Source of the DNA: an uncultured Microbacterium sp.
GTDB lineage: Bacteria > Actinomycetota > Actinomycetes > Actinomycetales > Microbacteriaceae
Length of the DNA: 64,000 nt
Assembly: GCA_913774665.1 (NCBI GenBank)
Contig: CAJYHN010000005.1
Span: 1-64,000, forward strand
Direction of reading: 5' to 3'
Part shown: piece by piece, positions 1 to 64,000 of the stretch
How the letters are laid out: the number at the start of each line of letters is the position of its first letter
How positions within the stretch are numbered: the first letter of the stretch is position 1
Position numbers and translations under genes: made by a program
The notes under the pieces: model-generated
What the model was told of the DNA's origin: nothing
Seen by the model: the letters and a program-made list of their open reading frames with translations, nothing else
Databases searched by the model: none

Positions 1-451
1 CTCCGCCGCCTTCGTTGTCGCTGGAGATCTGCGACACCGCACCGGAGGGGTCTTCCAGCGTCGTGTCGACGAGGACGACCTTGATCCCCGCGGCCTCGGC
101 AGCCGCGATCGGCGCCTGCATGGCGGACACGTCGGTGGGGGCGATCAGCAGCGCGTCGGGCTTGGAAGCGACGACGGCGTCGACGATCGGCTTTTGCAGG
201 GTGGGGTCGAACTTCTCCGGGCCCTGGGTGGTGACGGTGGCGCCTTCCTTCGCGGCTTCGGACTGGATGCCGCACTGCATGGAGATATAGAACTCATCCC
301 CGGCGACGCCCTGCACGAACGCGATCTTGTACCCACCGTCCGCACCGCCGGAGGCGCCGCCCGAGGCGGCTCCGCCCGAGCAGCCCGCGAGGGTCAGGGT
401 CGCCGCCATGCCGAAGACCGTCAGCGCGGTCGCTTTCTTGTTCCACTTCAT
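1..451 (-). CDS. CUT2 sugar ABC transporter substrate-binding lipoprotein (3' end outside window)
   Basis: N-terminal 150 residues of a periplasmic-binding-protein type 1 (RbsB/FrcB-like) lipoprotein that would capture a sugar outside the membrane for the permease and ATPase encoded just upstream. A basic start (MKWNKK), a hydrophobic stretch and the lipobox LTLAGC with Cys24 mark lipid anchoring. After a Gly/Ser/Ala linker comes the first beta strand (YKIAFVQG) and the domain-1 fold typical of pentose/hexose binders, including a VVLVDT strand. It is the last visible gene of the operon 3060 to 1, lying 64 bases after the permease stop. The ATG at 451 is chosen because the signal peptide begins there. 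Substrate is unknown; the FrcK-like kinase in the same operon suggests a ketose or another monosaccharide. Confidence 0.9.
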   Translation of the reverse strand, partial: MKWNKKATALTVFGMAATLTLAGCSGGAASGGASGGADGGYKIAFVQGVAGDEFYISMQCGIQSEAAKEGATVTTQGPEKFDPTLQKPIVDAVVASKPDALLIAPTDVSAMQAPIAAAEAAGIKVVLVDTTLEDPSGAVSQISSDNEGGG

Positions 452-515
452 TGTGATCACCGTTCTTGTTGTCGGGTTGGGTACGGGGTTGTGAGGGAGG
501 GGATGCCGCCGGGGA

Positions 516-1597
<1,082 letters not shown>

Positions 1598-1601
<4 letters not shown>

Positions 1602-2374
1602 TTCTGGTCGTCCTTCGTGACGGCGCCGGTCATGAGTCCGACGAGCTCTTCCATGGAGGTGTCCTTGGCGTTGATGTTGGCGACGCGGGTGCCGAGCCGC
1701 AGCACCTGGATGCGGTCGCTGACGTCGATGACGTGCGGCATCGAGTGCGAGATGAAGACCACGGCGATGCCCTTGTCACGCACACGTCGGATGGTCTCGA
1801 GCACGTTCTTGGTCTGTCGCACACCGAGCGCGGCGGTGGGTTCGTCGAGGAACACCACGCGCGATGCCCAGTGCACGGCCCGGGCGATCGCGATGGCCTG
1901 ACGCTGACCGCCCGACATCTCTCCGACGGGGGAGGTGAGGCTGCGGACGGTGGCGCCGAGCTCGTCGAACGCGGCGCGAGAGGCCTTCGCCATGTCCTTG
2001 GTCTTCATGAAACCCAGCGCACCGGCGAGACCGGGGCGCCGGATCTCGCGACCGAGGTACATGTTCTGCACCGGGTCGAGGTGCGGGGCGAGGGCGAGGT
2101 CCTGGTAGACGGTCTCGATGCCGAGGCCCGAGGCGATCTGAGGGTTCGACATATCGATGGGCTTGCCGTCGAAGAGGATCTCGCCCTCGTCGACCGCCAG
2201 GTTGCCCGACAGCGCCTTCACGAGCGTGGACTTGCCGGCGCCGTTGTCGCCGATCAGAGCGGTGACCTCGCCGGGGTAGACCTCGAAGTCCACGTTGTTC
2301 AGGGCGCGGACGGATCCGAACTGGCGCGACAGGCCGCGCGCCTGCAGCACGGGCGTGGCCGTGGTGGTGCTCAT
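1598..2374 (-). CDS. CUT2 sugar ABC transporter ATPase, single nucleotide-binding domain (FrcA-like)
   Basis: 258-residue ATP-hydrolysing subunit. It has Walker A GDNGAGKST at residues 42-50, a Q-loop at VYQDLAL, an intact signature MSGGQRQAIAIARAV, Walker B VVFLDEPTAALG and the switch His in FISHSM. RbsA-type partners of CUT2 permeases usually carry two fused nucleotide-binding domains (about 500 residues). This one has a single domain, as in the fructose transporter FrcA of Sinorhizobium, so it should act as a homodimer. It overlaps both neighbours by four bases (kinase upstream, permease downstream), indicating translational coupling. Confidence 0.93.
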
Positions 2375-3060
2375 GAGGAAGCTCCTTCGTGGGAACCGAC
2401 GGGGGCATCGGAGACGGTGACGACGAGATCGGCGCGGTCGCGCCCGCGATTGACGACGAGGGCGTTGCGCTCGTCGACGTCGCGGACCCAGGCGACGGCT
2501 TCGTCGTAGGGGTGGTCATGGGAGAGGCGCCGCGCGATGAGGCGCTCGCGGCGCGCGTGCGAGTCGATGTCGAGGAACCACACCTCATCGAGGCGGGAGG
2601 CGACGGCATCCCACCCGAGGTCGTCGTGCAGCAGGTAGTTGCCCTCGGTGATGACGAGCGGTACGTCGGCGGGAATGAGCACGGCCGAGCCGATCGACTC
2701 CTCCAGGCCGCGGTCGAAGCGCGGGGCGTAGACCTCGCGCCCGGCACGGATGCGATCGAGCAGGGCGATGTAGCCCTCGACGTCGAAGGTGTCGGGAGCG
2801 CCCTTGCGGTCGCGGCGACCGAGGCGCACGAGCTCCTCGTTCGCGAGGTGGAAGCCGTCCATGCCGACGAGCACCGCGTCGTCGCCGAGGGCGGCGAGCA
2901 GGGCGTCGCTCACGGTCGATTTGCCCGCGCCGGGGGTGCCGACCACGCCCAGGATGCGCCGCTCGCCCGACGCCACGAGCTGCCGGGCACGAGCGACGAG
3001 GTCGTCGAGGTGCACGGTCGCGGCGGCGGTCGTCGCGTCGTCCTTCGAGGTGTGGGTCAC
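2371..3060 (-). CDS. Sugar/nucleoside kinase of the uridine kinase-PRK superfamily (FrcK-like)
   Basis: 229-residue P-loop kinase and first gene of the transporter operon. Walker A GTPGAGKST lies at residues 41-49, followed by the family motif VGMDGFHLANE and a second strand VITEGNYLL. Arg-rich lid residues (ARRERLIARRLSH) follow. This is the layout of uridine kinase, pantothenate kinase and FrcK. In the rhizobial frcBCAK operon a member of this family accompanies a fructose/mannose/ribose transporter, and the same four gene types occur here in a different order (kinase, ATPase, permease, binding protein). The likely job is phosphorylation of the imported sugar; the substrate is not readable from sequence. 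Its start faces a divergent reductase gene across a regulatory gap with two palindromes. Confidence 0.8.
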   Translation of the reverse strand: MTHTSKDDATTAAATVHLDDLVARARQLVASGERRILGVVGTPGAGKSTVSDALLAALGDDAVLVGMDGFHLANEELVRLGRRDRKGAPDTFDVEGYIALLDRIRAGREVYAPRFDRGLEESIGSAVLIPADVPLVITEGNYLLHDDLGWDAVASRLDEVWFLDIDSHARRERLIARRLSHDHPYDEAVAWVRDVDERNALVVNRGRDRADLVVTVSDAPVGSHEGASS

Positions 3061-3167
3061 AGCGGTGTGGTCCTTCCGGGCGACGCACCACGGCGGAGTG
3101 CTGCGTCGATGAAGCGGGTCCGGCGGGGGTGTCCACCGGTCGAACTCCGGTTACGGTAAGCCCACCG

Positions 3168-3217
3168 TGACACCGGTGTCAACATCCGTGATCAATTCGT
3201 CATGACACCGAAGTCAT
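3168..3217. promoter_or_regulatory. Paired operator in the divergent kinase-transporter / SDR promoter region
   Basis: A perfect 14-bp palindrome TGACACCGGTGTCA sits at 3168-3181. A related imperfect palindrome ATGACACCGAAGTCAT lies at 3202-3217, with centres 35 bp apart. On the minus strand a TTGACA-like -35 (3177-3182) overlaps the first palindrome, and a weak TACCGT -10 follows 18 bases later, so a bound protein would block the kinase-transporter promoter. The CG-centred symmetry is typical of LacI-family operators. No LacI gene is adjacent, so the regulator is unknown. Confidence 0.55.
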
Positions 3218-3297
3218 CCGCGTGATTCTGTGGTTATCATGGGCCGCGACGACACTGCCGTCGTCCTCGACTCCCGGACCCGCGAAAGAGCCCACCC

Positions 3298-4026
3298 ATG
3301 ACCGAATTCACCGACCGCACCATCCTCGTCACCGGAGCCGGGGGCGGCATCGGAGGCGCGACCGTGCGCCACCTCGTGGCCGCCGGCGCGACAGTCCTCG
3401 CGGCGGGGCGCGACGCCGACAGCGTCGCTGCGATCAGCGCCGAGACCGGCGCCGAGCCCGTTGTGTTCGACCTCGAATCCGAAGACGAGATCCGCGCGGC
3501 CATCGAGGGCCGCGACATCTACGGCGTCGTCAACTGCGGCGGCTGGGGCGGCGAGATCGCGACCCCGATGGAGACGGACATCGACGTCTTCGACAAGGTC
3601 ATGCGCATCAACGCCCGGGGCTCGCTGCTGGTCACCAAGTACGCCTCCCGCGAGATGATCCGCGTCGGCAAGGGCGGGGCGATCGTGAACGTCTCGAGCC
3701 AGGCGAGCCTCGTCGCCCTCACCGGTCACATCTCGTATGGATCGTCCAAGGCAGCCCTCGACAACATCACGCGGGTCTCGGCCCTCGAGCTCGGTGGCTA
3801 CGGCATCCGCGTCAACAGCGTGAACCCCACGGTCGTCATGACCCCGATGTCGGCCTGGTACTGGGGTCGTCCCGACATCGAGGGCCCCTTCCTCGAGGCG
3901 ATGCCGCTGCACAAGTGGGCCACCGAAGACGACATCGCGGCGCCGATCGTCTTCCTCCTCGGCGACGGCGCGGGCATGATCTCGGGCGTTTCGCTCCCCA
4001 TCGACGGCGGCTACTCCAGCCGCTGA
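3298..4026 (+). CDS. SDR oxidoreductase resembling L-xylulose/dicarbonyl reductase (DCXR-like)
   Basis: 242-residue short-chain dehydrogenase/reductase. The cofactor motif TGAGGGIG is at residues 12-19, and the catalytic set includes Asn105, Ser133/Ser134 (NVSSQ), Tyr147 and Lys151 (YGSSK). The run VNSVNPTVVMTPM and the C-terminal LPIDGGY match the mammalian L-xylulose reductase subfamily, which interconverts xylitol and L-xylulose with NADP(H); fungal and bacterial relatives act on mannitol/fructose or xylitol/xylulose. The usual NNAG strand is changed to VNCGG. It is transcribed divergently from the kinase-transporter operon through the shared operator region and lies near an alditol oxidase and xylose genes, consistent with polyol/ketose interconversion. 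Cofactor and substrate are inferred. Confidence 0.85.
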   Translation: MTEFTDRTILVTGAGGGIGGATVRHLVAAGATVLAAGRDADSVAAISAETGAEPVVFDLESEDEIRAAIEGRDIYGVVNCGGWGGEIATPMETDIDVFDKVMRINARGSLLVTKYASREMIRVGKGGAIVNVSSQASLVALTGHISYGSSKAALDNITRVSALELGGYGIRVNSVNPTVVMTPMSAWYWGRPDIEGPFLEAMPLHKWATEDDIAAPIVFLLGDGAGMISGVSLPIDGGYSSR

Positions 4027-4217
4027 TCCCGGATGCCGCGGGGCGGCGTCGCGGTGGGCGGCGCCGTCTCGTGGTGAGTCCTCGTCGGTGCGCGGGTTCC
4101 GGTCCCGTCGACGGACGCAGGGGCCTGGGCCGGCTCAGACCTCGGGCGAGCTCAGGGATAAGGCCTCGCCCACCGGCCGCGCGAGGGGGCTGAGCCCGTC
4201 GAAGCCGCGGGGCCCGG

Positions 4218-5465
4218 CTAGCCGCCGAACACGCGTTGCAGGAACGCGTTGCGGAAGACGCCGCGCGGGTCGACCTCGCGCGCGACCGCGTCGAAGTCGC
4301 GGCCCCGCGGCAGGGTCGCCAGGATCCGTTCGCCGGGCATGGTGAACGCCTTGCCCCAGTGCGGTCGCGCGTCGAACGGCGCGAGAGCGGCCTCGATTCG
4401 CGGCAGCACCGAGAGCACGCCGGCGGTGTCGTTGCGCCACGTGAAGTGGATCGCGAGCACGTCGCGCTCGTACGCGGGGCTCAGCCACAGCCGGTCCGCG
4501 GCGACCGTGCGCAGCTCCGTCACCAGCAGGTGCGCGGCGAAGTCCGGGGCGATCTCGCGGACGGCAGCGAGAGCCTCGGCCGCCGAGGCCAGGGGCACGA
4601 AGTACTCCGACTGGATCTCGTCGCCGTCGCTGGGGAGCGCATCGGCGCGGAAGTGCGGGAGGCGCGTGTGCCACGGCCCCGCGGTGCCCCGCGGAGTCGT
4701 GTTGTCGACGGTGCGGATTCTGCCCAGGTGGATGTCATCGCCGACGGCGGTGCCACCGAGCTCTTCGACCCACGACGTCGAGCCCGTGTCGCTCTTGGCC
4801 CAGACCAGGTCGTGCGCGGGGTCTCCCCAGGTCGTGAAGATGCTGACGCTGCGCGAGCCGCCGAGCACCGCGATCGGGTCCGCGGCGATGTCGGCCCACG
4901 CGACCCCGGTGTAGGCCTGTTGTGTCACGGCGTAGGTCGGTTCGGTGCGCAGCTCGAGCGCGGTGACCACGCCCAGGGCGCCGACGCTGAGCGCGGCCGC
5001 GCCGAACCACGGGTGGTCTTCGTCGATGCGGTGCGTGCGGCCGTCGGCATCCATCAGCTCGACGCCCGTCACGGCGCTCGAGAGATTTCCGTTGCGCACC
5101 CCGGAGCCGTGCGTGCCGGTCGCCGTCGCGCCCGCCACCGAGATGTGGGGGAGCGAGCCGAGGTTGTGCAGCGCCCGGCCCTCGGCCTCGAGCACGGGCG
5201 CCAGCTGGGCGAAGGTCACGAGCCCCTCGACGCGCACCCGGTCGCCGGAGACGTCGACGCGCGTGGGCATCTTCTCGAGCGAGACGAGCGCGCCCTCGCT
5301 GTCGGCGACGTCGTTGAAGGTGTGGCGGGTCGCCTGCACACGCAGATGAGCGGCGGATACCACGACCTCGGCCAGTTCGTCGATGCCGGTGGGCAGTCGC
5401 ACCTCGGTGGCGCGGTACTGGTGGTTGCCCGACCAGGTGGCTCCGGCGGAACGTGTCTCGATCAT
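4218..5465 (-). CDS. FAD-linked alditol (xylitol/sorbitol) oxidase
   Basis: 415 residues, the length of Streptomyces AldO/xylitol oxidase. This cytoplasmic flavoenzyme of the VAO family oxidises the terminal CH2OH of xylitol or sorbitol to the aldose (xylose, glucose) and gives H2O2. It opens with the family-typical WSGN pattern (residues 11-14) and has the flavin site ATRHTFN, whose His48 corresponds to the His that carries covalent FAD in AldO. SLPHISVAGATATGTHGSG follows, and the C-terminal substrate domain contains RPHWGK. The match to AldO runs the full length, so alditol oxidase is preferred over gulonolactone oxidase. It lies downstream of the ROK regulator on the same strand (87-base gap), possibly co-transcribed. 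The nearby peroxidase and xylAB fit removal of H2O2 and use of xylose. Confidence 0.88.
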   Translation of the reverse strand: MIETRSAGATWSGNHQYRATEVRLPTGIDELAEVVVSAAHLRVQATRHTFNDVADSEGALVSLEKMPTRVDVSGDRVRVEGLVTFAQLAPVLEAEGRALHNLGSLPHISVAGATATGTHGSGVRNGNLSSAVTGVELMDADGRTHRIDEDHPWFGAAALSVGALGVVTALELRTEPTYAVTQQAYTGVAWADIAADPIAVLGGSRSVSIFTTWGDPAHDLVWAKSDTGSTSWVEELGGTAVGDDIHLGRIRTVDNTTPRGTAGPWHTRLPHFRADALPSDGDEIQSEYFVPLASAAEALAAVREIAPDFAAHLLVTELRTVAADRLWLSPAYERDVLAIHFTWRNDTAGVLSVLPRIEAALAPFDARPHWGKAFTMPGERILATLPRGRDFDAVAREVDPRGVFRNAFLQRVFGG

Positions 5466-5552
5466 CGGTTCTCCTCGCGTCGTCGCCCACCCATCCTGCC
5501 CCGGACCACCGACATCGGGGCCGGGCGCGAGGTGACGAGGAGCGCTTCGCGC

Positions 5553-6713
5553 TCAGCGCGCGGGGAAGAGCGCGGCCTCGAAGACGGCTTCGGCCGCGCC
5601 GACGAGCAGGCGGTTCTCGCCGAGCTCGGCGGCGGCCAGGCGCAGCCCCTCGGCGCACGCGGGGATCGTCTGCGCGCGCACCGCGGAGTCGAGGCCGGCG
5701 AGGTCGAGCTCGCCGAGGATCGCGAGGAACCCGCCGAGCACGATCACCGCGGGGTTCATCACGTTCGCGGCGTTGGCGAGGGCCGTGGCGAGGATGCGGC
5801 GCTGTCGATCGGTCTCGGCCCGCACCGCCGGGTCGGTGCTGCGGACCAGGGCCGCCGCGAGGGCCGCGTCGTCGGCCGCGTCGATGCCGAGCGCGCGCAG
5901 CAGAAGCGACCGGCTGACCTCGTCCTCGAGGACGCCCTCGAGAGCGCGCCGATCGTCGGGATCGGCGATTCCGGGTCTGTTCTGCCCGAACTCCCCGGCG
6001 TAGCCGCCCGCCCCGCCCAGCGGCATCCCGCCGACGATGACCGCCCCACCGATGCCGCTCGCGCCGCCGTTGAGATAGACGACGTCGTGCACGCCGCGCG
6101 CGGCACCGAACAGGTGCTCGGCCACGGCACCCAGCGCCGCGTCGTTGGCGACGTGGGTGGGCAGGCCCGTGGCATCCGTCATCAGGCCGGCAAGAGCGGC
6201 GTCGGTCCAACCGAGGTGCGGAGCCTCGCGGACGAGCCCGTCGGACGCGCGCACCGGGCCGGGCACCGCGACCCCCACACCGATCAGGCGGGAGTCGGCG
6301 AGGGGCCCGCGGCGCCAGGCGTCGAGGCGGATGCCGACGAGCTCGGCCGTGCGCTCGGGAGTGAGCAGCGTCGACTGGTCGAGGCGTTCGCGCGCCACGA
6401 TCGACCCGTCGAGGGCGATCGCCGCGATGTCGAGAGCGTCGACCTCGGGGTTCACGGCGACGGCAATGACGCGCGGGTCGGGTTCGACGATGGGGGAGGG
6501 GCGGCCGACGCGCCCTTGCGCTTCGGAGGCGCGCTCGACCACGAGCCCCGCGCGCTGCAGCTCGCCCACGAGGTCGGCGATCGTCGAACGGTTCAATCCC
6601 GTCGCCTCGGTGAGCTCTGCGCGCGAGCGCGATCCCTCGCGGTGGACGGTTCGCAGCACGAGAGCCAGATTGGCGCGGCGCATGCCGTCGCCCCGGCTTC
6701 CCGCGGTGACCAT
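5553..6713 (-). CDS. ROK-family transcriptional regulator (XylR/NagC type)
   Basis: 386-residue regulator. The N-terminal winged helix-turn-helix is at about residues 10-70 (RAELTEATGLNRSTIADLVGELQRAG split over two helices). A ROK sugar-kinase-like domain follows, with the phosphate/sugar strand VGVAVPGPV and the acidic sugar-binding segment LGWTDA. The usual zinc motif CxCGxxGC of ROK proteins is absent: the region after AGEFGQ has no cysteine cluster, so the effector lid must be stabilised differently. The ATG at 6713 is chosen; the in-frame ATG at 6683 (MRRANLA) is an alternative. It is divergent from the peroxidase gene and upstream of the alditol oxidase. It is the best local candidate for the repressor of xylA (operator at 9253-9269), but this is inference. 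Confidence 0.9.
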   Translation of the reverse strand: MVTAGSRGDGMRRANLALVLRTVHREGSRSRAELTEATGLNRSTIADLVGELQRAGLVVERASEAQGRVGRPSPIVEPDPRVIAVAVNPEVDALDIAAIALDGSIVARERLDQSTLLTPERTAELVGIRLDAWRRGPLADSRLIGVGVAVPGPVRASDGLVREAPHLGWTDAALAGLMTDATGLPTHVANDAALGAVAEHLFGAARGVHDVVYLNGGASGIGGAVIVGGMPLGGAGGYAGEFGQNRPGIADPDDRRALEGVLEDEVSRSLLLRALGIDAADDAALAAALVRSTDPAVRAETDRQRRILATALANAANVMNPAVIVLGGFLAILGELDLAGLDSAVRAQTIPACAEGLRLAAAELGENRLLVGAAEAVFEAALFPAR

Positions 6714-6810
6714 CCGACCACTGTGCCATGCGGTGGGGCCGGAGCGTCGGCACCCGCGTGCCCCGCGGATTCCCACCCCGACCACAACAATGCGGTGCCA
6801 GGATCGGATC

Positions 6811-7296
6811 ATGGACCTCTCCGGCATCCCGATCACGACCATCCGCGGCGAGCAGACGACCTTCGGCGCGCTGACCGACGGCAAGGCCGCCCTCGTGGTG
6901 AACGTCGCCTCGCGCTGCGGCCTCGCGCCGCAGTACGAGGCGCTCGAAGCGCTGCACAAGAAGTACGCCGACCGTGGTTTCACGGTGATCGGCTTCCCCA
7001 GCAACCAGTTCCTGCAGGAGCTCAGCGACGAGGACAAGATCGCCGAGTACTGCTCCGCGACGTGGGGCGTGACCTTCCCGATGTCGGAGAAGGTCAAGAT
7101 CAACGGGCGCAGCGCGCACCCGCTGTACAAAGAGCTGACGACGACCCCGGATGCCGAGGGCAAGACCGGCCGCATCTCGTGGAACTTCGAGAAGTTCGTC
7201 GTCGCCCCCGACGGCCGGGTGACCCGCTTCAGCCCGCGGACCCTGCCCGACGCCCCCGAGGTCGTCGCCGCGATCGAGGACGCGCTGCCGCGCTGA
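6811..7296 (+). CDS. Thioredoxin-dependent glutathione-peroxidase-family thiol peroxidase
   Basis: 161 residues, the usual size of bacterial Gpx/BtuE proteins. The peroxidatic Cys36 lies in NVASRCG. The tetrad is completed by Gln66 (SNQF), Trp124 and Asn125 (WNFEKF). Cys81 in the helix EYCSATWG sits where non-selenium 2-Cys Gpx proteins carry the resolving cysteine, so the reductant is probably thioredoxin or mycoredoxin rather than glutathione. The Cys usually found in FPCNQF is Ser64 here. It starts divergently from the ROK regulator. A peroxidase this close to an H2O2-producing alditol oxidase suggests local detoxification, though Gpx genes are also common housekeeping genes. The stop codon begins a tandem repeat array. 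Confidence 0.9.
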   Translation: MDLSGIPITTIRGEQTTFGALTDGKAALVVNVASRCGLAPQYEALEALHKKYADRGFTVIGFPSNQFLQELSDEDKIAEYCSATWGVTFPMSEKVKINGRSAHPLYKELTTTPDAEGKTGRISWNFEKFVVAPDGRVTRFSPRTLPDAPEVVAAIEDALPR

Positions 7297-7515
7297 GGCC
7301 CGGCCCCGCCGCGCTGAGGCCCTGCCTTGCTGCGCTGAGGCCCCGCCTTGCTGCGCTGAGGCCCGGCCCCGTCGCGCTGAGGCCCGGGCTCGCCGCGCTG
7401 AGGCCCGGGCTCGCCGGGCTGAGGCCCGGCTCCGCCGTGCGGAGGCCCCGCCCCGCCGCGCCCGGCCCCGGCCGCCGCTGCCCCGGCCGCCGCTGCCCCG
7501 GCCGCCGCTGCTCCG
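7290..7515. repeat. Minisatellite: eight 21-bp units followed by three 15-bp units
   Basis: Starting on the last codons of the peroxidase gene, a 21-bp unit of type GCGCTGAGGCCCGGC plus six bases repeats eight times (7290-7457) with small variations. A 13-base transition follows, then three 15-bp units GCCGCCGCTGCCCCG (7471-7515). Because 21 is a multiple of three, every early unit repeats the CGC TGA context of the authentic stop. The array fills most of the 352-base gap before the hydrolase gene. Read on the minus strand it produces Gly/Pro-rich pseudo-protein, judged non-coding. Confidence 0.9.
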
Positions 7516-7648
7516 GCGGCGTCTCCCGACACGCCGGAGCGGGCGGGCCGTCGCGGCGTGCCGCGGGCACTCTGCCGTTCTGGGCCGCGATCGGCCGGTG
7601 TCGGTGGTCTGCCCTATCCTGACCGGGATCCGACCCGAAGGAGTCTTC

Positions 7649-8545
7649 ATGGCCGATGCCGTCGTCCTCGTGTCCGGTGGCGCCGCCGTCACCCCGTTCA
7701 CCGACCCCGAGCGGGCGGCGGCGACGGGGCTTGCGGCCGGTAACACCATGACGGCGCTGCGCGCGCACCACCTCAATCGGGGGGTGCCCGTGTTCACGGC
7801 GCCCGCCCGCATCGGGGCGGGGACGGTCGAGCGGGATGCCGGGTGGCAGGGCTTCGACGACGTGCCCGTCGTGCTGTCGGATGCGGTCACGATCAACGCC
7901 GTCGGACGGATCGACGACGCCGGGGTCTCGCTCGCCGCGTTCCTGCGGTGGCTGGCCGCGGAGCAGGGGCTGGCGAGTATCGACCTCGTCGGCCACTCGA
8001 TGGGCGGACTGTTCTCGCGCGCCGCGATCCGCGAGCTCGCGGGCGACGGTCCGCGGGTGGAGCACCTCGTGACCCTGGGCACGCCCTGGGACGGATCGGT
8101 ACTCGGAGACCTGATCGACGGCGAGATCTCCGAGGCCGATGCCCAGGGCGACCCCGCCACCCTGCAGATCTTCGCCGAGGCCCGCCCCTACGCGGCCGCG
8201 AACTCCGAGGGGGCGGCGGCGGAGGTCTCGCGTCGGTACCTGCGCGGCTGGAACGACCGTCAGGCGGGTGTGCTCGACGGCATCCCGGTGACCGCCGTCG
8301 GTGCCGGGTACTTCGCCGCGTCCGTCGAACCGGCGCAGCTCTGGCCCCACGACGGTCTCGTCTCGCTCACCAGTGGTCGCGCCGATCACCTGCCCTCCGC
8401 GGTGCTGCCGATCGTCGAGCGGCACACCTTCGACGACCACGTGCACAGCATCTTCTTCGCCGAGGCGTTCGGTCTGCCGTGGGAGCGCGCACTCACCTGG
8501 GACCCTGCGGTGTTCGCGGTGGTGGACGCGGCGCTCGGTCGCTGA
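7649..8545 (+). CDS. Alpha/beta-hydrolase, lipase/esterase-like
   Basis: 298-residue alpha/beta-hydrolase fold protein. The nucleophile elbow GHSMGG lies in the segment SIDLVGHSMGGLFSR near residue 115. A candidate acid is Asp in PHDGLVSL, and a late His occurs in DDHVHSIFF, which resembles the C-terminal catalytic histidine of lipases. No signal peptide is visible, so it is probably cytoplasmic. The start at 7649 is favoured by GAAGGAG (7637-7643) six bases upstream; an upstream ATG at 7598 lacks such a site. A TATCCT -10-like hexamer lies near 7614. It has no obvious functional link with the sugar genes; its substrate (lipid, ester or macrolide-like compound) cannot be told. Confidence 0.8.
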   Translation: MADAVVLVSGGAAVTPFTDPERAAATGLAAGNTMTALRAHHLNRGVPVFTAPARIGAGTVERDAGWQGFDDVPVVLSDAVTINAVGRIDDAGVSLAAFLRWLAAEQGLASIDLVGHSMGGLFSRAAIRELAGDGPRVEHLVTLGTPWDGSVLGDLIDGEISEADAQGDPATLQIFAEARPYAAANSEGAAAEVSRRYLRGWNDRQAGVLDGIPVTAVGAGYFAASVEPAQLWPHDGLVSLTSGRADHLPSAVLPIVERHTFDDHVHSIFFAEAFGLPWERALTWDPAVFAVVDAALGR

Positions 8546-8555
8546 CGCGAACGGG

Positions 8556-8969
8556 TCAGGGAGCGGGAGCGACGTACTCGTGAGCGAGGTCCGTCACCGC
8601 GGCGATGTGCTCGAAGTCGCGGTCTGCGCTCAGAATCGTCGCGTCGTTCGCGATCGCGTAGGCAGCGATCAGGATGTCGACCGCGCCCGCGCCGCGCACG
8701 AAACCGGCGTTCCCCAGGGCCGACTGGATGCCGACGGCAAGCGACTCGTCCGGCGCCCGCTCGAGGGGAAAGCCCAGGGAGATCTGCTCGAGGTAGTGCG
8801 CGTGCTCTTCGGGTGACCGCGCGCTGTGACAGAACTCGAGAACCTGGGGCGGACAGGTGACGAAGAGGTCGGAGGGGGAGCGGGCGATTCGATCGAGACG
8901 CGCTCGGATCGCGCGGTCTCCTGAGGCGAGTCGGGCCCAGACCGAGTTGTCCACCAGGTAGTCCGTCAC
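8556..8969 (-). CDS. vapC: PIN-domain ribonuclease toxin, VapC family
   Basis: 137-residue PIN-domain protein, the usual VapC length. The metal-binding acids are visible: Asp7 (YLVDNSV), Glu45 (VLEFC), Asp98 (AVDILIA) and Asp116/Asp118 (SADRDFE). VapC toxins cleave tRNA or rRNA when freed from their antitoxin. The start codon is GTG at 8969, overlapping the stop of the upstream antitoxin gene by four bases (GTGA), the standard antitoxin-first layout. The pair sits between the hydrolase and xylA and reads away from xylA. All catalytic positions are intact, so it may be active. Confidence 0.9.
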   Translation of the reverse strand: MTDYLVDNSVWARLASGDRAIRARLDRIARSPSDLFVTCPPQVLEFCHSARSPEEHAHYLEQISLGFPLERAPDESLAVGIQSALGNAGFVRGAGAVDILIAAYAIANDATILSADRDFEHIAAVTDLAHEYVAPAP

Positions 8970-9172
8970 GGTTCGGGTGTGACGACGGGCGCGTCGATGC
9001 CCGCTTCGAAGTCGACGAGGCCGGCGATCCCCGCGATCATGGCGTCTTTCTGCTTCGAGGCGATGAGTCGGCGAAGGGCGAGGTCGAGCACGGCGCGATT
9101 CGACGGCTCGCCGGTCAGGATGCGCGCACGCTCGATGAGTCGGGGGTCGAGGTCGACGCTGGTGAGGGCCAT
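8966..9172 (-). CDS. vapB: VapB-type antitoxin
   Basis: 68-residue antitoxin with an N-terminal ribbon-helix-helix-like segment (MALTSVDLDPRLIERARIL) followed by a helical region. The acidic/hydrophobic C-terminal tail (LVDFEAGIDAP) would neutralise VapC. The start at 9172 is set by the size of the family and by AAGGAGTGATC just upstream; longer upstream frames have no antitoxin character. AT-rich sequence with two TTATAT words at about 9185-9203 precedes the gene and probably contains its promoter and autoregulatory site. Confidence 0.85.
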   Translation of the reverse strand: MALTSVDLDPRLIERARILTGEPSNRAVLDLALRRLIASKQKDAMIAGIAGLVDFEAGIDAPVVTPEP

Positions 9173-9248
9173 GATCACTCCTTCGTTATATAGGTCATTA
9201 TATGCTGGATCGACACTCGCGCGAGGGTGGACGCCGCGGCATCCGGGG

Positions 9249-9269
9249 TATATGTTGTGAAAACCAACA
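9249..9269 (+). promoter_or_regulatory. xylA promoter with XylR-like operator
   Basis: The inverted repeat TGTTG-N7-CAACA occupies 9253-9269, directly overlapping a TATATG -10 candidate at 9249-9254 and ending 51 bases before the xylA start. Its arms resemble the conserved half-sites of Bacillus-type XylR operators (ROK family). A repressor here would block RNA polymerase, with xylose releasing it. The ROK regulator at 5553-6713 is the likely partner. Confidence 0.55.
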
Positions 9270-9319
9270 AACCCGCTGCGCGCCACCGCGCGCTCGTGCG
9301 TCCATGCGAAGGAGCAGGA

Positions 9320-10507
9320 ATGCCCACCCCCACCCGCGACGACAAATTCTCGTTCGGTCTCTGGACCGTCGGTTACAACGGCACCGACCCCTTCGGCGGC
9401 CCCACGCGTGAGCCCCTCGACGTCGTGCACGTCGTCGAGAAGCTCGCCGAGCTCGGCGCCTACGGCCTGACCTTCCACGACGACGACCTCTTCGCCTTCG
9501 GCTCCACCGACGCCGAGCGTCAGAAGCAGATCGACCGCCTCAAGGGCGCGATGAGCGACACCGGCATCGTCACGCCGATGGTGACCACCAACCTCTTCTC
9601 TGCCCCCGTCTTCAAGGACGGCGGATTCACCTCGAACGACCGCCAGGTGCGCCGCTTCGCCCTGCGCAAGGTGCTGCGCAACCTCGACCTCGCCGCCGAG
9701 CTCGGCGCGAAGACGTTCGTCATGTGGGGCGGCCGCGAGGGCGCCGAGTACGACTCCGCGAAAGACATCCGTCAGGCGCTCGAGCGCTATCGCGAGGCCG
9801 TCAACCTGCTGGGCGACTACGTCACCGACAAGGGCTACGACATCCGCTTCGCCATCGAGCCCAAGCCCAACGAGCCCCGCGGCGACATCCTGCTGCCCAC
9901 GCTCGGCCACGCGATCGCGTTCATCGACTCGCTCGAGCGTCCCGAGCTCGTGGGTCTGAACCCCGAGGTCGGCCACGAGCAGATGGCGGGCCTGAACTTC
10001 GCCGCCGGCATCGCCCAGGCGCTGTACCACGGCAAGCTCTTCCACATCGACCTCAACGGCCAGCGCGGGATCAAGTACGACCAGGACCTCGTGTTCGGCC
10101 ACGGCGACCTGCACAACGCCTTCGCCCTCGTCGACCTGCTCGAGAACGGCGGCCCCGGCGGCGTGCCCGCCTACGACGGCCCCCGTCACTTCGACTACAA
10201 GCCCTCGCGCACCGAGGACGAGACGGGCGTCTGGGACTCGGTCTCGGCCAACATGAACACGTACCTCCTGCTCAAGGAGCGCGCCGCGGCCTTCCGCGCC
10301 GACCCCGAGGTGCAGGAGGCGCTCGAGGCCGCCAAGGTCGCCGAGCTCGCCCAGCCCACGCTGAACGAGGGCGAGACCTACGACGACTTCCTCGCCGACC
10401 GCTCGGCCTACGAGGACTTCGACACCGACGCGTACCTCGGCGGCAAGGGCTTCGGTTTCGTCCGCCTGCAGCAGCTCGCCACCGAGCACCTGCTCGGCGC
10501 GCGCTGA
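9320..10507 (+). CDS. xylA: Xylose isomerase
   Basis: 395-residue TIM-barrel isomerase of the actinobacterial (class I) type, the same length as the Streptomyces enzyme. It converts D-xylose to D-xylulose and, in vitro, D-glucose to fructose. Visible hallmarks are catalytic His53 in GLTFHDDDL, the metal/substrate strands [10 protein letters not shown], the GHEQM segment and [24 protein letters not shown], split here across the metal-2 site. AAGGAG at 9309-9314 fixes the ATG at 9320; longer upstream frames run through the promoter. xylB follows after 262 bases. With the alditol oxidase it would route xylitol via xylose to xylulose. Confidence 0.97.
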
Positions 10508-10519
10508 GTCGGAGGGGGT

Positions 10520-10539
10520 CCGGATGCCGCGGCATCCGG
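10520..10539. terminator. Palindromic hairpin after xylA
   Basis: A perfect 20-bp palindrome built around GGATGCCGCGGCATCC begins 13 bases after the xylA stop. It can form a strong stem but has no T-run, so it may be a weak terminator, a processing site protecting xylA mRNA, or simply two abutting copies of the genome-wide GGATGCC word. Confidence 0.35.
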
Positions 10540-10610
10540 GCCCCGCTCGCGGTACATTCGCCCCGACTGAATCGCGGCATCCGCCGAGGGGCCCCGCCCT
10601 CACCGCGAGT

Positions 10611-10657
10611 GTCCGGAACACCCGGACGAATTCGAAAAGCCTCCGGGTGTTGTGGAC
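10611..10657. repeat. Intergenic hairpin element, copy 1
   Basis: 16-bp arms (10611-10626 and 10642-10657) with two mismatches enclose a 15-base loop. The core ACACCCGGA...TCCGGGTGT and the 15-base loop length recur in the hairpin at 37742-37800, suggesting a dispersed REP-like element. It lies between xylA and xylB, about 110 bases before the xylB start. Confidence 0.6.
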
Positions 10658-10769
10658 GGTCAAAAGGGAATGGGGGCACGGCGGGGGCCTCGACGCCACG
10701 GGGCGCACCCCCGCGACACAGACAACTCGGACCGCGCCGACGAAGGCGCGGCGGACAGAAGGGCAGAGC

Positions 10770-12164
10770 ATGGCGCTCGTCATGGGAGTCGACTCGTCGA
10801 CGCAGTCGTGCAAGGTCGTCGTCGTCGACGCCGAGACCGGGAAGGTCGTCCGCGAGGGTCGTGCGTCGCACCCCTCGGGCACGTCGGTGAATCCCGAAGC
10901 GTGGTGGAAAGCACTTCAGGATGCCATCGCCCAGGCCGGCGGTCTCGACGAGGTCGCCGCGGTGTCGATCGCGGGCCAGCAGCACGGCATGGTCGTGCTC
11001 GACGCCGAGGGCGCGGTGATCCGCGATGCCCTGCTGTGGAACGACACCCGATCGGCGCAGGCCGCGCGCGACCTGATCGACGAGGTCGGCGCGGTTGAAT
11101 TCGCGGAGCGGACCGGGGCGGTGCCGGTGGCGTCGTTCACGGGCACGAAGCTGCGCTGGCTGCGCGACGCCGAGCCCGACAACGCCGCGCGCGTCGCCGC
11201 CGTCGCCCTGCCCCACGATTGGCTGACCTGGCGTCTGCGCGGCTTCGGCCCCGGTAACGCCGTGCTCGACGAGCTGGTCACCGACCGCTCCGACGCCTCG
11301 GGTACCGCGTACTGGGGAGCGGACGGGTACGATCTCGACCTCTTCGCGCGCGCGCTCGGCCACGAGGCGGTGCTTCCGCGGGTGCTCGGTCCGTGGGAGA
11401 GCGCCGGGGCACTGCCTGGTGGCGCCCTCGTCGGACCCGGCGCGGGAGACAACGCCGGCGCAGCGCTCGGCCTCGGCGCGGGCGTCGGCGACGTGGTCGT
11501 CTCGCTCGGAACCTCGGGCACCGTGTTCGCCGTCACCGACACCCCGGCCCGTGACGCGACGGGCGCCGTCGCCGGCTTCGCCGACGCGACGGGGCGTTTC
11601 CTGCCCCTGGTGGCCACCCTCAACGCCGCTCGGGTGCTCGACGCATTTGCGGGCCTCCTCGGCGTCTCGCACGATGAGCTCGGTGCCCTGGCCCTCGAGG
11701 CCGAGCCCGGCGCCGGCGGCGTGGTGCTCGTACCCTGGTTCGAGGGGGAGCGCACACCGAACCTGCCGCACGCGCAGGCATCGCTGACCGGCCTGACCCT
11801 GGCATCCACGAACCGCCCGAATTTCGCGCGCGCCGCGATCGAGGGCATGCTGAGCGGCTTGGCCGTCGGGCTCGAGGCGATCCAGGCGCAGGGTGTCGAG
11901 GTGCGCCGCGTGCTGCTCATCGGTGGGGCAGCGGCGAACGAGGGAGTGGCGCGCATCGCCGCGCAGGTGTTCGACGCCGAGATCGTCGTCCCCGCCGCGG
12001 GGGAGTACGTCGCGCTCGGTGCGGCCCGCCAGGCGGCGGGAGTGCTCGCGGGCGGACCCGTCGACTGGTCGGTCGCGATGACCCGCACGGTCGAATCCGA
12101 CCACCGACCCGAGATCCGTGAGCGTTACGACGTGATCTCGGCGCTGCGCGCGACGGAGAGCTGA
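10770..12164 (+). CDS. xylB: Xylulokinase
   Basis: 464-residue FGGY-family kinase that phosphorylates D-xylulose to D-xylulose 5-phosphate. N-terminal phosphate loop [12 protein letters not shown], sugar site [10 protein letters not shown] and LLWNDTRS, catalytic Asp in GPGAGDNAG, and ATP-domain motifs [11 protein letters not shown] and [12 protein letters not shown] are all present. The ATG at 10770 is chosen because the conserved phosphate loop starts five residues later; upstream in-frame sequence crosses the repeat element at 10611. The Shine-Dalgarno site is weak. It is co-oriented with xylA. A paralogue with altered sugar residues lies at 14895-16346. Confidence 0.93.
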
Positions 12165-12575
12165 CACCCAGATTGGGGTGGATTCGGCGAACCCGGATGC
12201 GCCAGAGTTAGGGCGGGACCCGTCGACGTCTTGTAAGGGGGGCGTCGGCGGGTTCTTCGCGGGAGCGCTCCCTCGGGGTGCGGGCTGCCCGCCTTGATCG
12301 CCGCGCGTCCGCGCATCCCTCCGTCGCCCGGGGTCGCGACGGCGGCGGCGTCCGCCCCGCCGTCTGCGCGCGTTCGCTCGTCCCCGAGGTGGTGAGTGGT
12401 CGTCGGCCGCGTCCTCAAGCGACGATGGGGTTCACCGTCGTCCATGTTGTACGTACAGACTGGACGATATGGACGTTACGCACTACGCTGACATCCAACG
12501 CGGAAGGGACCGCGGACGGATCGATCCGGGACGCCTCACCGTCCCGCCTCCGTCACCACAACGGAGGGACTGCCC
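12165..12575 (+). promoter_or_regulatory. Regulatory gap upstream of the aldolase/kinase operon, with GntR-type site
   Basis: 411 bases without a gene. The palindrome TGTACGTACA at 12449-12458 is identical to one in front of the transporter at 18641-18650, so one regulator, presumably the GntR protein at 17755-18501, should control both operons. A second perfect palindrome GGGAGCGCTCCC at 12261-12272 has the core of CebR-type LacI operators; no partner is evident. ACGGAGGGA at 12561-12569 is the ribosome-binding site of the aldolase gene. A TACGCT hexamer near 12485 is a possible -10. Nothing else recognisable was seen. Confidence 0.6.
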
Positions 12576-13412
12576 ATGCCTTTGGTCAGCGGACACGACG
12601 TCATCCAGGAGTGCACGGCCCGCGGGCTCGTGGCGGGAGCGTTCAACACCACGAACATCGAGACGACCATGGGCATCATCGATGCGGTCGAGAAGGTCGG
12701 TGTGCCGACCTTCATCCAGGTCGCTCCGACGAATGTGAAGCTCTCCGGCTACGAGTACGTCTACGACATGGTCGCGCGGCGCCTGGCGGACACGACCGTC
12801 CCGGTCGCCCTGCACCTCGACCACGGCAAATCCCTCGCGGCCGTCGAAGCGGCCCTGGCCGCCGATTTCACCTCGATCATGATCGATGCCTCCGAGGAAC
12901 CGCTCGCCGAGAACACCGCCACCTCGGCCACGGCGCGGCGGATGTGCGGTGCGACGATCGCCCTCGAGGCCGAACTCGGCAGCATCGGCGGCAAAGAAGA
13001 CGACGTCGCCCCGGAGTTCGCCAGCACGACGGATCCGGCGCAGGTGGCCGACTTCGTCGCCGCGGTCGGCTGCGACATGCTCGCGGTGTCGGTCGGCAAC
13101 GTGCACGGGTACGCGCCGAACGCGCGCATCGACTTCGACCTCCTCGAGCGCGTGCGCGCGGCCAGCCCGGTCCCCCTCGTCATCCACGGCGGCTCGGGCC
13201 TGCCCGAAGATCAGCTCGGCCGCCTGGCCGACTTCGGCGTGGTCAAGGTCAACGTCGCGAGCGACCTGCGCAACGCCATGATCCGCAGCTTCGGCGAGGC
13301 GTACGCCGCGAACCCGAACGAGAACTCCCTCATCCGGGTCTCCCTCGACGCGGTTGCGGCGATCTCCGACGTCGTCGAGCGTCGCATCCGCATGCTCAAC
13401 CCCTCGCTCTGA
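12576..13412 (+). CDS. Class II ketose-phosphate aldolase (fructose/tagatose-bisphosphate type)
   Basis: 278-residue zinc-dependent aldolase of the Fba/GatY/KbaY family, splitting a ketose phosphate into two smaller carbonyl products. Catalytic Asp82 and zinc ligand His83 lie in HLDHGK. Further ligands are in EAELGSIGGKED (about residues 131-142), His177 (GNVHGYAP) and His204 (VIHGGSG). The short length resembles GatY/KbaY-like catabolic aldolases rather than glycolytic Fba. It is the first gene of an operon with three sugar kinases and is preceded by a GntR-type operator. Whether it cleaves fructose-, tagatose-, sorbose- or a deoxyketose-phosphate cannot be read from sequence. Confidence 0.88.
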   Translation: MPLVSGHDVIQECTARGLVAGAFNTTNIETTMGIIDAVEKVGVPTFIQVAPTNVKLSGYEYVYDMVARRLADTTVPVALHLDHGKSLAAVEAALAADFTSIMIDASEEPLAENTATSATARRMCGATIALEAELGSIGGKEDDVAPEFASTTDPAQVADFVAAVGCDMLAVSVGNVHGYAPNARIDFDLLERVRAASPVPLVIHGGSGLPEDQLGRLADFGVVKVNVASDLRNAMIRSFGEAYAANPNENSLIRVSLDAVAAISDVVERRIRMLNPSL

Positions 13413-13417
13413 CGCTC

Positions 13418-14860
13418 ATGACCCCCACGATCACGGTCGACATCGGCACGACGAGCATCAAGCTCTGCGTGTTCGACGGCGACGGCGCTCTCGTCGTCTC
13501 GCGACGCGTCGCCACGCCCACCGTCGGCGACGGGATCGGCGAGGTCTACGACGTCGCGGCGCTCCTCGACGCCGTCCGGGACTTCGTCGCGGATCTCGAA
13601 CCGGCTCTGCGCCGCGCGGTCCAGCGCATCGCGCTCGCGGGCGTGGGCGAATCGGGAGGGCTCGTCGGCGCCGACCTCTCGCTGCGATCGCCCATGATCC
13701 TCTGGCACGATCAGCGCGGCGCCGCCCTGCTGCGAGACTTCACCCCTGTGCAGCGGGAGCGCGTCTACGCCGTCACCGGGTTGCCCGTCAACGCCAACTA
13801 CGCGCTCTCCAAGGTCGCGTGGGCCCTGGCCCACGCCGAGGGCGACACCGCCGACGCCCTCTGGCTCAATGTGTCGGAGTTCGTCGCCGCGCTGCTGACC
13901 GGTCGACGGTGGTCCGAGCCCTCGCTGGCCAGCCGCACCATGGCGCTCGACCTGCGCGAGCGGCGCCCTTCGCGCGAGGTGTGCGCGCTCCTCGGCGTCG
14001 ATCCGGCGATCTTCCCCCCGCTGCGTCCGGCGGCGCTCGGCGTCGCGATGGATCCCGCGATCGCGCACACCTGGGGCCTTGACGAGGTGACGGTCCACGT
14101 CGCCGGCCACGATCACATGGTCGGGGGTGTCGGCGCCGACCTTCAGCCGGGGGAGATGCTCGATTCCACCGGGACCACCGAGGGGATCCTCACCCTCGTG
14201 CGCGAACCGCGGACGGATGCCGCCACCGCGGCGACCAAGATCGCGGGCGGCCTCGCCTGCGACGGCGAGTTCTTCACGCTCTTCGCCTCCATCCCGACCG
14301 GGGGCTCGGCCTTCGCGACGGTGCGCACGCTCCTCGACCGCGACGAGGCGGAGGTGCGCGCGCTCATCGACCGCGCCCACCGGGCCTACCTCGACGGGAA
14401 GATCGACCTCGGTCGTGTCCCCCTCGTCCTGCCGCGTTTCCGCGGCAGTCCGCCGCCGGACAAGGACGCGAGCGCCCGAGGCGCGATCGCGGGCGTGGGC
14501 ACCGACACCACCGCCGTCGAGCTCGTGTTCGGGTGCTTCCTCGGGCTCGCCCGCCAGTTCGCGGACGTCTGGGCCCTCTTCGGCGCGGACCTGGACCGCG
14601 TGAAGGTCATCGGGCCCGCGGCATCCAATCCGCTCTGGCTCCAGCTCAAGGCCGACCTGCTCGGTGCTCCGGTCAGCGCCGCCGGGGTCGACGAGATCGT
14701 CTCCCGCGGAGCGCAAGCGCTGGCGCACGGCGCCCTCCGCCCCTGGGAGGACGCGCTCCCCCGCGAGATCGCCCCCGATCCGCGTCGACACCGGATGCTG
14801 CAGGACGGGGTCGCCGCCACCGCCGCGCGCTGGGAACACCTGAAGGCGATGCCGGCGTGA
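13418..14860 (+). CDS. FGGY-family carbohydrate kinase (first of three in this operon)
   Basis: 480-residue sugar kinase. It has phosphate loop ITVDIGTTSIKLCVF at the N-terminus, a domain-1 segment GVGESGGLV in place of the xylulokinase GQxHG, and the active-site Asp in HVAGHDHMVGG. LDSTGTTEG is the ATP-domain phosphate loop. The GHDH motif separates it from the XylB subgroup and groups it with the kinase at 16405. It starts five bases after the aldolase stop, so the two are co-transcribed. The substrate is unidentified; tetrulose, ketohexose or deoxyketose kinases of actinobacteria are possible relatives. Confidence 0.87.
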   Translation: MTPTITVDIGTTSIKLCVFDGDGALVVSRRVATPTVGDGIGEVYDVAALLDAVRDFVADLEPALRRAVQRIALAGVGESGGLVGADLSLRSPMILWHDQRGAALLRDFTPVQRERVYAVTGLPVNANYALSKVAWALAHAEGDTADALWLNVSEFVAALLTGRRWSEPSLASRTMALDLRERRPSREVCALLGVDPAIFPPLRPAALGVAMDPAIAHTWGLDEVTVHVAGHDHMVGGVGADLQPGEMLDSTGTTEGILTLVREPRTDAATAATKIAGGLACDGEFFTLFASIPTGGSAFATVRTLLDRDEAEVRALIDRAHRAYLDGKIDLGRVPLVLPRFRGSPPPDKDASARGAIAGVGTDTTAVELVFGCFLGLARQFADVWALFGADLDRVKVIGPAASNPLWLQLKADLLGAPVSAAGVDEIVSRGAQALAHGALRPWEDALPREIAPDPRRHRMLQDGVAATAARWEHLKAMPA

Positions 14861-14894
14861 TCGCCGCACGCTCCTCCGAACGAAAGGCGCAGCG

Positions 14895-16346
14895 ATGAGG
14901 CTCGTCGCGGGAATCGACTCGTCCACCCAGAGCTGCAAGGTCACCGTGCGCGACCTCGACACCGGGGTCTGCGTCCGAGAAGGGTCGGCGCCGCACCCGG
15001 CCGCGACCATCGTCGACCCGGACGTGTGGTGGCACGCCCTGCTCGACGCCGTGCAGGCGGCGGGAGGACTCGACGACGTGCTCGCGGTGTCGGTGAGCGG
15101 ACAGCAGCACACGCCGATCTTCCTCGACGCGACCGGAACCCCCGTGACCGCGTCGCCCCTCTGGAACGATCTGGGCTCGCACCCGCACATGATGGCGTTG
15201 AACGCCGAGCTGGGTCGGGACACCTGGATCCGGCGGACAGGTCTGCCCCTCACCCTGTCGGACACGGTGGTCAAGGCGCGCTGGTTGCGCGACGAGTTCC
15301 CGGATGCCGCCGCCCGCACCGCGGCCATCGCCGTGGTGCACGACTGGCTCACCTGGCGTCTGCGCGGATTCGGTCCCGGCACGGGGGGCATCGACAGCCT
15401 CGTCACGGACCGGTCCGAAGCATCGGGGACCGGGTACTGGTCCGGCGAGACGGGGGAGTACACCCTCGATCTGCTCGAGCACGCGTTCGGCCATCCGGTC
15501 GTGCTGCCCGTCATCCTCGGCCCCCTCGAGCGTGCCGGGGTCACGGCCGCCGGACTGCCCGGCATCCCCGCCGGCCTTCCGATCGGGGTCGGCAGCGGTG
15601 ACAACGCCGCTGCGGCTCTCGCGCTGGGTCTCGAAGAGGGGGACGCCGTCCTGAGCCTGGGCACCTCGGGCGTCGTCTACGCGCGCACGGCGGATCCTGT
15701 CCACGACTACGCGGGGTACGTCTGCAGCTACGCCGACGCCACCGGCGATCACCTGCCGATCGTCGCGACCCTGAATGCGGCGCGCAACCTGCAGGTCGGT
15801 GCGGAACTGCTGGGGTGCACGCACGAGGAGCTCGCCGAGCTCGCGCTCGCGGCACCCCCGGGAGCGGAGGGGCTGACGCTGCTGCCGTATTTCGAGGGGG
15901 AGCGCACACCCGACCTGCCGCACGCGCGGGCGGCCGTGCTGGGCGCGAGCCTCTCCAACTTCACACGGGCGAACATGGCGCGCGCGATCGTCGAGGGGAC
16001 GGTGGTGAGTCAGGTCGCGATGCTGGACGCGCTCGCCGCGTGCGGTGTGCACTCGCGCCGCTTGCTGGTGATCGGCGGTGCGGCGAAGAACCGTGCCGTC
16101 CAGCGCGTACTGGCCGAGCTCGTCGACCTGCCCCTCGCCGTGCCGACGGCCGACGAGTACGTCGCCAAGGGCGCCGCGATGCAGGCGGCGGCCGCGCTCA
16201 CCGGTGCCTTCCCCCGATGGTCCGTGGAGACCTCCCCCGTCGCCCCCGCGCCCCCCGCTCCCCAGGTCGCGCGACAGCACCACGATGCGCAGCTCGCCCT
16301 CGGCTACCTCGCGAGCGCGCCGTCTCCCACGCCCGCGCGCGTCTGA
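14895..16346 (+). CDS. Xylulokinase-like FGGY kinase with altered sugar-site motifs
   Basis: 483-residue kinase clearly paralogous to XylB at 10770: it shares [22 protein letters not shown], the GSGDNA catalytic region and EGERTPDLPHA. Residues that contact the sugar in xylulokinases differ: GQQHG becomes GQQHTP and WNDTR becomes WNDLG, so a different ketose (or epimer) is likely. It carries a Pro/Ala-rich C-terminal extension of about 35 residues (PVAPAPPAPQ) absent from XylB. GAAAGGCGC about ten bases before the ATG provides a weak ribosome-binding site. It is the middle gene of three consecutive kinase genes. Confidence 0.87.
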   Translation: MRLVAGIDSSTQSCKVTVRDLDTGVCVREGSAPHPAATIVDPDVWWHALLDAVQAAGGLDDVLAVSVSGQQHTPIFLDATGTPVTASPLWNDLGSHPHMMALNAELGRDTWIRRTGLPLTLSDTVVKARWLRDEFPDAAARTAAIAVVHDWLTWRLRGFGPGTGGIDSLVTDRSEASGTGYWSGETGEYTLDLLEHAFGHPVVLPVILGPLERAGVTAAGLPGIPAGLPIGVGSGDNAAAALALGLEEGDAVLSLGTSGVVYARTADPVHDYAGYVCSYADATGDHLPIVATLNAARNLQVGAELLGCTHEELAELALAAPPGAEGLTLLPYFEGERTPDLPHARAAVLGASLSNFTRANMARAIVEGTVVSQVAMLDALAACGVHSRRLLVIGGAAKNRAVQRVLAELVDLPLAVPTADEYVAKGAAMQAAAALTGAFPRWSVETSPVAPAPPAPQVARQHHDAQLALGYLASAPSPTPARV

Positions 16347-16404
16347 TCGGCACCGCTAAGGTCGAGGGGAGGGCACTCGTCTTCGCCCCCGGGAGGAATC
16401 GACG

Positions 16405-17748
16405 GTGACTCTGCGCGTACGCCTTCCGGTCGTGGTGGGCATCGACGTGGGCAGCACCAACACCAAGGTCGTCGCGCTGACCGCGGACGGCGCCGTCGTG
16501 GCTCGCGCCAGTCGCCCCACGCGGCGCGCCGGGGCAGACCTCGCCGTCGACGCGGCCGCTCTGGTGCTCGCGATCGAGGACATGGTCGTCGAGGTCTGCG
16601 GCGACAGTCGCGTGATCCACGCCCTGTGCGTCGCCGGGATCGGGGAGGACGGCGTCCTCGTCGACGGGCGGCTGCGCCCGCTGACCCCCGCCCTGGCGTG
16701 GTTCGACCCGCGGCGTCACGCCGTCTTCGAGGCACTGCGCCCCGACCTCGTCGATGATCACACCTTCGACGTCGACACCGATCCGGTGCGTTCCCTCGTG
16801 GGCTGGAGGTGGGCCCGGGCGCAGCCGGGAACCGAGCGCGCCGCCGCGTGGATCGCCCTCACCGACCTCCCGGCCGTCGCCTGGACCGGCCGCGCCTTCC
16901 TCAGCGACACCCTCGCCCCGCGCACAGCGGCCTGGCGCAGCGGCGAACGCGCCTGGGCCCACGATCGCGTGGCCGTGTCCCTCGGCGACCAGAACCTGCT
17001 TCCGCCCGTCGTCCCCACCGGGGAGGTGGTCGGCGAGATCGTTTCTCCGGCGCTCCGCGCGGCGGGAGTGATGGCGGCGGATGCCATCGCCGTGGCCGGC
17101 GGTCACGATCACCCGATCGGGGGGTGGGGCGTGCAGCTCATGGTCCCGGGAGCGGTGCTCGATTCGATGGGCACCGCCGAGGTGGTCGTCGCGCAGTCGT
17201 CGTCCGCGAGGCGGCGGGGCGATGACCACGTCGATGTGGCCCCCGGCATCCGCGCCTCCGGCAGCACCCTGTTGCTCGTCGAGGAGTTGGCGCGCAACGT
17301 GCAGTGGGCATCGCGTGACGCCGAGGTGGGGCGCGCGATCCGGCACCTGTTGATCGGTCGCTCCGTACCCCTGCCGCTGTGGGAGTCGGGCTGGTTCGTC
17401 CCCGGTCAGCGGGGCGGAGGGCAGCCGTCGTACGCACCCGATGCGCCGGTCGACCCCCGTGTCCGTGCATCCGCGGTGCTGGGAGCCCTCGCGGTGGCCG
17501 GTCGCGACGCGGTCGACGCGGTGCGACGTGACGTGGGCGGCACGGCCGAGGTCCGCATGGCCGGGGGATGGGTGCGCTCCCCGGGCTGGATCGCGCTGAA
17601 GGCCGCCGTGAACGGGGCGCCCGCGGTGCCCATCCTCGAGCCGGAGGTCACGGCGGTCGGAGCCGCGCTGCTCGCGGCGACCGCGCGCGGGTGGAGTCCC
17701 GACCCGGTCGACGCGCTGGGGGGCTTCGTCAGCGGGATGCTGGGATGA
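16405..17748 (+). CDS. FGGY-family carbohydrate kinase (third of three)
   Basis: 447-residue kinase, somewhat short for the family (480-520). It has phosphate loop VVVGIDVGSTNTKVVAL, domain-1 motif GIGEDGVLV, WFDPR, the active-site GGHDHPIGG and ATP-domain LDSMGTAEV. It belongs with the kinase at 13418 rather than XylB because of GHDH. The start is GTG at 16405, preceded by GGGAGGAA (16391-16398). Its stop lies six bases from the convergent stop of the GntR gene, leaving almost no terminator space. The substrate is unknown; three non-identical kinases in one operon could serve different epimers or successive steps. Confidence 0.84.
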   Translation: MTLRVRLPVVVGIDVGSTNTKVVALTADGAVVARASRPTRRAGADLAVDAAALVLAIEDMVVEVCGDSRVIHALCVAGIGEDGVLVDGRLRPLTPALAWFDPRRHAVFEALRPDLVDDHTFDVDTDPVRSLVGWRWARAQPGTERAAAWIALTDLPAVAWTGRAFLSDTLAPRTAAWRSGERAWAHDRVAVSLGDQNLLPPVVPTGEVVGEIVSPALRAAGVMAADAIAVAGGHDHPIGGWGVQLMVPGAVLDSMGTAEVVVAQSSSARRRGDDHVDVAPGIRASGSTLLLVEELARNVQWASRDAEVGRAIRHLLIGRSVPLPLWESGWFVPGQRGGGQPSYAPDAPVDPRVRASAVLGALAVAGRDAVDAVRRDVGGTAEVRMAGGWVRSPGWIALKAAVNGAPAVPILEPEVTAVGAALLAATARGWSPDPVDALGGFVSGMLG

Positions 17749-17754
17749 GGGTGT

Positions 17755-18501
17755 TCAGCTCGCCGAGACGCTGACCTCGAGCGGGATGACGTCGGTGAGC
17801 ACCCAGGTCTCGTAGTAATCGAACCGCGTGCCATCGGCCGCCCAGGACGAGGAGCGCACGCGCAGCACGGGGTGGCCCGGTTCGACGTCGAGGTGAGCGG
17901 CGACCGCGTCCGGCGCGGCCAGGGCGTGGATCACCCGCTGCGCGCCGCTGCTGATGAAGCCCGCCGATCGCAGGTGACTGTTGAGCGAGGCCGATCCGTC
18001 GAGCACGCCCGACTCGCTGGCGATCGTCCGGGCCACCTCGCGGGGGAACCAGTTCGTGCTGTACATGGCCCGGCGTCCGTCGAGCGCGCGGACGCGCTCC
18101 AGTGCGAACACCTCGGTGTCGGGGCCGACGCGCAGGGCGTCCGCGACGTGGGCTTCGGGGTGGACGTAGCCCGTCTGCACGACGGTGGTCGTGATGCCCG
18201 TCCGTCCGTGCCGCAGCTGCGATTCGAGGAAGCCCTCCTGAACGGTCCACCCGGCCGTCTGTCCGGGAACGCTCGCGAACACGCCGCGCCGCGGGACGCG
18301 GTGCGCGTACCCGTCGTTCTCGAGCTTGGTCAGCGTCTGGCGCACCGTGGCTCGCGACAGGCCGAACTCGCGGCACAGCTCGAGTTCGCTGGGCAGTCGT
18401 TCTTCCTCGGCGATCTCGCCCTGCGAGATCTGCTCGCGCAGGATCTCGTAGAGCTGTTCGTAATACGGCACGGGGGAGACCCGTTCGATCGTGTGCGCCA
18501 C
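17755..18501 (-). CDS. GntR-family (HutC/UTRA subfamily) transcriptional regulator
   Basis: 248 residues. The N-terminal winged helix (about residues 8-75) has recognition helix LSRATVRQTLTKLENDG and wing segment RVPRRGVF. A UTRA effector domain follows (residues 95-240), ending in a YYETWVLTDVIPL strand; UTRA domains bind sugar phosphates. The gene is divergent from the transporter operon. CTGTACAG and TGTACGTACA sites lie in the shared intergenic region and in front of the aldolase operon, which suggests autoregulation plus control of both flanking operons. The effector is probably a phosphorylated intermediate made by one of the adjacent kinases. Confidence 0.92.
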   Translation of the reverse strand: MAHTIERVSPVPYYEQLYEILREQISQGEIAEEERLPSELELCREFGLSRATVRQTLTKLENDGYAHRVPRRGVFASVPGQTAGWTVQEGFLESQLRHGRTGITTTVVQTGYVHPEAHVADALRVGPDTEVFALERVRALDGRRAMYSTNWFPREVARTIASESGVLDGSASLNSHLRSAGFISSGAQRVIHALAAPDAVAAHLDVEPGHPVLRVRSSSWAADGTRFDYYETWVLTDVIPLEVSVSAS

Positions 18502-18558
18502 GTGATTCTCCTCGTCGTCGTGCGCATCGTCGCGCCTTCGTCGTACGTTTGGTTCTGA

Positions 18559-18687
18559 CTGTACAGACGGTGCGGATACCCGATCCCGCGAACCCCCGAG
18601 CCGTCATCCGTTCTCATCTTCTGAATTGCGCTGTACATTCTGTACGTACAAGACGTACGATACGGGCAGGGCTTCGGTCCTGTACAG
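18559..18687. promoter_or_regulatory. Cluster of GTAC-centred operators between the GntR gene and the transporter operon
   Basis: Four related sites stand in the 237-base divergent gap: CTGTACAG (18559-18566), CTGTACAT (18631-18638), TGTACGTACA (18641-18650) and CTGTACAG (18680-18687). The 10-bp palindrome is identical to the one at 12449-12458. GntR/HutC regulators typically bind such GT-N-AC palindromes. The arrangement allows repression of both divergent promoters. The transporter start codon has GAGAGGAAG at 18723-18731 as ribosome-binding site. Confidence 0.65.
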
Positions 18688-18738
18688 CGAAACCGCCATC
18701 TACCCCAGAGGCTTCTGCACTTCAGAGAGGAAGTACGC

Positions 18739-19803
18739 ATGCGAACTTCACCCATCACCGGACTCGCCCTCTTCGGCGCCGGCGCGCTGCTGCTCGCCGG
18801 ATGCGCGGGCGGTGCATCCGGCGACGCCGGCTCCGGCGAGCCGGCCGACACTCCGCTGAGCTACTCCCAGCCCCACACCGACCCGTTCCAGAACGCCGAG
18901 AACGTCGGCTCCATGGAGCGCTTCGCCGAGATCGGCTACGCCACCATCCCGGCCACCAACGCCGACCGCGACGCGGCCCAGCAGATCACCGACATCCAGA
19001 CGCTCATCAACAAGGGCGCCAAGGGCCTGGTCATCTCCGTCGGCGACGCCGACGCGATCGTCCCGGCCATCGAGTACGCCAACGACTCGAGCGTTCCGAT
19101 CGTCGCGATCGACGAAGCCCCCGCCTCCGGCAAGATCGCCATGATCGTCCGCGCCGACAACGTCCAGATGGGCGAGCTCGCGTGCGAGGAGATGGGCAAG
19201 CGCGTCGCGGCCGATGCGGTCGTCGTCACCCTCGACGGAGACCCGGTGACCTCGAACGGTCGTGATCGCACCAACGGATTCAACGACTGCATGGCCTCGA
19301 AGTACCCGGGCGTCAAGCTCGTGAACGTCGCCACCGAATGGGACCCCGCGAAGGCGGCATCCGGTATCGAGACCGCGCTGAACCAGTACGGCAACGTCGC
19401 GGGTATCTACAACCAGAGCGACGCGACCTTCTTCCCGACGATCCTCGACACGCTCAAGTCGGCCGGCAAGCTCGTGCCCGCGGGGCAGACGGGCCACATC
19501 GTGCAGGTCTCGGTCGACGCCAGCCCGATGGCGATGAACGCGATCCGCGACGGATGGCTGGATGCCGCCGTCGCCCAGCCGATGACCGACTACATCGACT
19601 ACGGCGTCGACTACCTCACCCGCGCCATCAAGGGCGAGACCTTCCAGCCGGGAGCCACCGACCACGGCAGCACGATCGAGGAGCGCAACGGCAACCTCGT
19701 CGACCTGCTGCCCACGCCCGTCGTGACCAAGGACAACGTCGAAGACCCGGACCTCTGGGGCAACAAGAAGTTCGCCCTCGACGCGTTCGGCGTCAGCAAG
19801 TAA
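18739..19803 (+). CDS. CUT2 sugar ABC transporter substrate-binding lipoprotein
   Basis: 354-residue RbsB-type binding protein, full length. Lipobox LLLAGC with Cys22 shows anchoring to the outer face of the membrane. The two-lobed type 1 fold is recognisable: domain 1 includes DIQTLINKGAKGLVISVGDADAI, the ligand region includes DGDPVTSNGRDRTNGF, and the hinge is near SVDASPMAMNAIRDG. It heads a transporter operon (binding protein, ATPase, permease, isomerase) under the GntR-type operator cluster. The sugar is unknown; acidic and Asn/Arg residues at binding positions are compatible with a pentose, hexose or polyol. Confidence 0.93.
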   Translation: MRTSPITGLALFGAGALLLAGCAGGASGDAGSGEPADTPLSYSQPHTDPFQNAENVGSMERFAEIGYATIPATNADRDAAQQITDIQTLINKGAKGLVISVGDADAIVPAIEYANDSSVPIVAIDEAPASGKIAMIVRADNVQMGELACEEMGKRVAADAVVVTLDGDPVTSNGRDRTNGFNDCMASKYPGVKLVNVATEWDPAKAASGIETALNQYGNVAGIYNQSDATFFPTILDTLKSAGKLVPAGQTGHIVQVSVDASPMAMNAIRDGWLDAAVAQPMTDYIDYGVDYLTRAIKGETFQPGATDHGSTIEERNGNLVDLLPTPVVTKDNVEDPDLWGNKKFALDAFGVSK

Positions 19804-19841
19804 CCCCGCCATCCACCCCCCCCCAGCGAGACGGAGACGTC

Positions 19842-21347
19842 ATGACCATCCTCACGGCCACCGTGCCCGCCATCCAGATCGACGGCGTGAGCAAGACCTA
19901 CGGTGCGACGAAGGCCTTGCAAGACGTCTCCGTCTCGATCCTCCCCGGGCAGGTGCACGGCCTCATCGGGCGCAATGGTGCGGGAAAATCCACCCTGCTG
20001 CGCATGATCACGGGCCTCGAGACGCCCGACACGGGGACGGTGAGCTTCTTCGGGGAGGCGGCCCCGCCGGCATCCGATCCCAAGGCCTGGCAACAACGCG
20101 TGGCCTGCGTATACCAACGGCCCTCGGTCTTCGCGAACCTCACCATCGCGGAGAACCTCTTCGCGGGGCGCCTGCCCACCACCGGCGCCCGCGTCTCGTG
20201 GGCGAAGATGCAGTCCGAGGCCGAGCGGATCCTCGACGCGTGGAACATCCGCCTCGACCCGAAGCTGCTGCTCGCGGACGCCCCGATCGAGGAGCGTCAG
20301 ATGCTCACGATCGCGAAGGCGCTCGAGGCGGGGACGCGCATCGTCCTCCTCGACGAGCCCACCGTGCAGCTCGAGGGCGCCGCCATCCGACGCCTCTTCG
20401 ACAAGGTGCAGGAGCTGCAGGAAGCGGGCGTCACCTTCGTGTTCGTCTCGCACTTCCTCCGGGAGGTGACCGCGATCTGCGACTCGGCGACCGTGCTGCG
20501 CGACGGGAAGCTGCTCTGGTCGCGCACCGGCGACGACATCCGTTCCGACGACCTCGTCGACGCCCTGCTCGCGGGCCAGGAGCAGCGTCGGCACCGTGCC
20601 GAGAACACCGCTCCGGCCCTCGACGCCCGATCCGCCGTGCAGCTGCGCGGGGCCACCGATCGCGAGGGGGCGTTCACGGACGTCACCCTCTCGGTCGCGC
20701 CCGGCGAGCTGATCGCCATCGGCGGCGTGGGCGGATCGGGGAAGTACTCGGTGGGCGAGGCCATCGCGGGACTCCGGCCGCTCGGCGGCGGGGAGATCGT
20801 CGTCGCGGGCGACCCGATCCGCACCGGCGACGTCAAAGCCAGCCAGCGGGCGGGCGTCGGTTTCGTCCCCGCCGACCGGCACAAGGACGGATACGTCCCC
20901 CAGCTCAGCGTCGCCGAGAACATGACCATGGGCGTCATGGACCAACTCGCCCCGAGGGGCTTCTTCTCGCCGCGCGCGCAGACCGAGATGTCGCGAACGC
21001 TCATCGCCGACGTGGCCCTCGTGCCCCCGGACCCGAAGCTCGCCGTGTCGGGCCTGAGCGGCGGCAACCAGCAGAAGGTCGTTCTGGCGCGGGCGCTCGC
21101 GCGCTCCCCTCGAGTGCTGGTGCTCATCTCGCCCACCGCGGGTGTCGACATCGCCGCGAAGGACGCCATCTACGCCCTGATGCTGAGGGCCCTCGCCGAC
21201 GGCGTCGCCGTCATCCTCATCTCCGATGACGTCGAGGAGCTGCTGGTCAGCCCCCGCGTCCTCATCATGCGCGAGGGACGGATCTCGTCCGAACTCGCTG
21301 ACCCCACCGAAGAAGACATCGTTCGAGCCATCGAAGGCCTGGAGTGA
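19842..21347 (+). CDS. Tandem-domain CUT2 sugar ABC ATPase with a degenerate second nucleotide-binding domain
   Basis: 501 residues, RbsA-like with two fused ATPase domains. Domain 1 keeps Walker A GRNGAGKST (residues 43-51) and Walker B IVLLDEPT but lacks an LSGG signature (DAPIEERQ), as in RbsA. Domain 2 keeps the signature LSGGNQQKVVLARAL, but its Walker A reads GGVGGSGKYS (about 297-306) and its Walker B LVLISPTAG (about 425-433), so both the Walker B Asp and the catalytic Glu are replaced by Ile and Ser. Only one hydrolytic site can therefore be active, formed by domain 1 Walker motifs and the domain 2 signature. RbsA homologues normally keep DEPT in domain 2. Its stop overlaps the permease start by four bases. 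Confidence 0.92.
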   Translation: MTILTATVPAIQIDGVSKTYGATKALQDVSVSILPGQVHGLIGRNGAGKSTLLRMITGLETPDTGTVSFFGEAAPPASDPKAWQQRVACVYQRPSVFANLTIAENLFAGRLPTTGARVSWAKMQSEAERILDAWNIRLDPKLLLADAPIEERQMLTIAKALEAGTRIVLLDEPTVQLEGAAIRRLFDKVQELQEAGVTFVFVSHFLREVTAICDSATVLRDGKLLWSRTGDDIRSDDLVDALLAGQEQRRHRAENTAPALDARSAVQLRGATDREGAFTDVTLSVAPGELIAIGGVGGSGKYSVGEAIAGLRPLGGGEIVVAGDPIRTGDVKASQRAGVGFVPADRHKDGYVPQLSVAENMTMGVMDQLAPRGFFSPRAQTEMSRTLIADVALVPPDPKLAVSGLSGGNQQKVVLARALARSPRVLVLISPTAGVDIAAKDAIYALMLRALADGVAVILISDDVEELLVSPRVLIMREGRISSELADPTEEDIVRAIEGLE

Positions 21348-22366
21348 ACACCGTGCGAACCACCGTCGTCAGAACCCCCGTCAGCACCCCGAACCCGGTG
21401 GTGCGCTCCGTCGTGAAGAACGTGCGCGAGCTGAGCGTCCTGCCGGGCCTCATCATCGTCGCGATCGTCGGAGCCGTCGTCAGCCCCGCGTTCCTGTCCG
21501 CCGCGAACCTCACGCTGATCCTGCGGCAATCCGCCGAACTCGGGATCGTCGTGATCGGCCTGACGTTCATCCTCATCACCGGCAAGCTCGACATCTCGCT
21601 CGAGTCGACCGTGGGCCTGGCCCCCATGGTCGCCGCGTGGCTGATGGTGCCGGCCGCGATGGGCGGCCTGGGCTCCGAGATCGGGCCCGGGGTGGCCATC
21701 CTCGTCACCCTCGCGATCGGTGTCCTGATCGGGTTGATCAACGGCTTCCTCGTCGTGAAGGTCAAGCTCGATCCGTTCATCGTCACGCTGGCGATGCTGA
21801 TCCTGCTGCGCGGCATCACGCTCGGCGTCAGCCAGGGCAAGACCCTCGCCGGCCTGCCCGAGGCCTTCCGCTACGTCGGTTCGGCGCGCTGGGCCGGCAT
21901 CCCCGCGGCGATCTGGATCACCGGCATCCTGTTCCTCGTCGCCGGGCTCGTGCTCCGCTACACCGCGTGGGGCCGTGCGCTCTACGCGATCGGCGGCAAC
22001 GCCGACGCGGCCCGCGCCGCCGGCATCCGGGTCGATGCCGTCCTCATCACCGCCTTCGTCGTGGCCAGCGCGCTCGCCGCCTTCGCCGGTCTCATGCTCG
22101 CGGGGCGTCTCGCCTCGGTCACCAGCGGCATGGGCGACAACCTCATCTTCAGCGCGCTCGCCGCGGCCGTCATCGGCGGCGTGCAGCTCAACGGCGGGCA
22201 GGGGCGCATCGTGGGGGCCCTCCTGGGCGTGCTGCTGCTCGGCACCCTGACGAACGTGCTCACGCTCGCCGGTGTCCCCACCTTCTGGATCAACGCCGTG
22301 TACGGTGCGGTCATCCTCCTGGCGCTGCTCGTCGGCCGCTGGGGTGCCCGCTCGAACGCGCACTGA
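21344..22366 (+). CDS. CUT2 sugar ABC transporter permease (RbsC-like)
   Basis: 340-residue membrane permease with about 8-10 transmembrane segments. The family blocks GLTFILITGKLDISLESTVG, INGFLVVKVKLDPFIVTLAML and IGGVQLNGGQGRIVGALLG are split among helices as in RbsC. An N-terminal hydrophilic stretch of about 35 residues rich in Thr and Val precedes the first helix. The start is GTG at 21344 within the stop of the ATPase gene (GTGA overlap), so translation is coupled. It pairs with the ATPase at 19842 and the binding protein at 18739. Confidence 0.92.
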   Translation: MNTVRTTVVRTPVSTPNPVVRSVVKNVRELSVLPGLIIVAIVGAVVSPAFLSAANLTLILRQSAELGIVVIGLTFILITGKLDISLESTVGLAPMVAAWLMVPAAMGGLGSEIGPGVAILVTLAIGVLIGLINGFLVVKVKLDPFIVTLAMLILLRGITLGVSQGKTLAGLPEAFRYVGSARWAGIPAAIWITGILFLVAGLVLRYTAWGRALYAIGGNADAARAAGIRVDAVLITAFVVASALAAFAGLMLAGRLASVTSGMGDNLIFSALAAAVIGGVQLNGGQGRIVGALLGVLLLGTLTNVLTLAGVPTFWINAVYGAVILLALLVGRWGARSNAH

Positions 22367-22401
22367 GCCCGAGACCGCAGACGAAAGAAAGGACCGCGCC
22401 C

Positions 22402-22968
22402 ATGTCGGAATTCCAGGACATCAGTTCGACCGTCGTCGCCGAGTTGGGGGAGGTGTTCCGCCGCGTACCGGAGGAGAACCTCGACGCCGCCCTCGACGCC
22501 CTCGAAAAGCACCAGCGCATCTTCGTGCTCGGCATCGGGCGGGAGGGGCTCGGCTCCAAGGCCTTCGCGATGCGCCTCACGCACTTCGGGAAGACCGTGC
22601 ACTGGGGATGGGACGACACCACGCCCGCGGTCACGGCGGGCGACCTGTTCATCATGCCCACGGGCCCGGCGAACATCCCGCACCTGCATTACGTCGCGGA
22701 GCAGGTCAAGAAGACGGGCGCGACACTGCTCGTCGCCACGGCCGTCCCCGACGGGCCGACCGCGCAGCTGGCCGACATCGTGCTGACGGTGCCCGCCCAC
22801 ACCTACGGCGCCGACGACCCGAGCGTTCTGGTCCCCACCATCCAGGCGATGGGGAGCCTGTTCGAGCAGTCGCTCTGGATCTTCTGGGACGTGCTGTACC
22901 TCATGCTCGTGCGTCGCACCGGCGCGAAGTTCGAGGATCTCGTCGCCCGGCACCGCAACTTCGAGTGA
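22402..22968 (+). CDS. SIS-domain sugar-phosphate isomerase, 6-phospho-3-hexuloisomerase-like
   Basis: 188-residue SIS-domain protein, the size of HxlB/PHI enzymes, which convert 3-hexulose 6-phosphate to fructose 6-phosphate. The phosphate-binding motif FVLGIGREGLGSKAFAMRL (residues about 44-62) and the second SIS strand LFIMPTGPANIPHLHYV are visible. PHI proteins usually have SGTG or SGSG where this protein has MPTGPA. A catalytic His/Glu pair typical of PHI may be supplied by HLHY and EQSLW. It ends the transporter operon 35 bases after the permease, with ATG preceded by GAAAGAAAGGA. In this setting it probably isomerises the phosphorylated imported sugar; no hexulose-phosphate synthase is present in the window. 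Confidence 0.8.
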   Translation: MSEFQDISSTVVAELGEVFRRVPEENLDAALDALEKHQRIFVLGIGREGLGSKAFAMRLTHFGKTVHWGWDDTTPAVTAGDLFIMPTGPANIPHLHYVAEQVKKTGATLLVATAVPDGPTAQLADIVLTVPAHTYGADDPSVLVPTIQAMGSLFEQSLWIFWDVLYLMLVRRTGAKFEDLVARHRNFE

Positions 22969-22978
22969 ACCATCCCGG

Positions 22979-23013
22979 ATGCCCCGGTTCCGTCCCCTAC
23001 GGAGCCGGGGCAT
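22979..23013 (+). terminator. Strong hairpin ending the GntR-regulated transporter operon
   Basis: 15-bp stem (22979-22993 pairing with 22999-23013) with one G-U-type mismatch and a 5-base loop, beginning 11 bases after the isomerase stop. A T-run is absent, as is common in high-GC actinobacteria. It insulates the operon from the following LacI gene. Confidence 0.8.
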
Positions 23014-23128
23014 TCGGTCGTCCGGGGTGCGAAGCAGCTCCGCCGCTCGGGGCGGGGGCGTGCCTTCGCCGGGGGATGCCGCGGATCCTTCCCGTGCTGC
23101 CTCTCCTGCGCCGCTACTGTGAGTCCTC

Positions 23129-24097
23129 ATGAGCGGCGACACCGGCGGCAAGCGCATCGGCGTGCGTGACGTCGCCGTCGCCGCCGGGGTGTCGGCGCAG
23201 ACGGTCTCGCGCGTCCTGAACGGATACCCCGGCATCCGCGAGGCGACCAGGGAGCGCGTACTCGACGCGGTCGCCGCCCTGGACTATCGCGTGAACAACG
23301 CCGCGCGCGCACTCGGCACGAGCCTGACGCGGACGGTCGGGGTCGTGGCATCCGACGCCGTCCTGCACGGACCGGCCGCGGGGATCACCGCCCTCGAGCG
23401 GGCCGCGCGGGCGCGCGGTCGGTGGATTTCGACCGCCTACACAGACTCGGACGACCCCGCCGACATCGACGCCGCCGCGCGCCACCTCCTGGATCAGGGG
23501 GTCGACGGGATCGTGCTCGTCGCCGCGCACGGAGCCACCTCCCTCGAGGGATACGACGTGCCGATCGTGCCGCTGTACGGCGAGTCCGGGAGTCGCCAAC
23601 GCGATGCGGCCGCCCTCGTCGTGGATCACCTCGCCGACCTCGGGCACCGGCGCATCGTCGAGGTGGCCGGCCCGTCGGACTGGCGCGAGGCCCTCGCGCG
23701 CACGGCCGGCGTCGCCGACGCCGTGGACCGCCGCGGCCTCGAACGCGCGGACCGGCTCGAGGGAGACTGGAGCGCGGCTTCGGGGGCTGCCGTCGCGGAG
23801 GTGGTCGCTTCCGGCATCGCGGCGGGGGCCACGGCCGTCGCGGTCGCCAACGATCAGATGGCCCTCGGACTCACGGCCGGTCTCACGTCCCGAGGACTTC
23901 GGGTGCCGGCGGACGTCTCGGTCGCGGGCTTCGACGACAATCCGGATGCCGCGTTCTACACCCCGTCGCTCACGACGGTGCGCCTCGATGTCGAGGGGGA
24001 AGCGGAGTACGCCGTGGCCGCCGTGCTGGGCGACGCGGTCGTCGCGCCGGCGGCTCCCGTGCTGGTGGTCCGGGACTCCACCGCCCCTCCGGCCTGA
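23129..24097 (+). CDS. LacI-family transcriptional regulator, candidate regulator of the arabinose operon
   Basis: 322-residue repressor. The N-terminal helix-turn-helix VRDVAVAAGVSAQTVSRVLNG (split over two helices, residues about 12-32) and hinge helix NNAARALGTSLT are followed by a periplasmic-binding-protein-like effector domain ending DVSVAGFDDNPDAAFYTPSLTTVR. The ATG at 23129 lies eight bases after a TACTGT -10 (23115-23120) with no ribosome-binding site, so the mRNA is probably leaderless. It lies upstream of araD in the same orientation. The perfect LacI-type operator at 24585-24600 suggests it controls araD-kinase-araA, but control of the preceding operon is also possible. Confidence 0.92.
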   Translation: MSGDTGGKRIGVRDVAVAAGVSAQTVSRVLNGYPGIREATRERVLDAVAALDYRVNNAARALGTSLTRTVGVVASDAVLHGPAAGITALERAARARGRWISTAYTDSDDPADIDAAARHLLDQGVDGIVLVAAHGATSLEGYDVPIVPLYGESGSRQRDAAALVVDHLADLGHRRIVEVAGPSDWREALARTAGVADAVDRRGLERADRLEGDWSAASGAAVAEVVASGIAAGATAVAVANDQMALGLTAGLTSRGLRVPADVSVAGFDDNPDAAFYTPSLTTVRLDVEGEAEYAVAAVLGDAVVAPAAPVLVVRDSTAPPA

Positions 24098-24269
24098 CGC
24101 CGCACGGGCTCTGGCGCGCGGGCTCCGCGCGCGGGGCGCGGCGCGCGGGGCCGGTGCTGCGGCGGGCAGCGACGCGGCTGCGGGCCAGCGGCGCCGGAGG
24201 TCGGCGCGGCGGCGGGCCGTGACGCGTGCGCAGGGTCCCGGCGCCCGGGGCTGGCGCGGCGCCGGGCCG

Positions 24270-24353
24270 TGCGAAACTCCTGAGAAAGCGCCCTGATCTG
24301 CCTCCCCGCCCCGGAGTATTCGCCTGGAGGGCTCGAAACTCCGGAGTTTCGCA
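24270..24353. repeat. Large hairpin with exact 11-bp ends
   Basis: TGCGAAACTCC at 24270-24280 is exactly inverted at 24343-24353, and the right end is itself a perfect 18-bp palindrome (24334-24351, CGAAACTCCGGAGTTTCG). The element lies in the 554-base gap between the LacI gene and araD, starting 172 bases after the LacI stop. No open frame within it looks coding. It resembles a REP/BIME-type intergenic element. Confidence 0.6.
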
Positions 24354-24422
24354 CACCCCGCCGCGCCGCGACGCCGCCGACCCCCCGCACACCCCGCCGC
24401 GCCGCGACGCCGCCGAACCCCC
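24351..24422. repeat. Two tandem copies of a 36-bp GC-rich unit
   Basis: Units of 36 bp start at 24351 and 24387 (GCACACCCCGCCGCGCCGCG...) and are nearly identical. Only two copies exist with no spacer, so this is not a CRISPR. It lies directly next to the preceding hairpin. Confidence 0.7.
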
Positions 24423-24460
24423 GCCCGCCCTTCGCCCCGCGCCCGGCCCAACGGCGCCTC

Positions 24461-24537
24461 GAGATCACACGATCGGCGCGAGATCACGCGGTCCGGCCGC
24501 GCTGCAGCACGTCATCTCGCGCCGATCGTGTGGTCTC
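24461..24537. repeat. 24-bp inverted repeat with 29-base loop upstream of araD
   Basis: Left arm 24461-24484 (GAGATCACACGATCGGCGCG plus AGAT) pairs with 24514-24537 with a single mismatch. It could act as a transcriptional roadblock or terminator ahead of the araD promoter, or be a mobile REP-like element. It ends 48 bases before the ara operator. Confidence 0.8.
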
Positions 24538-24584
24538 GGTGCGCGCGGGCGGCAACCCGCGAAAAGCGCCCTCGCGGCGCCGCG

Positions 24585-24600
24585 ATGTTACCGGTAACAT
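24585..24600 (+). promoter_or_regulatory. Operator/promoter of the arabinose operon
   Basis: Perfect 16-bp palindrome ATGTTACCGGTAACAT, with the central CG typical of LacI-family operators. Its right end contains TAACAT, a fair -10 hexamer, so binding would prevent transcription of araD. The araD GTG start follows 51 bases later, preceded by AAGGAG at 24640-24645. Confidence 0.7.
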
Positions 24601-24651
24601 TACGGATCGAGGGCGCCGCGCCCACCCCGAACCCCGTCGAAGGAGACACGC

Positions 24652-25368
24652 GTGTCCGATGCCGCCACGTTCGCGCCCGAGGTGCAGGAGGCGATCGACG
24701 CCGTCCGCGCCGACGTCGCGAAACTGCACGCCGAGCTCGTGCGCTACAACCTCATCGTCTGGACCGGCGGCAACGTCTCAGGTCGCGTGCCCGGAGCCGA
24801 CCTGTTCGTCATCAAGCCCTCCGGCGTCTCGTACGACGACCTGGCTCCCGAGAACATGATCCTCTGCGACCTCGACGGCAACGCGATCCCCGGCACGCCC
24901 GGCTCCGAGCGCAGCCCCTCGAGCGACACCGCGGCCCACGCCTACGTGTACCGGAACATGCCCGAGGTCGGCGGGGTCGTGCACACGCACTCCACCTACG
25001 GCGTCGCCTGGGCCGCCCGCGGCGAGGAGATCCCCTGCGTCATCACGGCCATGGCCGACGAGTTCGGCGGACCCATCCCCGTCGGTCCGTTCGCGATCAT
25101 CGGCGACGACTCGATCGGCCGCGGCATCGTCGAGACCCTGCGCGGGCACCGCTCGCGCGGCGTCATCATGCAGAACCACGGTCCCTTCACGATCGGCACG
25201 AACGCGAAGGACGCCGTCAAGGCCGCCGTCATGCTCGAAGACGTCGCTCGCACCGTGCACATCGCGCGCGAGGCGGGCCCGCTCATCCCGATCCCGCAAG
25301 ACAAGATCGACGCCCTCTACAACCGCTACCAGAACGTCTACGGACAGAGCACGGACGACCGCCGATGA
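24652..25368 (+). CDS. araD: L-ribulose-5-phosphate 4-epimerase
   Basis: 238-residue class II aldolase/adducin-fold zinc enzyme converting L-ribulose 5-phosphate to D-xylulose 5-phosphate, the last step of L-arabinose catabolism. The visible motifs are GGNVSGR near residue 41, IKPSGVSYDDL (phosphate site), zinc ligands in VVHTHSTY (about residues 107-114) and a third His in MQNHGPFTIG. The start is GTG with a good AAGGAG. Being first in an araD-kinase-araA operon distinguishes it from the fuculose-phosphate aldolases of the same fold. The 3' end overlaps the next start by four bases (ATGA). Confidence 0.93.
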   Translation: MSDAATFAPEVQEAIDAVRADVAKLHAELVRYNLIVWTGGNVSGRVPGADLFVIKPSGVSYDDLAPENMILCDLDGNAIPGTPGSERSPSSDTAAHAYVYRNMPEVGGVVHTHSTYGVAWAARGEEIPCVITAMADEFGGPIPVGPFAIIGDDSIGRGIVETLRGHRSRGVIMQNHGPFTIGTNAKDAVKAAVMLEDVARTVHIAREAGPLIPIPQDKIDALYNRYQNVYGQSTDDRR

Positions 25369-26936
25369 ACGCCCACATCACCGAAGGCCGTGCGAGCCTC
25401 GGCATCGAGCTCGGCTCGACCCGCATCAAGGCCTGCCTCATCGGCCCCGACGCCGAAGTGCTCGCCACCGGCTCCCACGAGTGGGAGAACGTCTACGCCG
25501 ACAAGCTCTGGACGTACTCGCTGGATGCCGTGTGGTCGGGCCTGCAGGCCGCGTACGCCGCCCTGGTCGCCGACGTGCAGCAGCGCTTCGGCGTCACCCC
25601 TCAGCGGTACGCCGCGATGGGCGTCTCGGCGATGATGCACGGCTACCTCGCGTTCGATGCCGACGGCGAGCTGCTCGCGCCCTTCCGCACGTGGCGTAAC
25701 ACCAACACGGGCGTCGCCGCGGCCGAGCTCACCGAGTTGCTGGGCGTGAACATCCCGCTCCGCTGGTCGATCGCGCACCTGCACCAGGCCGTCGTCGACG
25801 CCGAACCCCATGTGCCCGAGATCCACTTCCTCACCACCCTCGCCGGGTACGTGCACTGGAAGCTCACCGGCGAGAAGGTGCTCGGTGTGGGCGATGCCTC
25901 GGGCATGTTCCCGATCGACTCCGCCACCCGCGACTACGACGCCGAGCTCGTCGCCCGCTACGACGCGCGGGCCGCAGGCCGCGTGCCCGCGCTGGCCGAC
26001 CTGCTGCCGCGCGTGCTCGTGGCGGGCGCCGCCGCCGGTGCGCTGACCGACGCCGGCGCGACGCTGCTCGATCCGAGCGGAACCCTGCGCCCCGGCATCC
26101 CGTTCGCTCCTCCCGAGGGCGACGCGGGCACCGGCATGGTCGCGACCTGCGCCGTGGCTCCCCGTACCGGAAACGTCAGCGCCGGAACGAGCATCTTCGC
26201 GATGGTCGTGCTCGAGCGCCCGCTCACCGAGGTGCACCACGAGCTCGACCTCGTCACGACCCCCGCGGGAGACGCGGTCGCGATGGTGCACTGCAACAAC
26301 GGTGCGAGCGAGCTGGCCGCGTGGGCCAACATGTTCACCGCGTTCGCCGCCGCCGCCGGTACACCGGTGACCCCGGATGCCACCTACGCGGCGCTATTCG
26401 ACGCGGCGCTGAACGGCGAGGCCGACGCCGGCGGACTGCTGGCCTACAACCACCTCGCGGGCGAGCCCATCGCGGGTCTCGACGAGGGCCGACCGCTCGT
26501 CGTGCGCACCCCCGATAGTCGTCTGACCCTGCCGAACTTCATGCGCGCGCAGCTGTACGGCGTGTTCGGAACACTCGCGCTCGGCATGGACGTGCTCCAC
26601 GGCGAGGGCGTCCAGCTCGACAAGATGTACGCGCACGGCGGCATGTTCCGCACGGCCGGCGTCGCTCAGCGCTTCCTCGCCGCCGCCATCGACGCGCCCG
26701 TCGCGGTCGCCGAGACGGCGTCGGAGGGCGGAGCGTGGGGCATGGCCGTGCTGGCGGCGTACATCGCCGACGACTCGGGCCGCGACCTCGACGCCTGGCT
26801 CCGCGAGACGGTGTTCGCCACCGCCCCGATCGTCACCGCTGACCCCGAGCCGGCGGACGTCGCCGGTTTCTCCGCCTACCTCGACCGTTACCGCGCGGGC
26901 CTCGCCGTCGAGGCCGCCGCCGTGGCATCCCTCTGA
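25365..26936 (+). CDS. FGGY-family kinase in the araB position (probable L-ribulokinase)
   Basis: 523-residue FGGY kinase. The N-terminal phosphate loop is [17 protein letters not shown]; the domain-1 segments are [13 protein letters not shown] and [10 protein letters not shown]. The active-site region lies in [13 protein letters not shown], with the ATP-domain loop [12 protein letters not shown] and the late [12 protein letters not shown]. Position between araD and araA, with translational coupling to araD, argues for L-ribulose phosphorylation. The sequence differs from classical AraB (about 560 residues) and looks nearer to the xylulokinase-like kinases that replace AraB in many actinobacteria, so the gene symbol is withheld. 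Confidence 0.87.
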
Positions 26937-26956
26937 TCACCCGAAAAGGAACAGTC

Positions 26957-28468
26957 ATGACCCGCACCCCCCTCAAGAACGATCTCGACGGCTACGAGGT
27001 CTGGTTCGTCACCGGCAGCCAGAACCTCTACGGCGAAGAGACGCTGAAGCAGGTCGCCGAGCAGTCGCAGGCTGTCGTCGAGGGCCTGAACGGCCTGCCC
27101 GTGAAGGTCGTCTGGAAGCCCGTGCTGAAGGACTCCGACAGCATCCGGCGCATGGCGCTCGAGATCAACGGCCGCGACGACGTCATCGGCGTCATCGCGT
27201 GGATGCACACCTTCAGCCCCGCGAAGATGTGGATCTCGGGCCTCGACGCCCTCCAGAAGCCGCTCCTGCACCTGCACACGCAGGCCAACGTCGAGCTGCC
27301 GTGGAACGACATCGACTTCGACTTCATGAACCTCAACCAGGCCGCCCACGGCGACCGCGAGTTCGGGTACATCCAGACGCGTCTCGGCGTCTCGCGCAAG
27401 ACGGTCGTCGGTCACGTGTCGAACCCCGCCGTGCGTCAGCAGATCGAGGACTGGGAGCGCGCCGCCGCCGGCTGGACCGCCGCCCGCACCCTCAAGCTCG
27501 CGCGCTTCGGCGACAACATGCGTTTCGTCGCGGTCACCGAGGGCGACAAGACCGAGGCCGAGCTGCGCTTCGGCGTGCAGGTCAACACGTGGGGCGTCAA
27601 TGAGCTGGTCGAGGCCGTGGAAGCGGCATCGGATGCCGACATCGACGCGCTCGTGCAGGAGTACATCGACAGCTACGACGTCGTCGACGAACTGCTCCCC
27701 GGTGGCGCGCGTCACCAGTCGCTGCGCGACGGCGCGGCGATCGAGCTGGGCCTGCGCTCGTTCCTCGAGGAGGGCGGCTTCGGTGCCTTCACCACCTCGT
27801 TCGAGGACCTCGGTGCGCTGAAGCAGTTGCCCGGTCTCGCGGTGCAGCGCCTGATGGCCGAGGGCTACGGCTTCGGCGCCGAGGGCGACTGGAAGACGGC
27901 GATTCTCGTGCGCGTCGCGAACGTCATGGGCGCGGGCCTGCCCGGTGGCGCCTCGCTCATGGAGGACTACACCTACGACCTCGTCCCCGGCTCGGAGCGG
28001 ATCCTCGGCGCGCACATGCTCGAGGTCTCGCCCTCGCTCACCACGAAGAAGCCGCGCCTCGAGATCCACGAGCTCGGCATCGGCGGCAAGGACGACCCGG
28101 TGCGCCTGGTCTTCACCGCCGACGCCGGCCCCGCGCTCGTGGTCGCGATGAGCGACATGCGCGACCGCTTCCGCCTGGTCGCGAACGTCGTCGAGAACGT
28201 CGACGCCCCCGACCTGCCGAAGCTCCCCGTGGGCCGCGCGGTGTGGAAGCCCGCTCCCGACTTCGCGACCTCGGCCGGCTGCTGGCTCGCCGCCGGTGCC
28301 GCCCACCACACCGTCATGACGACGGCCGTGGGCATCGAGGTGTTCCGCGACTTCGCCGAGATCGCCAAGACCGAGCTCGTCGTCATCGACGACGACACCA
28401 CGGTCCGCGGTTTCCAGAGTGAGCTGCGCTGGAACCAGGCGTACTACCGCCTGGCCCAGGGCCTGTAA
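26957..28468 (+). CDS. araA: L-arabinose isomerase
   Basis: 503 residues, the normal AraA length. This manganese-dependent cytoplasmic isomerase interconverts L-arabinose and L-ribulose. Full-length hallmarks are the opening [25 protein letters not shown], the metal-site Glu in [28 protein letters not shown] split around the second ligand, and the C-terminal GGAAHHT-like segment [21 protein letters not shown] precedes the ATG. It ends the ara operon and is followed five bases later by a perfect 12-bp terminator stem. Confidence 0.97.
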
Positions 28469-28472
28469 GACC

Positions 28473-28507
28473 CGTCGCCCCGGGTGCCGCACTGCCCCGG
28501 GGCGACG
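28473..28507 (+). terminator. Terminator of the ara operon
   Basis: Perfect 12-bp stem CGTCGCCCCGGG (28473-28484) pairing with 28496-28507 around an 11-base loop, starting five bases after the araA stop. It is very GC-rich with no T-run. Confidence 0.8.
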
Positions 28508-28696
28508 CGGCGCGGGCGCCTCCCGTTCGCTCGGGACGCGCCCCGCTCGCCGAGGTGCCCCTTACCGCCTCGATGAGCGGACCGTGCCCCGGATCCGTGG
28601 TGGCGGTGGGCTGCCCTGGATCCGGGGCACTTTCGCGTTGCGGGCTGTGACGGGGACTCGCGCGCGGGGTCCATGGCATCCGGCGTTCGCGACCCG

Positions 28697-28963
28697 TGTC
28701 CCACTTCTGGCGGTGCGTGTCCCAATCGTGGTGGGTCTGCAGGCTCTGGACTGACCATTTTTGGGACATGGATGCCGCTGCGCCGGGGCTGCGCCGGGGC
28801 TGCGCCGGGGCTGCGCCCTGGGCTGCGCCGGGGCTGCGCCCGGCCTGCACCTTGGCAGCGCGACCGCAAGCGTGGCCATGTCCCACTTGTGGCGGTGCGT
28901 GTCCCATTTGTGGTGGGTTAGCAGGCTCTCGACCGACCATTTTTGGGACATGGTTGCCGCTGC
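28697..28963. repeat. Two 85-bp direct repeats with TGTCCCA...TGGGACA ends flanking an 11-bp tandem array
   Basis: Copies at 28697-28781 and 28879-28963 are the same length and differ at about 8 positions. Each contains TGTCCCAC near the left end, a second GTCCCA box inside, and TTTTTGGGACA on the right, so each copy has inverted TGTCCCA/TGGGACA ends. Between them lie six tandem units of CTGCGCCGGGG (28778-28844, one unit 12 bp). This fills the 732-base gap between araA and dgt; 28508-28696 and 28964-29200 show nothing else convincing. Confidence 0.85.
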
Positions 28964-29200
28964 TTCGGCCCGCTCAGCGTGGGGAGAACGACGACAAGGC
29001 GTGGCGCTACGCCGCGTCGTCGCTGCGGGTGCCGGCGGTCACGAGCGACGCCCTCGGCACCCGACGGTCGCAGAATGAAGAGGATGTCCCCCGCCCCGCG
29101 GAGCTCCGGCATCAGACGGTGTCGTCTCGGGGCGGGTTGGCCCGCCCGGGGCACGATCTCTCCTCCCCGAGCCACAGAACGCGCCCGCACCCGGCCGCGC

Positions 29201-30778
29201 CTACAGCCGCTGCCCCAGCGCCCACAGCCGATCCGCGCGACCCGAGATCGCCTCCGACAGCGCGAACGCCTGCGAGTCGGTGAGGGATGCCACGTAATCC
29301 ACGATTCCGCGGGATCGCGCGAGCTTCTCGGCCTCGGCATCCGAGGGGCGACCGTCGGCGGGAAGGGACGCGTACTGCTCGCGGGCCAGGGCGATGAGCT
29401 CGCGCAGCCGCCGCGGGGTGCGGGCGCGGTCGAGGTCGTCGTCGAGCCACTCGCCGAGCGCGCGCACCGACCGGGCCAGGATGCGGCTCATGCCGCGCTG
29501 CTGGATGGCGAGGTCGGGGCGGCTGAGCACGAACCGCTTGTGCACGAACTTCAGCACCTCGACGTGGTGCCACGCCCAGGGGGAGAGGACGACCGGTCCC
29601 GCGCGCGGGGTGTCGAGGGGGCGGAGGTTCGCCGACTCCTGGAACCGGCGGATCCAGCGATCGGTGAAGGCGGCGAGACGACGCTCCGCCGTCAGCGACC
29701 CGTCGAACGGGCGCGCCAGCAGGTCGGTCACCATCTCGGCATCCACGTCGCTGACGGCGGCGAGGAAGGCTTCGTCGTCGGCGATCCACGGATCGTCGCG
29801 GCGCATCTTGCGGCGCAGACGCTCGAGGCCGGCTCCGGGCATGAGCTCGGCTCGGACCTCGGCGTCATCGCGATCGCGCCAGTCGAGGACGTCGTCCAGC
29901 CAGCCGCGGAACTCCGCGGCGATCGGGGCGTGGTCGAGGATCCCCGCGCGGTAGAAGTCGTCCACGTCGTGCACCGAGTAGGCGATGTCGTCGGCGAGGT
30001 CCATCACGGCGCCTTCGACGCTCTGGCGGAGGGGCTCGGCATCCACCCCCTGCCGGGCTTCGACGAGATCGGCGAGGTCGAGGTCGTAGGCCGAGTACTT
30101 GTGCACGCGGTACGCGCCGTCGGGGGAGCGGCGGATGCCACGGGGCGGGCCGATCCGTTCGACGTCGGCGGCGTCGACAGACGGTGCCCACGGGTATTTC
30201 GCCGAGGCCGCACGGACGGCCGCGGTGAGGTTGAGCCCGCGCGGGGCGTTCTCGACCACGTCGAGGGCGGTGAGGATGCGGTACGTCTGGGCGTTGCCCT
30301 CGAAGCCGTCGGGGAGGCCGAGTTCTTCGCGCGCGAGACGGTCGAGGGTGGACTCGCCGAGGTGTCCGAAGGGCGGGTGGCCGAGGTCGTGCGCGTAGGC
30401 CGCCGCCTCGACGACGGTGGCGTTGCAGACGTCGCCCTCGCCGGCCTGGCGGGAGCGCGTGTTCAGCTGCAGGGCGACGACGCGGGCGATCGCGCTGACC
30501 TTGAGCGTGTGGGTGAGGCGATTGTGCACGGGGGCCCCGCCGATCGAGGGCGACACGACCTGCGTCACGGCGGAGAGGCGTGAGAAGTACGGCGAGAACT
30601 GGATGCGTTCCAGATCGATCGACCACGGGTCGGTGCGGGCATCGTCTCCGTCGGGGTAGACGCGCGAGGCGAGGTTGCCGACGGCGCGATGCTGATGCGG
30701 CCCCGCGTCGGGCCCACCGGACGCGGGGTGCGCGAGCGCAGCGGCATCGGGGGGCGTGGTCTCGTCGTGCAGCGTCAT
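29201..30778 (-). CDS. dgt: Deoxyguanosinetriphosphate triphosphohydrolase
   Basis: 525-residue HD-domain dNTP triphosphohydrolase that converts dGTP to deoxyguanosine and tripolyphosphate, helping to balance dNTP pools. The metal-binding set is visible: His in NRLTHTLKVS, His-Asp in AYAHDLGHPPFGH and Asp in MDLADDIAYSVHD. The N-terminal RIQFSPYFSRLSAVTQV segment matches the conserved helix of this family. The length is about 100 residues above the minimal actinobacterial form, owing to an N-terminal low-complexity stretch and loops. GAGAGGACC precedes the ATG. It is monocistronic, pointing towards the repeat-filled gap. Confidence 0.93.
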   Translation of the reverse strand: MTLHDETTPPDAAALAHPASGGPDAGPHQHRAVGNLASRVYPDGDDARTDPWSIDLERIQFSPYFSRLSAVTQVVSPSIGGAPVHNRLTHTLKVSAIARVVALQLNTRSRQAGEGDVCNATVVEAAAYAHDLGHPPFGHLGESTLDRLAREELGLPDGFEGNAQTYRILTALDVVENAPRGLNLTAAVRAASAKYPWAPSVDAADVERIGPPRGIRRSPDGAYRVHKYSAYDLDLADLVEARQGVDAEPLRQSVEGAVMDLADDIAYSVHDVDDFYRAGILDHAPIAAEFRGWLDDVLDWRDRDDAEVRAELMPGAGLERLRRKMRRDDPWIADDEAFLAAVSDVDAEMVTDLLARPFDGSLTAERRLAAFTDRWIRRFQESANLRPLDTPRAGPVVLSPWAWHHVEVLKFVHKRFVLSRPDLAIQQRGMSRILARSVRALGEWLDDDLDRARTPRRLRELIALAREQYASLPADGRPSDAEAEKLARSRGIVDYVASLTDSQAFALSEAISGRADRLWALGQRL

Positions 30779-30892
30779 CCGGTCCTCTCGCGGCGTCGAT
30801 GGCGTGGGTCCACGCTAACGCGGATGGGGCGCGCGTTCGCCGCGCGCCCGCCGGTCTTCGCGGGTCGCGCTCGCGGACGGGCCGCGCGCACG

Positions 30893-30951
30893 TCGAAGCT
30901 CCGAAACGCGCGGGCGCCCGCGCGAGCCGTCCGGATGTCCTGGACACTCGG
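30893..30951. repeat. Degenerate intergenic hairpin element, possible copy 3
   Basis: The right portion (30930-30951) matches 18 of 22 positions of the right arm of the hairpin at 37742-37800, while the left arm is poorly kept. It lies in the 198-base gap between dgt and the GH3 gene. Weak support; listed because the same core occurs at 10611 and 37742. Confidence 0.3.
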
Positions 30952-30976
30952 AGGGGCTTCGGCCCCCGTGCGGCAC

Positions 30977-33322
30977 CTACCGCGAAGGCGCTCGCCGCAC
31001 CTCCACGTCGACCACGCGGGCGTCGTCGCCCGACAGCTCGTAGGTCGCGCCCGTGAGGTGCACGACGACGGTTTCGTCGACCTCGGCGCAAGACGGTCCC
31101 AGTCGCAGCTCCACCTCGCCGGGTTCGACCACCCGGCGCATCGCGCGATCGCTGTACGCGAGGCGCGAGGCCGGCACGGTGAAGCGCACGTCGGCGCTTT
31201 CTCCCGGGTCGAGCTCGACCCGCGCGTAGGCCACCAGCTGCGCGACGGGGCGCGTGACGCTCGCCACCGCCCGGTGCGCGTACACCTGCACGACGTCCGC
31301 GCCGCGCACGGCTCCGGTGTTCGTCACGCGGGCCCCCACGGTGAACGCGTCGCCCGCGCGGACGTCGGCGGTTCCGGATGCCGCGGCCCCCGCCCCCGAC
31401 GACACCCCGTCCACCGTCAACCCCGTGCGCTCGAACGAGGTGTACGACAACCCGAAGCCGAACGGCCGCACGGGTGTCGGGTCGGTGCTCGTGACCCCCG
31501 AGGGGCCGCCGAGCAGGGGGTGCAGGTACGAGTACGGCTGGGCCCCGGCGGACCGGGGGAGCGAGACGGGCAGGCGCCCCGAGGGGGTGGCATCCCCCGC
31601 CAGCAGAGCGGCCAGCGCGGGCGCCCCCTCTTCGCCGGGGAAGAACGCCTGCAGCACCGCGGCGGGACCTCCCGCGGTGTCGAGCGCCCAGTCGAGCGCG
31701 TAGGGCCGTCCGGTCAGCAGCACCAGCACGACGGGTGTCCCGGTCGCGACGATCGCCTCGACGAGCTGACGCTGCACACCGGGCAGGTCGAGCGAGTCGG
31801 CGTCGTTGCCCTCGCCGACGGTGCCGCGACCGAACAGACCGGCGCGGTCGCCGACGACGACGATCGCGACCTCGGCGTCGCGGGCGAGGGTGGCCGCGGC
31901 ATCCAGGCCCGAGAGGTCGGTGCCCTCGACCGCGCATCCCTCGGCGTAGGCAACTTCGCCGAAGCGAGCGGCCAGGGCGTCCCGCACGGTGGGCAGCGCG
32001 AAGCCGAGCGGGAAGCCGGGGTGGTGCGCGAGCACATGGTTGGCGAACGAATAGCAGCCCATGAGCGCTTCGGCGCTGTCGGCGTTCGGGCCGATCACCG
32101 CGATCCGCCCGGGCTCCCGCAGCGGCAGCACGCCGTCGTTGCGCAGCAGCACCGCGCTCTCGAGTGCGAGTCGGTACGCCAGTGCGCGATGCCCGGCGTC
32201 GTCGAGGTCGACCGTGGTCGGGGCCGCCGAGAAGTCGGCATCCAGCAGCCCGAGGTCCTCCTTCTCGGCGAGCACGCGCGCGACCGCGCGGTCGACGACG
32301 GCTTCGGGCAGAACCCCGGATGCCACCCGCTCGGCCAGGTGCGGGTAGGCGTCGGGCCCCGGGAGCTCGACGTCGATCCCGGCTTCGAGGGCGAGCTGTG
32401 CGGCCTCGCCGCGGTCGCCGGCGACCCCGTGCATCGAGCGCAGGAACTCCACGGCGAAGTAGTCGGAGACGACCGTGCCGTCGAAGCCCCACCGGCGGCG
32501 GAGGAGGTCGGTCAGCAGCTCGGGGTTCGATGCGACGGGCACCCCGTCGATCTCGGTGTAGGAGTTCATCACGCTGCGCACCCCGCCGTCGCGCACGGCC
32601 ATTTCGAACGGGGGCAGGAAGACGTCCTGCAGCTCGCGCTGTCCGGCCGAGACGGGCGCGTGGTTACGGCCGGCTCGCGAGGCGGAGTACCCGACGAAGT
32701 GCTTGAGCGTCGCGTGGACGCCGGCGTCCTGGAGCCCGCGGACATACGCCGTGCCGATCGTGCCGACCACGTACGGATCCTCGGCGATGCACTCGTCGAC
32801 GCGCCCCCACCGCGCGTCGCGCACGACGTCGAGCACCGGCGCGAGCCCCTGGTGCACACCGACCTCGCGCATGGAGCGACCGATGGCGGATGCCATGAGC
32901 TCGACGGCATCCGGATCGAACGACGCGCCCCAGGCCAGGGGCGTGGGGAAGGTCGCGGCCTTCCACGCCGCGAAGCCGGTGAGGCACTCCTCGTGCACGA
33001 GCGCGGGGATGCCGAGGCGCGTCTCGGTCTGCAGGCGGCGCTGTTCGCCCCACAGCCACTGGGCGCGCTCGATCGGGTCGACCGGCCGTGTGCCGTAGAC
33101 GCGGGTCAGGTGGCCGAGCCCGTGCACCGTGGCGTCGGCGTAGGCGGTGGTGGTGACCTTCTCGCCTGAGAGGGGGGCGACGACCTCATCGCCCTGGTCG
33201 ACCCAGTAGCCGACCAGCTGCGCGAGCTTCTCGTCGAGGGTCATCTCGGCCACGAGGGCCCGGACGCGCGGCGAGACGCCGGCCTCGAGGGCAGCACCGA
33301 CGTCGGTGTGATGGATGGTCAT
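30977..33322 (-). CDS. Glycoside hydrolase family 3 beta-glucosidase/beta-xylosidase
   Basis: 781-residue GH3 enzyme with the standard three parts: an N-terminal TIM barrel, an alpha/beta sandwich domain, and a C-terminal fibronectin-III-like domain (from about 650, with PFGFGLSYTSFE preceding it). The catalytic nucleophile is Asp287 in VVSDYF. The substrate Lys-His (LKHFVGYS, about 207-213) and the RxxRN segment are intact. No signal peptide is present, so it acts in the cytoplasm on imported oligosaccharides. It is the last gene of the CUT1 transporter operon, starting seven bases after the permease stop. Whether it removes glucose or xylose is not clear; the pentose-rich context makes xylo-oligosaccharides attractive. 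Confidence 0.92.
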   Translation of the reverse strand: MTIHHTDVGAALEAGVSPRVRALVAEMTLDEKLAQLVGYWVDQGDEVVAPLSGEKVTTTAYADATVHGLGHLTRVYGTRPVDPIERAQWLWGEQRRLQTETRLGIPALVHEECLTGFAAWKAATFPTPLAWGASFDPDAVELMASAIGRSMREVGVHQGLAPVLDVVRDARWGRVDECIAEDPYVVGTIGTAYVRGLQDAGVHATLKHFVGYSASRAGRNHAPVSAGQRELQDVFLPPFEMAVRDGGVRSVMNSYTEIDGVPVASNPELLTDLLRRRWGFDGTVVSDYFAVEFLRSMHGVAGDRGEAAQLALEAGIDVELPGPDAYPHLAERVASGVLPEAVVDRAVARVLAEKEDLGLLDADFSAAPTTVDLDDAGHRALAYRLALESAVLLRNDGVLPLREPGRIAVIGPNADSAEALMGCYSFANHVLAHHPGFPLGFALPTVRDALAARFGEVAYAEGCAVEGTDLSGLDAAATLARDAEVAIVVVGDRAGLFGRGTVGEGNDADSLDLPGVQRQLVEAIVATGTPVVLVLLTGRPYALDWALDTAGGPAAVLQAFFPGEEGAPALAALLAGDATPSGRLPVSLPRSAGAQPYSYLHPLLGGPSGVTSTDPTPVRPFGFGLSYTSFERTGLTVDGVSSGAGAAASGTADVRAGDAFTVGARVTNTGAVRGADVVQVYAHRAVASVTRPVAQLVAYARVELDPGESADVRFTVPASRLAYSDRAMRRVVEPGEVELRLGPSCAEVDETVVVHLTGATYELSGDDARVVDVEVRRAPSR

Positions 33323-33329
33323 GATCGGG

Positions 33330-34205
33330 TCAGCCCTTCACGGCGCCGGTGAGGCCGCCGACGATCCGACGCTCGAACACGCTGAAGAACAGCAGAGCGG
33401 GGATCATCGACAGCGAGGTGAATGCGAGCACGCGCGCGGTGTCGACGGAGTACTGCGAGGCGAACGCCTGGGTGCCGAGCGGCAGCGTGAAGGCGGCTTC
33501 GTTGTTGAGGATGAACAGAGGGAGCATGTACGAGTTCCAGCTGTTGACGAAGGCCAGGATGCCGACGGTCACGACCGCGGGGACGGCGAGCGGCAGCACC
33601 ATGCGCCAGAAGAACCCCAGGCGACCGAGGCCGTCTATCGAAGAGGCCTCCTGCAGCTCGTTCGGGATCGCGGCGAGGAACGGCGACAGGATGATGATCG
33701 TCAGCGGCAGGGCGAACGCGATCTGCGGCACGATGACGCCCGCGAGGGAGTTCATCAGACCGAGGTTTCGGACCAGGATGTACAGGGGCGTGATGGCCAC
33801 CGTCATCGGGAACATCAGCCCCGCCGTGAACAGCGCGAACACCGCACCGCGGCCCCGGAAGCGGTAGCGCGCCAGGGCGTACGCGGCCATGAGGCCGAGG
33901 GCGACGACGAAGACCGTGGTGGCGATCGCCGCGATCGCGGAGTTGCCCACCTGGCCCCAGAAGATCGGGCTGCCGAGCACATCGGCGTAGTTCTGCCAGT
34001 TCCAGGTGGTCGGAAACCCCGCCGGGTCGACGGTGATCTCGGCATTCGAGCGGAACCCGCCGAGGATGATGTAGACCACGGGGGCCAGCATCATGCCGAT
34101 CAGCAGCAGGGCGACGAAGCCGACGAGCACCGAGCGGGAGCGCTTCGCCCCGGCGGGACGCCGACGGGGCGCTCGGGGGGTGACGAGCGTGGCGGTGGCG
34201 GTCAT
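33330..34205 (-). CDS. CUT1 carbohydrate ABC permease (MalG-like)
   Basis: 291-residue inner-membrane permease with six predicted helices and a hydrophilic Arg/Pro-rich N-terminus. The EAA loop, which contacts the ATPase, reads EASSIDGLGRLGFFWRMVLP (about residues 204-223). No ATPase gene is nearby, as is usual for actinobacterial CUT1 systems that share an MsiK-type ATPase encoded elsewhere. The ATG at 34205 overlaps the stop of the partner permease by four bases. It transports the oligosaccharide probably cleaved by the downstream GH3 enzyme. Confidence 0.93.
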   Translation of the reverse strand: MTATATLVTPRAPRRRPAGAKRSRSVLVGFVALLLIGMMLAPVVYIILGGFRSNAEITVDPAGFPTTWNWQNYADVLGSPIFWGQVGNSAIAAIATTVFVVALGLMAAYALARYRFRGRGAVFALFTAGLMFPMTVAITPLYILVRNLGLMNSLAGVIVPQIAFALPLTIIILSPFLAAIPNELQEASSIDGLGRLGFFWRMVLPLAVPAVVTVGILAFVNSWNSYMLPLFILNNEAAFTLPLGTQAFASQYSVDTARVLAFTSLSMIPALLFFSVFERRIVGGLTGAVKG

Positions 34206-35215
34206 TTCGAGCCTCCGGTCAGGGCGCCGGCCGTGTCGCGGCGCAGCACGAAGCGCTGGTAGACGAGGGCGACGGCGAGCGAGATGAGGAACATGACCAC
34301 GGCGACGGCGCTGCCGTAGCCGAAGCTGCCCGCGTTGCGGCCGTTGGCGACCATGTAGGTGGCCATGGTCGAGGTGCCGGCGGTCGACGCGACGTACTGG
34401 CCCCAGATGATCCAGACGAGGTCGAACAACTGCAGCGAGCCGATGATCGACAGGAACGCCCAGATGCGGATCGTCGGACCCATCAGCGGCAGCACGATGT
34501 GGCGCTGGATCTGCCAGTACGAGGCGCCGTCGATCGCGGCGGCCTCGCTCAGCTCTTCGGGGATGCCCTGAAGCCCGGCGAGGAAGAGGATGACCGCGAA
34601 GCCGATGTACTTCCACGTGATGATGACGAGCAGGGTCCAGATCGCCAGCGCCGGGTCGGAGATCCAGTCGGCGCGAAGGGTGCCCAGGCCGATCTTCTCG
34701 AGCGCGCCGTTGAGGGCACCGCCCGACTGCAGCATGAGGCCCCAGCCGAGGCCGACGACGACCTCCGAGATGACGTAGGGCACGAAGATGAGCACGCGGA
34801 TGAGCGACTGCGCCCGCATCTTGCGATTGAGCAGCAGCGCGAGGCCGAGGGCCAGCGGCCCCTGGAGCGCGAGGGAGCCGACGACGATGAACGCGTTGTG
34901 ACCGAGGGCCTCGTGGAAGGCCGGGTCGGTGAGGATCGTGACGTAGTTGCGGATGCCGACGAAGTCGGTGGGGGTGCCGAAGCCCGACCACTTGTAGAAG
35001 CCGTAGTAGGCGGCCAGTGCGACGGGGAGGATGACGAACGACACGAACACCACCAGGGCGGGGCCCAGGAGGATCGCGAGTTCGCCGCGGATGCGCCAGC
35101 TCTCGAGCCGCCGCCGCGCGGGCGGCCGCCCGGCCGAGGGGGTGCGCGGGGCACCCTCCCCGGCCGGGCGGCGAGACCCGGCGTCGGTCGCCGAAGCGGC
35201 GAGTTGCGTCGTCAT
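34202..35215 (-). CDS. CUT1 carbohydrate ABC permease (MalF-like)
   Basis: 337-residue permease. A roughly 45-residue Arg/Pro/Ala-rich cytoplasmic tail is followed by six helices. The EAA loop EAAAIDGASYWQIQRHIVLP precedes the fifth helix. The ATG at 35215 is 11 bases from the stop of the binding-protein gene, and longer upstream frames run into that gene. It forms the heterodimeric channel with the MalG-like protein at 33330-34205. Confidence 0.92.
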   Translation of the reverse strand: MTTQLAASATDAGSRRPAGEGAPRTPSAGRPPARRRLESWRIRGELAILLGPALVVFVSFVILPVALAAYYGFYKWSGFGTPTDFVGIRNYVTILTDPAFHEALGHNAFIVVGSLALQGPLALGLALLLNRKMRAQSLIRVLIFVPYVISEVVVGLGWGLMLQSGGALNGALEKIGLGTLRADWISDPALAIWTLLVIITWKYIGFAVILFLAGLQGIPEELSEAAAIDGASYWQIQRHIVLPLMGPTIRIWAFLSIIGSLQLFDLVWIIWGQYVASTAGTSTMATYMVANGRNAGSFGYGSAVAVVMFLISLAVALVYQRFVLRRDTAGALTGGSK

Positions 35216-35226
35216 GAGCGGTGTCC

Positions 35227-36513
35227 TCAGCGGGAGGCGGCGGCGTTGACGGCGTCGACGATGCCCTGCGGCGAACCCTTGCCGGCGAACAGGTCGACGA
35301 CCGCGACGTTGAGCGCGTTGCCGACGTTCTGGCCGTAGAGGGTGTCGAGCCACACCGAGACGTAGGGCGCCTGCGAGTAGGCCTCGAGCACCGACTTCAG
35401 CGCGGGGGTGGTCACGGCATCCGTCGCTTCAGACGAGGCGGGCAGGGTCTGGAAGGCCTTCGCATAGGCCTCCTGGTTCTGCTTGTTCACGAGGAAGTTC
35501 AAGAAGTCGGTGCACTGCGCGGGAGCGTTGACCCAGCACGAGTAGCCGTCGACGCCGCCCATCATGGCGCCGGGCTCGCCGTCGCCGCCCGAGACCTCGG
35601 GGAAGGGGAACCAGCCGAGGTCGGCCAGGGGCTGCTCGTCGGGGGTCAGCGAGGCGATCACGCCGGGATCCCACGCGCCCATCAGCTCCATGGCGGCCTG
35701 GTGATTGGCCAGCAGACCCGCCGACGAACCGGCGCCCTGCTGGGCGGCGGTGGTGAGGAAGCCGTCGTTGAAGGGCTGGGTGGCGAGGAACGACTGCAGG
35801 TCTTCGCCGGCCTTGAGCCAGCAGGGATCGTCGAAGCTGCGGCTGGCGGCGGCGGAGTCGAGCACGTCCTTCGAGCAGGCGCGCAGTGCGAAGTTGTAGT
35901 ACCAGTGGGCGGCGGGCCAGGCGTCCTTCGCGCCGACGGCGATCGGGGCGGCGCCGGTCGCCTTGATCTTGGCGTTGGCCGCCTCGAGCTCGTCGATGGT
36001 CTTCGGCGCCGCGGTGACGCCGGCGGCGGTGAGCAGGTCCTGGGAGGTGAAGATGCCGGAGGGGAGCACGGCGACGGGCATGCCGTAGTTCTTGCCGTCG
36101 ATCTCGAACGCCGACAGCGACGAGCCCAGCGCGGTCTTGGCGTCGGCCGAGATCTTGTCGGTGAGGTCCATCGCCTGGCCGGCGGTGACGATGTCGGCGA
36201 GCTTTCCGCCGCCGCGCGCCATGAACAGGTCGGGGGCGTCGCCGGAGTTGAGGGCGGTCTGGAGCTTGCCGTCCATCTCTTCGTTCTGCACAGCCTGGAT
36301 CTCGATGGTCACGCCGGGGTTGGCCGCTTCGAACGCGGCGGCGGTGTCTTCCCAGTACTTCTTGCCGTCGCCCGTGGTGGAGTTGTGCCAGAGGGTCAGC
36401 GTGACGCTGCCGTCGGCGTTCTGCCCGCTGCCGCCGCCCGCGGCGCAACCGCCGAGCGCGAGCGTGCCGGCGACGGCGAGGGCCGCTCCGGCGAGGATCT
36501 TGCGCGTGTTCAT
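35227..36513 (-). CDS. CUT1 extracellular solute-binding lipoprotein (family 1)
   Basis: 428-residue oligosaccharide-binding protein. Lipobox LALGGC at about residues 18-23 anchors it. The first mature strand is VTLTLWHNSTTGDGKKYW, typical of family 1 binding proteins, and the loop DGVDGYSCWVNAP-like region (GGVDGYSCWV) carries aromatic residues suited to stacking on sugar rings. It is the first gene of an operon with two permeases and the GH3 enzyme, and divergent from the LacI regulator at 36690. A palindrome at 36652-36665 is in the shared promoter region. Confidence 0.93.
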   Translation of the reverse strand: MNTRKILAGAALAVAGTLALGGCAAGGGSGQNADGSVTLTLWHNSTTGDGKKYWEDTAAAFEAANPGVTIEIQAVQNEEMDGKLQTALNSGDAPDLFMARGGGKLADIVTAGQAMDLTDKISADAKTALGSSLSAFEIDGKNYGMPVAVLPSGIFTSQDLLTAAGVTAAPKTIDELEAANAKIKATGAAPIAVGAKDAWPAAHWYYNFALRACSKDVLDSAAASRSFDDPCWLKAGEDLQSFLATQPFNDGFLTTAAQQGAGSSAGLLANHQAAMELMGAWDPGVIASLTPDEQPLADLGWFPFPEVSGGDGEPGAMMGGVDGYSCWVNAPAQCTDFLNFLVNKQNQEAYAKAFQTLPASSEATDAVTTPALKSVLEAYSQAPYVSVWLDTLYGQNVGNALNVAVVDLFAGKGSPQGIVDAVNAAASR

Positions 36514-36651
36514 GTGATGCCCGTTTCTCTTCGTCGAGGTGCGCCGTGGGGCGCGTCGGTGTGTGCGGCTGCTCTGCCGTTCGTGCGCTTCTCGGGGTCT
36601 GCTGCCCCCGAGGTGTCAGCAGTGTCGCCCGGGGGCGGAGGGGTCGTCAAA

Positions 36652-36681
36652 CGTTTTCGAAAATGATTTCCACGCTAGGGT
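36652..36681. promoter_or_regulatory. LacI-type operator and promoter between binding-protein gene and LacI regulator
   Basis: CGTTTTCGAAAATG (36652-36665) contains the perfect palindrome TTTTCGAAAA (36654-36663). A TAGGGT -10 (36676-36681) lies eight bases before the regulator ATG, implying leaderless transcription. The operator is close enough to both starts to repress the divergent genes together. Confidence 0.6.
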
Positions 36682-36689
36682 CGGATGCC

Positions 36690-37691
36690 ATGACGAGGCG
36701 CCCGACCATTCACGACGTCGCCGCGGCGGCCGGGGTCTCGGTGGCCACGGTGTCGAAAGCGGTGAACGGTCGCTACGGCGTCTCGCCCGAGACGGTGAGC
36801 CGCGTGCTCGACGCGGTGAGGGCCCTCGGGTACGAATCCAGCCTCGTCGCGAGCAGCATGCGCTCGCGTCGCACCGGCGTGATCGGCGTCCTGGTGGCCG
36901 ACATCGAGCCGTTCTCGGCCGAGATCCTCAAGGGCGTCGGGGGAGCCCTGTCGGACACCGGGTACGACCTGCTCGCCTACACCGGTGCCCGTCGCGACGG
37001 CGAGGGCTGGGAACGTCGCTCGCTCAGCCGGCTCAGCGGAACGCTCATCGACGCGGCGATCATCGTCACCCCGACGGTGGTCAACGTCTCGAGCGACGTG
37101 CCGATCGTCGCCATCGACCCGCACACCGGTCGCGGCGACGTGCCGACCGTCGAATCCGACAGCTTCACCGGAGCCCAGCAGGCGGTGCACTACCTCGTGC
37201 AGCTCGGTCACCGGCGCATCGGCTTCATCGCCGGCCGCCCCGATCTGCGCTCGGCCGTGGCCCGCGCCTCGGGGTACCGGGCCGGGCTCGCCGCCGCCGG
37301 CATCCCGTTCGACCCCGCCCTCGTCGGCGACGGCCGGTACGAGCACGATGTCGCCCGCGAGGCCGCGCACGCGATGCTCGCGCTGCCCGACCCGCCCACC
37401 GCGGTGTTCGCGGCGAACGACCTCTCGGCCCTGTCGATCGTGGAGGTCGCCGGCGAGCGGGGGCTCCGCGTGCCCGACGACCTCTCGGTGGTCGGCTTCG
37501 ACGACGTTCCCGAGGCCGCCCGCGCCCAACCGGCTCTCACGACGGTGCGCCAACCCATGAAGCGTCTCGGCGCCGAGGCCGTGCGCATCGTGCTGGTTCT
37601 CCTCGCGGGCGAGGAGCTGCCGGCCACGCACGTCGAGCTTCCGACGCGCCTGGTCGTGCGCGGGACGACAGCGCCCCCGCGCGAGCGCTGA
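36690..37691 (+). CDS. LacI-family regulator of the GH3/CUT1 operon
   Basis: 333 residues. The helix-turn-helix TIHDVAAAAGVSVATVSKAVNG is at residues about 6-27, followed by a hinge-helix SSLVASSMRSRRTG. The effector domain ends in LSVVGFDDVPEAARAQPALTTVRQP, the LacI-family signature. The ATG at 36690 is preferred because it follows a TAGGGT -10 by eight bases, as in other leaderless genes here; an in-frame ATG at 36663 would overlap the operator. It is divergent from the transporter operon and most likely its repressor. Confidence 0.93.
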   Translation: MTRRPTIHDVAAAAGVSVATVSKAVNGRYGVSPETVSRVLDAVRALGYESSLVASSMRSRRTGVIGVLVADIEPFSAEILKGVGGALSDTGYDLLAYTGARRDGEGWERRSLSRLSGTLIDAAIIVTPTVVNVSSDVPIVAIDPHTGRGDVPTVESDSFTGAQQAVHYLVQLGHRRIGFIAGRPDLRSAVARASGYRAGLAAAGIPFDPALVGDGRYEHDVAREAAHAMLALPDPPTAVFAANDLSALSIVEVAGERGLRVPDDLSVVGFDDVPEAARAQPALTTVRQPMKRLGAEAVRIVLVLLAGEELPATHVELPTRLVVRGTTAPPRER

Positions 37692-37741
37692 GCCCGGCGT
37701 TCGGCCGGGGTCCCGGCATCCGCTCGCCCTTCCCCTGCTCT

Positions 37742-37800
37742 CCGAGTCTCCGCGACACCCGGACGCGCCGCGAGATCATCCGGGTGTTCTGGAGGCTCGG
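37742..37800. repeat. Intergenic hairpin element, copy 2
   Basis: 22-bp arms (37742-37763 and 37779-37800) with four mismatches enclose a 15-base loop. The inner ACACCCGGA...TCCGGGTGT core and loop length are the same as at 10611-10657. It sits between the LacI stop and the MarR start, where it could also act as a terminator for the LacI gene. Confidence 0.7.
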
Positions 37801-37883
37801 GGATCTGTCATCCGCCCTCATAACAGAGCCGACGAGCCCGCAAGGCGCGCCGCGACCCCCCGCGGCTCCGGTACCGTCGAAGA

Positions 37884-38390
37884 ATGCCTACCGCGAGCAG
37901 TAAAGACGACGAGGTCGACCTCCTCATCGACGCCTGGTCGCAGCTTCTGCCCGAGGTCGACCTGACCCCCCTCGACGTGATGTCGCGCCTGCGCCGCGCG
38001 GCGTTCCACCTGTCGAAGCTGCGCGCCAAGGCCTTCGCGAGCGCCGACATCGCCGTGTGGGAGTTCGACGTGCTCGCGGTGCTCCGCCGCGCGGGCACCG
38101 AGCTCAGCGCCACGCGCCTGATCACCGCGACCATGATCGGCAGCGCAGCGATGACCAACCGTCTCGACAAGCTCGCCGAGCGCGGCCTCGTGCATCGCCG
38201 CCCCAATCCCTCCGACGGGCGGGCGATCCTGGTCGCCATCACCGCCGAGGGCATCGAGCGCGTGGATGCCGCGATGACCGAGCTCGTCCGCCTCGAGGCC
38301 GAGGCCCTGCGCGACGTCAGTCGTCAGGACCAGGCCCTGCTCGCGAGTGCCCTGCGCGTGCTGGCGGCCGGCGAGACGCACGAGGCGTGA
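37884..38390 (+). CDS. MarR-family transcriptional regulator
   Basis: 168-residue regulator with a winged helix at about residues 55-125. The recognition region is SATRLITATMIGSAAMTNRLDKLAERG, broken between two helices, with the wing RRPNPSDGRAILVAIT. A TACCGT hexamer at 37872-37877 lies six bases before the ATG and no ribosome-binding site is visible, so it is probably leaderless. The stop overlaps the GTG start of the homocysteine methyltransferase gene (GTGA), making a two-gene operon. Its ligand is unknown. Confidence 0.9.
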   Translation: MPTASSKDDEVDLLIDAWSQLLPEVDLTPLDVMSRLRRAAFHLSKLRAKAFASADIAVWEFDVLAVLRRAGTELSATRLITATMIGSAAMTNRLDKLAERGLVHRRPNPSDGRAILVAITAEGIERVDAAMTELVRLEAEALRDVSRQDQALLASALRVLAAGETHEA

Positions 38391-39241
38391 TCGACCTCGC
38401 CACCGCTCTGGCCGAGCGCCCCGTCATCCTCGACGGCGGCCTCGGCACACTGCTCGAGGCGCGCGGCAACGACGTCACGAGCGCCCTGTGGTCGGCGCGG
38501 GTCCTGCGCGACGATCCCGAAGAGGTGCGCGCCGCGCACGCGGCGTTCGTCGACGCGGGCGCCGAGGTCGTCATCACCGCCTCCTACCAGATCGGTTTCG
38601 GGGGTGAGATTCCGGATGCCGAGGTCGAAGCGCTGCTGCGCCGCTCGGTGGCCGTGGCGCGCGAAGCCGGCGATGTCGTGGTCGCGGCCTCTGTCGGTCC
38701 GGTCGGTGCGCTGCGCGCGGACGGCAGCGAGTACACCGGTGCGTACGGACTGTCCCTCGCCGAGCTGCGCGAGGCCCACCGCCGACGGCTGCACGTGCTC
38801 GCACATGCCGGCGCAGACGTGCTCGCGGTCGAGACGATCCCGTCGCCGCTCGAGGTCGAGGCTCTCGCTCTCGAACTCGGCGCGATTGGCATGCCCGCCT
38901 TCGTCAGTCTTTCGGCCGACAGCACCGGATTCACGGGCCGCGGGGCGCTCGGCGCGGCGCTGAGCGAGGCCGCATCCGCTCCCGGAGTCGTCGCGGTGGG
39001 CGTCAACTGCTGCGCTCCCGGCTCGGTGCTGCCCGCTCTTTCCGATGCGCCTGGCCTGCCGCTCGTGGTCTACCCGAACACGGGCGAGTCGTGGGAGGCC
39101 GCAACCCGCACCTGGCACGGCGGAGCGGCTCCGCTCGCCGACGACGCACCCGCGTGGGTCGCTGCCGGCGCGCGCCTGGTCGGCGGCTGCTGTCGTTCGA
39201 CGCCGGCCGACATCGCCGCGATCTCGGCCGCGGTGCGCTGA
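38387..39241 (+). CDS. mmuM: Homocysteine S-methyltransferase
   Basis: 284-residue zinc-dependent methyltransferase of the MmuM type, transferring a methyl group from S-methylmethionine or S-adenosylmethionine to homocysteine to give methionine. The zinc ligands are visible: Cys in GVNCCAP (about residues 205-211) and the Cys pair in GGCCRSTP near the C-terminus. The N-terminal LDGGLGTLLEARGND is the homocysteine-site block, and ITASYQ follows. The start is GTG at 38387, inside the MarR stop. It is convergent with the membrane-protein gene across a short hairpin-containing gap. Confidence 0.9.
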   Translation: MIDLATALAERPVILDGGLGTLLEARGNDVTSALWSARVLRDDPEEVRAAHAAFVDAGAEVVITASYQIGFGGEIPDAEVEALLRRSVAVAREAGDVVVAASVGPVGALRADGSEYTGAYGLSLAELREAHRRRLHVLAHAGADVLAVETIPSPLEVEALALELGAIGMPAFVSLSADSTGFTGRGALGAALSEAASAPGVVAVGVNCCAPGSVLPALSDAPGLPLVVYPNTGESWEAATRTWHGGAAPLADDAPAWVAAGARLVGGCCRSTPADIAAISAAVR

Positions 39242-39250
39242 GCGGGTGGT

Positions 39251-39281
39251 GCGGCGCGCCGGCAGAAGAGCTGCGCGCCGC
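39251..39281. terminator. Bidirectional hairpin between convergent genes, GGCAGAAGAG loop
   Basis: Perfect 9-bp stem GCGGCGCGC (39251-39259) and GCGCGCCGC (39273-39281) with a 13-base loop containing GGCAGAAGAG. It stands 10 bases after the mmuM stop and 8 bases beyond the stop of the opposing membrane-protein gene. The same loop word occurs in the hairpin at 41811-41848. Confidence 0.75.
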
Positions 39282-39289
39282 GGCGGGGA

Positions 39290-40324
39290 TCACGACGACG
39301 CGCGGGCGTCCCGTCGGGTGGAGCCGCGGCGAGCGGTCTCGCGGCGGCCCGCCCGTCCTCGCTGGCGGAGGGCGGCTGAGGCGGACTGCTCGGTCTCGTC
39401 GGTGAGCAGTGCCACCTCCTCCGGGGCCCATCCGAAGGCGTTCTGCATCTGATCCGTGAGCGCGGTCAGCGCGGAGGGGAGAGAGGTTGCGACGCCATGA
39501 CGGACGTTGACGGCGCGATCGTCGAGGGCGTGAGCCGCCGCGCGGAGCTCGGCGACCAGGCGCCGGAGGCTCTCTCCACCGATCGCGGCGGCCAGCAGCC
39601 TGGCGTCGCCGATGACCACGACGTCGAGCTCGGGAGGTCCGGTGACGGACGTGCGCGCCGACGTCCGCAACGACAGGATGATGGCTGCGCCGCAGACGAG
39701 CACGATGATCATCGCGATGCCGGAACCGATCTCCATCGAGCGGAAGAACGCACCCACCCGGCCCGACCACCCGGTCGTCGCGGCGACGACGGCGCGGGTG
39801 CCGGAGTAGAGGGCGTACGCGGCCATCGCGAAGGCGATCAGGATCGCGGGGAGGCGATCGATCCTCCATGAGCGACCGGCGACGATCGCGCAAGTACCGC
39901 AGATGACCGCGAGGACCGCGGCTTTGACCGCCAAGGACGCGTCCTCGGGCAGGATCGCGGTGCATCCGCCGATCGCGACCGCCACCGCGACGACGACACC
40001 CACGACGGCCCCTCTTCTCCGGTCGTCGAGCGTTGCGAGCGCGACCAGCAGGAACGCCGGAGGCAGCACCATCGTCGCATCGGCCACCACGAGCGCCGCC
40101 CGCCCGCCCCCGTGCGCATGCATGAGGTACATGACCGTGGACCCCATCGAGAAGACGCCCGCCATCGCGACGCTCTGCACGTAGGCCGTGAAGGGGACGG
40201 GTGCGCTCCGTCGGGGGAGGGTCGTGCACAGGATGCCGAGGACGACACCGACGCACATGGCGGCGAGACCGATGGTCAGCAGCACGATTCCTCCTGAATG
40301 CTCGCCGAGCGCTTCGGCAACCAT
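39290..40324 (-). CDS. Seven-helix membrane protein with possible degenerate GGDEF-like C-terminal domain
   Basis: 344 residues with about seven transmembrane helices up to residue 215 and a cytoplasmic C-terminal domain. The family is not recognised. The C-terminal part can be laid on a GGDEF domain: strand LDVVVIGDARLL, helix GGESLRRLVAELRAAA, then AVNVRHGVATSL where cyclases have the GGDEF hairpin. The catalytic acids are missing and the domain stops early. The ATG at 40324 is chosen because the first helix starts there. An Arg-rich tail (RQRGRAGRRETARRGSTRR) ends the protein. It is downstream of a paralogue at 40444-41418, gap 119 bases, same strand. It may be a sensor without cyclase activity. 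Confidence 0.7.
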   Translation of the reverse strand: MVAEALGEHSGGIVLLTIGLAAMCVGVVLGILCTTLPRRSAPVPFTAYVQSVAMAGVFSMGSTVMYLMHAHGGGRAALVVADATMVLPPAFLLVALATLDDRRRGAVVGVVVAVAVAIGGCTAILPEDASLAVKAAVLAVICGTCAIVAGRSWRIDRLPAILIAFAMAAYALYSGTRAVVAATTGWSGRVGAFFRSMEIGSGIAMIIVLVCGAAIILSLRTSARTSVTGPPELDVVVIGDARLLAAAIGGESLRRLVAELRAAAHALDDRAVNVRHGVATSLPSALTALTDQMQNAFGWAPEEVALLTDETEQSASAALRQRGRAGRRETARRGSTRRDARASS

Positions 40325-40443
40325 AGCGGCTGAGGTCGTCTCGGATTCCTCGCGCCCGCACGGTCGATCGAACCCCGACGGGGAGGGCCCTCGGGTGAGG
40401 GGCGGCTCGCGCTGCGCCCCCGCGGCCTTCGGCGTGTCACCGC

Positions 40444-41418
40444 TCAGCTCCCGCCAGGCCGGGGCACCCCGCGCACCGCAGGCGACCTGCGTGGACGACC
40501 GGGATTCCCGGGTGTGCTGAGCAGGGCCAGCTGGGCGGGTCGCCACCCGTACGCGTCGCGCAATCGCGCGCGGACCGCGAGGAGTGTGGCCGGGCGGCGC
40601 ACCTCGACCCCGTGGTACACGTCGACCGCTGTCGGGTCGACCTCGCGGGCGGCCAGGCGTAGTTCGGTGAGCAGGGCGAGCACGCCGTCCGCGCCCAGCT
40701 CGAGGGTTCCGCGGCGCCAGTCGGCGAGGGCGACGCGAGACCATTCGCGTGACGCATCTCGGTCATGGGCCACCGGCGATCGGCGCACGAGCACCACGGC
40801 CAGCCCGACGAGCAGGACGCACACGGTGGCTGCGGCGGCTGCTGCTTCCGCCGAGAACAGCATCTCGTCGATGGCGGAGCCGGCCGCCGGTGAGGCGCCG
40901 ACGGCGAGTCGGGCCAGGGAATACAGGCCGTAGGCACCGTTCGTCGCGCTCATCACCCCGGCCGACCGGCGCGGAAGGGTCCGGGCCCGGGCGCTCAGGA
41001 CTGCGCAGAGCAGGCACGCCAGGGCGACGGCACACAGCCGCACCCGCAGCGCCGTGGGATCGGACAGGAATGCCACGGACGAGCCCACTGCCGCGGAGAG
41101 GATGATCGCGAGCGCGACCAGGAGCTTGATCCGCTTCGAGCGGGGCGGGGTGACCGCGATGCAGAGCAGCACGGGGGCAAGGACCATCCCCACCGCCCCG
41201 AGGGCGAGCGGCAGGGGGCCGCCGCCCTGGAACGCCAGGATGAACATCGCGGTGGACCCCACCGACAGGACGCCCGCGACCGTGGCGAGGCGGAGGAAGA
41301 AGTGCAGCGGACCCCGGCTGCCCAGCTGCGGAAGGATCACGGCGACCACGCAGACGCCCAGCGTCGCGCACATGACAGCGAGTCCCACCGACAGCACCAT
41401 GACGTCCTCCACGCTCAT
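40444..41418 (-). CDS. Seven-helix membrane protein, paralogue of the downstream gene
   Basis: 324 residues with the same layout as its neighbour at 39290: seven helices (LSVGLAVMCATLGVCVVAV first) sharing a GVLSVGSTAMFILAF versus GVFSMGSTVMYLMHA block, then a roughly 90-residue cytoplasmic domain containing LGADGVLALLTELRLAAR and AVDVYHGVEVRRPATLL. These align with the GHxxGDxxL and RxGGDEF segments of diguanylate cyclases, but without catalytic residues. Start at 41418 or at 41400. This is a tandem duplication of an uncharacterised family; no ligand is apparent. Confidence 0.7.
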   Translation of the reverse strand: MSVEDVMVLSVGLAVMCATLGVCVVAVILPQLGSRGPLHFFLRLATVAGVLSVGSTAMFILAFQGGGPLPLALGAVGMVLAPVLLCIAVTPPRSKRIKLLVALAIILSAAVGSSVAFLSDPTALRVRLCAVALACLLCAVLSARARTLPRRSAGVMSATNGAYGLYSLARLAVGASPAAGSAIDEMLFSAEAAAAAATVCVLLVGLAVVLVRRSPVAHDRDASREWSRVALADWRRGTLELGADGVLALLTELRLAAREVDPTAVDVYHGVEVRRPATLLAVRARLRDAYGWRPAQLALLSTPGNPGRPRRSPAVRGVPRPGGS

Positions 41419-41490
41419 CCTCGCCGCCCGGCCCGAATCCCGCGGCATCCGTGGTCGGGGCTTGACGCGGGAGGTCGGCGGGGGAGGGTC

Positions 41491-41706
41491 TCAGCGGGTG
41501 GCGGGGACGACGGCGGCCCCGCTCAGTCGAAATCCGCCGCGAGGGCACCGGTCCACGCGCAACTCTCGTTGCCGTCCGCTCCCGAACCCCAGGTCGAACA
41601 CATCCTCGCTCTGTCGAGCGACGCTCTCGAGGCGGGTGGAGTTGTCGCCGCGCATCTCCCCATCGTCGACGTCGGAGAACAGCTCGAGTGCACGCTCTCG
41701 CGACAC
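41491..41706 (-). CDS. Possible small hypothetical protein or gene remnant
   Basis: 71-codon frame starting with GTG, with AGGTG seven bases upstream. It has strongly G/C-biased third positions and a plausible composition (RERALELFSDVDDGEMRGDN). It has no recognised family, and its 3' half overlaps the 30-bp lrp-end repeat in another frame. It lies in the 438-base gap between the membrane-protein gene and the GH2 terminator and could be debris from an insertion event. Low confidence. Confidence 0.25.
   Translation of the reverse strand: MSRERALELFSDVDDGEMRGDNSTRLESVARQSEDVFDLGFGSGRQRELRVDRCPRGGFRLSGAAVVPATR
41517..41546. repeat. Left copy of 30-bp direct repeat derived from the lrp 3' end
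   Basis: Matches 50613-50642 at 29 of 30 positions. Read on the minus strand both copies encode ALAADFD followed by TGA and six further bases; the only difference is a synonymous GAT/GAC codon. No Lrp-like sequence precedes this copy, so it is a detached gene end, interpreted as the displaced end of lrp marking the left boundary of an insertion. Confidence 0.8.
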
Positions 41707-41810
41707 AGTGGCACCTGTTGTTCGTCACCGGACGGGGGCGGCGGGGTTCCTGACCCCCGCTCGGCGGGAGTCCGCCGCCGCGATCTCAGCCGTGGGGGCG
41801 GAGGACCGAA

Positions 41811-41848
41811 GTGGCGCGCGCCGCGTTGGCAGAAGAGACGCGCGCCAC
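41811..41848 (-). terminator. Terminator of the GH2/transporter operon, GGCAGAAGAG loop
   Basis: Perfect 9-bp stem GTGGCGCGC (41811-41819) with GCGCGCCAC (41840-41848), starting nine bases beyond the GH2 stop on the minus strand. The 20-base loop contains GGCAGAAGAG, as does the hairpin at 39251-39281. Confidence 0.75.
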
Positions 41849-41856
41849 AGCTGTGA

Positions 41857-43968
41857 TCACGACTGCGCGCGTGCACCCCGCCGGTTGGGGGCCTCGATGG
41901 GCGCGGCGTCGATGAAGGATCTCGCGATGATCTGGCCGTCCTCGGTGGTGAACCACAGGAGCAGGCGCGCAGAGCCGCCCGGTGCCGGCACCGTGACGCA
42001 GACCGCTTCGCTCAGTTCGAAGGGAGCCACCGTGATTGTTGCCGACTCGGCGCTCCCCTCCGCTTCGGGGAATGACGCGGCCGTGGTGAACGACCAGCCC
42101 GCAGCCACCCACATGGCTCGCACGCGGCCGACGACGTTCGCCGTCCCGTGGTGCGAGACGTGAACAGGGATCGTGACGCTGGCGTCGGGGACCGGGATGT
42201 CGGCACCGGCCGCGGCGGGGATCACGTCGATCACCAGGACGGTCTCGCCGTTGGCATCGGCGGGGTCGAGTCCGCCCCAATCCTTCGCGCGACGCTGGTG
42301 GTCGACGAGTCCGGCGCTCTCGTGCTCAACGTCGGCGAGCTCGGTGTACACGTAGCCGGCGAAGCGATCATGACGGCGCAGCTCCTGTGTCTGCCAGCGC
42401 ACGTGCCAGGCCCGCTCGAGGCTTGTGAAACCCTCGCCGAATTCGCTGTTCAGGATCGGCTTACCCGTCCGGGGGAAGGTCGAAGATCCGTACAGCGACT
42501 TGTCGACGATGAAGTCGGGGCCGAGCTTCACCGGGAAGTCCTCCCGGGCTCCCGACGCGAGGTCCGAGACGCTCTGCGCCCAGATGGTGGGGTCCGGTTC
42601 GTAATAGTGCCAGTCGACCAGGTCGGTGCGCACGTGCGCCCAGCCGGAATTTTCGACGATGGGACGGCTGTGATCGAGCGCGGCGAGCAGTTCGTACGCG
42701 TTCGAGGCGGCCTCCGCGCGTTCCGGGCTTCCGGGGATATCCCAGTCCAGGCCCCACTCCTCGTTGTACAGGCCCCAGATGATGATCGAGGGGTGGTTGC
42801 CGTCGCGCTCGACCATCGGCACGATCTGGCTCTCGAAGGCTGCGGCAGCGGCAGGACTGAACCTGCTCGGGCACGCTGGTTCCGCCCATACGAGCATTCC
42901 CATGCGGTCGGCATGGTGCAGCCATCGCGGCTCCTCGAACTTGAGGTGTTTGCGTACGAGCGTGAACCCGAGCCGACGGGCGAGGCGCAGGTCGTCGAGC
43001 AACGCATCGTCGTCGGGCGCGGTCAGACCCGTCTCCGGCCAGTAGCCCTGATCGAGCACGCCACGGATGGCGATGCGCTCGCCGTTGAGGAACAGTTGCT
43101 CTCCTCGGGTGTCGATTCGACGCAGACCTGTCGTCACCACGACGCGGTCGGCATCCGCGCCCGATCCCGTACGCACCTCGACCCGGTAGAGGTGCGGGTC
43201 GGCGGGACTCCACAGTCGGGGTTCGTCGAGCTCGATCCGCCCGCGAGCGATACCACCGGCGTCCGTGATCACGGACACCGTCTCGGATGCCGCACCGCCC
43301 ACGAGACGCGCGGTCACGGGAACACCCGATGACGCGTCGCCCACCGCCGAGACGACGAGGTCGATGCCGGTGAGCGAATCCCCGCGCACCTCCACGGTGC
43401 GCGCGAACGTCCGCCCACGGGCTTCGAGCCACACGCTCTGCCAGATGCCGGAGGTCGGAGTGAAGGAGACTCCGTCGTAATCGTCGCGCGGGATCGAACG
43501 CTGCTTTCCGTGCACGATCTCGCGCTTGTCGGCCGGGGCCTCGACGTCGACGACGAGACGTGCCGGAACCCCTGCCCGCAAATGGTCGGTGACGTCGAAC
43601 TCGAACGACGTGTAGCCGCCGACGTGTTCGCCGACCACGTCGCCGTCGATCCTGATGACCGCTCGATGCCACACCGCACCGAAGCTGAGAACGAATCGCG
43701 CGCCCTCCCACGAAGCCGGGACGGTGACGGTCCGCGAGTACGAGGCGGACTCGAGCCAGGTGCGGCCGATACCCGAAGCGGGCGTCTCCCACGCGAACGG
43801 CACCAGGATGCGGGAGGTGCCGTCGATGCTGGTGAAATCCCACGCGCCGTTCAGGCTCAGCCACCGGTCGGAGCGGTCGAGGTCGGGACGGGGATAGTCG
43901 GCCTTGGGTGTCGCCGACGTCGGTGCGATCGCATCCGTCGGCGCAGTGGGGTCGGTCGTCAGAGTCAT
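41857..43968 (-). CDS. Glycoside hydrolase family 2 (beta-galactosidase/beta-glucuronidase type)
   Basis: 703-residue GH2 enzyme. The N-terminal jelly-roll sugar-binding domain is at about 25-185, an Ig-like domain at about 185-285 and the TIM barrel at about 285-600. The acid/base Glu403 lies in LYNEEWG and the nucleophile Glu509 in NSEFGEG. A roughly 100-residue C-terminal beta domain follows. The length is typical of short GH2 proteins (beta-galactosidase, beta-glucuronidase, alpha-L-arabinopyranosidase-like). There is no signal peptide, so it acts on imported oligosaccharides. It is the last gene of the second CUT1 operon, two bases after the permease stop. With the GH93-like enzyme nearby, arabinan or arabinogalactan fragments are a plausible substrate. 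Confidence 0.88.
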   Translation of the reverse strand: MTLTTDPTAPTDAIAPTSATPKADYPRPDLDRSDRWLSLNGAWDFTSIDGTSRILVPFAWETPASGIGRTWLESASYSRTVTVPASWEGARFVLSFGAVWHRAVIRIDGDVVGEHVGGYTSFEFDVTDHLRAGVPARLVVDVEAPADKREIVHGKQRSIPRDDYDGVSFTPTSGIWQSVWLEARGRTFARTVEVRGDSLTGIDLVVSAVGDASSGVPVTARLVGGAASETVSVITDAGGIARGRIELDEPRLWSPADPHLYRVEVRTGSGADADRVVVTTGLRRIDTRGEQLFLNGERIAIRGVLDQGYWPETGLTAPDDDALLDDLRLARRLGFTLVRKHLKFEEPRWLHHADRMGMLVWAEPACPSRFSPAAAAAFESQIVPMVERDGNHPSIIIWGLYNEEWGLDWDIPGSPERAEAASNAYELLAALDHSRPIVENSGWAHVRTDLVDWHYYEPDPTIWAQSVSDLASGAREDFPVKLGPDFIVDKSLYGSSTFPRTGKPILNSEFGEGFTSLERAWHVRWQTQELRRHDRFAGYVYTELADVEHESAGLVDHQRRAKDWGGLDPADANGETVLVIDVIPAAAGADIPVPDASVTIPVHVSHHGTANVVGRVRAMWVAAGWSFTTAASFPEAEGSAESATITVAPFELSEAVCVTVPAPGGSARLLLWFTTEDGQIIARSFIDAAPIEAPNRRGARAQS

Positions 43969-43970
43969 GG

Positions 43971-44888
43971 TCAGCCCTTCACGCTTCCAGCGAGGATTCC
44001 GTTGATGAAGTGCCGCTGAAGCGCGATGAAGAGCACCAGCAGCGGGATGAGCGCGACGGAACTCGCCGCGAGAAGTTCACCGGTGACCGTGGCATAGTCG
44101 GCTCCGATCCGGTTGCCGGTGATGTTCTGCGCCAGGGTCGACAGCACGACCTGCAGAGTGGCCATCCGGTCGGAACTCGCGATCACCACAGGCCAGACGA
44201 AGTCGTTGTAGATGTTCATGATCGTCAGCACGGCCAGCCCGGCCAGTCCCGGCCTGATCACGGGGAGAACGACACGCCAGAAGATCCCGAACTCACCGCA
44301 GCCGTCGACGCGTGCGGCGTCGAGCAACTCGTCCGGAACGGCGGCGATCACCTGCCTCATCCAGAAGATGGCGAAGGCGTCGACCGACCCGGGCAGGATC
44401 AGGGCTTGGTAGGTGTTGACCCAGCCGAGCTGCTTCATCTCCAGCAGAAGGGGGATGATGAGCACGATCGTGGGCAGCATGAGTGTGACCAGGACGGTTC
44501 CGAAGATGACGTTCTTGCCGACGAAGGAGTACTTCGCGAAGGCGTAGGCCGCGAGCGGGGCGAAGAACATCGTGATCGCGCCCTTGAGCACCAGGACGAC
44601 GGCGGTGTTCGCGAATCCCGATGCGATGGGAACGTCCTGGAACATCGCGATGTAGTTGTCGAGCGTGAAGCGAGACGGATCGAACGTCAACGGCGACGTG
44701 ATGATGTCGTTCGCCGGTTTGAACGCCGACAGCAATGCCCAGGCGACCGGAGCCAGGAAGGCGACGAGCAGGACGATCAGGAAGGTCTGCGACGCGATCG
44801 CCGGGTGAGGTCGGCGGGATCGACGAGGCTCGTTCGTCGCGGCGGTGGGAGCGTCCGCGGGCGGAACGTCGATGAGGGTGGCGGTCAT
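43971..44888 (-). CDS. CUT1 carbohydrate ABC permease (MalG-like)
   Basis: 305 residues with six helices. The EAA-type loop DAARVDGCGEFGIFWRVVLP (about residues 218-237) precedes the fifth helix and the C-terminus is the family-typical GILAGSVKG. The ATG at 44888 is two bases after the partner permease stop; longer frames upstream read through that gene. No ATPase gene is adjacent, so a shared MsiK-like ATPase is presumed. Confidence 0.92.
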   Translation of the reverse strand: MTATLIDVPPADAPTAATNEPRRSRRPHPAIASQTFLIVLLVAFLAPVAWALLSAFKPANDIITSPLTFDPSRFTLDNYIAMFQDVPIASGFANTAVVLVLKGAITMFFAPLAAYAFAKYSFVGKNVIFGTVLVTLMLPTIVLIIPLLLEMKQLGWVNTYQALILPGSVDAFAIFWMRQVIAAVPDELLDAARVDGCGEFGIFWRVVLPVIRPGLAGLAVLTIMNIYNDFVWPVVIASSDRMATLQVVLSTLAQNITGNRIGADYATVTGELLAASSVALIPLLVLFIALQRHFINGILAGSVKG

Positions 44889-44890
44889 GG

Positions 44891-45769
44891 TCAGTCCTTC
44901 GCGCGGAGGAGTCGGACGAAAAGCAGCGACAAGGCCATGACGAAAATGACCAGGAGGAAGGAGTTCGCGGCACCCGTGCCGAGATCGGCGCGGGTGATGT
45001 GGTTGTAGAGGTAGTACCCGGCCGTCGTGGTCGACCCGTACGGGCCGCCCTGCGTCACGACGAAGGGTTCGGCGAACATCTGGAACACGGCGAGCGTCTG
45101 CAGGACGACAGCGAACATGATGGTGCGCCTGAGCAGAGGCACCGTGATGCTCCAGAGCTGTCGCCCGCGGCCCGCCCCGTCGAGATCGGCGGCCTCGTAA
45201 ACCGTCGAGTCGATCGACTGCAGCCCCGACAGCAGGATCAAGACGATGAAGCCCGTGGTCTTCCATACGAACAGCAGTGCGAGTGTCGGCTTCGCCCACG
45301 TGCTGGTCGTGAGCCATCCGACGTCGGGGAGGCCGATCAGATTCAGGATGCCGTTGACCGCTCCGTAGTTCTGATCGAAAACGACGACCCAGACCTGCGC
45401 GATGGCGACCAGAGGCGTCACGAACGGCACGACGAAAGCCACCCGGTAGAGGCTGCGCATCTTCAGCTTCGCGTTGTTCAACAGAACGGCCGCGAGCAGG
45501 GCGATCACGAGCTGGGCAGGGATGATCAACAGCCAGAGGACGGCGGAGTTGCCCATCGACCCCCAGAAACCGGCATTCGTGAGCAGATAGGTGTAGTTGT
45601 CCCATCCCACCCACTGCGCCGCTCCCGAGCCGCGCCAGTCGGTGAAGCTCAAGCGCGCCGTGAAGATCAGCGGGTACACGCTGAACGCGAGGAAGACGGC
45701 GACGAACGGTGCGACGAAGAGGTAGGGGGCGATTCGCCGACGGACGCGGGTGCCGGTGAACATCGACAC
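44891..45769 (-). CDS. CUT1 carbohydrate ABC permease (MalF-like)
   Basis: About 290 residues with six helices and a short basic N-terminus (TGTRVRRRIAPYLFVAP). The EAA loop is EAADLDGAGRGRQLWSITVP. A GTG at 45769 lies about six bases after GGGAG and is preferred; the ATG at 45763 (MFTG) two codons later is the alternative. It lies 70 bases after the binding-protein gene, in the same operon as the MalG-like permease and the GH2 enzyme. Confidence 0.9.
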   Translation of the reverse strand: MSMFTGTRVRRRIAPYLFVAPFVAVFLAFSVYPLIFTARLSFTDWRGSGAAQWVGWDNYTYLLTNAGFWGSMGNSAVLWLLIIPAQLVIALLAAVLLNNAKLKMRSLYRVAFVVPFVTPLVAIAQVWVVVFDQNYGAVNGILNLIGLPDVGWLTTSTWAKPTLALLFVWKTTGFIVLILLSGLQSIDSTVYEAADLDGAGRGRQLWSITVPLLRRTIMFAVVLQTLAVFQMFAEPFVVTQGGPYGSTTTAGYYLYNHITRADLGTGAANSFLLVIFVMALSLLFVRLLRAKD

Positions 45770-45839
45770 GACGTCTCCCTTCTGATGGTGGGGCGAGGGG
45801 GTATGCGGGGCCGGCGGACTCGCCGCCGGCCCCGGGTTC

Positions 45840-47228
45840 TCATTGGCGATCGACGAGGTTGCTCTGAATATCGGCGGTGGACTTCTGCAGGACCTCCTGC
45901 GGCGTGAGACCGCCGTCGAGCATCCGCTGCACGTCGGTACCGAGGTAGTCGACGGCGCCCGCCCACCAGGTCGGCGTCGGGACCGCACCGGGGACCTGTG
46001 CGCCGGCCTGCGTCGCGACGGCCCAGAGGTCTTGGCCTCCGAGAGCGTCCACCGGGCCGAAGAGGGGAGCGTCAGGCTTCGCCGCCGGCTCATAACTCGG
46101 GATGGAGGTGTTCAGACCGTTGGGGTAGGTCGCATTCGGTCCCCACACCGCCTTGTACCCGGCTTCGTCGAACATGAGGAACTTGTAGAACAGCCACGCC
46201 AGTTCGGAGTTCGCGCCGTCCTTGGGGAGGACGAACGACGAGCCGCCCATCGCGCCGCTGCGAGCGCCGCCGCTCTCCCACGCGGGCAGCTCCATCGCCT
46301 TCCAGTCGCCCTTGGTCTGCGGTAGCAGCTGTTGAGGCGCGAAGTCGAACCAGATGGCCCACGGGTAGAAGACCTGATTGCCGTTCTCGAGCTCGGCGAT
46401 GTCCGTGGGACCGAGGTACTCGGCGCGTGTTCCCAGACCGTCCTTCTGGACGGTGTCGAGGAACGTGAGGATCTTCTCGTACTCGGGGGAGTCCAGTCGC
46501 AGGTTGCCGTCGGCGTCGGCCATGCTGGTGCCCAGCTGGCTGGCGTACATCTCGAGCTGTAGTTGACCGAGGAAGGCCGATTGCTCGAGGTGGATGGGCT
46601 TGGCCGTGGGAACGGCGGCCTGGTACCGGCGCGCGGCGTCGAGCAGGTCGTCGTAGGTTTCGATGCTCGTCGCGTCGATACCCGCCGCCGTGAGGGCCGC
46701 GGCGTTGTAATACAGCAGACCCGGGTTCGAGTCGAAAGGGACGCCATAGATGCCGCCGTCGATCGAATTCACGTCGAGCTTCTGCGGCGCGATGTCCGCG
46801 GAGTATGGGGCGAGGACATCGCTGAGGTTCCAGAGGTAGTCCTTGAAACCGGCGACCTTCGCGTCGTCGAGGAACACACCGTCAGGTACGTCCGTACCGG
46901 TGATCAGGGTGTTCTGCAGCTTCGCATCGATGTCGACGGCCTCGTGGTTGACCTTGATGTTCGGGTAGACCTTGTTGAAGTCGGCGATTGCCGAGTCGAA
47001 GACGTCGTAGAGGTCGCCCGCACGGTCCCAGATGGTGATTTCGCCGGAGGGCGAGTCGCCCTGGGGTTCGGCGAGCGTCGACGAGTCGGTGGGTGCTGAG
47101 CCCGCGGTGATGTCGGGTCCGCATCCCGTCAGGGCGAGAGCGGCGATGGCGGTGCCGCCGACGGCAATGAGGCCACGGCGGCGGGTGAGGATCCGCCGCG
47201 TGGTGCGGGCGGGCGAGGGCTGATTCAA
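45840..47228 (-). CDS. CUT1 extracellular solute-binding lipoprotein (family 1), TTG start
   Basis: 462-residue family 1 binding protein. The start is assigned to TTG at 47228 because AAGGAG lies seven bases upstream and the signal sequence begins soon after; no ATG or GTG has comparable support. The signal region TRRRGLIAVGGTAIAALALTGC combines a twin-arginine-like RRRGL with a lipobox (LALTGC), suggesting Tat-exported lipoprotein. The mature part starts near GEITIWDRAGDLYDVF and contains GVPFDSNPGLLYYN, a hallmark of sugar-binding family 1 proteins. It is divergent from the LacI gene, with two operators between them. Confidence 0.9.
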   Translation of the reverse strand: MNQPSPARTTRRILTRRRGLIAVGGTAIAALALTGCGPDITAGSAPTDSSTLAEPQGDSPSGEITIWDRAGDLYDVFDSAIADFNKVYPNIKVNHEAVDIDAKLQNTLITGTDVPDGVFLDDAKVAGFKDYLWNLSDVLAPYSADIAPQKLDVNSIDGGIYGVPFDSNPGLLYYNAAALTAAGIDATSIETYDDLLDAARRYQAAVPTAKPIHLEQSAFLGQLQLEMYASQLGTSMADADGNLRLDSPEYEKILTFLDTVQKDGLGTRAEYLGPTDIAELENGNQVFYPWAIWFDFAPQQLLPQTKGDWKAMELPAWESGGARSGAMGGSSFVLPKDGANSELAWLFYKFLMFDEAGYKAVWGPNATYPNGLNTSIPSYEPAAKPDAPLFGPVDALGGQDLWAVATQAGAQVPGAVPTPTWWAGAVDYLGTDVQRMLDGGLTPQEVLQKSTADIQSNLVDRQ

Positions 47229-47287
47229 GGTGACACTCCTTCGTGACACGTCGTTCGAGACATCTTCAGTGTGCGGCGACGGGTTTG

Positions 47288-47334
47288 TTTGCCAACGTAT
47301 GCAAACCATAGCCCCTCTTTGCTATCGTTGCAAA
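47288..47334. promoter_or_regulatory. Two LacI-type operators between binding-protein and LacI genes
   Basis: TTTGC...GCAAA palindromes occupy 47288-47305 (TTTGCCAACGTATGCAAA) and 47318-47334 (TTTGCTATCGTTGCAAA), with centres about 30 bp apart. They lie in the 148-base gap between divergent starts and would allow control of both promoters. A third, imperfect copy precedes the GH93-like gene at 48421-48438. Confidence 0.75.
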
Positions 47335-47376
47335 CGGTAGAATCGGCTGCATCGTCGCACCGAAGAGGGGGTAGCC

Positions 47377-48387
47377 ATGCCGGCAACGCTGCGCGATGTC
47401 GCCGCGAGGGCCAATGTCGCCGTGCGCACCGTGTCGAACGTCGTTTCGGGGTACACCCACGTCAGTGAGCAGATGCGTCAACGCGTGCTGGCGGCCATCG
47501 AGGAGCTCGACTACCGCCCGAATCCCGCGGCGCGGACGCTGAAAACGGGGCGTACGGGCATGCTCGCCCTGATCGTGCCCGAGATCGATGTGCCTTACTT
47601 CAGCGCTCTCGCACGCGATGTCATCCGCGCCGCAGACGACCGCGGCTATCGCGTGATGATCGACCAGACGGGTCATGACCACGACCGCGAAAGGGATCTG
47701 CTCACCGGGAATGATCGTCGGATGCTCTTCGACGGCATCCTGTTCAGTCCTCTCGTGACGCAGGCCGAGTTGCTCGAGATGGATGCCGCGGTGCGAATGC
47801 CGCTGGTGCTGCTCGGCGAACACGAGTTCCAGGGCCGTTTCGACCACGTCGCGATCGACAACGTGCGTGCCGCCGAGGACGCGGTTGCGCACCTCGTCGC
47901 GCGCGGACGTCGCCGCATCGCGGCGATCGGCGCGCAACCGCTCGAGCCTTACGCGACGCCGCAACAGCGAACCGCCGGGTACGAGCGGGCTCTGGAATCG
48001 GCAGGAATCGAGCGCCGGCCCGACTACGCGCGCCCGGCGGCTCATTACAGCCGGGCGGACGGGTATGCGGTGGCGAAAACGCTTCTGGCGCTGTCGCCTC
48101 GGCCCGATGCGATCTTCTGTTTCTCGGACCTGCTCGCGATGGGCGCGATGCGCGCGGTCTTCGATGCGGGGCTCACGGTTCCCGACGACGTCGCGGTCGT
48201 CGGCATCGATGACATCGAGGAGGGGCGGTACTCGCGCCCCACCCTGACCTCGGTGTCGCTCGACACGGCGTTCATCGCGGAGCAGGCGGTGTCGCGCCTG
48301 GTCGAGCGCATCGATGATGACGCGCTCGAGGCGGAGCAGATCATCGCGCCTCACAGCCTGATGGTGCGGGAGAGCAGCGGTGACTGA
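47377..48387 (+). CDS. LacI-family regulator of the GH2/GH93 gene cluster
   Basis: 336 residues. The helix-turn-helix TLRDVAARANVAVRTVSNVVSG is at about residues 4-25, followed by the hinge segment NPAARTLKTGRTG. The effector domain ends in VAVVGIDDIEEGRYSRPTLTSV. GAAGAGGGGG nine bases upstream serves as ribosome-binding site. The first HTH helix contains the Arg/Asn pair (ARAN) instead of the common AGVS. Shared TTTGC-type operators upstream of the transporter genes and of the GH93-like gene suggest it controls the whole cluster. Confidence 0.93.
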   Translation: MPATLRDVAARANVAVRTVSNVVSGYTHVSEQMRQRVLAAIEELDYRPNPAARTLKTGRTGMLALIVPEIDVPYFSALARDVIRAADDRGYRVMIDQTGHDHDRERDLLTGNDRRMLFDGILFSPLVTQAELLEMDAAVRMPLVLLGEHEFQGRFDHVAIDNVRAAEDAVAHLVARGRRRIAAIGAQPLEPYATPQQRTAGYERALESAGIERRPDYARPAAHYSRADGYAVAKTLLALSPRPDAIFCFSDLLAMGAMRAVFDAGLTVPDDVAVVGIDDIEEGRYSRPTLTSVSLDTAFIAEQAVSRLVERIDDDALEAEQIIAPHSLMVRESSGD

Positions 48388-48420
48388 ATCCTCCGAACGG
48401 TGAAGAGCTTGTCATCGCCG

Positions 48421-48438
48421 CTTGCAACGATGGCAAAG
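48421..48438. promoter_or_regulatory. Third LacI-type operator, upstream of the GH93-like gene
   Basis: CTTGCAACGATGGCAAAG is the reverse complement of a TTTGC-N7-GCAAG site, one base away from the perfect operator at 47318-47334. It lies 53 bases before the GH93-like start codon, linking that gene to the same regulator. Confidence 0.65.
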
Positions 48439-48490
48439 GTCGGGCAGAGTGTGATCCGCGTTGGCGCGTCCCCGATCGAAGGGTTCCTCC

Positions 48491-50563
48491 GTGACGTCCA
48501 TCGCCCGTTCCCATGCACTGATTCGACGCCCGCTCGTGCGCGTCGCGCTGGTGCTTCTGGCTCTCCTCTGCAGTGCCCTGGTTTCGCTGGCCTCCCCGTC
48601 CGCCGCCTCAGCGGCTCCGGCGGGCCAGGTGCTGTATTCCCCGAACCTCGCGGCGTATCCGAACGGCACGGCCGGGTACCCGCGCGCCATCCGGCTCGAC
48701 TTCGACGGCTCCTCGGCGCAGACGATGCTCGCGACCTTTGCGCGTGGCGGGCACAACGGTCCCACCACCCTGCCGATGTACCGCAGCACCAACGGCGGCT
48801 CCTCCTGGACGCAGATCTCGACCTTGTCGTCGAACACCCCCGGGTGGGATCTCGAGGCACCGACACTGTTCGAGGTGCCCCGGACCATTCCGGGGCTCAA
48901 CCAGGGTGACGTGCTGGCTGCCGGCACCGCCTGGAAGGTCGGTGACTACACCGCGCAGAAGGTCGAGGTCTTCCGCAGCGCAGACAGGGGGCAGACCTGG
49001 CAGTTCCTGTCGAACTGCACCCAGACCTCTGGCCAACCCAACGGGTGGGGGCACGGGATCTGGGAGCCGTCCTTCCTGGTGACGGCGAACAACGCGCTCG
49101 CGTGTTTCATCTCGGATGAGCGACCCGCCAACAGCGCCACGAACAACCAGATCATCGGGCACTACACCTCGACGAACGGCGGGGTGAGTTGGAGCAGCAC
49201 CCTCACGCAGGACGTCGCATTTCCCGCCGACAACCTCGCGCGGCCGGGGATGCAGACTTTTGCTCAACTCCCGAACGGGCAATTCGTCATGTCGTACGAG
49301 ATGTGCCGCGATGCCACGAACCCCGACCACGCGTGCGAGGTGTACATCAAGTTCAGTACCGATGGGGTGTCGTGGGGCGCGATCGGAACGGCGGGCACCC
49401 TGGTCCGAACGAGCGACGACCGTGAACTGCTGCACACTCCCTACATCTCGTGGATTCCCGGCGGTGGGCCGAACGGTACCGTCCTGTTGTCGGGCCAGCG
49501 CGTGGTCGCGGGGCCGACCGGCAACAAGACCGTGCTCGCCGAATCGGGCACGGTGCTCTTCGCGAATACCAATCTCGGTGCGGGGGCGTGGACGGAGCTC
49601 GAGGCACCCGTCAGCGTCAACCCGACGGGTGGCTATGCCGCCGGGGTTGCTTCGTGCCCCGGGTACTCGACGCCGGCGATCCCGCGCGAAGACGGCACGA
49701 GTTTCGTCTACTTCGCCGCGACCTGGCTCGGTACGGGCAACCAGTGCGAGTTGCGCGTCGGCATCGGCTCGCTCCCCGGACCCACCGGGCAGATCATCGG
49801 CGCAGGCGGGAAGTGCGTCGACGTCGATACGAACACCGCTGTTCGAGGACGTGCGGTACAGCTCTACACCTGCGGGGTCGCGATAGGCCAGCGCTGGTCG
49901 GTGTCGGCAGACGGCACGGTCAGGGCCTTCGGCAAATGCCTCGACATCACGGGCAATGCCACCGCCAACTTCAGTCCGGTGCAGCTGTGGGATTGCTTGC
50001 CCAACGCGGGCGCCCAGCAGTGGAGGCCGCAAGCCGACGGGAGTCTGCGCAACCCTCAGTCGGGACGGTGTCTCGATCTACCTCAGGGGAACACGGCCGA
50101 CGGCACCGACCTGCAGATCTACGACTGCAATGGTCAGACGCCGCAGAAATGGACGCTGCCCGGCCTGCCGACCGGTCCGATCGTCGGGCCGGGAGGCAAC
50201 TCGCTCTGCGTCGACGTCGACACCAACACGGGCGTGAACGGGCGGGCCATCCAGGTGTGGAGCTGCTCCGGGGTCCCCGGCCAGCAATGGGGGGTCGGTG
50301 CAGATGGAACGTTGCGCGCCTTCGGCAAGTGCATGGATCTCGACGGCGCGGGTACGGCGACGGGAAACGGAACGAAGGTGCAGTTGTGGGACTGCGACGG
50401 TTCCGCGGGACAGCAGTGGATCCCACGATCCGACGGCTCGATCCTGAACCCCCAGGCGGGTCGATGCCTCGACCTTCCCGCCGGCAACCTCGCGCTGGGG
50501 ACGGACCTGTCTGTCTACGACTGCAACGGCCTGTGGCCGCAGCAGTGGCGCGTTCCCGTGTGA
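48491..50563 (+). CDS. Secreted GH93-like exo-arabinanase with two ricin-type (CBM13) lectin domains
   Basis: 690-residue secreted protein. An N-terminal Sec signal peptide (basic start, long hydrophobic core, ASAAPA cleavage region near residue 42) precedes a six-bladed beta-propeller with Asp-box repeats (STNGGSSW, SADRGQTW, STNGGVSW). The segments WEPSFLV, SDERPA, LARPGMQTFAQLPNGQFVMSYE and the Cys-bearing EMCRD match exo-alpha-1,5-L-arabinanases (GH93) better than sialidases, whose Arg triad is not evident. Two beta-trefoil lectin domains follow from about residue 410, with six QxW motifs (QRW, QQW, QKW, QQW, QQW, QQW). GTG at 48491 is preferred over TTG at 48461 because the signal peptide then has normal length. 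It would release arabinobiose from arabinan outside the cell. GH33 sialidase is the alternative. Confidence 0.8.
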   Translation: MTSIARSHALIRRPLVRVALVLLALLCSALVSLASPSAASAAPAGQVLYSPNLAAYPNGTAGYPRAIRLDFDGSSAQTMLATFARGGHNGPTTLPMYRSTNGGSSWTQISTLSSNTPGWDLEAPTLFEVPRTIPGLNQGDVLAAGTAWKVGDYTAQKVEVFRSADRGQTWQFLSNCTQTSGQPNGWGHGIWEPSFLVTANNALACFISDERPANSATNNQIIGHYTSTNGGVSWSSTLTQDVAFPADNLARPGMQTFAQLPNGQFVMSYEMCRDATNPDHACEVYIKFSTDGVSWGAIGTAGTLVRTSDDRELLHTPYISWIPGGGPNGTVLLSGQRVVAGPTGNKTVLAESGTVLFANTNLGAGAWTELEAPVSVNPTGGYAAGVASCPGYSTPAIPREDGTSFVYFAATWLGTGNQCELRVGIGSLPGPTGQIIGAGGKCVDVDTNTAVRGRAVQLYTCGVAIGQRWSVSADGTVRAFGKCLDITGNATANFSPVQLWDCLPNAGAQQWRPQADGSLRNPQSGRCLDLPQGNTADGTDLQIYDCNGQTPQKWTLPGLPTGPIVGPGGNSLCVDVDTNTGVNGRAIQVWSCSGVPGQQWGVGADGTLRAFGKCMDLDGAGTATGNGTKVQLWDCDGSAGQQWIPRSDGSILNPQAGRCLDLPAGNLALGTDLSVYDCNGLWPQQWRVPV

Positions 50564-50580
50564 TCCGACGGTAGCTCCGC

Positions 50581-50606
50581 CGGGAGACGCACTCGCGCGT
50601 CTTCCG
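50581..50606. terminator. Bidirectional terminator between the GH93-like gene and lrp
   Basis: 10-bp stem CGGGAGACGC (50581-50590) pairing with GCGTCTTCCG (50597-50606), with one G-U-type mismatch and a 6-base loop. It lies in the 55-base gap between convergent genes. Confidence 0.7.
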
Positions 50607-50612
50607 GGGGAG

Positions 50613-50642
50613 CCCCGCTCAGTCGAAGTCCGCCGCGAGGGC
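50613..50642. repeat. Right copy of 30-bp direct repeat (authentic lrp 3' end)
   Basis: The last eight codons of lrp (including the stop) plus six bases. It is repeated with one synonymous difference at 41517-41546, 9.1 kb away in the same orientation. The two copies bracket the GH2/CUT1/LacI/GH93 cluster. Confidence 0.8.
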
Positions 50643-51092
50643 GTTGCGGTGATACTCGAAGATGATGCTCGTGCGCGTCGAGGCGACGCTGTGGCGAGCC
50701 GAGAGGTGATCCACGACGAAGCGGCGCACGGCCGACGAATCGTCGACGGCGATGTGCACGAGGAAGTCGTCGGCACCGCCGAGGAAGAAGAGCTGGATCA
50801 CGTCGGGGTGACGCCGGATCTCGTGCGCGAACGCGCGGATGCTCTCCTGCCGCTGCCCCGGACGCAGCGTGACCCCGACGATCGCCTGCAGTCCGCGTCC
50901 GAGGCGGCTCTGGTCGACGGCGGCGTGGAACCCGGTGATGAGCCCGCGGTCGACGAGGCCTCGCAGGCGGGCATGAGCGGTGGATGCCGCGACCCCGAGC
51001 TCATCGGCGAGAGCCGCGTTCGTCATCCGAGCGTCAGCCGACAGCAGCTCGATGATGCGCGCGTCGAGGGGGTGCAGGTCGTCGTCGGCCAC
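50619..51092 (-). CDS. Lrp/AsnC-family transcriptional regulator
   Basis: 157 residues, full length for the family. The N-terminal helix-turn-helix is LDARIIELLSADARMTNAALADELGVAASTAHARLRGL (residues about 9-46, read in two helices) and the C-terminal RAM domain starts near GLQAIVGVTLRPG and contains FFLGGADDFLVHI. Divergent from ald with exact 13-bp inverted sites between them, it is very likely the alanine-responsive activator/repressor of alanine dehydrogenase, as AldR is in mycobacteria. Its 3' end is the sequence duplicated at 41517-41546. Confidence 0.93.
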   Translation of the reverse strand: MADDDLHPLDARIIELLSADARMTNAALADELGVAASTAHARLRGLVDRGLITGFHAAVDQSRLGRGLQAIVGVTLRPGQRQESIRAFAHEIRRHPDVIQLFFLGGADDFLVHIAVDDSSAVRRFVVDHLSARHSVASTRTSIIFEYHRNALAADFD

Positions 51093-51178
51093 CGTAGATC
51101 CTTCGCGTCTTCGGCCCCGGCGGGGGCTGTTGCGCCGATGATATCGCCGCGTATCGAGAGTTGGCCGAAGGATCTACG
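51093..51178. promoter_or_regulatory. Inverted Lrp-type sites in the lrp/ald divergent promoter region
   Basis: CGTAGATCCTTCG at 51093-51105 is exactly inverted at 51166-51178. The copies are 73 bp apart, close to seven helical turns, and each abuts one of the divergent genes. This suits octameric Lrp-family proteins that wrap DNA. The first copy overlaps the lrp start region. Confidence 0.65.
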
Positions 51179-51247
51179 TGGAAACACCACGGAAACACTC
51201 TTTTCTGCGATCCTCTCGGCAACGCTCATCCGCTCGAGGAGGAACCC

Positions 51248-52333
51248 ATGCGCGTGTCCGTGCCCACCGAGATCAAGAACAACGAGAACCGCGTCGCCAT
51301 GACGCCCGCGGGGGTCGATTCGATCGTCCACCGTGGTCACGAGGTCTTCCTGCAGGCGGGCGCGGGTGAGGGCAGCGGCTTCTCCGACGAGCAGTACCGG
51401 GCGGCCGGCGCCGAGATCGTCGACACCGCCGAAGAGACCTGGGCGCGCGCCGAGCTACTCGTGAAGGTCAAGGAGCCCATCGCTTCCGAGTACGGCTTCC
51501 TCCGCCGCGACCTCACGCTCTTCACATACCTCCACCTCGCGGCCGATCGGCCGCTGACCGATGCCCTCATGGCCGCGGGCACGACGGCCGTCGCCTACGA
51601 AACCGTGCAGACCACCGATCGAGCGCTCCCCCTGTTGGCTCCCATGAGCGAGGTCGCCGGGCGCTTGTCGATCATCGAGGGTGCCCACCACCTGCTGCGG
51701 GCCTCGGGCGGGCGCGGCCTGCTCCCCGGCGGCGTCCCCGGCACCCCGCGGGCGAAAGTCGTCGTGATCGGCGGTGGCGTCGCGGGCGAGCACGCCGCGG
51801 CCAACGCTCTCGGGCTCGGCGCCCGCGTCACGGTGGTCGACATCTCATTGCCCAAGCTCCGCCAGCTCGAGGAGCGCTTCGGCGGCGCGATCGAGACGCG
51901 AGCATCCACTCGCCTCGAGATCGCCGAGCAGCTCGCCGACGCAGACCTCGTGATCGGCTCGGTGCTCATCCCCGGCGCCGCGGCCCCCAAGCTCGTCACC
52001 GACGACATGGTGGCCGCGATGAAGCCGGGGTCGGTGCTCGTCGACATCGCGATCGACCAGGGCGGCTGCTTCGAGGGCTCGCGCCCCACCACCCACGACG
52101 CGCCCACGTTCCGTGTGCACGAGGCCCTGTACTACTGCGTCGCGAACATGCCCGGCGCGGTGCCGCACACCTCGACCCGTGCCCTCTCGAACGCCACCCT
52201 CCCGTACATCACGCGCATCGCGGATCAGGGCTGGGAGGCCGCGGCATCCGCCGACTCCGCCCTCGCCAAGGGCCTGAACGTGCGCGCCGGCGTGGTCGTG
52301 AACGAGGGCGTGCGGGCGGCCTTCGACCTGTGA
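51248..52333 (+). CDS. ald: Alanine dehydrogenase
   Basis: 361 residues; NAD-dependent interconversion of L-alanine and pyruvate plus ammonia. The N-terminal signature [19 protein letters not shown], the pyruvate-site Lys75 in VKVKEP and catalytic His96 in YLHLAAD are present. The NAD site [14 protein letters not shown] has a conserved Asp after the second strand (VVDISLPKL), and DQGGCFE and [12 protein letters not shown] complete the family pattern. GAGGAGGAACCC precedes the ATG at 51248. It is divergent from its probable regulator lrp. No truncation. Confidence 0.96.
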
Positions 52334-52360
52334 GCCGGTGGGCGTGCGGCCGCCGGGCCG

Positions 52361-53044
52361 TCAGCCGCGCACCCAGGCGTAGGTGATCTCGGGGCGGCCC
52401 TGCCCGCCGTAACGCGGAACACGGCGAACGCGGCCCACGTCGGCGAGATGCTCCAGATACCGGCGGGCGGTCACGCGCGACATGCCCTCGATCTCACCGA
52501 CTTCCGTCGACGACACGGCCGCGTCGGTGGTGCGTACGCGGTCGGCGACGGCGTGCAGGGTCTCGTCGCTGAGGCCCTTGGGCAGGCTCGGAGCGGTCAC
52601 GGTGCGCAGCGACCCGAGCAGGGCGTCGACCTCGGACTGGGTCGCGTCGCCCGCCGCGCGGTCCAGACCCTCGACGTAGGAACGGTACGCTTCCAGCCGC
52701 TCCCGGAACGCCGCGAACGCGAACGGCTTGATGAGGTACTGCACGACCCCGATCGACACGGCCGCCCGCACGGTCGCGGCGTCGCGCACGGCCGTGACGG
52801 CGATGATGTCGACGCGCGATCCGGTGGCGCGCAGCCGGCGTGCCACGTCGAGGCCCGAGCCGTCGGGCATCGTCATGTCGAGCAGGACGAGATCGATCTG
52901 CCGATCGGGATCGGCCAGTGCGGTGACGGCGGCCCGCGCCCCCGCGGCCTGGCCCACGACCTCGAAGCCCGGCACCCGCTCGACGTACGCGCTGTGGAGT
53001 TCGAGGGCGAGGGCGTCGTCGTCGACGACCAGCACGCGGATCAC
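52361..53044 (-). CDS. CitB/DcuR-type response regulator
   Basis: 227 residues. The receiver domain (1-120) carries the acidic pair in VVDDDALAL, the phospho-acceptor Asp in LVLLDMTMPDGSG, Thr in AVTAVRD and Lys in LIKPFAF. The C-terminal helix-turn-helix is SSTEVGEIEGMSRVTARRYLEHL-like, typical of the CitB family. Its GTG start overlaps the stop of the sensor kinase by four bases. It probably activates the divergent symporter gene at 54782 in response to an external carboxylate. Confidence 0.92.
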   Translation of the reverse strand: MIRVLVVDDDALALELHSAYVERVPGFEVVGQAAGARAAVTALADPDRQIDLVLLDMTMPDGSGLDVARRLRATGSRVDIIAVTAVRDAATVRAAVSIGVVQYLIKPFAFAAFRERLEAYRSYVEGLDRAAGDATQSEVDALLGSLRTVTAPSLPKGLSDETLHAVADRVRTTDAAVSSTEVGEIEGMSRVTARRYLEHLADVGRVRRVPRYGGQGRPEITYAWVRG

Positions 53045-54645
53045 GAGACCACCGCCTCGGTGACGGCCGGAAGGAAGACGCGGACGGTCGTCGGATCCGC
53101 CGCGACCTGGAGGGTCCCACCGTGGGCGGCGACGATATCGCGCACGAGGGCGAGGCCCACGCCCCGGCCGCCCGGGGCGTGCGCGGGCTTGGTCGACGCG
53201 CCGAAGGCGAACGGATCGGGCAGCGACGGGTCGAAACCGGCTCCGCTGTCCGCGACGTCGAGCACCACGTCGCCACCGCCTTCGCGCAGGGTCGCGCGCA
53301 CCCATCGGGGTTCGGCGCCGGCCGCTGCGGCATCCAGGGCGTTGTCCACGAGGTTTCCCACCACGGTGACCGCCTCAGCCGCGGCGAGGGGGAGTTCGGG
53401 AGTGGGCTCGGCGACATCGAGGTCGAGGCGCACTCCGCGTTCGGACGCCTCGTCGAGCTTGCCGAGCAGGAGAGCGACGACCACGGCGCCGTCATCGTCG
53501 GAGACGAGGCGATCGGCGAGCTCCTGCCGTTCGCCGGTCGAGGCCACGATCAAGCGGCGGGCCTCGTCGATGCGTCCGAGCTCGAGCAGCGCCAGCAGGG
53601 CGTGCAGTCGGTTGCCGTGCTCGTGGGTCTGAGAACGGAGGGTGTCGGTGAGGGTCCGGACCCCTTCGAGCTCGCCGAGCAGTGCCTGCAGCTCCGAGCG
53701 GTCGCGCAGCGTCATGACCCGGCCGCGCTCGGGCGCACGGCGTCCCGCGAGATCGCGCGCTTCCTCCTGATTGACCAGCAGCACCCGCTCTCCGTTCACG
53801 ACCGTCTCCTCGACCATGCGCCGGCCGCTCGCGATTGCCTCGGCGAGGCCGGTATCCATCTCGACCTTCCGCGGATCGAGAGAGACCTGCCCGCTGGACG
53901 CGGGAGGAAGGCCCAACAGGTCGGCGGCTTCGTCGTTGTAGAGCACGATGTGCCCGGAGCGGTCGGTGACGACGAGACCCTCGCGCAGAGAATGCAGCAC
54001 CGTTTCGTAGCTCTCGACGAGGCGCGACAGTTCGGCGGGCGTGTACGAACCGGTCACCCGTCGGGCGCTCCGACGGACGTAGAGGGCGCCGAGCGCCCCC
54101 ATCCCGACGATGACGGCGGATGCCAGCACGATCAGCGGTGCGCGAGCGGCGAGGTCCTGCTGCACGGCGCCGAGCGTGACCCCCACGGCGACGAGACCCA
54201 CGATGTCGCCGTCCTCGTCATCGCCTTCGCGGATGGGGGCGATGGTGCGCACCGAGGGGCCGAGAGTGCCCTCGTAGACCTCGGTGAAGGTCTGACCGGC
54301 GAGGGCCTCCGCGCGTGAACCGATGTACTGCTCGCCGATCTCGGACCGGTTGCGGTGCGTGAGACGGATGCCGTCGGGGGTCATGATCGTGACGAACGAC
54401 AGGTCGGCGTCGGGGAGGATCTGCTCGACCATCGGCTGCAGCGCACCGGAATCCCGCTGCACCACGAGAGCGGCCACGTCGGGCTCGTGCGCCAGCGTCT
54501 CGGCCACTGAGCGCGTGACCTTCTCGGCCTCGCGCTGACCGGAGTCGCTCAGCTGCACCGACAATAGCGCCGCCAGGACGCCCGCGACCAGGATCACGAC
54601 GCCGAGCGAGACCAACGCCAGGCGTCCCCCCACGCTCAGTCTCAT
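53041..54645 (-). CDS. CitA/DcuS-type sensor histidine kinase
   Basis: 534 residues. An N-terminal helix (about 11-32) is followed by an extracellular PAS-like (PASC) domain (about 40-165), a second helix (about 168-190), a cytoplasmic PAS (EGLVVTDRSGHIVLYNDEA) and a His-box SQTHEHGNRLHALLALLELG, the pattern of citrate/C4-dicarboxylate kinases. The ATPase domain has N-box GNLVDNALDAA, DSGAGFD and GRGVGLALV. The ATG at 54645 is preceded by AAGGGCGGGG; a GTG one codon upstream is possible. It is expected to sense citrate, malate, fumarate or a similar acid outside the cell. It is divergent from the symporter. Confidence 0.92.
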   Translation of the reverse strand: MRLSVGGRLALVSLGVVILVAGVLAALLSVQLSDSGQREAEKVTRSVAETLAHEPDVAALVVQRDSGALQPMVEQILPDADLSFVTIMTPDGIRLTHRNRSEIGEQYIGSRAEALAGQTFTEVYEGTLGPSVRTIAPIREGDDEDGDIVGLVAVGVTLGAVQQDLAARAPLIVLASAVIVGMGALGALYVRRSARRVTGSYTPAELSRLVESYETVLHSLREGLVVTDRSGHIVLYNDEAADLLGLPPASSGQVSLDPRKVEMDTGLAEAIASGRRMVEETVVNGERVLLVNQEEARDLAGRRAPERGRVMTLRDRSELQALLGELEGVRTLTDTLRSQTHEHGNRLHALLALLELGRIDEARRLIVASTGERQELADRLVSDDDGAVVVALLLGKLDEASERGVRLDLDVAEPTPELPLAAAEAVTVVGNLVDNALDAAAAGAEPRWVRATLREGGGDVVLDVADSGAGFDPSLPDPFAFGASTKPAHAPGGRGVGLALVRDIVAAHGGTLQVAADPTTVRVFLPAVTEAVVS

Positions 54646-54781
54646 CACCCCGCCCTTCGTCGCGCCTGCCGTGAACAATACGACCACAAATCGCCCGCGC
54701 GTCCCGCGTCGACCACAGTCGTGACATCAACCGGCGCCCCCGCCGGACTCAACGAAGGCGTTAGAAAAGGGGAAGTCGCTC

Positions 54782-56236
54782 ATGGCACTCTCACTCCGCA
54801 CCACACGCGACGGCCGGCCTCGCAAGAAGATCGACCGAAATCACTGGCTCTACATCTCCGTCATCGTCGCGGTCGTCGCCGGTGTCATCGTGGGCCTCGT
54901 CGCCCCGCAGTTCGCGACGGGCCTCGAGCCGATCGGAAAGGGCTTCGTCAGCCTGATCAAGATGATGATCGCCCCGGTCATCTTCTGCACGATCGTCGTG
55001 GGCATCGGCTCGATCGCGAAGGCCTCCACGGTCGGCAAGATCGGTGGCCTGGCGATGGTCTACTTCCTGGTCATGTCGTCGTTCGCCCTGATCATCGGCC
55101 TCGTCGTCGGCAACATCATCCACCCGGGCGAGGGCCTCAGCATCGCCGGTGCCCATTACGACGCTCCCGCCGCAGAAGCGACCTCCACCCAAGAGTTCAT
55201 CCTGGGCATCATCCCCACCACGTTCTTCTCGGCGTTCACCGGCGGCAGCATCCTCCAGGTGCTGTTCGTCGCCCTCCTCGTCGGCTTCGCCCTGCAGGGC
55301 ATGGGCGAGCGCGGAGCGCGCATGGTCGAGGGCATCCGCAACTTCCAGGTGCTCGTCTTCCGGATCCTCGGCATGATCCTTTGGCTCGCGCCCATCGGCG
55401 CCTTCGGTGCCATCGCCGCGGTCGTCGGCAAGACCGGGTTCCAGGCGGTGATCAGCCTCGGCATCCTGATGGGGGCCTTCTACATCACGTGCTTCCTCTT
55501 CATCGCCGTGGTGCTCGGCACGCTCCTGTACGTCGTGACGCGCGTCAACATCTTCACGCTGATGAAGTACCTGGGCCGCGAGTACCTGCTGATCGTGGGC
55601 ACCTCGTCGTCCGAGGCCGCTCTTCCCCGCCTCATCGCCAAGATGGAGCACCTGGGCGTCTCGAAGCCGGTCGTCGGCATCACGGTCCCGACGGGGTACT
55701 CGTTCAACCTCGACGGCACCGCGATCTACCTGACGATGGCCTCGCTCTTCATCGCCACCGCGATGGGCTCGCCCATGTCGATCGGTGAGCAGATCGGCCT
55801 CATGATCTTCATGATCATCGCGTCCAAGGGCGCCGCGGGCGTCACCGGTGCCGGTCTCGCGACCCTCGCCGGTGGTCTGTCGGCCTACCGCCCCGACCTG
55901 GTCGACGGGGTCGGCGTCATCGTCGGCATCGACCGCTTCATGTCCGAGGCCCGCGCCGTCACCAACTTCACGGGCAACGCGGTGGCCACGATGCTCATCG
56001 GCGTCTGGACCAAGCAGTACGACGGCCAGCGCGTCCGCGAGGTACTCGCCGGCACCATCCCGTTCGACGAGACGATCCTCACCGGTCACGACCACTCGGC
56101 GACTCCCGCGGCGGATGCCAAGGAGCAGGCCTCCGCGGAGGTCGGCGCGGGCCCCGCGGCCACCGTCGACACGCAGTCGCTCGACGCTTTCCGCGCTCAG
56201 GCGGAGGCGGAGGCCGCGGCACGGGGTCGCTCGTGA
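54782..56236 (+). CDS. Dicarboxylate/amino acid:cation symporter (DctA/GltP family)
   Basis: 484-residue DAACS-family symporter. It has the membrane core with the serine-rich re-entrant loop SSSEAALPR, the substrate region VPTGYSFNLDGTAIY and the C-terminal helix segment GIDRFMSEARAVTNFTGN. The C-terminus after about residue 435 is a hydrophilic Ala/Glu/Asp-rich tail. Next to a CitA/CitB-type two-component system, C4-dicarboxylates such as succinate, fumarate or malate are the likely cargo. GAAAAGGGGAAG precedes the ATG at 54782. The stop overlaps the GTG start of the CitE-like gene. Confidence 0.93.
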   Translation: MALSLRTTRDGRPRKKIDRNHWLYISVIVAVVAGVIVGLVAPQFATGLEPIGKGFVSLIKMMIAPVIFCTIVVGIGSIAKASTVGKIGGLAMVYFLVMSSFALIIGLVVGNIIHPGEGLSIAGAHYDAPAAEATSTQEFILGIIPTTFFSAFTGGSILQVLFVALLVGFALQGMGERGARMVEGIRNFQVLVFRILGMILWLAPIGAFGAIAAVVGKTGFQAVISLGILMGAFYITCFLFIAVVLGTLLYVVTRVNIFTLMKYLGREYLLIVGTSSSEAALPRLIAKMEHLGVSKPVVGITVPTGYSFNLDGTAIYLTMASLFIATAMGSPMSIGEQIGLMIFMIIASKGAAGVTGAGLATLAGGLSAYRPDLVDGVGVIVGIDRFMSEARAVTNFTGNAVATMLIGVWTKQYDGQRVREVLAGTIPFDETILTGHDHSATPAADAKEQASAEVGAGPAATVDTQSLDAFRAQAEAEAAARGRS

Positions 56237-57066
56237 CTCTGACGCACCACACCTTGGCGGGGGCGGCTTCGGCCGCCCCCGCCCCGGCGCGTGTCGACCT
56301 CGCGCGCACGTGGATGCTGCGCTCGCCGCTGGCGGGCGGGCTCGATACCGCGGCCGACGTGCTCGTCCTCGACCTCGAGGACGGGCTCCCCGCCGGTCGG
56401 AAAGACGAGGGCCGCGAGCGGGTGCGCCGCGCGGCAGCCGAGGCACCGGTCTGGATGCGCATCAGCGCGGCGGGAACCCGCGACGGAGAGGCTGACCTCG
56501 CCCTGGGCCGAGAGCTCGACGATCGCCTCGCCGGTGTCGTGCTGGCCATGTGCGCCGGACCCGACGACGTGGCCCACGTCGCGGCATCCCTCCCCTCCGG
56601 TGCCCCGATCGTCGCGATGGTCGAGTCGGCCGCGGCGCTCTTGGCCGCTCCCGCCATCGCCTCCCACCCCGCGACTCGTCGCCTGGCCTTCGGAACCGGC
56701 GACTTCCGGCGTGACACGGGCATGGCAGCCGACCGCATCGCGTTGTCGTGGCCGCGTGCCCAGCTCGTGGTGGCGTCGGCCGCGGCGGGGATCGCCGGCC
56801 CGATCGACGGCCCGTGCGGGCCGATCGAGCAGGCGAAGGATGCCGCGGTGCACGCGGTCGCGATGGGGTTCACCGGCACGCTCGCTCTCCGCGATGCCGC
56901 TGTCCCCGGCGCTCACGCGGGCTTCACCCCCGCTCCCGCCGAGATCGAAGCCGCCCGGGCGCTGCTCTCCACGACGCCCGAGGGTCCGGTCGACGGGTCG
57001 TACGCCCCCACGCTGGCGCGGGCGCGGGCGCTCATCGAGCGAGCCGAGGCGCTCGCGGCTCTCTGA
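56233..57066 (+). CDS. HpcH/HpaI aldolase-family, CitE-like lyase
   Basis: 277 residues of the CitE (citrate lyase beta/malyl-CoA lyase-like) family. The motif LDLEDGLPAGRKDEGR (metal and phosphate/CoA site), MRISAAGTRDG, the acid strand IVAMVESAAALLAAP and FGTGDFRRD are visible. An N-terminal extension of about 25 residues is rich in Ala. The start is GTG inside the symporter stop, so both are translated together, suggesting it acts on the imported acid after activation to a CoA thioester. No CitD/CitF partners are present, so true citrate lyase is unlikely. Confidence 0.85.
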   Translation: MTLTHHTLAGAASAAPAPARVDLARTWMLRSPLAGGLDTAADVLVLDLEDGLPAGRKDEGRERVRRAAAEAPVWMRISAAGTRDGEADLALGRELDDRLAGVVLAMCAGPDDVAHVAASLPSGAPIVAMVESAAALLAAPAIASHPATRRLAFGTGDFRRDTGMAADRIALSWPRAQLVVASAAAGIAGPIDGPCGPIEQAKDAAVHAVAMGFTGTLALRDAAVPGAHAGFTPAPAEIEAARALLSTTPEGPVDGSYAPTLARARALIERAEALAAL

Positions 57067-57102
57067 GGGAGACGCCGGCGCGCCCGTCGGCTGCTCCCGA
57101 GG

Positions 57103-57660
57103 TCAGCCCCGCCGGAACCACCGTCGACGCCGCGCCGGCGCGGCGATCGTGGCTGCGTCCTGACGCGCCCTGCGCCGCTCGATCCACGCCGCCACCTCGG
57201 CCTCCACATCGACGGTCGGCGTCACAACGGGCGGGCCGCCCTGAAGCTGCCTCCGCGCTTCGATCACGCGGCGGTTGAAGTCTTCGATCGCCTCGCGCAC
57301 CTCGGGTTCGTGTGCGATGGCATCCAGTCGCTCGGCCATCTCGGCGTGCTCGACCCGCAGGGTCAGAGCGGGTGGGCCGAGGCCGGTCAGCTGTTCGGTC
57401 TCGATCTTGCGCCGGATCCACCAGTCCGGGTCGTGCGAGGTGCCCAGATCGGGAAGAGGCTTGCCCGCGCCCGGGAGGTTGTCGAACTCGCCGCGTCGGA
57501 TGGCCTGTTGGATCGAGGTCTCGACGAAAGCGGCGCGCTCCGCGGCGGTCGAGCCCCGCGCGGAACCCTCGGGCTCGACGGCTTCCGGCTCGAGGCCGGC
57601 GTCGCGGAGCTGTCGGTCCAGACGGTAGCGCTCCGCGGCCTGGCGGGCGTCGTCGCTCAC
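57103..57660 (-). CDS. DUF1992 (DnaJ-homologue subfamily C member 28-like) protein
   Basis: 185 residues with the DUF1992 core at about 40-110: VETSIQQAIRRGEFDNLPGAGKPLP followed by DPDWWIRRKI and a long helical region, here divided into short motifs. Its function is unknown; the domain also occurs at the C-terminus of eukaryotic DNAJC28. An N-terminal helical region rich in Arg and Ala precedes the core. The start is GTG at 57660, overlapping the DUF2236 gene stop by four bases, so the two form an operon. Confidence 0.85.
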   Translation of the reverse strand: MSDDARQAAERYRLDRQLRDAGLEPEAVEPEGSARGSTAAERAAFVETSIQQAIRRGEFDNLPGAGKPLPDLGTSHDPDWWIRRKIETEQLTGLGPPALTLRVEHAEMAERLDAIAHEPEVREAIEDFNRRVIEARRQLQGGPPVVTPTVDVEAEVAAWIERRRARQDAATIAAPARRRRWFRRG

Positions 57661-58589
57661 GCGGCCTCCCGGCCCTCACGCTCCAGCCGCGTCAGCCGCT
57701 GCCGCGCCATGTCCTGGGCCCGTGGGCCGGAGCCGAGGGCCCGCTCCGTCACCCGAAGGATCACGCGCGTCAGCGTCAGGACGGGCACGGGCCAGCGTCG
57801 CACCCCGAGCATCTTCCGATACCGGCGGGGGATGGTCGCCACCGCCGCGGCGAACAGCACGCGGTACGACAGTCCCATGAGGCCGGGGAACGGCGGCTTG
57901 CGCAAGAAGCGCACGACGTCCGCCACGCGCTCATCGCCGCGCAGCTCGCCGCGGTCGGCGAAGCCGTCGATCTCGGCGCGCAGGGCGGCACGGGTCAGGG
58001 GCGGATCCACGACCCGCATGAGGCGGCCGGCCGTCGCCCAGTCGGCGACGTACGCGTCGGGCCCGCCGGGGATGGGCGCGCGCGACACCTCGTGACCCGC
58101 CAGGAACGCGTCGGTGAAGGCGAGGTGCACCCACCGCACCAGGTCCGCCGCCTCGGCGGTATAGGCGCGCTCCGAACCGTCCCCGGCCCGATACTCGCCC
58201 TTCACGCGTCGGTGGAATCGTCCGACGCGCGCGGTTTCGGCATCCGCCTGGGTCTTCGATCCGTACGTCAGGGTGATGACCCACCGGACGGTTCCGGTGA
58301 GACGCCCGATGGGGTCTTCGCGATACCGCGACCAATCGTGCACCCCCGCCAGGGCGCCGGGGTGCAGCGCCTGCAGGAGCAGGGCCCGGATGCCGGCCAC
58401 CAGGGTTCCCATCCCGGCGTGCACCGTCCACGCGGGGCCGTTCTCGACGAAGTACCCGGTGTCGTCGCCGTCGGCGATGGCGCGCACGTAGGGCGCCATG
58501 CCGGTGGGGTCTCCCGCCAGGGCGACGAGGATCTTCCCGCGCAGCGACTGGATCCACTCGGGCACGGGTCTCGAAGCGTCGATCGTCAC
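57657..58589 (-). CDS. MpaB-family oxygenase (DUF2236)
   Basis: 310-residue all-helical DUF2236 protein, the family of fungal MpaB and the rubber oxygenase Lcp, some of which bind haem b. Conserved segments LLLQALHPGALAGVHDWSRYREDP (in two parts), RVGRFHRRVKG and VHLAFTDAFLAGHE are intact and include the His residues usual for the family. The start is GTG at 58589. The substrate is unknown. It is followed with overlap by the DUF1992 gene. Confidence 0.87.
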   Translation of the reverse strand: MTIDASRPVPEWIQSLRGKILVALAGDPTGMAPYVRAIADGDDTGYFVENGPAWTVHAGMGTLVAGIRALLLQALHPGALAGVHDWSRYREDPIGRLTGTVRWVITLTYGSKTQADAETARVGRFHRRVKGEYRAGDGSERAYTAEAADLVRWVHLAFTDAFLAGHEVSRAPIPGGPDAYVADWATAGRLMRVVDPPLTRAALRAEIDGFADRGELRGDERVADVVRFLRKPPFPGLMGLSYRVLFAAAVATIPRRYRKMLGVRRWPVPVLTLTRVILRVTERALGSGPRAQDMARQRLTRLEREGREAA

Positions 58590-58635
58590 CCTTCCAGCGT
58601 GCCACCGTCTGAGCGGGTGGGCTCCGCTGGGGGGA

Positions 58636-59166
58636 TCAGTGACCCTCGTGGGAGATGACGGGGACCGTTCCGTCGTCGCGGAGCAGGACGGCGTTCTGTG
58701 TCGCCCCCAGAGCGGGGGTGACCACGACGGCGATGACAGCCGCCGCTACCAGCAGCCCCACGACGCTCATCGGTTGAGCGGTACGCGGCGCGGTCGAGTC
58801 GCGGGCGGTGCGGCGCAGGTGAAGCGCGGCCGACGCTCCGACGACGACGAGCAGGAGGGATTCCGCAGCGACGCCGACGATGCTCGTGTGAGCGGGCGCG
58901 GCGAACATCAACGCGACAGTGAGGGCGAGGGCGACCAGCGCTCCCGCCAGGGTCGTCCGCGGGACGACGAGCCGTCCGGTGGACAGCGCGGCCGCGCCCC
59001 ACACGAGGGAGGCGAGACCGAGGATCACCATCCCGATCCCGAGACCGCTCGCGACGGCCCCGGAATCGGGACGGATGATCGCACCCGCGCCGAGGGCGGC
59101 GGCGGTGAGGCCGGCCCCCCAGGCGGATACGGAGGGCCACGACCTCACGAAGGTCGCAGCAGTCAT
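58636..59166 (-). CDS. Small integral membrane protein, function unknown
   Basis: 176 residues with about five hydrophobic helices (first at VSAWGAGLTAAALGAGAII) and a short C-terminal tail ending VPVISHEGH. No domain is recognised. It starts two bases after the DUF4383 gene stop on the same strand, so they are an operon and may act together in the membrane. The ATG at 59166 is chosen because it begins just before the first helix. Confidence 0.75.
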   Translation of the reverse strand: MTAATFVRSWPSVSAWGAGLTAAALGAGAIIRPDSGAVASGLGIGMVILGLASLVWGAAALSTGRLVVPRTTLAGALVALALTVALMFAAPAHTSIVGVAAESLLLVVVGASAALHLRRTARDSTAPRTAQPMSVVGLLVAAAVIAVVVTPALGATQNAVLLRDDGTVPVISHEGH

Positions 59167-59168
59167 GT

Positions 59169-59579
59169 TCAGACCGCCGCGGTGCGGGGAACGTTGCGCT
59201 CGGTGCCCAGACCGACACCCAGCAGCACGACGGCGCTGGCGAGGTGCAGGAAGTGGTCGGGCGTGTTCAGCGCGAGGATGTTGGCTCCCGTGCCGACGAG
59301 GAAGAAGCCCACGATGCCGAGGAGCAGGTAGACGGCGCCGACGGTCGTGTTGACGCCCTTGGCGGCGCGTGCGTTGGCGAGACCCGAGACGAGGAGCGCG
59401 GCACCGATCAGGAGGTGCGCGATGTTGTGCAGCGGGTTGACCTCGAAGATGCCGAGGAGCAGACCGCCCTGCGTGGCGATGAAACCGACGCCGCCGGTGA
59501 CGGCGAAGCCGAGCAGACCGACCAGAAGGTAGACAGCGCCGAAGACGGTGGCCACGAGACGGTTGGGTGACGAGCTCAT
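59169..59579 (-). CDS. DUF4383 membrane protein
   Basis: 136 residues, four transmembrane helices, matching the DUF4383 pattern (VATVFGAVYLLVGLLGF, FEVNPLHNIAHLLIGAALL, LGIVGFF, DHFLHLASAVVLLGVGL). These actinobacterial proteins are of unknown function. GGGAGG six bases upstream supports the ATG at 59579. It is co-transcribed with the membrane protein at 58636. Confidence 0.88.
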   Translation of the reverse strand: MSSSPNRLVATVFGAVYLLVGLLGFAVTGGVGFIATQGGLLLGIFEVNPLHNIAHLLIGAALLVSGLANARAAKGVNTTVGAVYLLLGIVGFFLVGTGANILALNTPDHFLHLASAVVLLGVGLGTERNVPRTAAV

Positions 59580-59831
59580 GATGAACCTCCCAGATTGTTG
59601 GCAGCGACCGTCCGGTCGCCTCACCACATCTTCGGAGACAATGCTCGATTCGGATTGGGCTTTGCGCCCACTGGCACTTCTCCGGTATGCAACCGGAAAC
59701 GACAGAAGGCCCCCGAGTACTCTCCGAGGCCCTCCGCAACAGATCCGACGATAGGGAAAGCCCTCGACCGGACCGAGGGGATTGCATTTCCCCCGCTGTT
59801 CACCTACCTCCCCATCTGCCACACTCTCGCC

Positions 59832-60260
59832 ATGCGTTTCGAAACGACCCTGTCGCAGATGGGCGACAACACCGGGATCGAGGTTCCCTCCGAGGTCCTC
59901 GACGCCCTCGGGGGCGGAAAGCGCGCCGCGGTGGTCGTCGAGGTGAACGGCTTCACATACCGCAGCACGATCGGCTCGATGGGTGGGAAGTCGCTGATCC
60001 CCTTCTCCTCTGACAAACGGGCGAGCACCGGTTTGTCCGGAGGGGATGCCATCTCCGTCGACCTCACCCTCGACACCGAGCCCCGCACGGTCGAGGTGCC
60101 CGACGATCTCGCCGCAGCCCTCGCCGCGGCCGGCGCGCGCGGCCCCTTCGACGCGCTCTCACCGAGTGCGCGTAAGGCGCACGTGACCGCTGTCGAGGCA
60201 GCGAAGGCGGCCGACACCCGCTCGCGCCGCATCGACGCGATCGTTGCGAAGCTGTCCTGA
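59832..60260 (+). CDS. DUF1905 / YdeI-OmpD-associated family protein
   Basis: 142 residues. The N-terminal DUF1905 beta domain (FETTLSQ, GIEVPSEVLDALGGGKRAAVVVEVNG in two parts) is followed by the helical YdeI/OmpD-associated region (FDALSPSARKAHVTAVEAAKAADTRSRRI, in two parts). In E. coli YdeI is linked to peptide resistance; the role here is unknown. The ATG at 59832 begins the conserved domain; upstream in-frame sequence is not conserved-looking. No clear ribosome-binding site is visible. Confidence 0.85.
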   Translation: MRFETTLSQMGDNTGIEVPSEVLDALGGGKRAAVVVEVNGFTYRSTIGSMGGKSLIPFSSDKRASTGLSGGDAISVDLTLDTEPRTVEVPDDLAAALAAAGARGPFDALSPSARKAHVTAVEAAKAADTRSRRIDAIVAKLS

Positions 60261-60303
60261 ACGATTGACCCTCCCCGGGCGATAGCCTGGACGGGGAGGT
60301 CAC

Positions 60304-60936
60304 GTGGGGCGCACGAAGGAGGCCATCGCCGAGGGACTGTCGATCGCGACAGCCGCGGCGCGGCTCGCCGTGCGCAACCGCATCCTCGTCGACACGATCG
60401 CCCGCGGTGGCCAGTTCGACGGCGAGGTCTTCGCGGAGCTGGCGCGCGAGACGCTGCGCTCCCTCGCCGACGAGCAGGACCAGGCCGCCGAACGCGTGAC
60501 CCACCAGCGCAAGCGCGCGTGGGGGCGGTTCTCGGATTCGTCCGGCACCCACGACTACCGTGACCGCGACACGCGCAATCTCCGCCGCCGCGCGAAGCAG
60601 TCCCGCGGTGTCGCGAAAGAACTGCGCGCGCTCGCCGACGATCCCGAGCGGGTCAAGGCTTTGGTCGGCGATGCGCGGATCGCCGCGTGGGGAGATGTCG
60701 AGGCGAACCTCAGTCAGCGCCTCGACGTCGAAGGCATGACGGCGGATGCCGATCCCGAGTATGCCCAGATGCGCAAGGCGCGGATGGACGCCCTCCGCAT
60801 GGTCGATCTGGCCCGCCTCGCGTCACAGGCGAAGCGCCGGTCGAAGGAACGGGCCGCCGCCGATGACGCGGAGGCGCCGAGCGACGCATCGGACGCGGGC
60901 AAGAGCGGCAAGAAGAAGAAGTCCGCCGCGCGCTGA
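60304..60936 (+). CDS. Conserved actinobacterial hypothetical protein, helical with basic tail
   Basis: 210 residues, mostly charged helices, with a central RDTRNLRRRAKQSRGVAKELRA segment (in parts) and a Lys-rich C-terminus (KSGKKKKSAAR). The start is GTG at 60304, preceded by GGGGAGG. I associate it with small Microbacteriaceae proteins that are sometimes mislabelled asparagine synthase, but no enzyme motif is visible. The basic tail could bind nucleic acid. It lies 43 bases after the DUF1905 gene. Confidence 0.75.
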   Translation: MGRTKEAIAEGLSIATAAARLAVRNRILVDTIARGGQFDGEVFAELARETLRSLADEQDQAAERVTHQRKRAWGRFSDSSGTHDYRDRDTRNLRRRAKQSRGVAKELRALADDPERVKALVGDARIAAWGDVEANLSQRLDVEGMTADADPEYAQMRKARMDALRMVDLARLASQAKRRSKERAAADDAEAPSDASDAGKSGKKKKSAAR

Positions 60937-61178
60937 CCCCTCACCTTCTGATCGTCAGTCGGACGATTCACGCTGAATTGTGCGCATTTCCGATCGGGCG
61001 ATAGCCCGGCCCGCGGTTGACCCTGGCTCGCCTCTAGCGACTGCCGCAGTCCGACGTGCCCACCCGCTCAAGAAGATCCGGCAACCCCATCTCACACGGA
61101 TAGGCGGTCGGCCGGCGCGCCCGTTCGCAGGCTCGGACGCCAGCTCGCCGGACTCTTCCACCGGCATCCGGGCAGAGA

Positions 61179-61215
61179 AAAAGCCCCGGCGGAATTTCTT
61201 CACGCCGGGGCTTTT
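61179..61215. terminator. Strong bidirectional intrinsic terminator
   Basis: Perfect 13-bp stem AAAAGCCCCGGCG (61179-61191) with CGCCGGGGCTTTT (61203-61215) and an 11-base loop. It is A-rich on one side and T-rich on the other, so it can stop transcription from both directions. It lies 20 bases beyond the tRNA-Arg 3' end and downstream of the gene ending at 60936. The rest of 60937-61178 shows nothing recognisable. Confidence 0.9.
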
Positions 61216-61235
61216 CTTACTGTCTCAACACAGTG

Positions 61236-61308
61236 TGCGCCCGAAGGGACTCGAACCCCTAACCTTCTGATCCGTAGTCAGATGCTCTATCCATTGAGCT
61301 ACGGGCGC
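61236..61308 (-). tRNA. tRNA-Arg (ACG)
   Basis: 73-base cloverleaf on the minus strand. The acceptor GCGCCCG pairs with CGGGCGC and has discriminator A. The D-arm is AGCTCAATGGATAGAGC, the anticodon loop CTACGGA on a CTGA/TCAG-type stem gives anticodon ACG, and the T-arm is GGGGTTCGAGTCCC. The CCA is not encoded. It reads CGT and, after A-to-I editing by TadA, CGC and CGA. A strong terminator follows. Confidence 0.97.
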
Positions 61309-61459
61309 AGGGCCTCCGCGCGAAACGGCGCGCAGGCCGTGGTCAAGCATAGCCGGGAGCATCGGAGACGTCTAATCGGCTCGGAACGGCGTGCATCCCG
61401 GGCGTGGCGCGGCGGTGACGGGAGGGTGTCGGGGCGGGGTGGGGACGTACGCTGGCGGG

Positions 61460-62956
61460 ATGAGCGCATACACCTCCGCGTTCGAGCTGTTCTCCATCGG
61501 GATCGGACCCTCGAGCTCCCACACCGTCGGCCCCATGAAGGCCGCCCTCCAGTTCGTCGCGCGACTCGAGGACGACGGTGTCCTCGAGCGGGTGGCATCC
61601 GTCTCGTGCGCCCTGTACGGCTCGCTCGGGGCGACCGGCATCGGCCACGGCACCCCCGACGCGGTCGTGGCGGGCCTCCAGGGTCTCGATCCCGAGACCG
61701 TGGACCCGGATGCCGTGCGGCGGGCGTGGTCCGACTGGCCCGAGGGGCGACGGCTCGCTCTCGCGGGTCGGCACGAGATCCCGTTCGCGAAGGCCGACAT
61801 CGCGCTCGAGCCGCGCACGCGTCTTCCCGGCCACCCGAACGCGATGACGCTCGCCGCCCGCGACGGCGACGGGTCCGTGATCGCGGAAGACACGTTCTAC
61901 TCGATCGGCGGCGGCTTCATCCGTCGCGAGGGCGAGCCCGCTCGCGTGGCGGCGGCGCCGGTGCCGCTCGACTTCGATGACGCGGCGACCCTGATCGAGC
62001 TCTGCGACGAGCGCGGCATCACGATCGCCGAGGCCGCACGCCTGAACGAGGCGGCCCTGCGCTCCGACGAAGAGATCGCGGCGGGCCTGGACCGCATCTG
62101 GGATGCCATGGCCGCGTGCGTGAACGCCGGACTCGAGAACGACGGCGTGCTGCCCGGCATCCTGAAGGTGAAGAGGCGGGCCGCAGTCATCCGCGGGCAG
62201 CTGGATGCCATCGAGGCCGACGGGCATCGCGAGCTCCCGGGGGAGTGGCTCGGGGCGTTCGCGCTCGCCGTCAACGAGGAGAACGCCGCCGGCGGTCGTG
62301 TCGTCACCGCACCCACCAACGGTGCGGCGGGGATCCTGCCCGCCGTTGCGATGTACTGGTGGCGCTTCCTGGCCGACTCGGGCCTCGGAGCCGGCAACGC
62401 CGTCACGCCCTACGGCGAACTCGTCGGAAGCGCCCTGCTCGGCTACGACGGTCACGCGGTGACGCGCGGCGAGGTCGCGGCATGGGACGACGGGGACGTG
62501 GCCGAGGCGAACCGTCGACGCGGCATCCGCCGATTCCTGCTCACCGCGACCGCCCTCGGCTCGCTCTTCAAAGCCAATGCATCGATCTCGGGCGCCGAGG
62601 GCGGCTGCCAGGCAGAGGTCGGGTCCGCGTGCGCGATGGCGGCCGGTGGTCTGACCGCGGTCATGGGCGGGACCAATCGGCAGATCGAGAACGCCGCCGA
62701 GATCGCCATGGAACACCACCTCGGTCTCACGTGCGACCCCGTCGGTGGGCTCGTGCAGATCCCGTGCATCGAGAGGAACGCGATCGCGGCATCGACCGCG
62801 GTGACGGCGGCCCGGCTCGCCCTCCGCGGCGACGGGTCCCACTTCGTGTCGCTGGACGCCGTCGTCGAGACGATGCGTCAAACGGGGATCGATATGTCGA
62901 CGAAGTACAAGGAGACCAGCGAGGGCGGTCTCGCGGTGAACGTCATCGAGTGCTGA
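61460..62956 (+). CDS. sdaA: L-serine ammonia-lyase (single-chain, iron-sulfur)
   Basis: 498-residue [4Fe-4S] L-serine dehydratase giving pyruvate and ammonia, with fused beta (N-terminal, SIGIGPSSSHTVGPMKAA) and alpha domains. Cluster ligands are visible in GAEGGCQAEVGSAC and LGLTCDPVGG, and the catalytic strand is LVQIPCIERNA. The protein ends in Cys (NVIEC), as in the Legionella enzyme, where the terminal Cys occupies the active site as fourth ligand. A segment of roughly 40 residues (around LGYDGHAVTRGEVAAWDDG) is inserted before the FLLTATALG helix. The ATG at 61460 follows TACGCT (61448-61453) by six bases: probably leaderless. Confidence 0.95.
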   Translation: MSAYTSAFELFSIGIGPSSSHTVGPMKAALQFVARLEDDGVLERVASVSCALYGSLGATGIGHGTPDAVVAGLQGLDPETVDPDAVRRAWSDWPEGRRLALAGRHEIPFAKADIALEPRTRLPGHPNAMTLAARDGDGSVIAEDTFYSIGGGFIRREGEPARVAAAPVPLDFDDAATLIELCDERGITIAEAARLNEAALRSDEEIAAGLDRIWDAMAACVNAGLENDGVLPGILKVKRRAAVIRGQLDAIEADGHRELPGEWLGAFALAVNEENAAGGRVVTAPTNGAAGILPAVAMYWWRFLADSGLGAGNAVTPYGELVGSALLGYDGHAVTRGEVAAWDDGDVAEANRRRGIRRFLLTATALGSLFKANASISGAEGGCQAEVGSACAMAAGGLTAVMGGTNRQIENAAEIAMEHHLGLTCDPVGGLVQIPCIERNAIAASTAVTAARLALRGDGSHFVSLDAVVETMRQTGIDMSTKYKETSEGGLAVNVIEC

Positions 62957-62970
62957 GGGGCACCCGCCGC

Positions 62971-63402
62971 TCAGTCCTGTGCGCGCAGTTTCGCGGTGAG
63001 GGAGTGCAGCTGAGCGAGTTCGTCGTCGTCGAGCCGGGCCATGCGCTCGGCGATCGACCGGCCATGCGCGGCGGCGATACGGCGGAAGGTCACGGCGCCG
63101 GTCTCGGTGGCCGTGACGAGAGAGCCGCGGCCGTCCTCGGGGTCGGCGCACTTGGTCAGCAGGCCCCGTGACACCATGCGCTCGACCAGGCGCGACACGC
63201 TCGGCTGGCTGATGAGCATGTTGCCGGTGACGTCGCGCAGGCGTGCGGTCATGCGCGGGGCGCGCGTGACGGTGAGGAGCACGTCGTACTCCGCCTGGGT
63301 CAGCTCGGTGCTTTCGAAATCCGACCGGATGTCTTCGAAGACCTCGTGCTGGGCGCGGAAGAGGCTCTCCCAGGCCTGCACGGCGAGACGGCGATCGGTC
63401 AT
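62971..63402 (-). CDS. MarR-family transcriptional regulator
   Basis: 143-residue winged-helix regulator. The recognition region lies in NMLISQPSVSRLVERMVSRGLL and the wing in KCADPEDGRGSLVTATETG. A TACGCT -10 (63409-63414 on the minus strand) is six bases before the ATG, so the message should be leaderless. It is convergent with sdaA across 14 bases. Ligand and targets are unknown. Confidence 0.9.
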   Translation of the reverse strand: MTDRRLAVQAWESLFRAQHEVFEDIRSDFESTELTQAEYDVLLTVTRAPRMTARLRDVTGNMLISQPSVSRLVERMVSRGLLTKCADPEDGRGSLVTATETGAVTFRRIAAAHGRSIAERMARLDDDELAQLHSLTAKLRAQD

Positions 63403-63454
63403 AGGTTCAGCGTAGGGCCGAGGGGGACGAGTGTGCCGCACCCGGGGCAAGAGT

Positions 63455-63488
63455 AAGGGCCGGTCGGAGAGGCTTCCGGCCGGCCCTT
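63455..63488. repeat. GC-rich hairpin upstream of the MarR gene
   Basis: 13-bp arms AAGGGCCGGTCGG (63455-63467) and 63476-63488 with one mismatch and an 8-base loop. It lies in the 353-base gap between divergent genes, so it is not an obvious terminator of either; it could be the end of a short unannotated transcript. Confidence 0.5.
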
Positions 63489-63563
63489 GTCCCTGCACCA
63501 AGAGTGTCCTGCAATCACATGTCGGTAGCTGCCACAGCAAAACAACTACCGTGCGAGCACTCT

Positions 63564-63603
63564 ATAACGGTGAGGTAACGGAGGGGAAGAGGTTCCCGTT
63601 ATA
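63564..63603 (+). promoter_or_regulatory. MtrA-box-like direct repeat and AT-rich promoter region
   Basis: ATAACGG (63564-63570) is repeated as GTAACGG (63575-63581) with an 11-bp period. This is the spacing of OmpR-family sites and resembles the GTAAC repeats reported for actinobacterial MtrA. TATAACGG at 63563-63570 is also inverted as CCGTTATA at 63596-63603. The surrounding 63520-63640 is unusually AT-rich for this window and precedes the gene starting at 63756. Confidence 0.45.
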
Positions 63604-63755
63604 TTTTCGTGATTTCTTCCGGGGCTCGTTCGGAGGGCGCCGGGGACCCGGCCATTGCGTTATCCGTCCCGCGCCTGGCGCGTCGTTAGGAGCGGTACGC
63701 AAGAACGCGGCAGCGGGGGAGTAGGTTCGCTTCATCCTCATCGCTTAGGGATCCC

Positions 63756-64000
63756 GTGCGCCTCTCACCCTCTTCGTCGCGCGTCGTCTTCGGTGGCATG
63801 GTCGCCCTCGTCGCCGCGGTGACGACGGCGCTCGCCGTGCTCGTGCCCACCCTGACCGAGCAGGCCGGTGACGCCGGGGCGCGCAGCGTCGTCGCCGCCC
63901 GCTCAGGAGGCGAAATCGGCCTCGACCTCGGACTCCCGGCATCCGGAGACGTCGCCGCGCAGGACGATCTGGTGCGTCGCACGATCGCCCGCGTCATGCC
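63756..64000 (+). CDS. N-terminus of a membrane-anchored or secreted protein (3' end outside window)
   Basis: 81 codons from a GTG at 63756. A single hydrophobic segment (VVFGGMVALVAAVTTALAVLVPTL, in two parts) after a short basic start acts as signal anchor or signal peptide; the extracytoplasmic sequence then continues (GARSVVAARSGGEIGLDLGLPASGD). The layout recalls the N-terminus of FtsX-like ABC permeases of Microbacteriaceae, but too little is present for a family call. AGGGA just upstream is a weak ribosome-binding site. Confidence 0.5.
   Translation, partial: MRLSPSSSRVVFGGMVALVAAVTTALAVLVPTLTEQAGDAGARSVVAARSGGEIGLDLGLPASGDVAAQDDLVRRTIARVM

Follow-up and report, generated by a model that had tools for sequence, protein, structure and literature searches.

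A conserved GntR-linked gene cluster of Microbacterium with three FGGY kinases, a class II aldolase and an HxlB-like SIS protein, and its possible role in ketose catabolism

The window analysed here, a stretch of 64,000 nucleotides from an uncultured Microbacterium sp. (GCA_913774665.1, contig CAJYHN010000005.1), contains a class II aldolase gene, three genes for FGGY kinases (K1, K2 and K3), a regulator gene, three genes of a CUT2 transporter and a gene for a SIS protein. All nine were found as open reading frames, those of the kinases being intact, at the places where an earlier reading of the DNA, hereafter the sequence-only reading, had put them (Table 1). The regulator carries both domains of the GntR/HutC family, and the domains of the three transporter proteins place the transporter in the CUT2 family. 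Domain and profile searches found no PTS uptake genes among the nine. In Microbacterium the cluster adjoins pentose genes. A LacI gene (23129-24097) and an AraD-type gene (24652-25368) were considered as further members and rejected, as no more than 7 of 22 loci have close relatives of them next to it, although some of the locus stretches stop 2 kb or less past the SIS gene.

Table 1. Features of the cluster (positions in the window)
Feature	Position	Strand	Basis
Predicted operator TGTACGTACA, upstream of the aldolase-kinase operon	12448..12457	.	sequence match
Class II aldolase, FBA/TBP family	12576..13412	+	PF01116; nearest NCBIfam NF005943, below cut-off
K1, FGGY kinase (GHDH motif); proposed to add the second phosphate	13418..14860	+	
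K2, XylB-like FGGY kinase with GQQHT	14895..16346	+	
K3, divergent FGGY kinase (GHDH motif); proposed to phosphorylate the 2-ketose first	16405..17748	+	
GntR/UTRA regulator	17755..18501	-	GntR and UTRA domains
Predicted operator TGTACGTACA, between gntR and the binding-protein gene	18641..18650	.	sequence match
CUT2 sugar-binding protein, ribose-binding fold with altered pocket	18739..19803	+	Peripla_BP_4
CUT2 ATPase	19842..21347	+	two ABC stretches
CUT2 permease	21344..22366	+	BPD_transp_2
SIS isomerase, HxlB-like, without SGSGxT phosphate loop (GREG, PTGPAN)	22402..22968	+	

Are the two operons that flank the regulator gene controlled together? The sequence-only reading had proposed a shared operator, and the exact sequence TGTACGTACA indeed occurs once before each operon and nowhere else in the 3.58 Mb genome. 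If a single mismatch is tolerated, the window holds two matches compared to 0.17 expected from shuffled sequences. Across 21 loci there are 26 exact sites, with at least one site in 17 of them, and a Markov control produced one site in 20 runs. Given the shuffles, the genome-wide restriction to the two operons and the Markov control, a chance origin was rejected. A counter-example is one relative, locus L074, in which no TGTACGTACA was found at up to one mismatch in the 19.9 kb scanned. The view that the aldolase-kinase and the transporter-SIS operons form one regulon and one conserved gene set is supported, and the GntR protein probably represses both through TGTACGTACA until a compound of the pathway binds to it.

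The nine genes are found together in 17 of 22 loci, distributed over four named genera and three gene orders. The fixed core is aldolase-K1-K2-K3-GntR, around which transporters are exchanged. Locus L073 has the core without SIS, accompanied by an RbtT/DalT permease and a CUT1 transporter, and L074 has it, again without SIS, next to another CUT2 transporter, a Zn-dehydrogenase and a CUT1 transporter. No SIS relative was detected in the whole genomes of either at E ≤1e-5 with a query that was positive in other genomes. Permeases of the RbtT/DalT type (TIGR00897) occur in L045 and L073. L073 and L074 have CUT1 binding proteins that share 58-61% identity with two from Alphaproteobacteria. For one of the latter two, the best match of solved structure is 4RYA (E 4e-123), which is named a D-mannitol-binding protein and was solved with D-mannitol (PMC12718374), although its natural ligand may be a different one.

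The three consecutive kinases are distinct, non-identical proteins, as had been stated from the sequence. K1 and K2 match both FGGY domains at the gathering score; K3 passes for FGGY_N, and its FGGY_C match reaches 22.5 bits versus a gathering score of 27. The two kinases for which a GHDH motif had been noted are K1 and K3, and the XylB paralogue with a changed sugar site is K2. K2 resembles xylulokinase XylB (322.2 bits to TIGR01312; closest PDB chain 3i8b, E 2e-105), but it stays below the cut-off of 380 and reads GQQHT instead of the GQQHG of a separate XylB-type protein (10524-12164), which is encoded just upstream of the aldolase gene and scores above the cut-off with 387.6 bits. A phylum-wide search for K1 yielded only five further genomes, with proteins 32-34% identical. 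The aldolase matches PF01116 with 254.1 bits (cut-off 25.5) and is nearest to fructose/tagatose-bisphosphate aldolases; to NF005943 (PRK07998) it scores 342.9 bits, below the curated 364, compared to 557 for an E. coli relative.

To our knowledge, the SIS-protein family is generally taken as phosphosugar-specific. The best NCBIfam family of the cluster protein is HxlB of the RuMP pathway (TIGR03127), with 144.3 bits, below the cut-off of 160, and the alignment shows that the motifs GSLFE and RHxNxE are kept, so that the Glu of the former and the C-terminal His of the latter, which we take to be the catalytic residues of the HxlB family, are common to both. In contrast, all 21 rows of this SIS type (some genomes being represented twice) have other residues in place of the SGSGxT phosphate loop and GRSG, and an acidic residue is added; the type reads GREG and P(T/S)GP(A/S)N, whereas all 26 paralogues examined read GRSG and SGSGTT. 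The protein groups with alphaproteobacterial proteins encoded next to sugar-ABC transporter genes, none of them next to hxlA, in a clade with branch support of 94/80, just under the tool's own threshold. An hxlA-like neighbour accompanies none of the 27 loci with a GRE-type SIS, as compared to 29 of 29 canonical loci, and no hxlA-like gene is present in L073 or L074. The Microbacterium genome itself yielded no match to a second SIS protein at E ≤1e-15 and, in agreement with the earlier claim of a SIS protein without hexulose-phosphate synthase, only one weak match to such a synthase (33% over about 96 residues, 31 bits, E 3.4e-7). An AlphaFold model of the SIS protein, for which 12 of 17 orthologues served as input, had a pLDDT of 47 and was too poor for use. 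Judged by these sequence features, the SIS protein, found in a sugar-uptake operon, is not an ordinary hexulose-phosphate isomerase. Since hxlA is absent, the SIS protein altered and the genome devoid of a notable hexulose-phosphate synthase, an ordinary RuMP/formaldehyde route was rejected.

Because the usual phosphate-gripping loop is replaced, the motifs suggest that the SIS protein works on a free sugar that has not been phosphorylated before. The sequence-only reading had it isomerise a ketose phosphate before aldol cleavage, which found no support and is less likely than action on the free sugar. A form of this proposal, unlikely in our opinion, is that the SIS protein still uses a sugar phosphate, gripped by other residues or at a different end of the molecule, so that a kinase would act first and SIS would stand between kinases and aldolase. 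Its closest family consists of phosphosugar isomerases, the catalytic Glu and His are conserved, three kinases are available and a common operator precedes SIS and kinase genes in the strain of the window, all of which would be consistent with a phosphorylated substrate. However, the motif replacements extend to every row of the type, and SIS travels with the transporter and not with the core, which exists in two genomes without any SIS relative.

What might the transporter deliver? A structural model of the CUT2 binding protein (pLDDT 75.5) retrieved ribose- and other sugar-binding proteins among the 50 Foldseek matches listed, at 16-25% identity and therefore too distant for assigning the ligand. 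Of twelve ribose-contact positions of ribose-binding proteins, seven are changed. A polyol or ketose with five carbons could be imagined as the substrate, from which the aldolase would produce DHAP and glycolaldehyde or glycolaldehyde phosphate. The RbtT/DalT-type permeases of L045 and L073, the likeness of K2 to XylB (322 bits) and the pentose genes adjoining the cluster in Microbacterium also point to pentitols or pentuloses, and the binding protein has a ribose-type fold. Nevertheless, this route appears improbable, as cleavage of a bisphosphate would yield glycolaldehyde phosphate, an awkward product, the altered ribose contacts argue against it, and the E. coli version of the operon encodes a galactitol-type PTS. 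In addition, 4RYA, to which the CUT1 binding proteins lead as their best relative of solved structure, is a hexitol binder (PMC12718374).

This E. coli operon, located between nikR and HicAB/yhhJ, encodes a GntR protein, IIA, IIB, a galactitol-type IIC, an FGGY kinase, HPr and a class II aldolase. It resembles the cluster in combining a K1-type kinase (36% identity) and an aldolase (49%) in one operon but differs in having PTS instead of ABC uptake and no SIS, K2 or K3. Since no TGTACGTACA was found within one mismatch and its GntR is 29% identical over 150 residues, the two systems have common enzymes but not a common regulon. The aldolase gene of the operon is present in 1617 of 5426 complete genomes, and no described substrate was found for the operon in the literature. 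Clusters of Rhodococcus and Alphaproteobacteria share the other side of the system: in all six loci fetched from outside the family, K3 (33-56%), GntR (39-49%) and the exact TGTACGTACA are joined by genes for a dehydrogenase, a class I aldolase and a dihydroxyacetone kinase. These loci have a single FGGY kinase, and neither K1 nor K2 nor a class II aldolase was seen in them. The D-tagatose PTS route employs a PfkB-type kinase. According to PMC10101011, this route converts tagatose-1-phosphate to the bisphosphate, which is cleaved by a GatY-type aldolase; a ketohexose that is phosphorylated twice and an aldolase of class II are what it shares with the scheme proposed below. Tagatose and galactitol PTS pathways have PTS uptake genes; the cluster lacks these and has FGGY kinases with a transporter presumed to carry free sugar. 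Matches to LsrK, LsrB and LsrF models were only weak, and an AI-2 (Lsr-like) pathway was rejected. Judged by title or beginning of the abstract, none of the papers listed in the literature searches deals with the cluster, with the TGTACGTACA regulon or with the operon of E. coli. The string TGTACGTACA as such occurs in eight papers. Nor did a known pathway emerge in which all members have close characterised homologues. From the sequence-only interpretation, the regulon, the gene set, the three kinases and, within the literature searched, the lack of a matching named pathway are supported; the ketose-phosphate isomerisation by SIS is not.

We tentatively propose, at a confidence somewhat short of even, that the cluster serves, under the control of GntR, the catabolism of a monosaccharide that enters by way of a 2-ketose. 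This 2-ketose would most likely be a ketohexose. The CUT2 transporter would import the free sugar, which SIS would convert to the 2-ketose without prior phosphorylation. Judging from the conserved neighbours, K3 would then place a first phosphate on the 2-ketose, probably on its C1, and a second one would come from K1 to give a ketose bisphosphate, which the class II aldolase would cleave to DHAP and a triose phosphate. Two relatives have the same core with transporters of the polyol type, one of the two also with a dehydrogenase, where the cluster has CUT2 and SIS. K2 is a retained XylB-like kinase that perhaps acts on a second ketose; it has no place in the proposed scheme, which counts against the scheme. 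That the 2-ketose is merely D-fructose or D-tagatose derived from mannitol, sorbitol or galactitol, so that new enzyme relatives carry out textbook chemistry, is in keeping with the nearest aldolases and with a hexitol-binding relative solved with D-mannitol (PMC12718374), but it is unlikely, as no literature route with a free-sugar SIS step or a double FGGY phosphorylation was found. Table 1 of PMC3245297 lists nine FGGY functions, not one of which acts on a sugar phosphate, and because of this the second-phosphate step of K1 would be new for the family, a further point against the scheme.

A wider generalisation, which we regard as doubtful, would be a SIS subfamily for unphosphorylated, ABC-imported sugars together with an FGGY ketose-phosphate kinase, in a modular hexitol/ketohexose TGTACGTACA regulon of Actinomycetota and Alphaproteobacteria. 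If true, HxlB-like proteins without the phosphate loop in sugar-transporter operons would isomerise free sugars rather than hexulose phosphates, and an FGGY kinase would do work that is usual for a phosphosugar kinase. The swapping of modules leads to concrete and cheap substrate tests, with hexitols and rare ketohexoses, for several unexplained clusters including the operon of E. coli.

All nine genes named in the sequence-only reading, encoding a class II aldolase, three FGGY kinases (K1, K2 and K3), a GntR/UTRA regulator, the binding protein, ATPase and permease of a CUT2 transporter and a SIS protein, have open reading frames where it had placed them, and its claim that both operons share an operator was borne out as well. 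Allowing one mismatch, TGTACGTACA matches twice in the 64 kb window against 0.17 matches expected from shuffles, and in the whole 3.58 Mb assembly it occurs at exactly these two places in front of the operons. In 21 distinct related loci (window excluded, 420,707 bases) 26 exact sites were found, with at least one in 17 of the 21 loci, compared with a single site summed over 20 Markov-2 randomisations of these loci. Given the scans of window, genome and relatives, the shared operator is therefore real and conserved. The genes behind the sites encode the aldolase, the binding protein, GntR and CUT1 (L073) and MFS permeases (L045, L046, L073, L079). Four loci lack an exact site: L043 and L044, in which sites with one mismatch lie between the aldolase and binding-protein genes; L047, which is cut; and L074, whose 19.9 kb contain no site even when one mismatch is allowed. 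TGTACA half-sites at 18560, 18632 and 18681 (window 18551-18690), around the operator between gntR and the binding-protein gene, suggest several binding sites. With a xylulokinase gene upstream, the cluster is flanked in its own genome by this gene and by what is apparently an L-arabinose operon; the reading frame 26957-28468 therein was judged by eye to resemble L-arabinose isomerase.

Coordinates of operators, flanking genes and related clusters
Feature	Locus and position	Context	Score
Operator TGTACGTACA, exact	window 12448-12457	before aldolase gene	
Operator TGTACGTACA, exact	window 18641-18650	before binding-protein gene	
Xylulokinase	window 10524-12164	directly upstream of cluster	387.6 bits, cut-off 380
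LacI regulator, AraD-type epimerase, FGGY kinase, L-arabinose isomerase-like ORF	window 23129-28468		
Rhodococcus plasmid cluster	L056 5678-15085	Zn-dehydrogenase, two RbtT-type permeases, DhaK/DhaL, class I aldolase, K3 relative	
E. coli operon	L063 1253-6861	between nikR and HicAB/yhhJ genes	

How far is the cluster conserved as one unit? Scanning genome contigs with the SIS protein yielded 17 loci (88-99% identity) in Microbacterium, Herbiconiux, Schumannella and Frigoribacterium, and 12 regions around further K1 or SIS matches added four, the other eight, whose contigs match known loci in length, being taken as already counted, for a total of 22 distinct loci including the window, which are not an unbiased sample because they were found via SIS or K1. 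All nine genes are present in 17 of the 22. L035 and L047 are incomplete at contig ends. In Microbacterium sp. 5K110 (L037, 1-6300) the transporter and SIS genes remain, but the kinase-aldolase block has been lost and gntR is reduced to a matching stretch of 195 bases. L073 and L074 contain the core of aldolase, K1, K2, K3 and GntR, with neither SIS nor window-type CUT2 transporter in these stretches and no SIS relative at E values up to 1e-5 in their whole genomes. Gene order varies among the 17 full loci: Microbacterium has the order of the window, in Herbiconiux and Frigoribacterium the core is inverted and adjoins the binding-protein gene, and in Schumannella it lies 3' of SIS. LacI and AraD-type genes adjoin the cluster in 7/22 loci. 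At E up to 1e-80, 14 of 295 Microbacterium genomes carry K1; a looser threshold across the phylum (E up to 1e-40) picks it up in 6 of 396, with identities of only 32-34% in five. No description of the cluster was found in the open-licence PMC literature, a search that an account in a subscription journal could have escaped.

The core is fixed and the uptake genes are exchanged around it. Two Schumannella loci (L045, L046) and L079 have an extra RbtT/DalT/CsbX permease directly after the operator (L045: 493 bits, cut-off 375). L073 carries a CUT1 transporter and a permease of the same type (494 bits), each adjoining an operator, and no dehydrogenase was spotted there by eye; L074 has a different CUT2 transporter, a Zn-dehydrogenase and a CUT1 transporter. 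The L045 and L073 permeases are 71% and 70% identical to two Rhodococcus permeases, and the dehydrogenases of L074 and the Rhodococcus plasmid L056 are 51% identical. The CUT1 binding proteins of L073 and L074 share 58-61% identity with those of two alphaproteobacterial plasmids (L058, L061); the closest solved structure to the L058 protein is 4RYA (E 4e-123), according to a passage in PMC12718374 a D-mannitol (hexitol) binding protein.

Six of the seven plasmid records matching K3 were examined (H49 was left out). In Rhodococcus (L056) the K3 relative is 56% and GntR 49% identical to the window proteins; in five alphaproteobacterial plasmids (L058, L061, L085-L087) the values are 33-37% and 39-42%, and K3 is accompanied by GntR, CUT1, dehydrogenase, DeoC-family aldolase and Dha kinase genes. 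The class I aldolases of L056 and L058 are 81% identical, with an ADTH-synthase model as best NCBIfam match, below cut-off. All six loci contain exact TGTACGTACA, ten sites altogether (0.007-0.014 expected per locus from base composition), and the L056 cluster has three exact and one near site. In Paracoccus pantotrophus (L086) an exact operator at 13269-13278 precedes genes for a sugar-binding protein, an ATPase and a ribose-type permease. These genes adjoin the CUT1/K3 cluster, and the regulon may thus include CUT2 uptake in this species as well. E. coli (L057, L063) instead combines GntR, PTS IIA, IIB and galactitol-type IIC, a K1-like kinase (36%), HPr and aldolase (49%) in one operon, which has no TGTACGTACA within one mismatch and for whose substrate no description was found; its aldolase gene has a match in 1617 of 5426 complete genomes. 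L057 (NZ_CP134663.1) has the title E. coli plasmid unnamed1 but, at 4.9 Mb and with nik and rbbA genes, looks like a mislabelled chromosome.

Gene content, conservation, motifs and operators are observed; in the pathway proposed here every substrate, the positions and order of phosphorylation, and the effector and sign of GntR regulation are putative. In Rhodococcus and alphaproteobacteria a dehydrogenase would convert a polyol to a ketose, followed by K3, class I aldolase and Dha kinase, and in E. coli the PTS would deliver a sugar phosphate to K1 and then to the class II aldolase. The window cluster has both K3 and K1 alongside a class II aldolase, and its free-sugar transporter and SIS take the place of the polyol uptake and dehydrogenase seen in L074. 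Read jointly in the simplest way, SIS and dehydrogenase would yield the same 2-ketose, to which K3 would add the first and K1 the second phosphate before the aldolase cleaves the product into two triose phosphates. K2 has no place in this scheme. None of the nine FGGY functions in Table 1 of PMC3245297 (2011) acts on a sugar phosphate.

The CUT2 binding protein has a ribose-binding fold. It differs at 7 of 12 ribose-contact positions (D48, Q51, S100, E126, W201, S227, V259; W201 in place of Phe is a mild change), and all seven are invariant across 12 aligned sequences, and it therefore probably has one fixed ligand other than ribose.

The SGSGxT loop grips phosphate in SIS enzymes. The canonical PHI/HxlB motifs, GRSG and SGSG(T/E)T, are kept in 26/26 paralogues from the same bacterial family (L007-L032, loci obtained from 53 matching genomes); window-type SIS proteins have GREG and P(T/S)GP(A/S)N in 21/21 rows (some genomes twice) and retain the GSLFE Glu and the C-terminal His, L077 and L079 also having been checked. 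Plasmid-borne relatives amounted to 318 matching records, of which 11, from 40 among the matches listed, were examined, chosen partly for absence of an hxlB label. Eight alphaproteobacterial proteins (L059, L060, L064-L069) likewise have GRE and xGPG, and the other three (L070-L072) are canonical or nearly so. Database labels of the eight read "SIS domain-containing" at most. Their genes (near 8000 in the loci) adjoin sugar ABC-transporter genes (the L066 permease match being below the Pfam cut-off), several also dehydrogenase, TIM-barrel, FGGY or Dha kinase genes, with unannotated neighbours judged partly by eye. In a tree built without the motif columns a single branch sets the 28 GRE rows apart; its support is 94/80 and it recurs in 92% of 200 bootstrap trees, the bootstrap not having settled. 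An hxlA-like gene adjoins canonical SIS in 29/29 cases and was found in 0/27 GRE-type loci, and neither in L073 nor in L074. The predicted SIS structure (pLDDT 47) is too poor to bear on the matter. From these sequence features we infer that the GRE branch may handle unphosphorylated sugars, and this proposed free-sugar branch of SIS proteins would be the most surprising element of the cluster.
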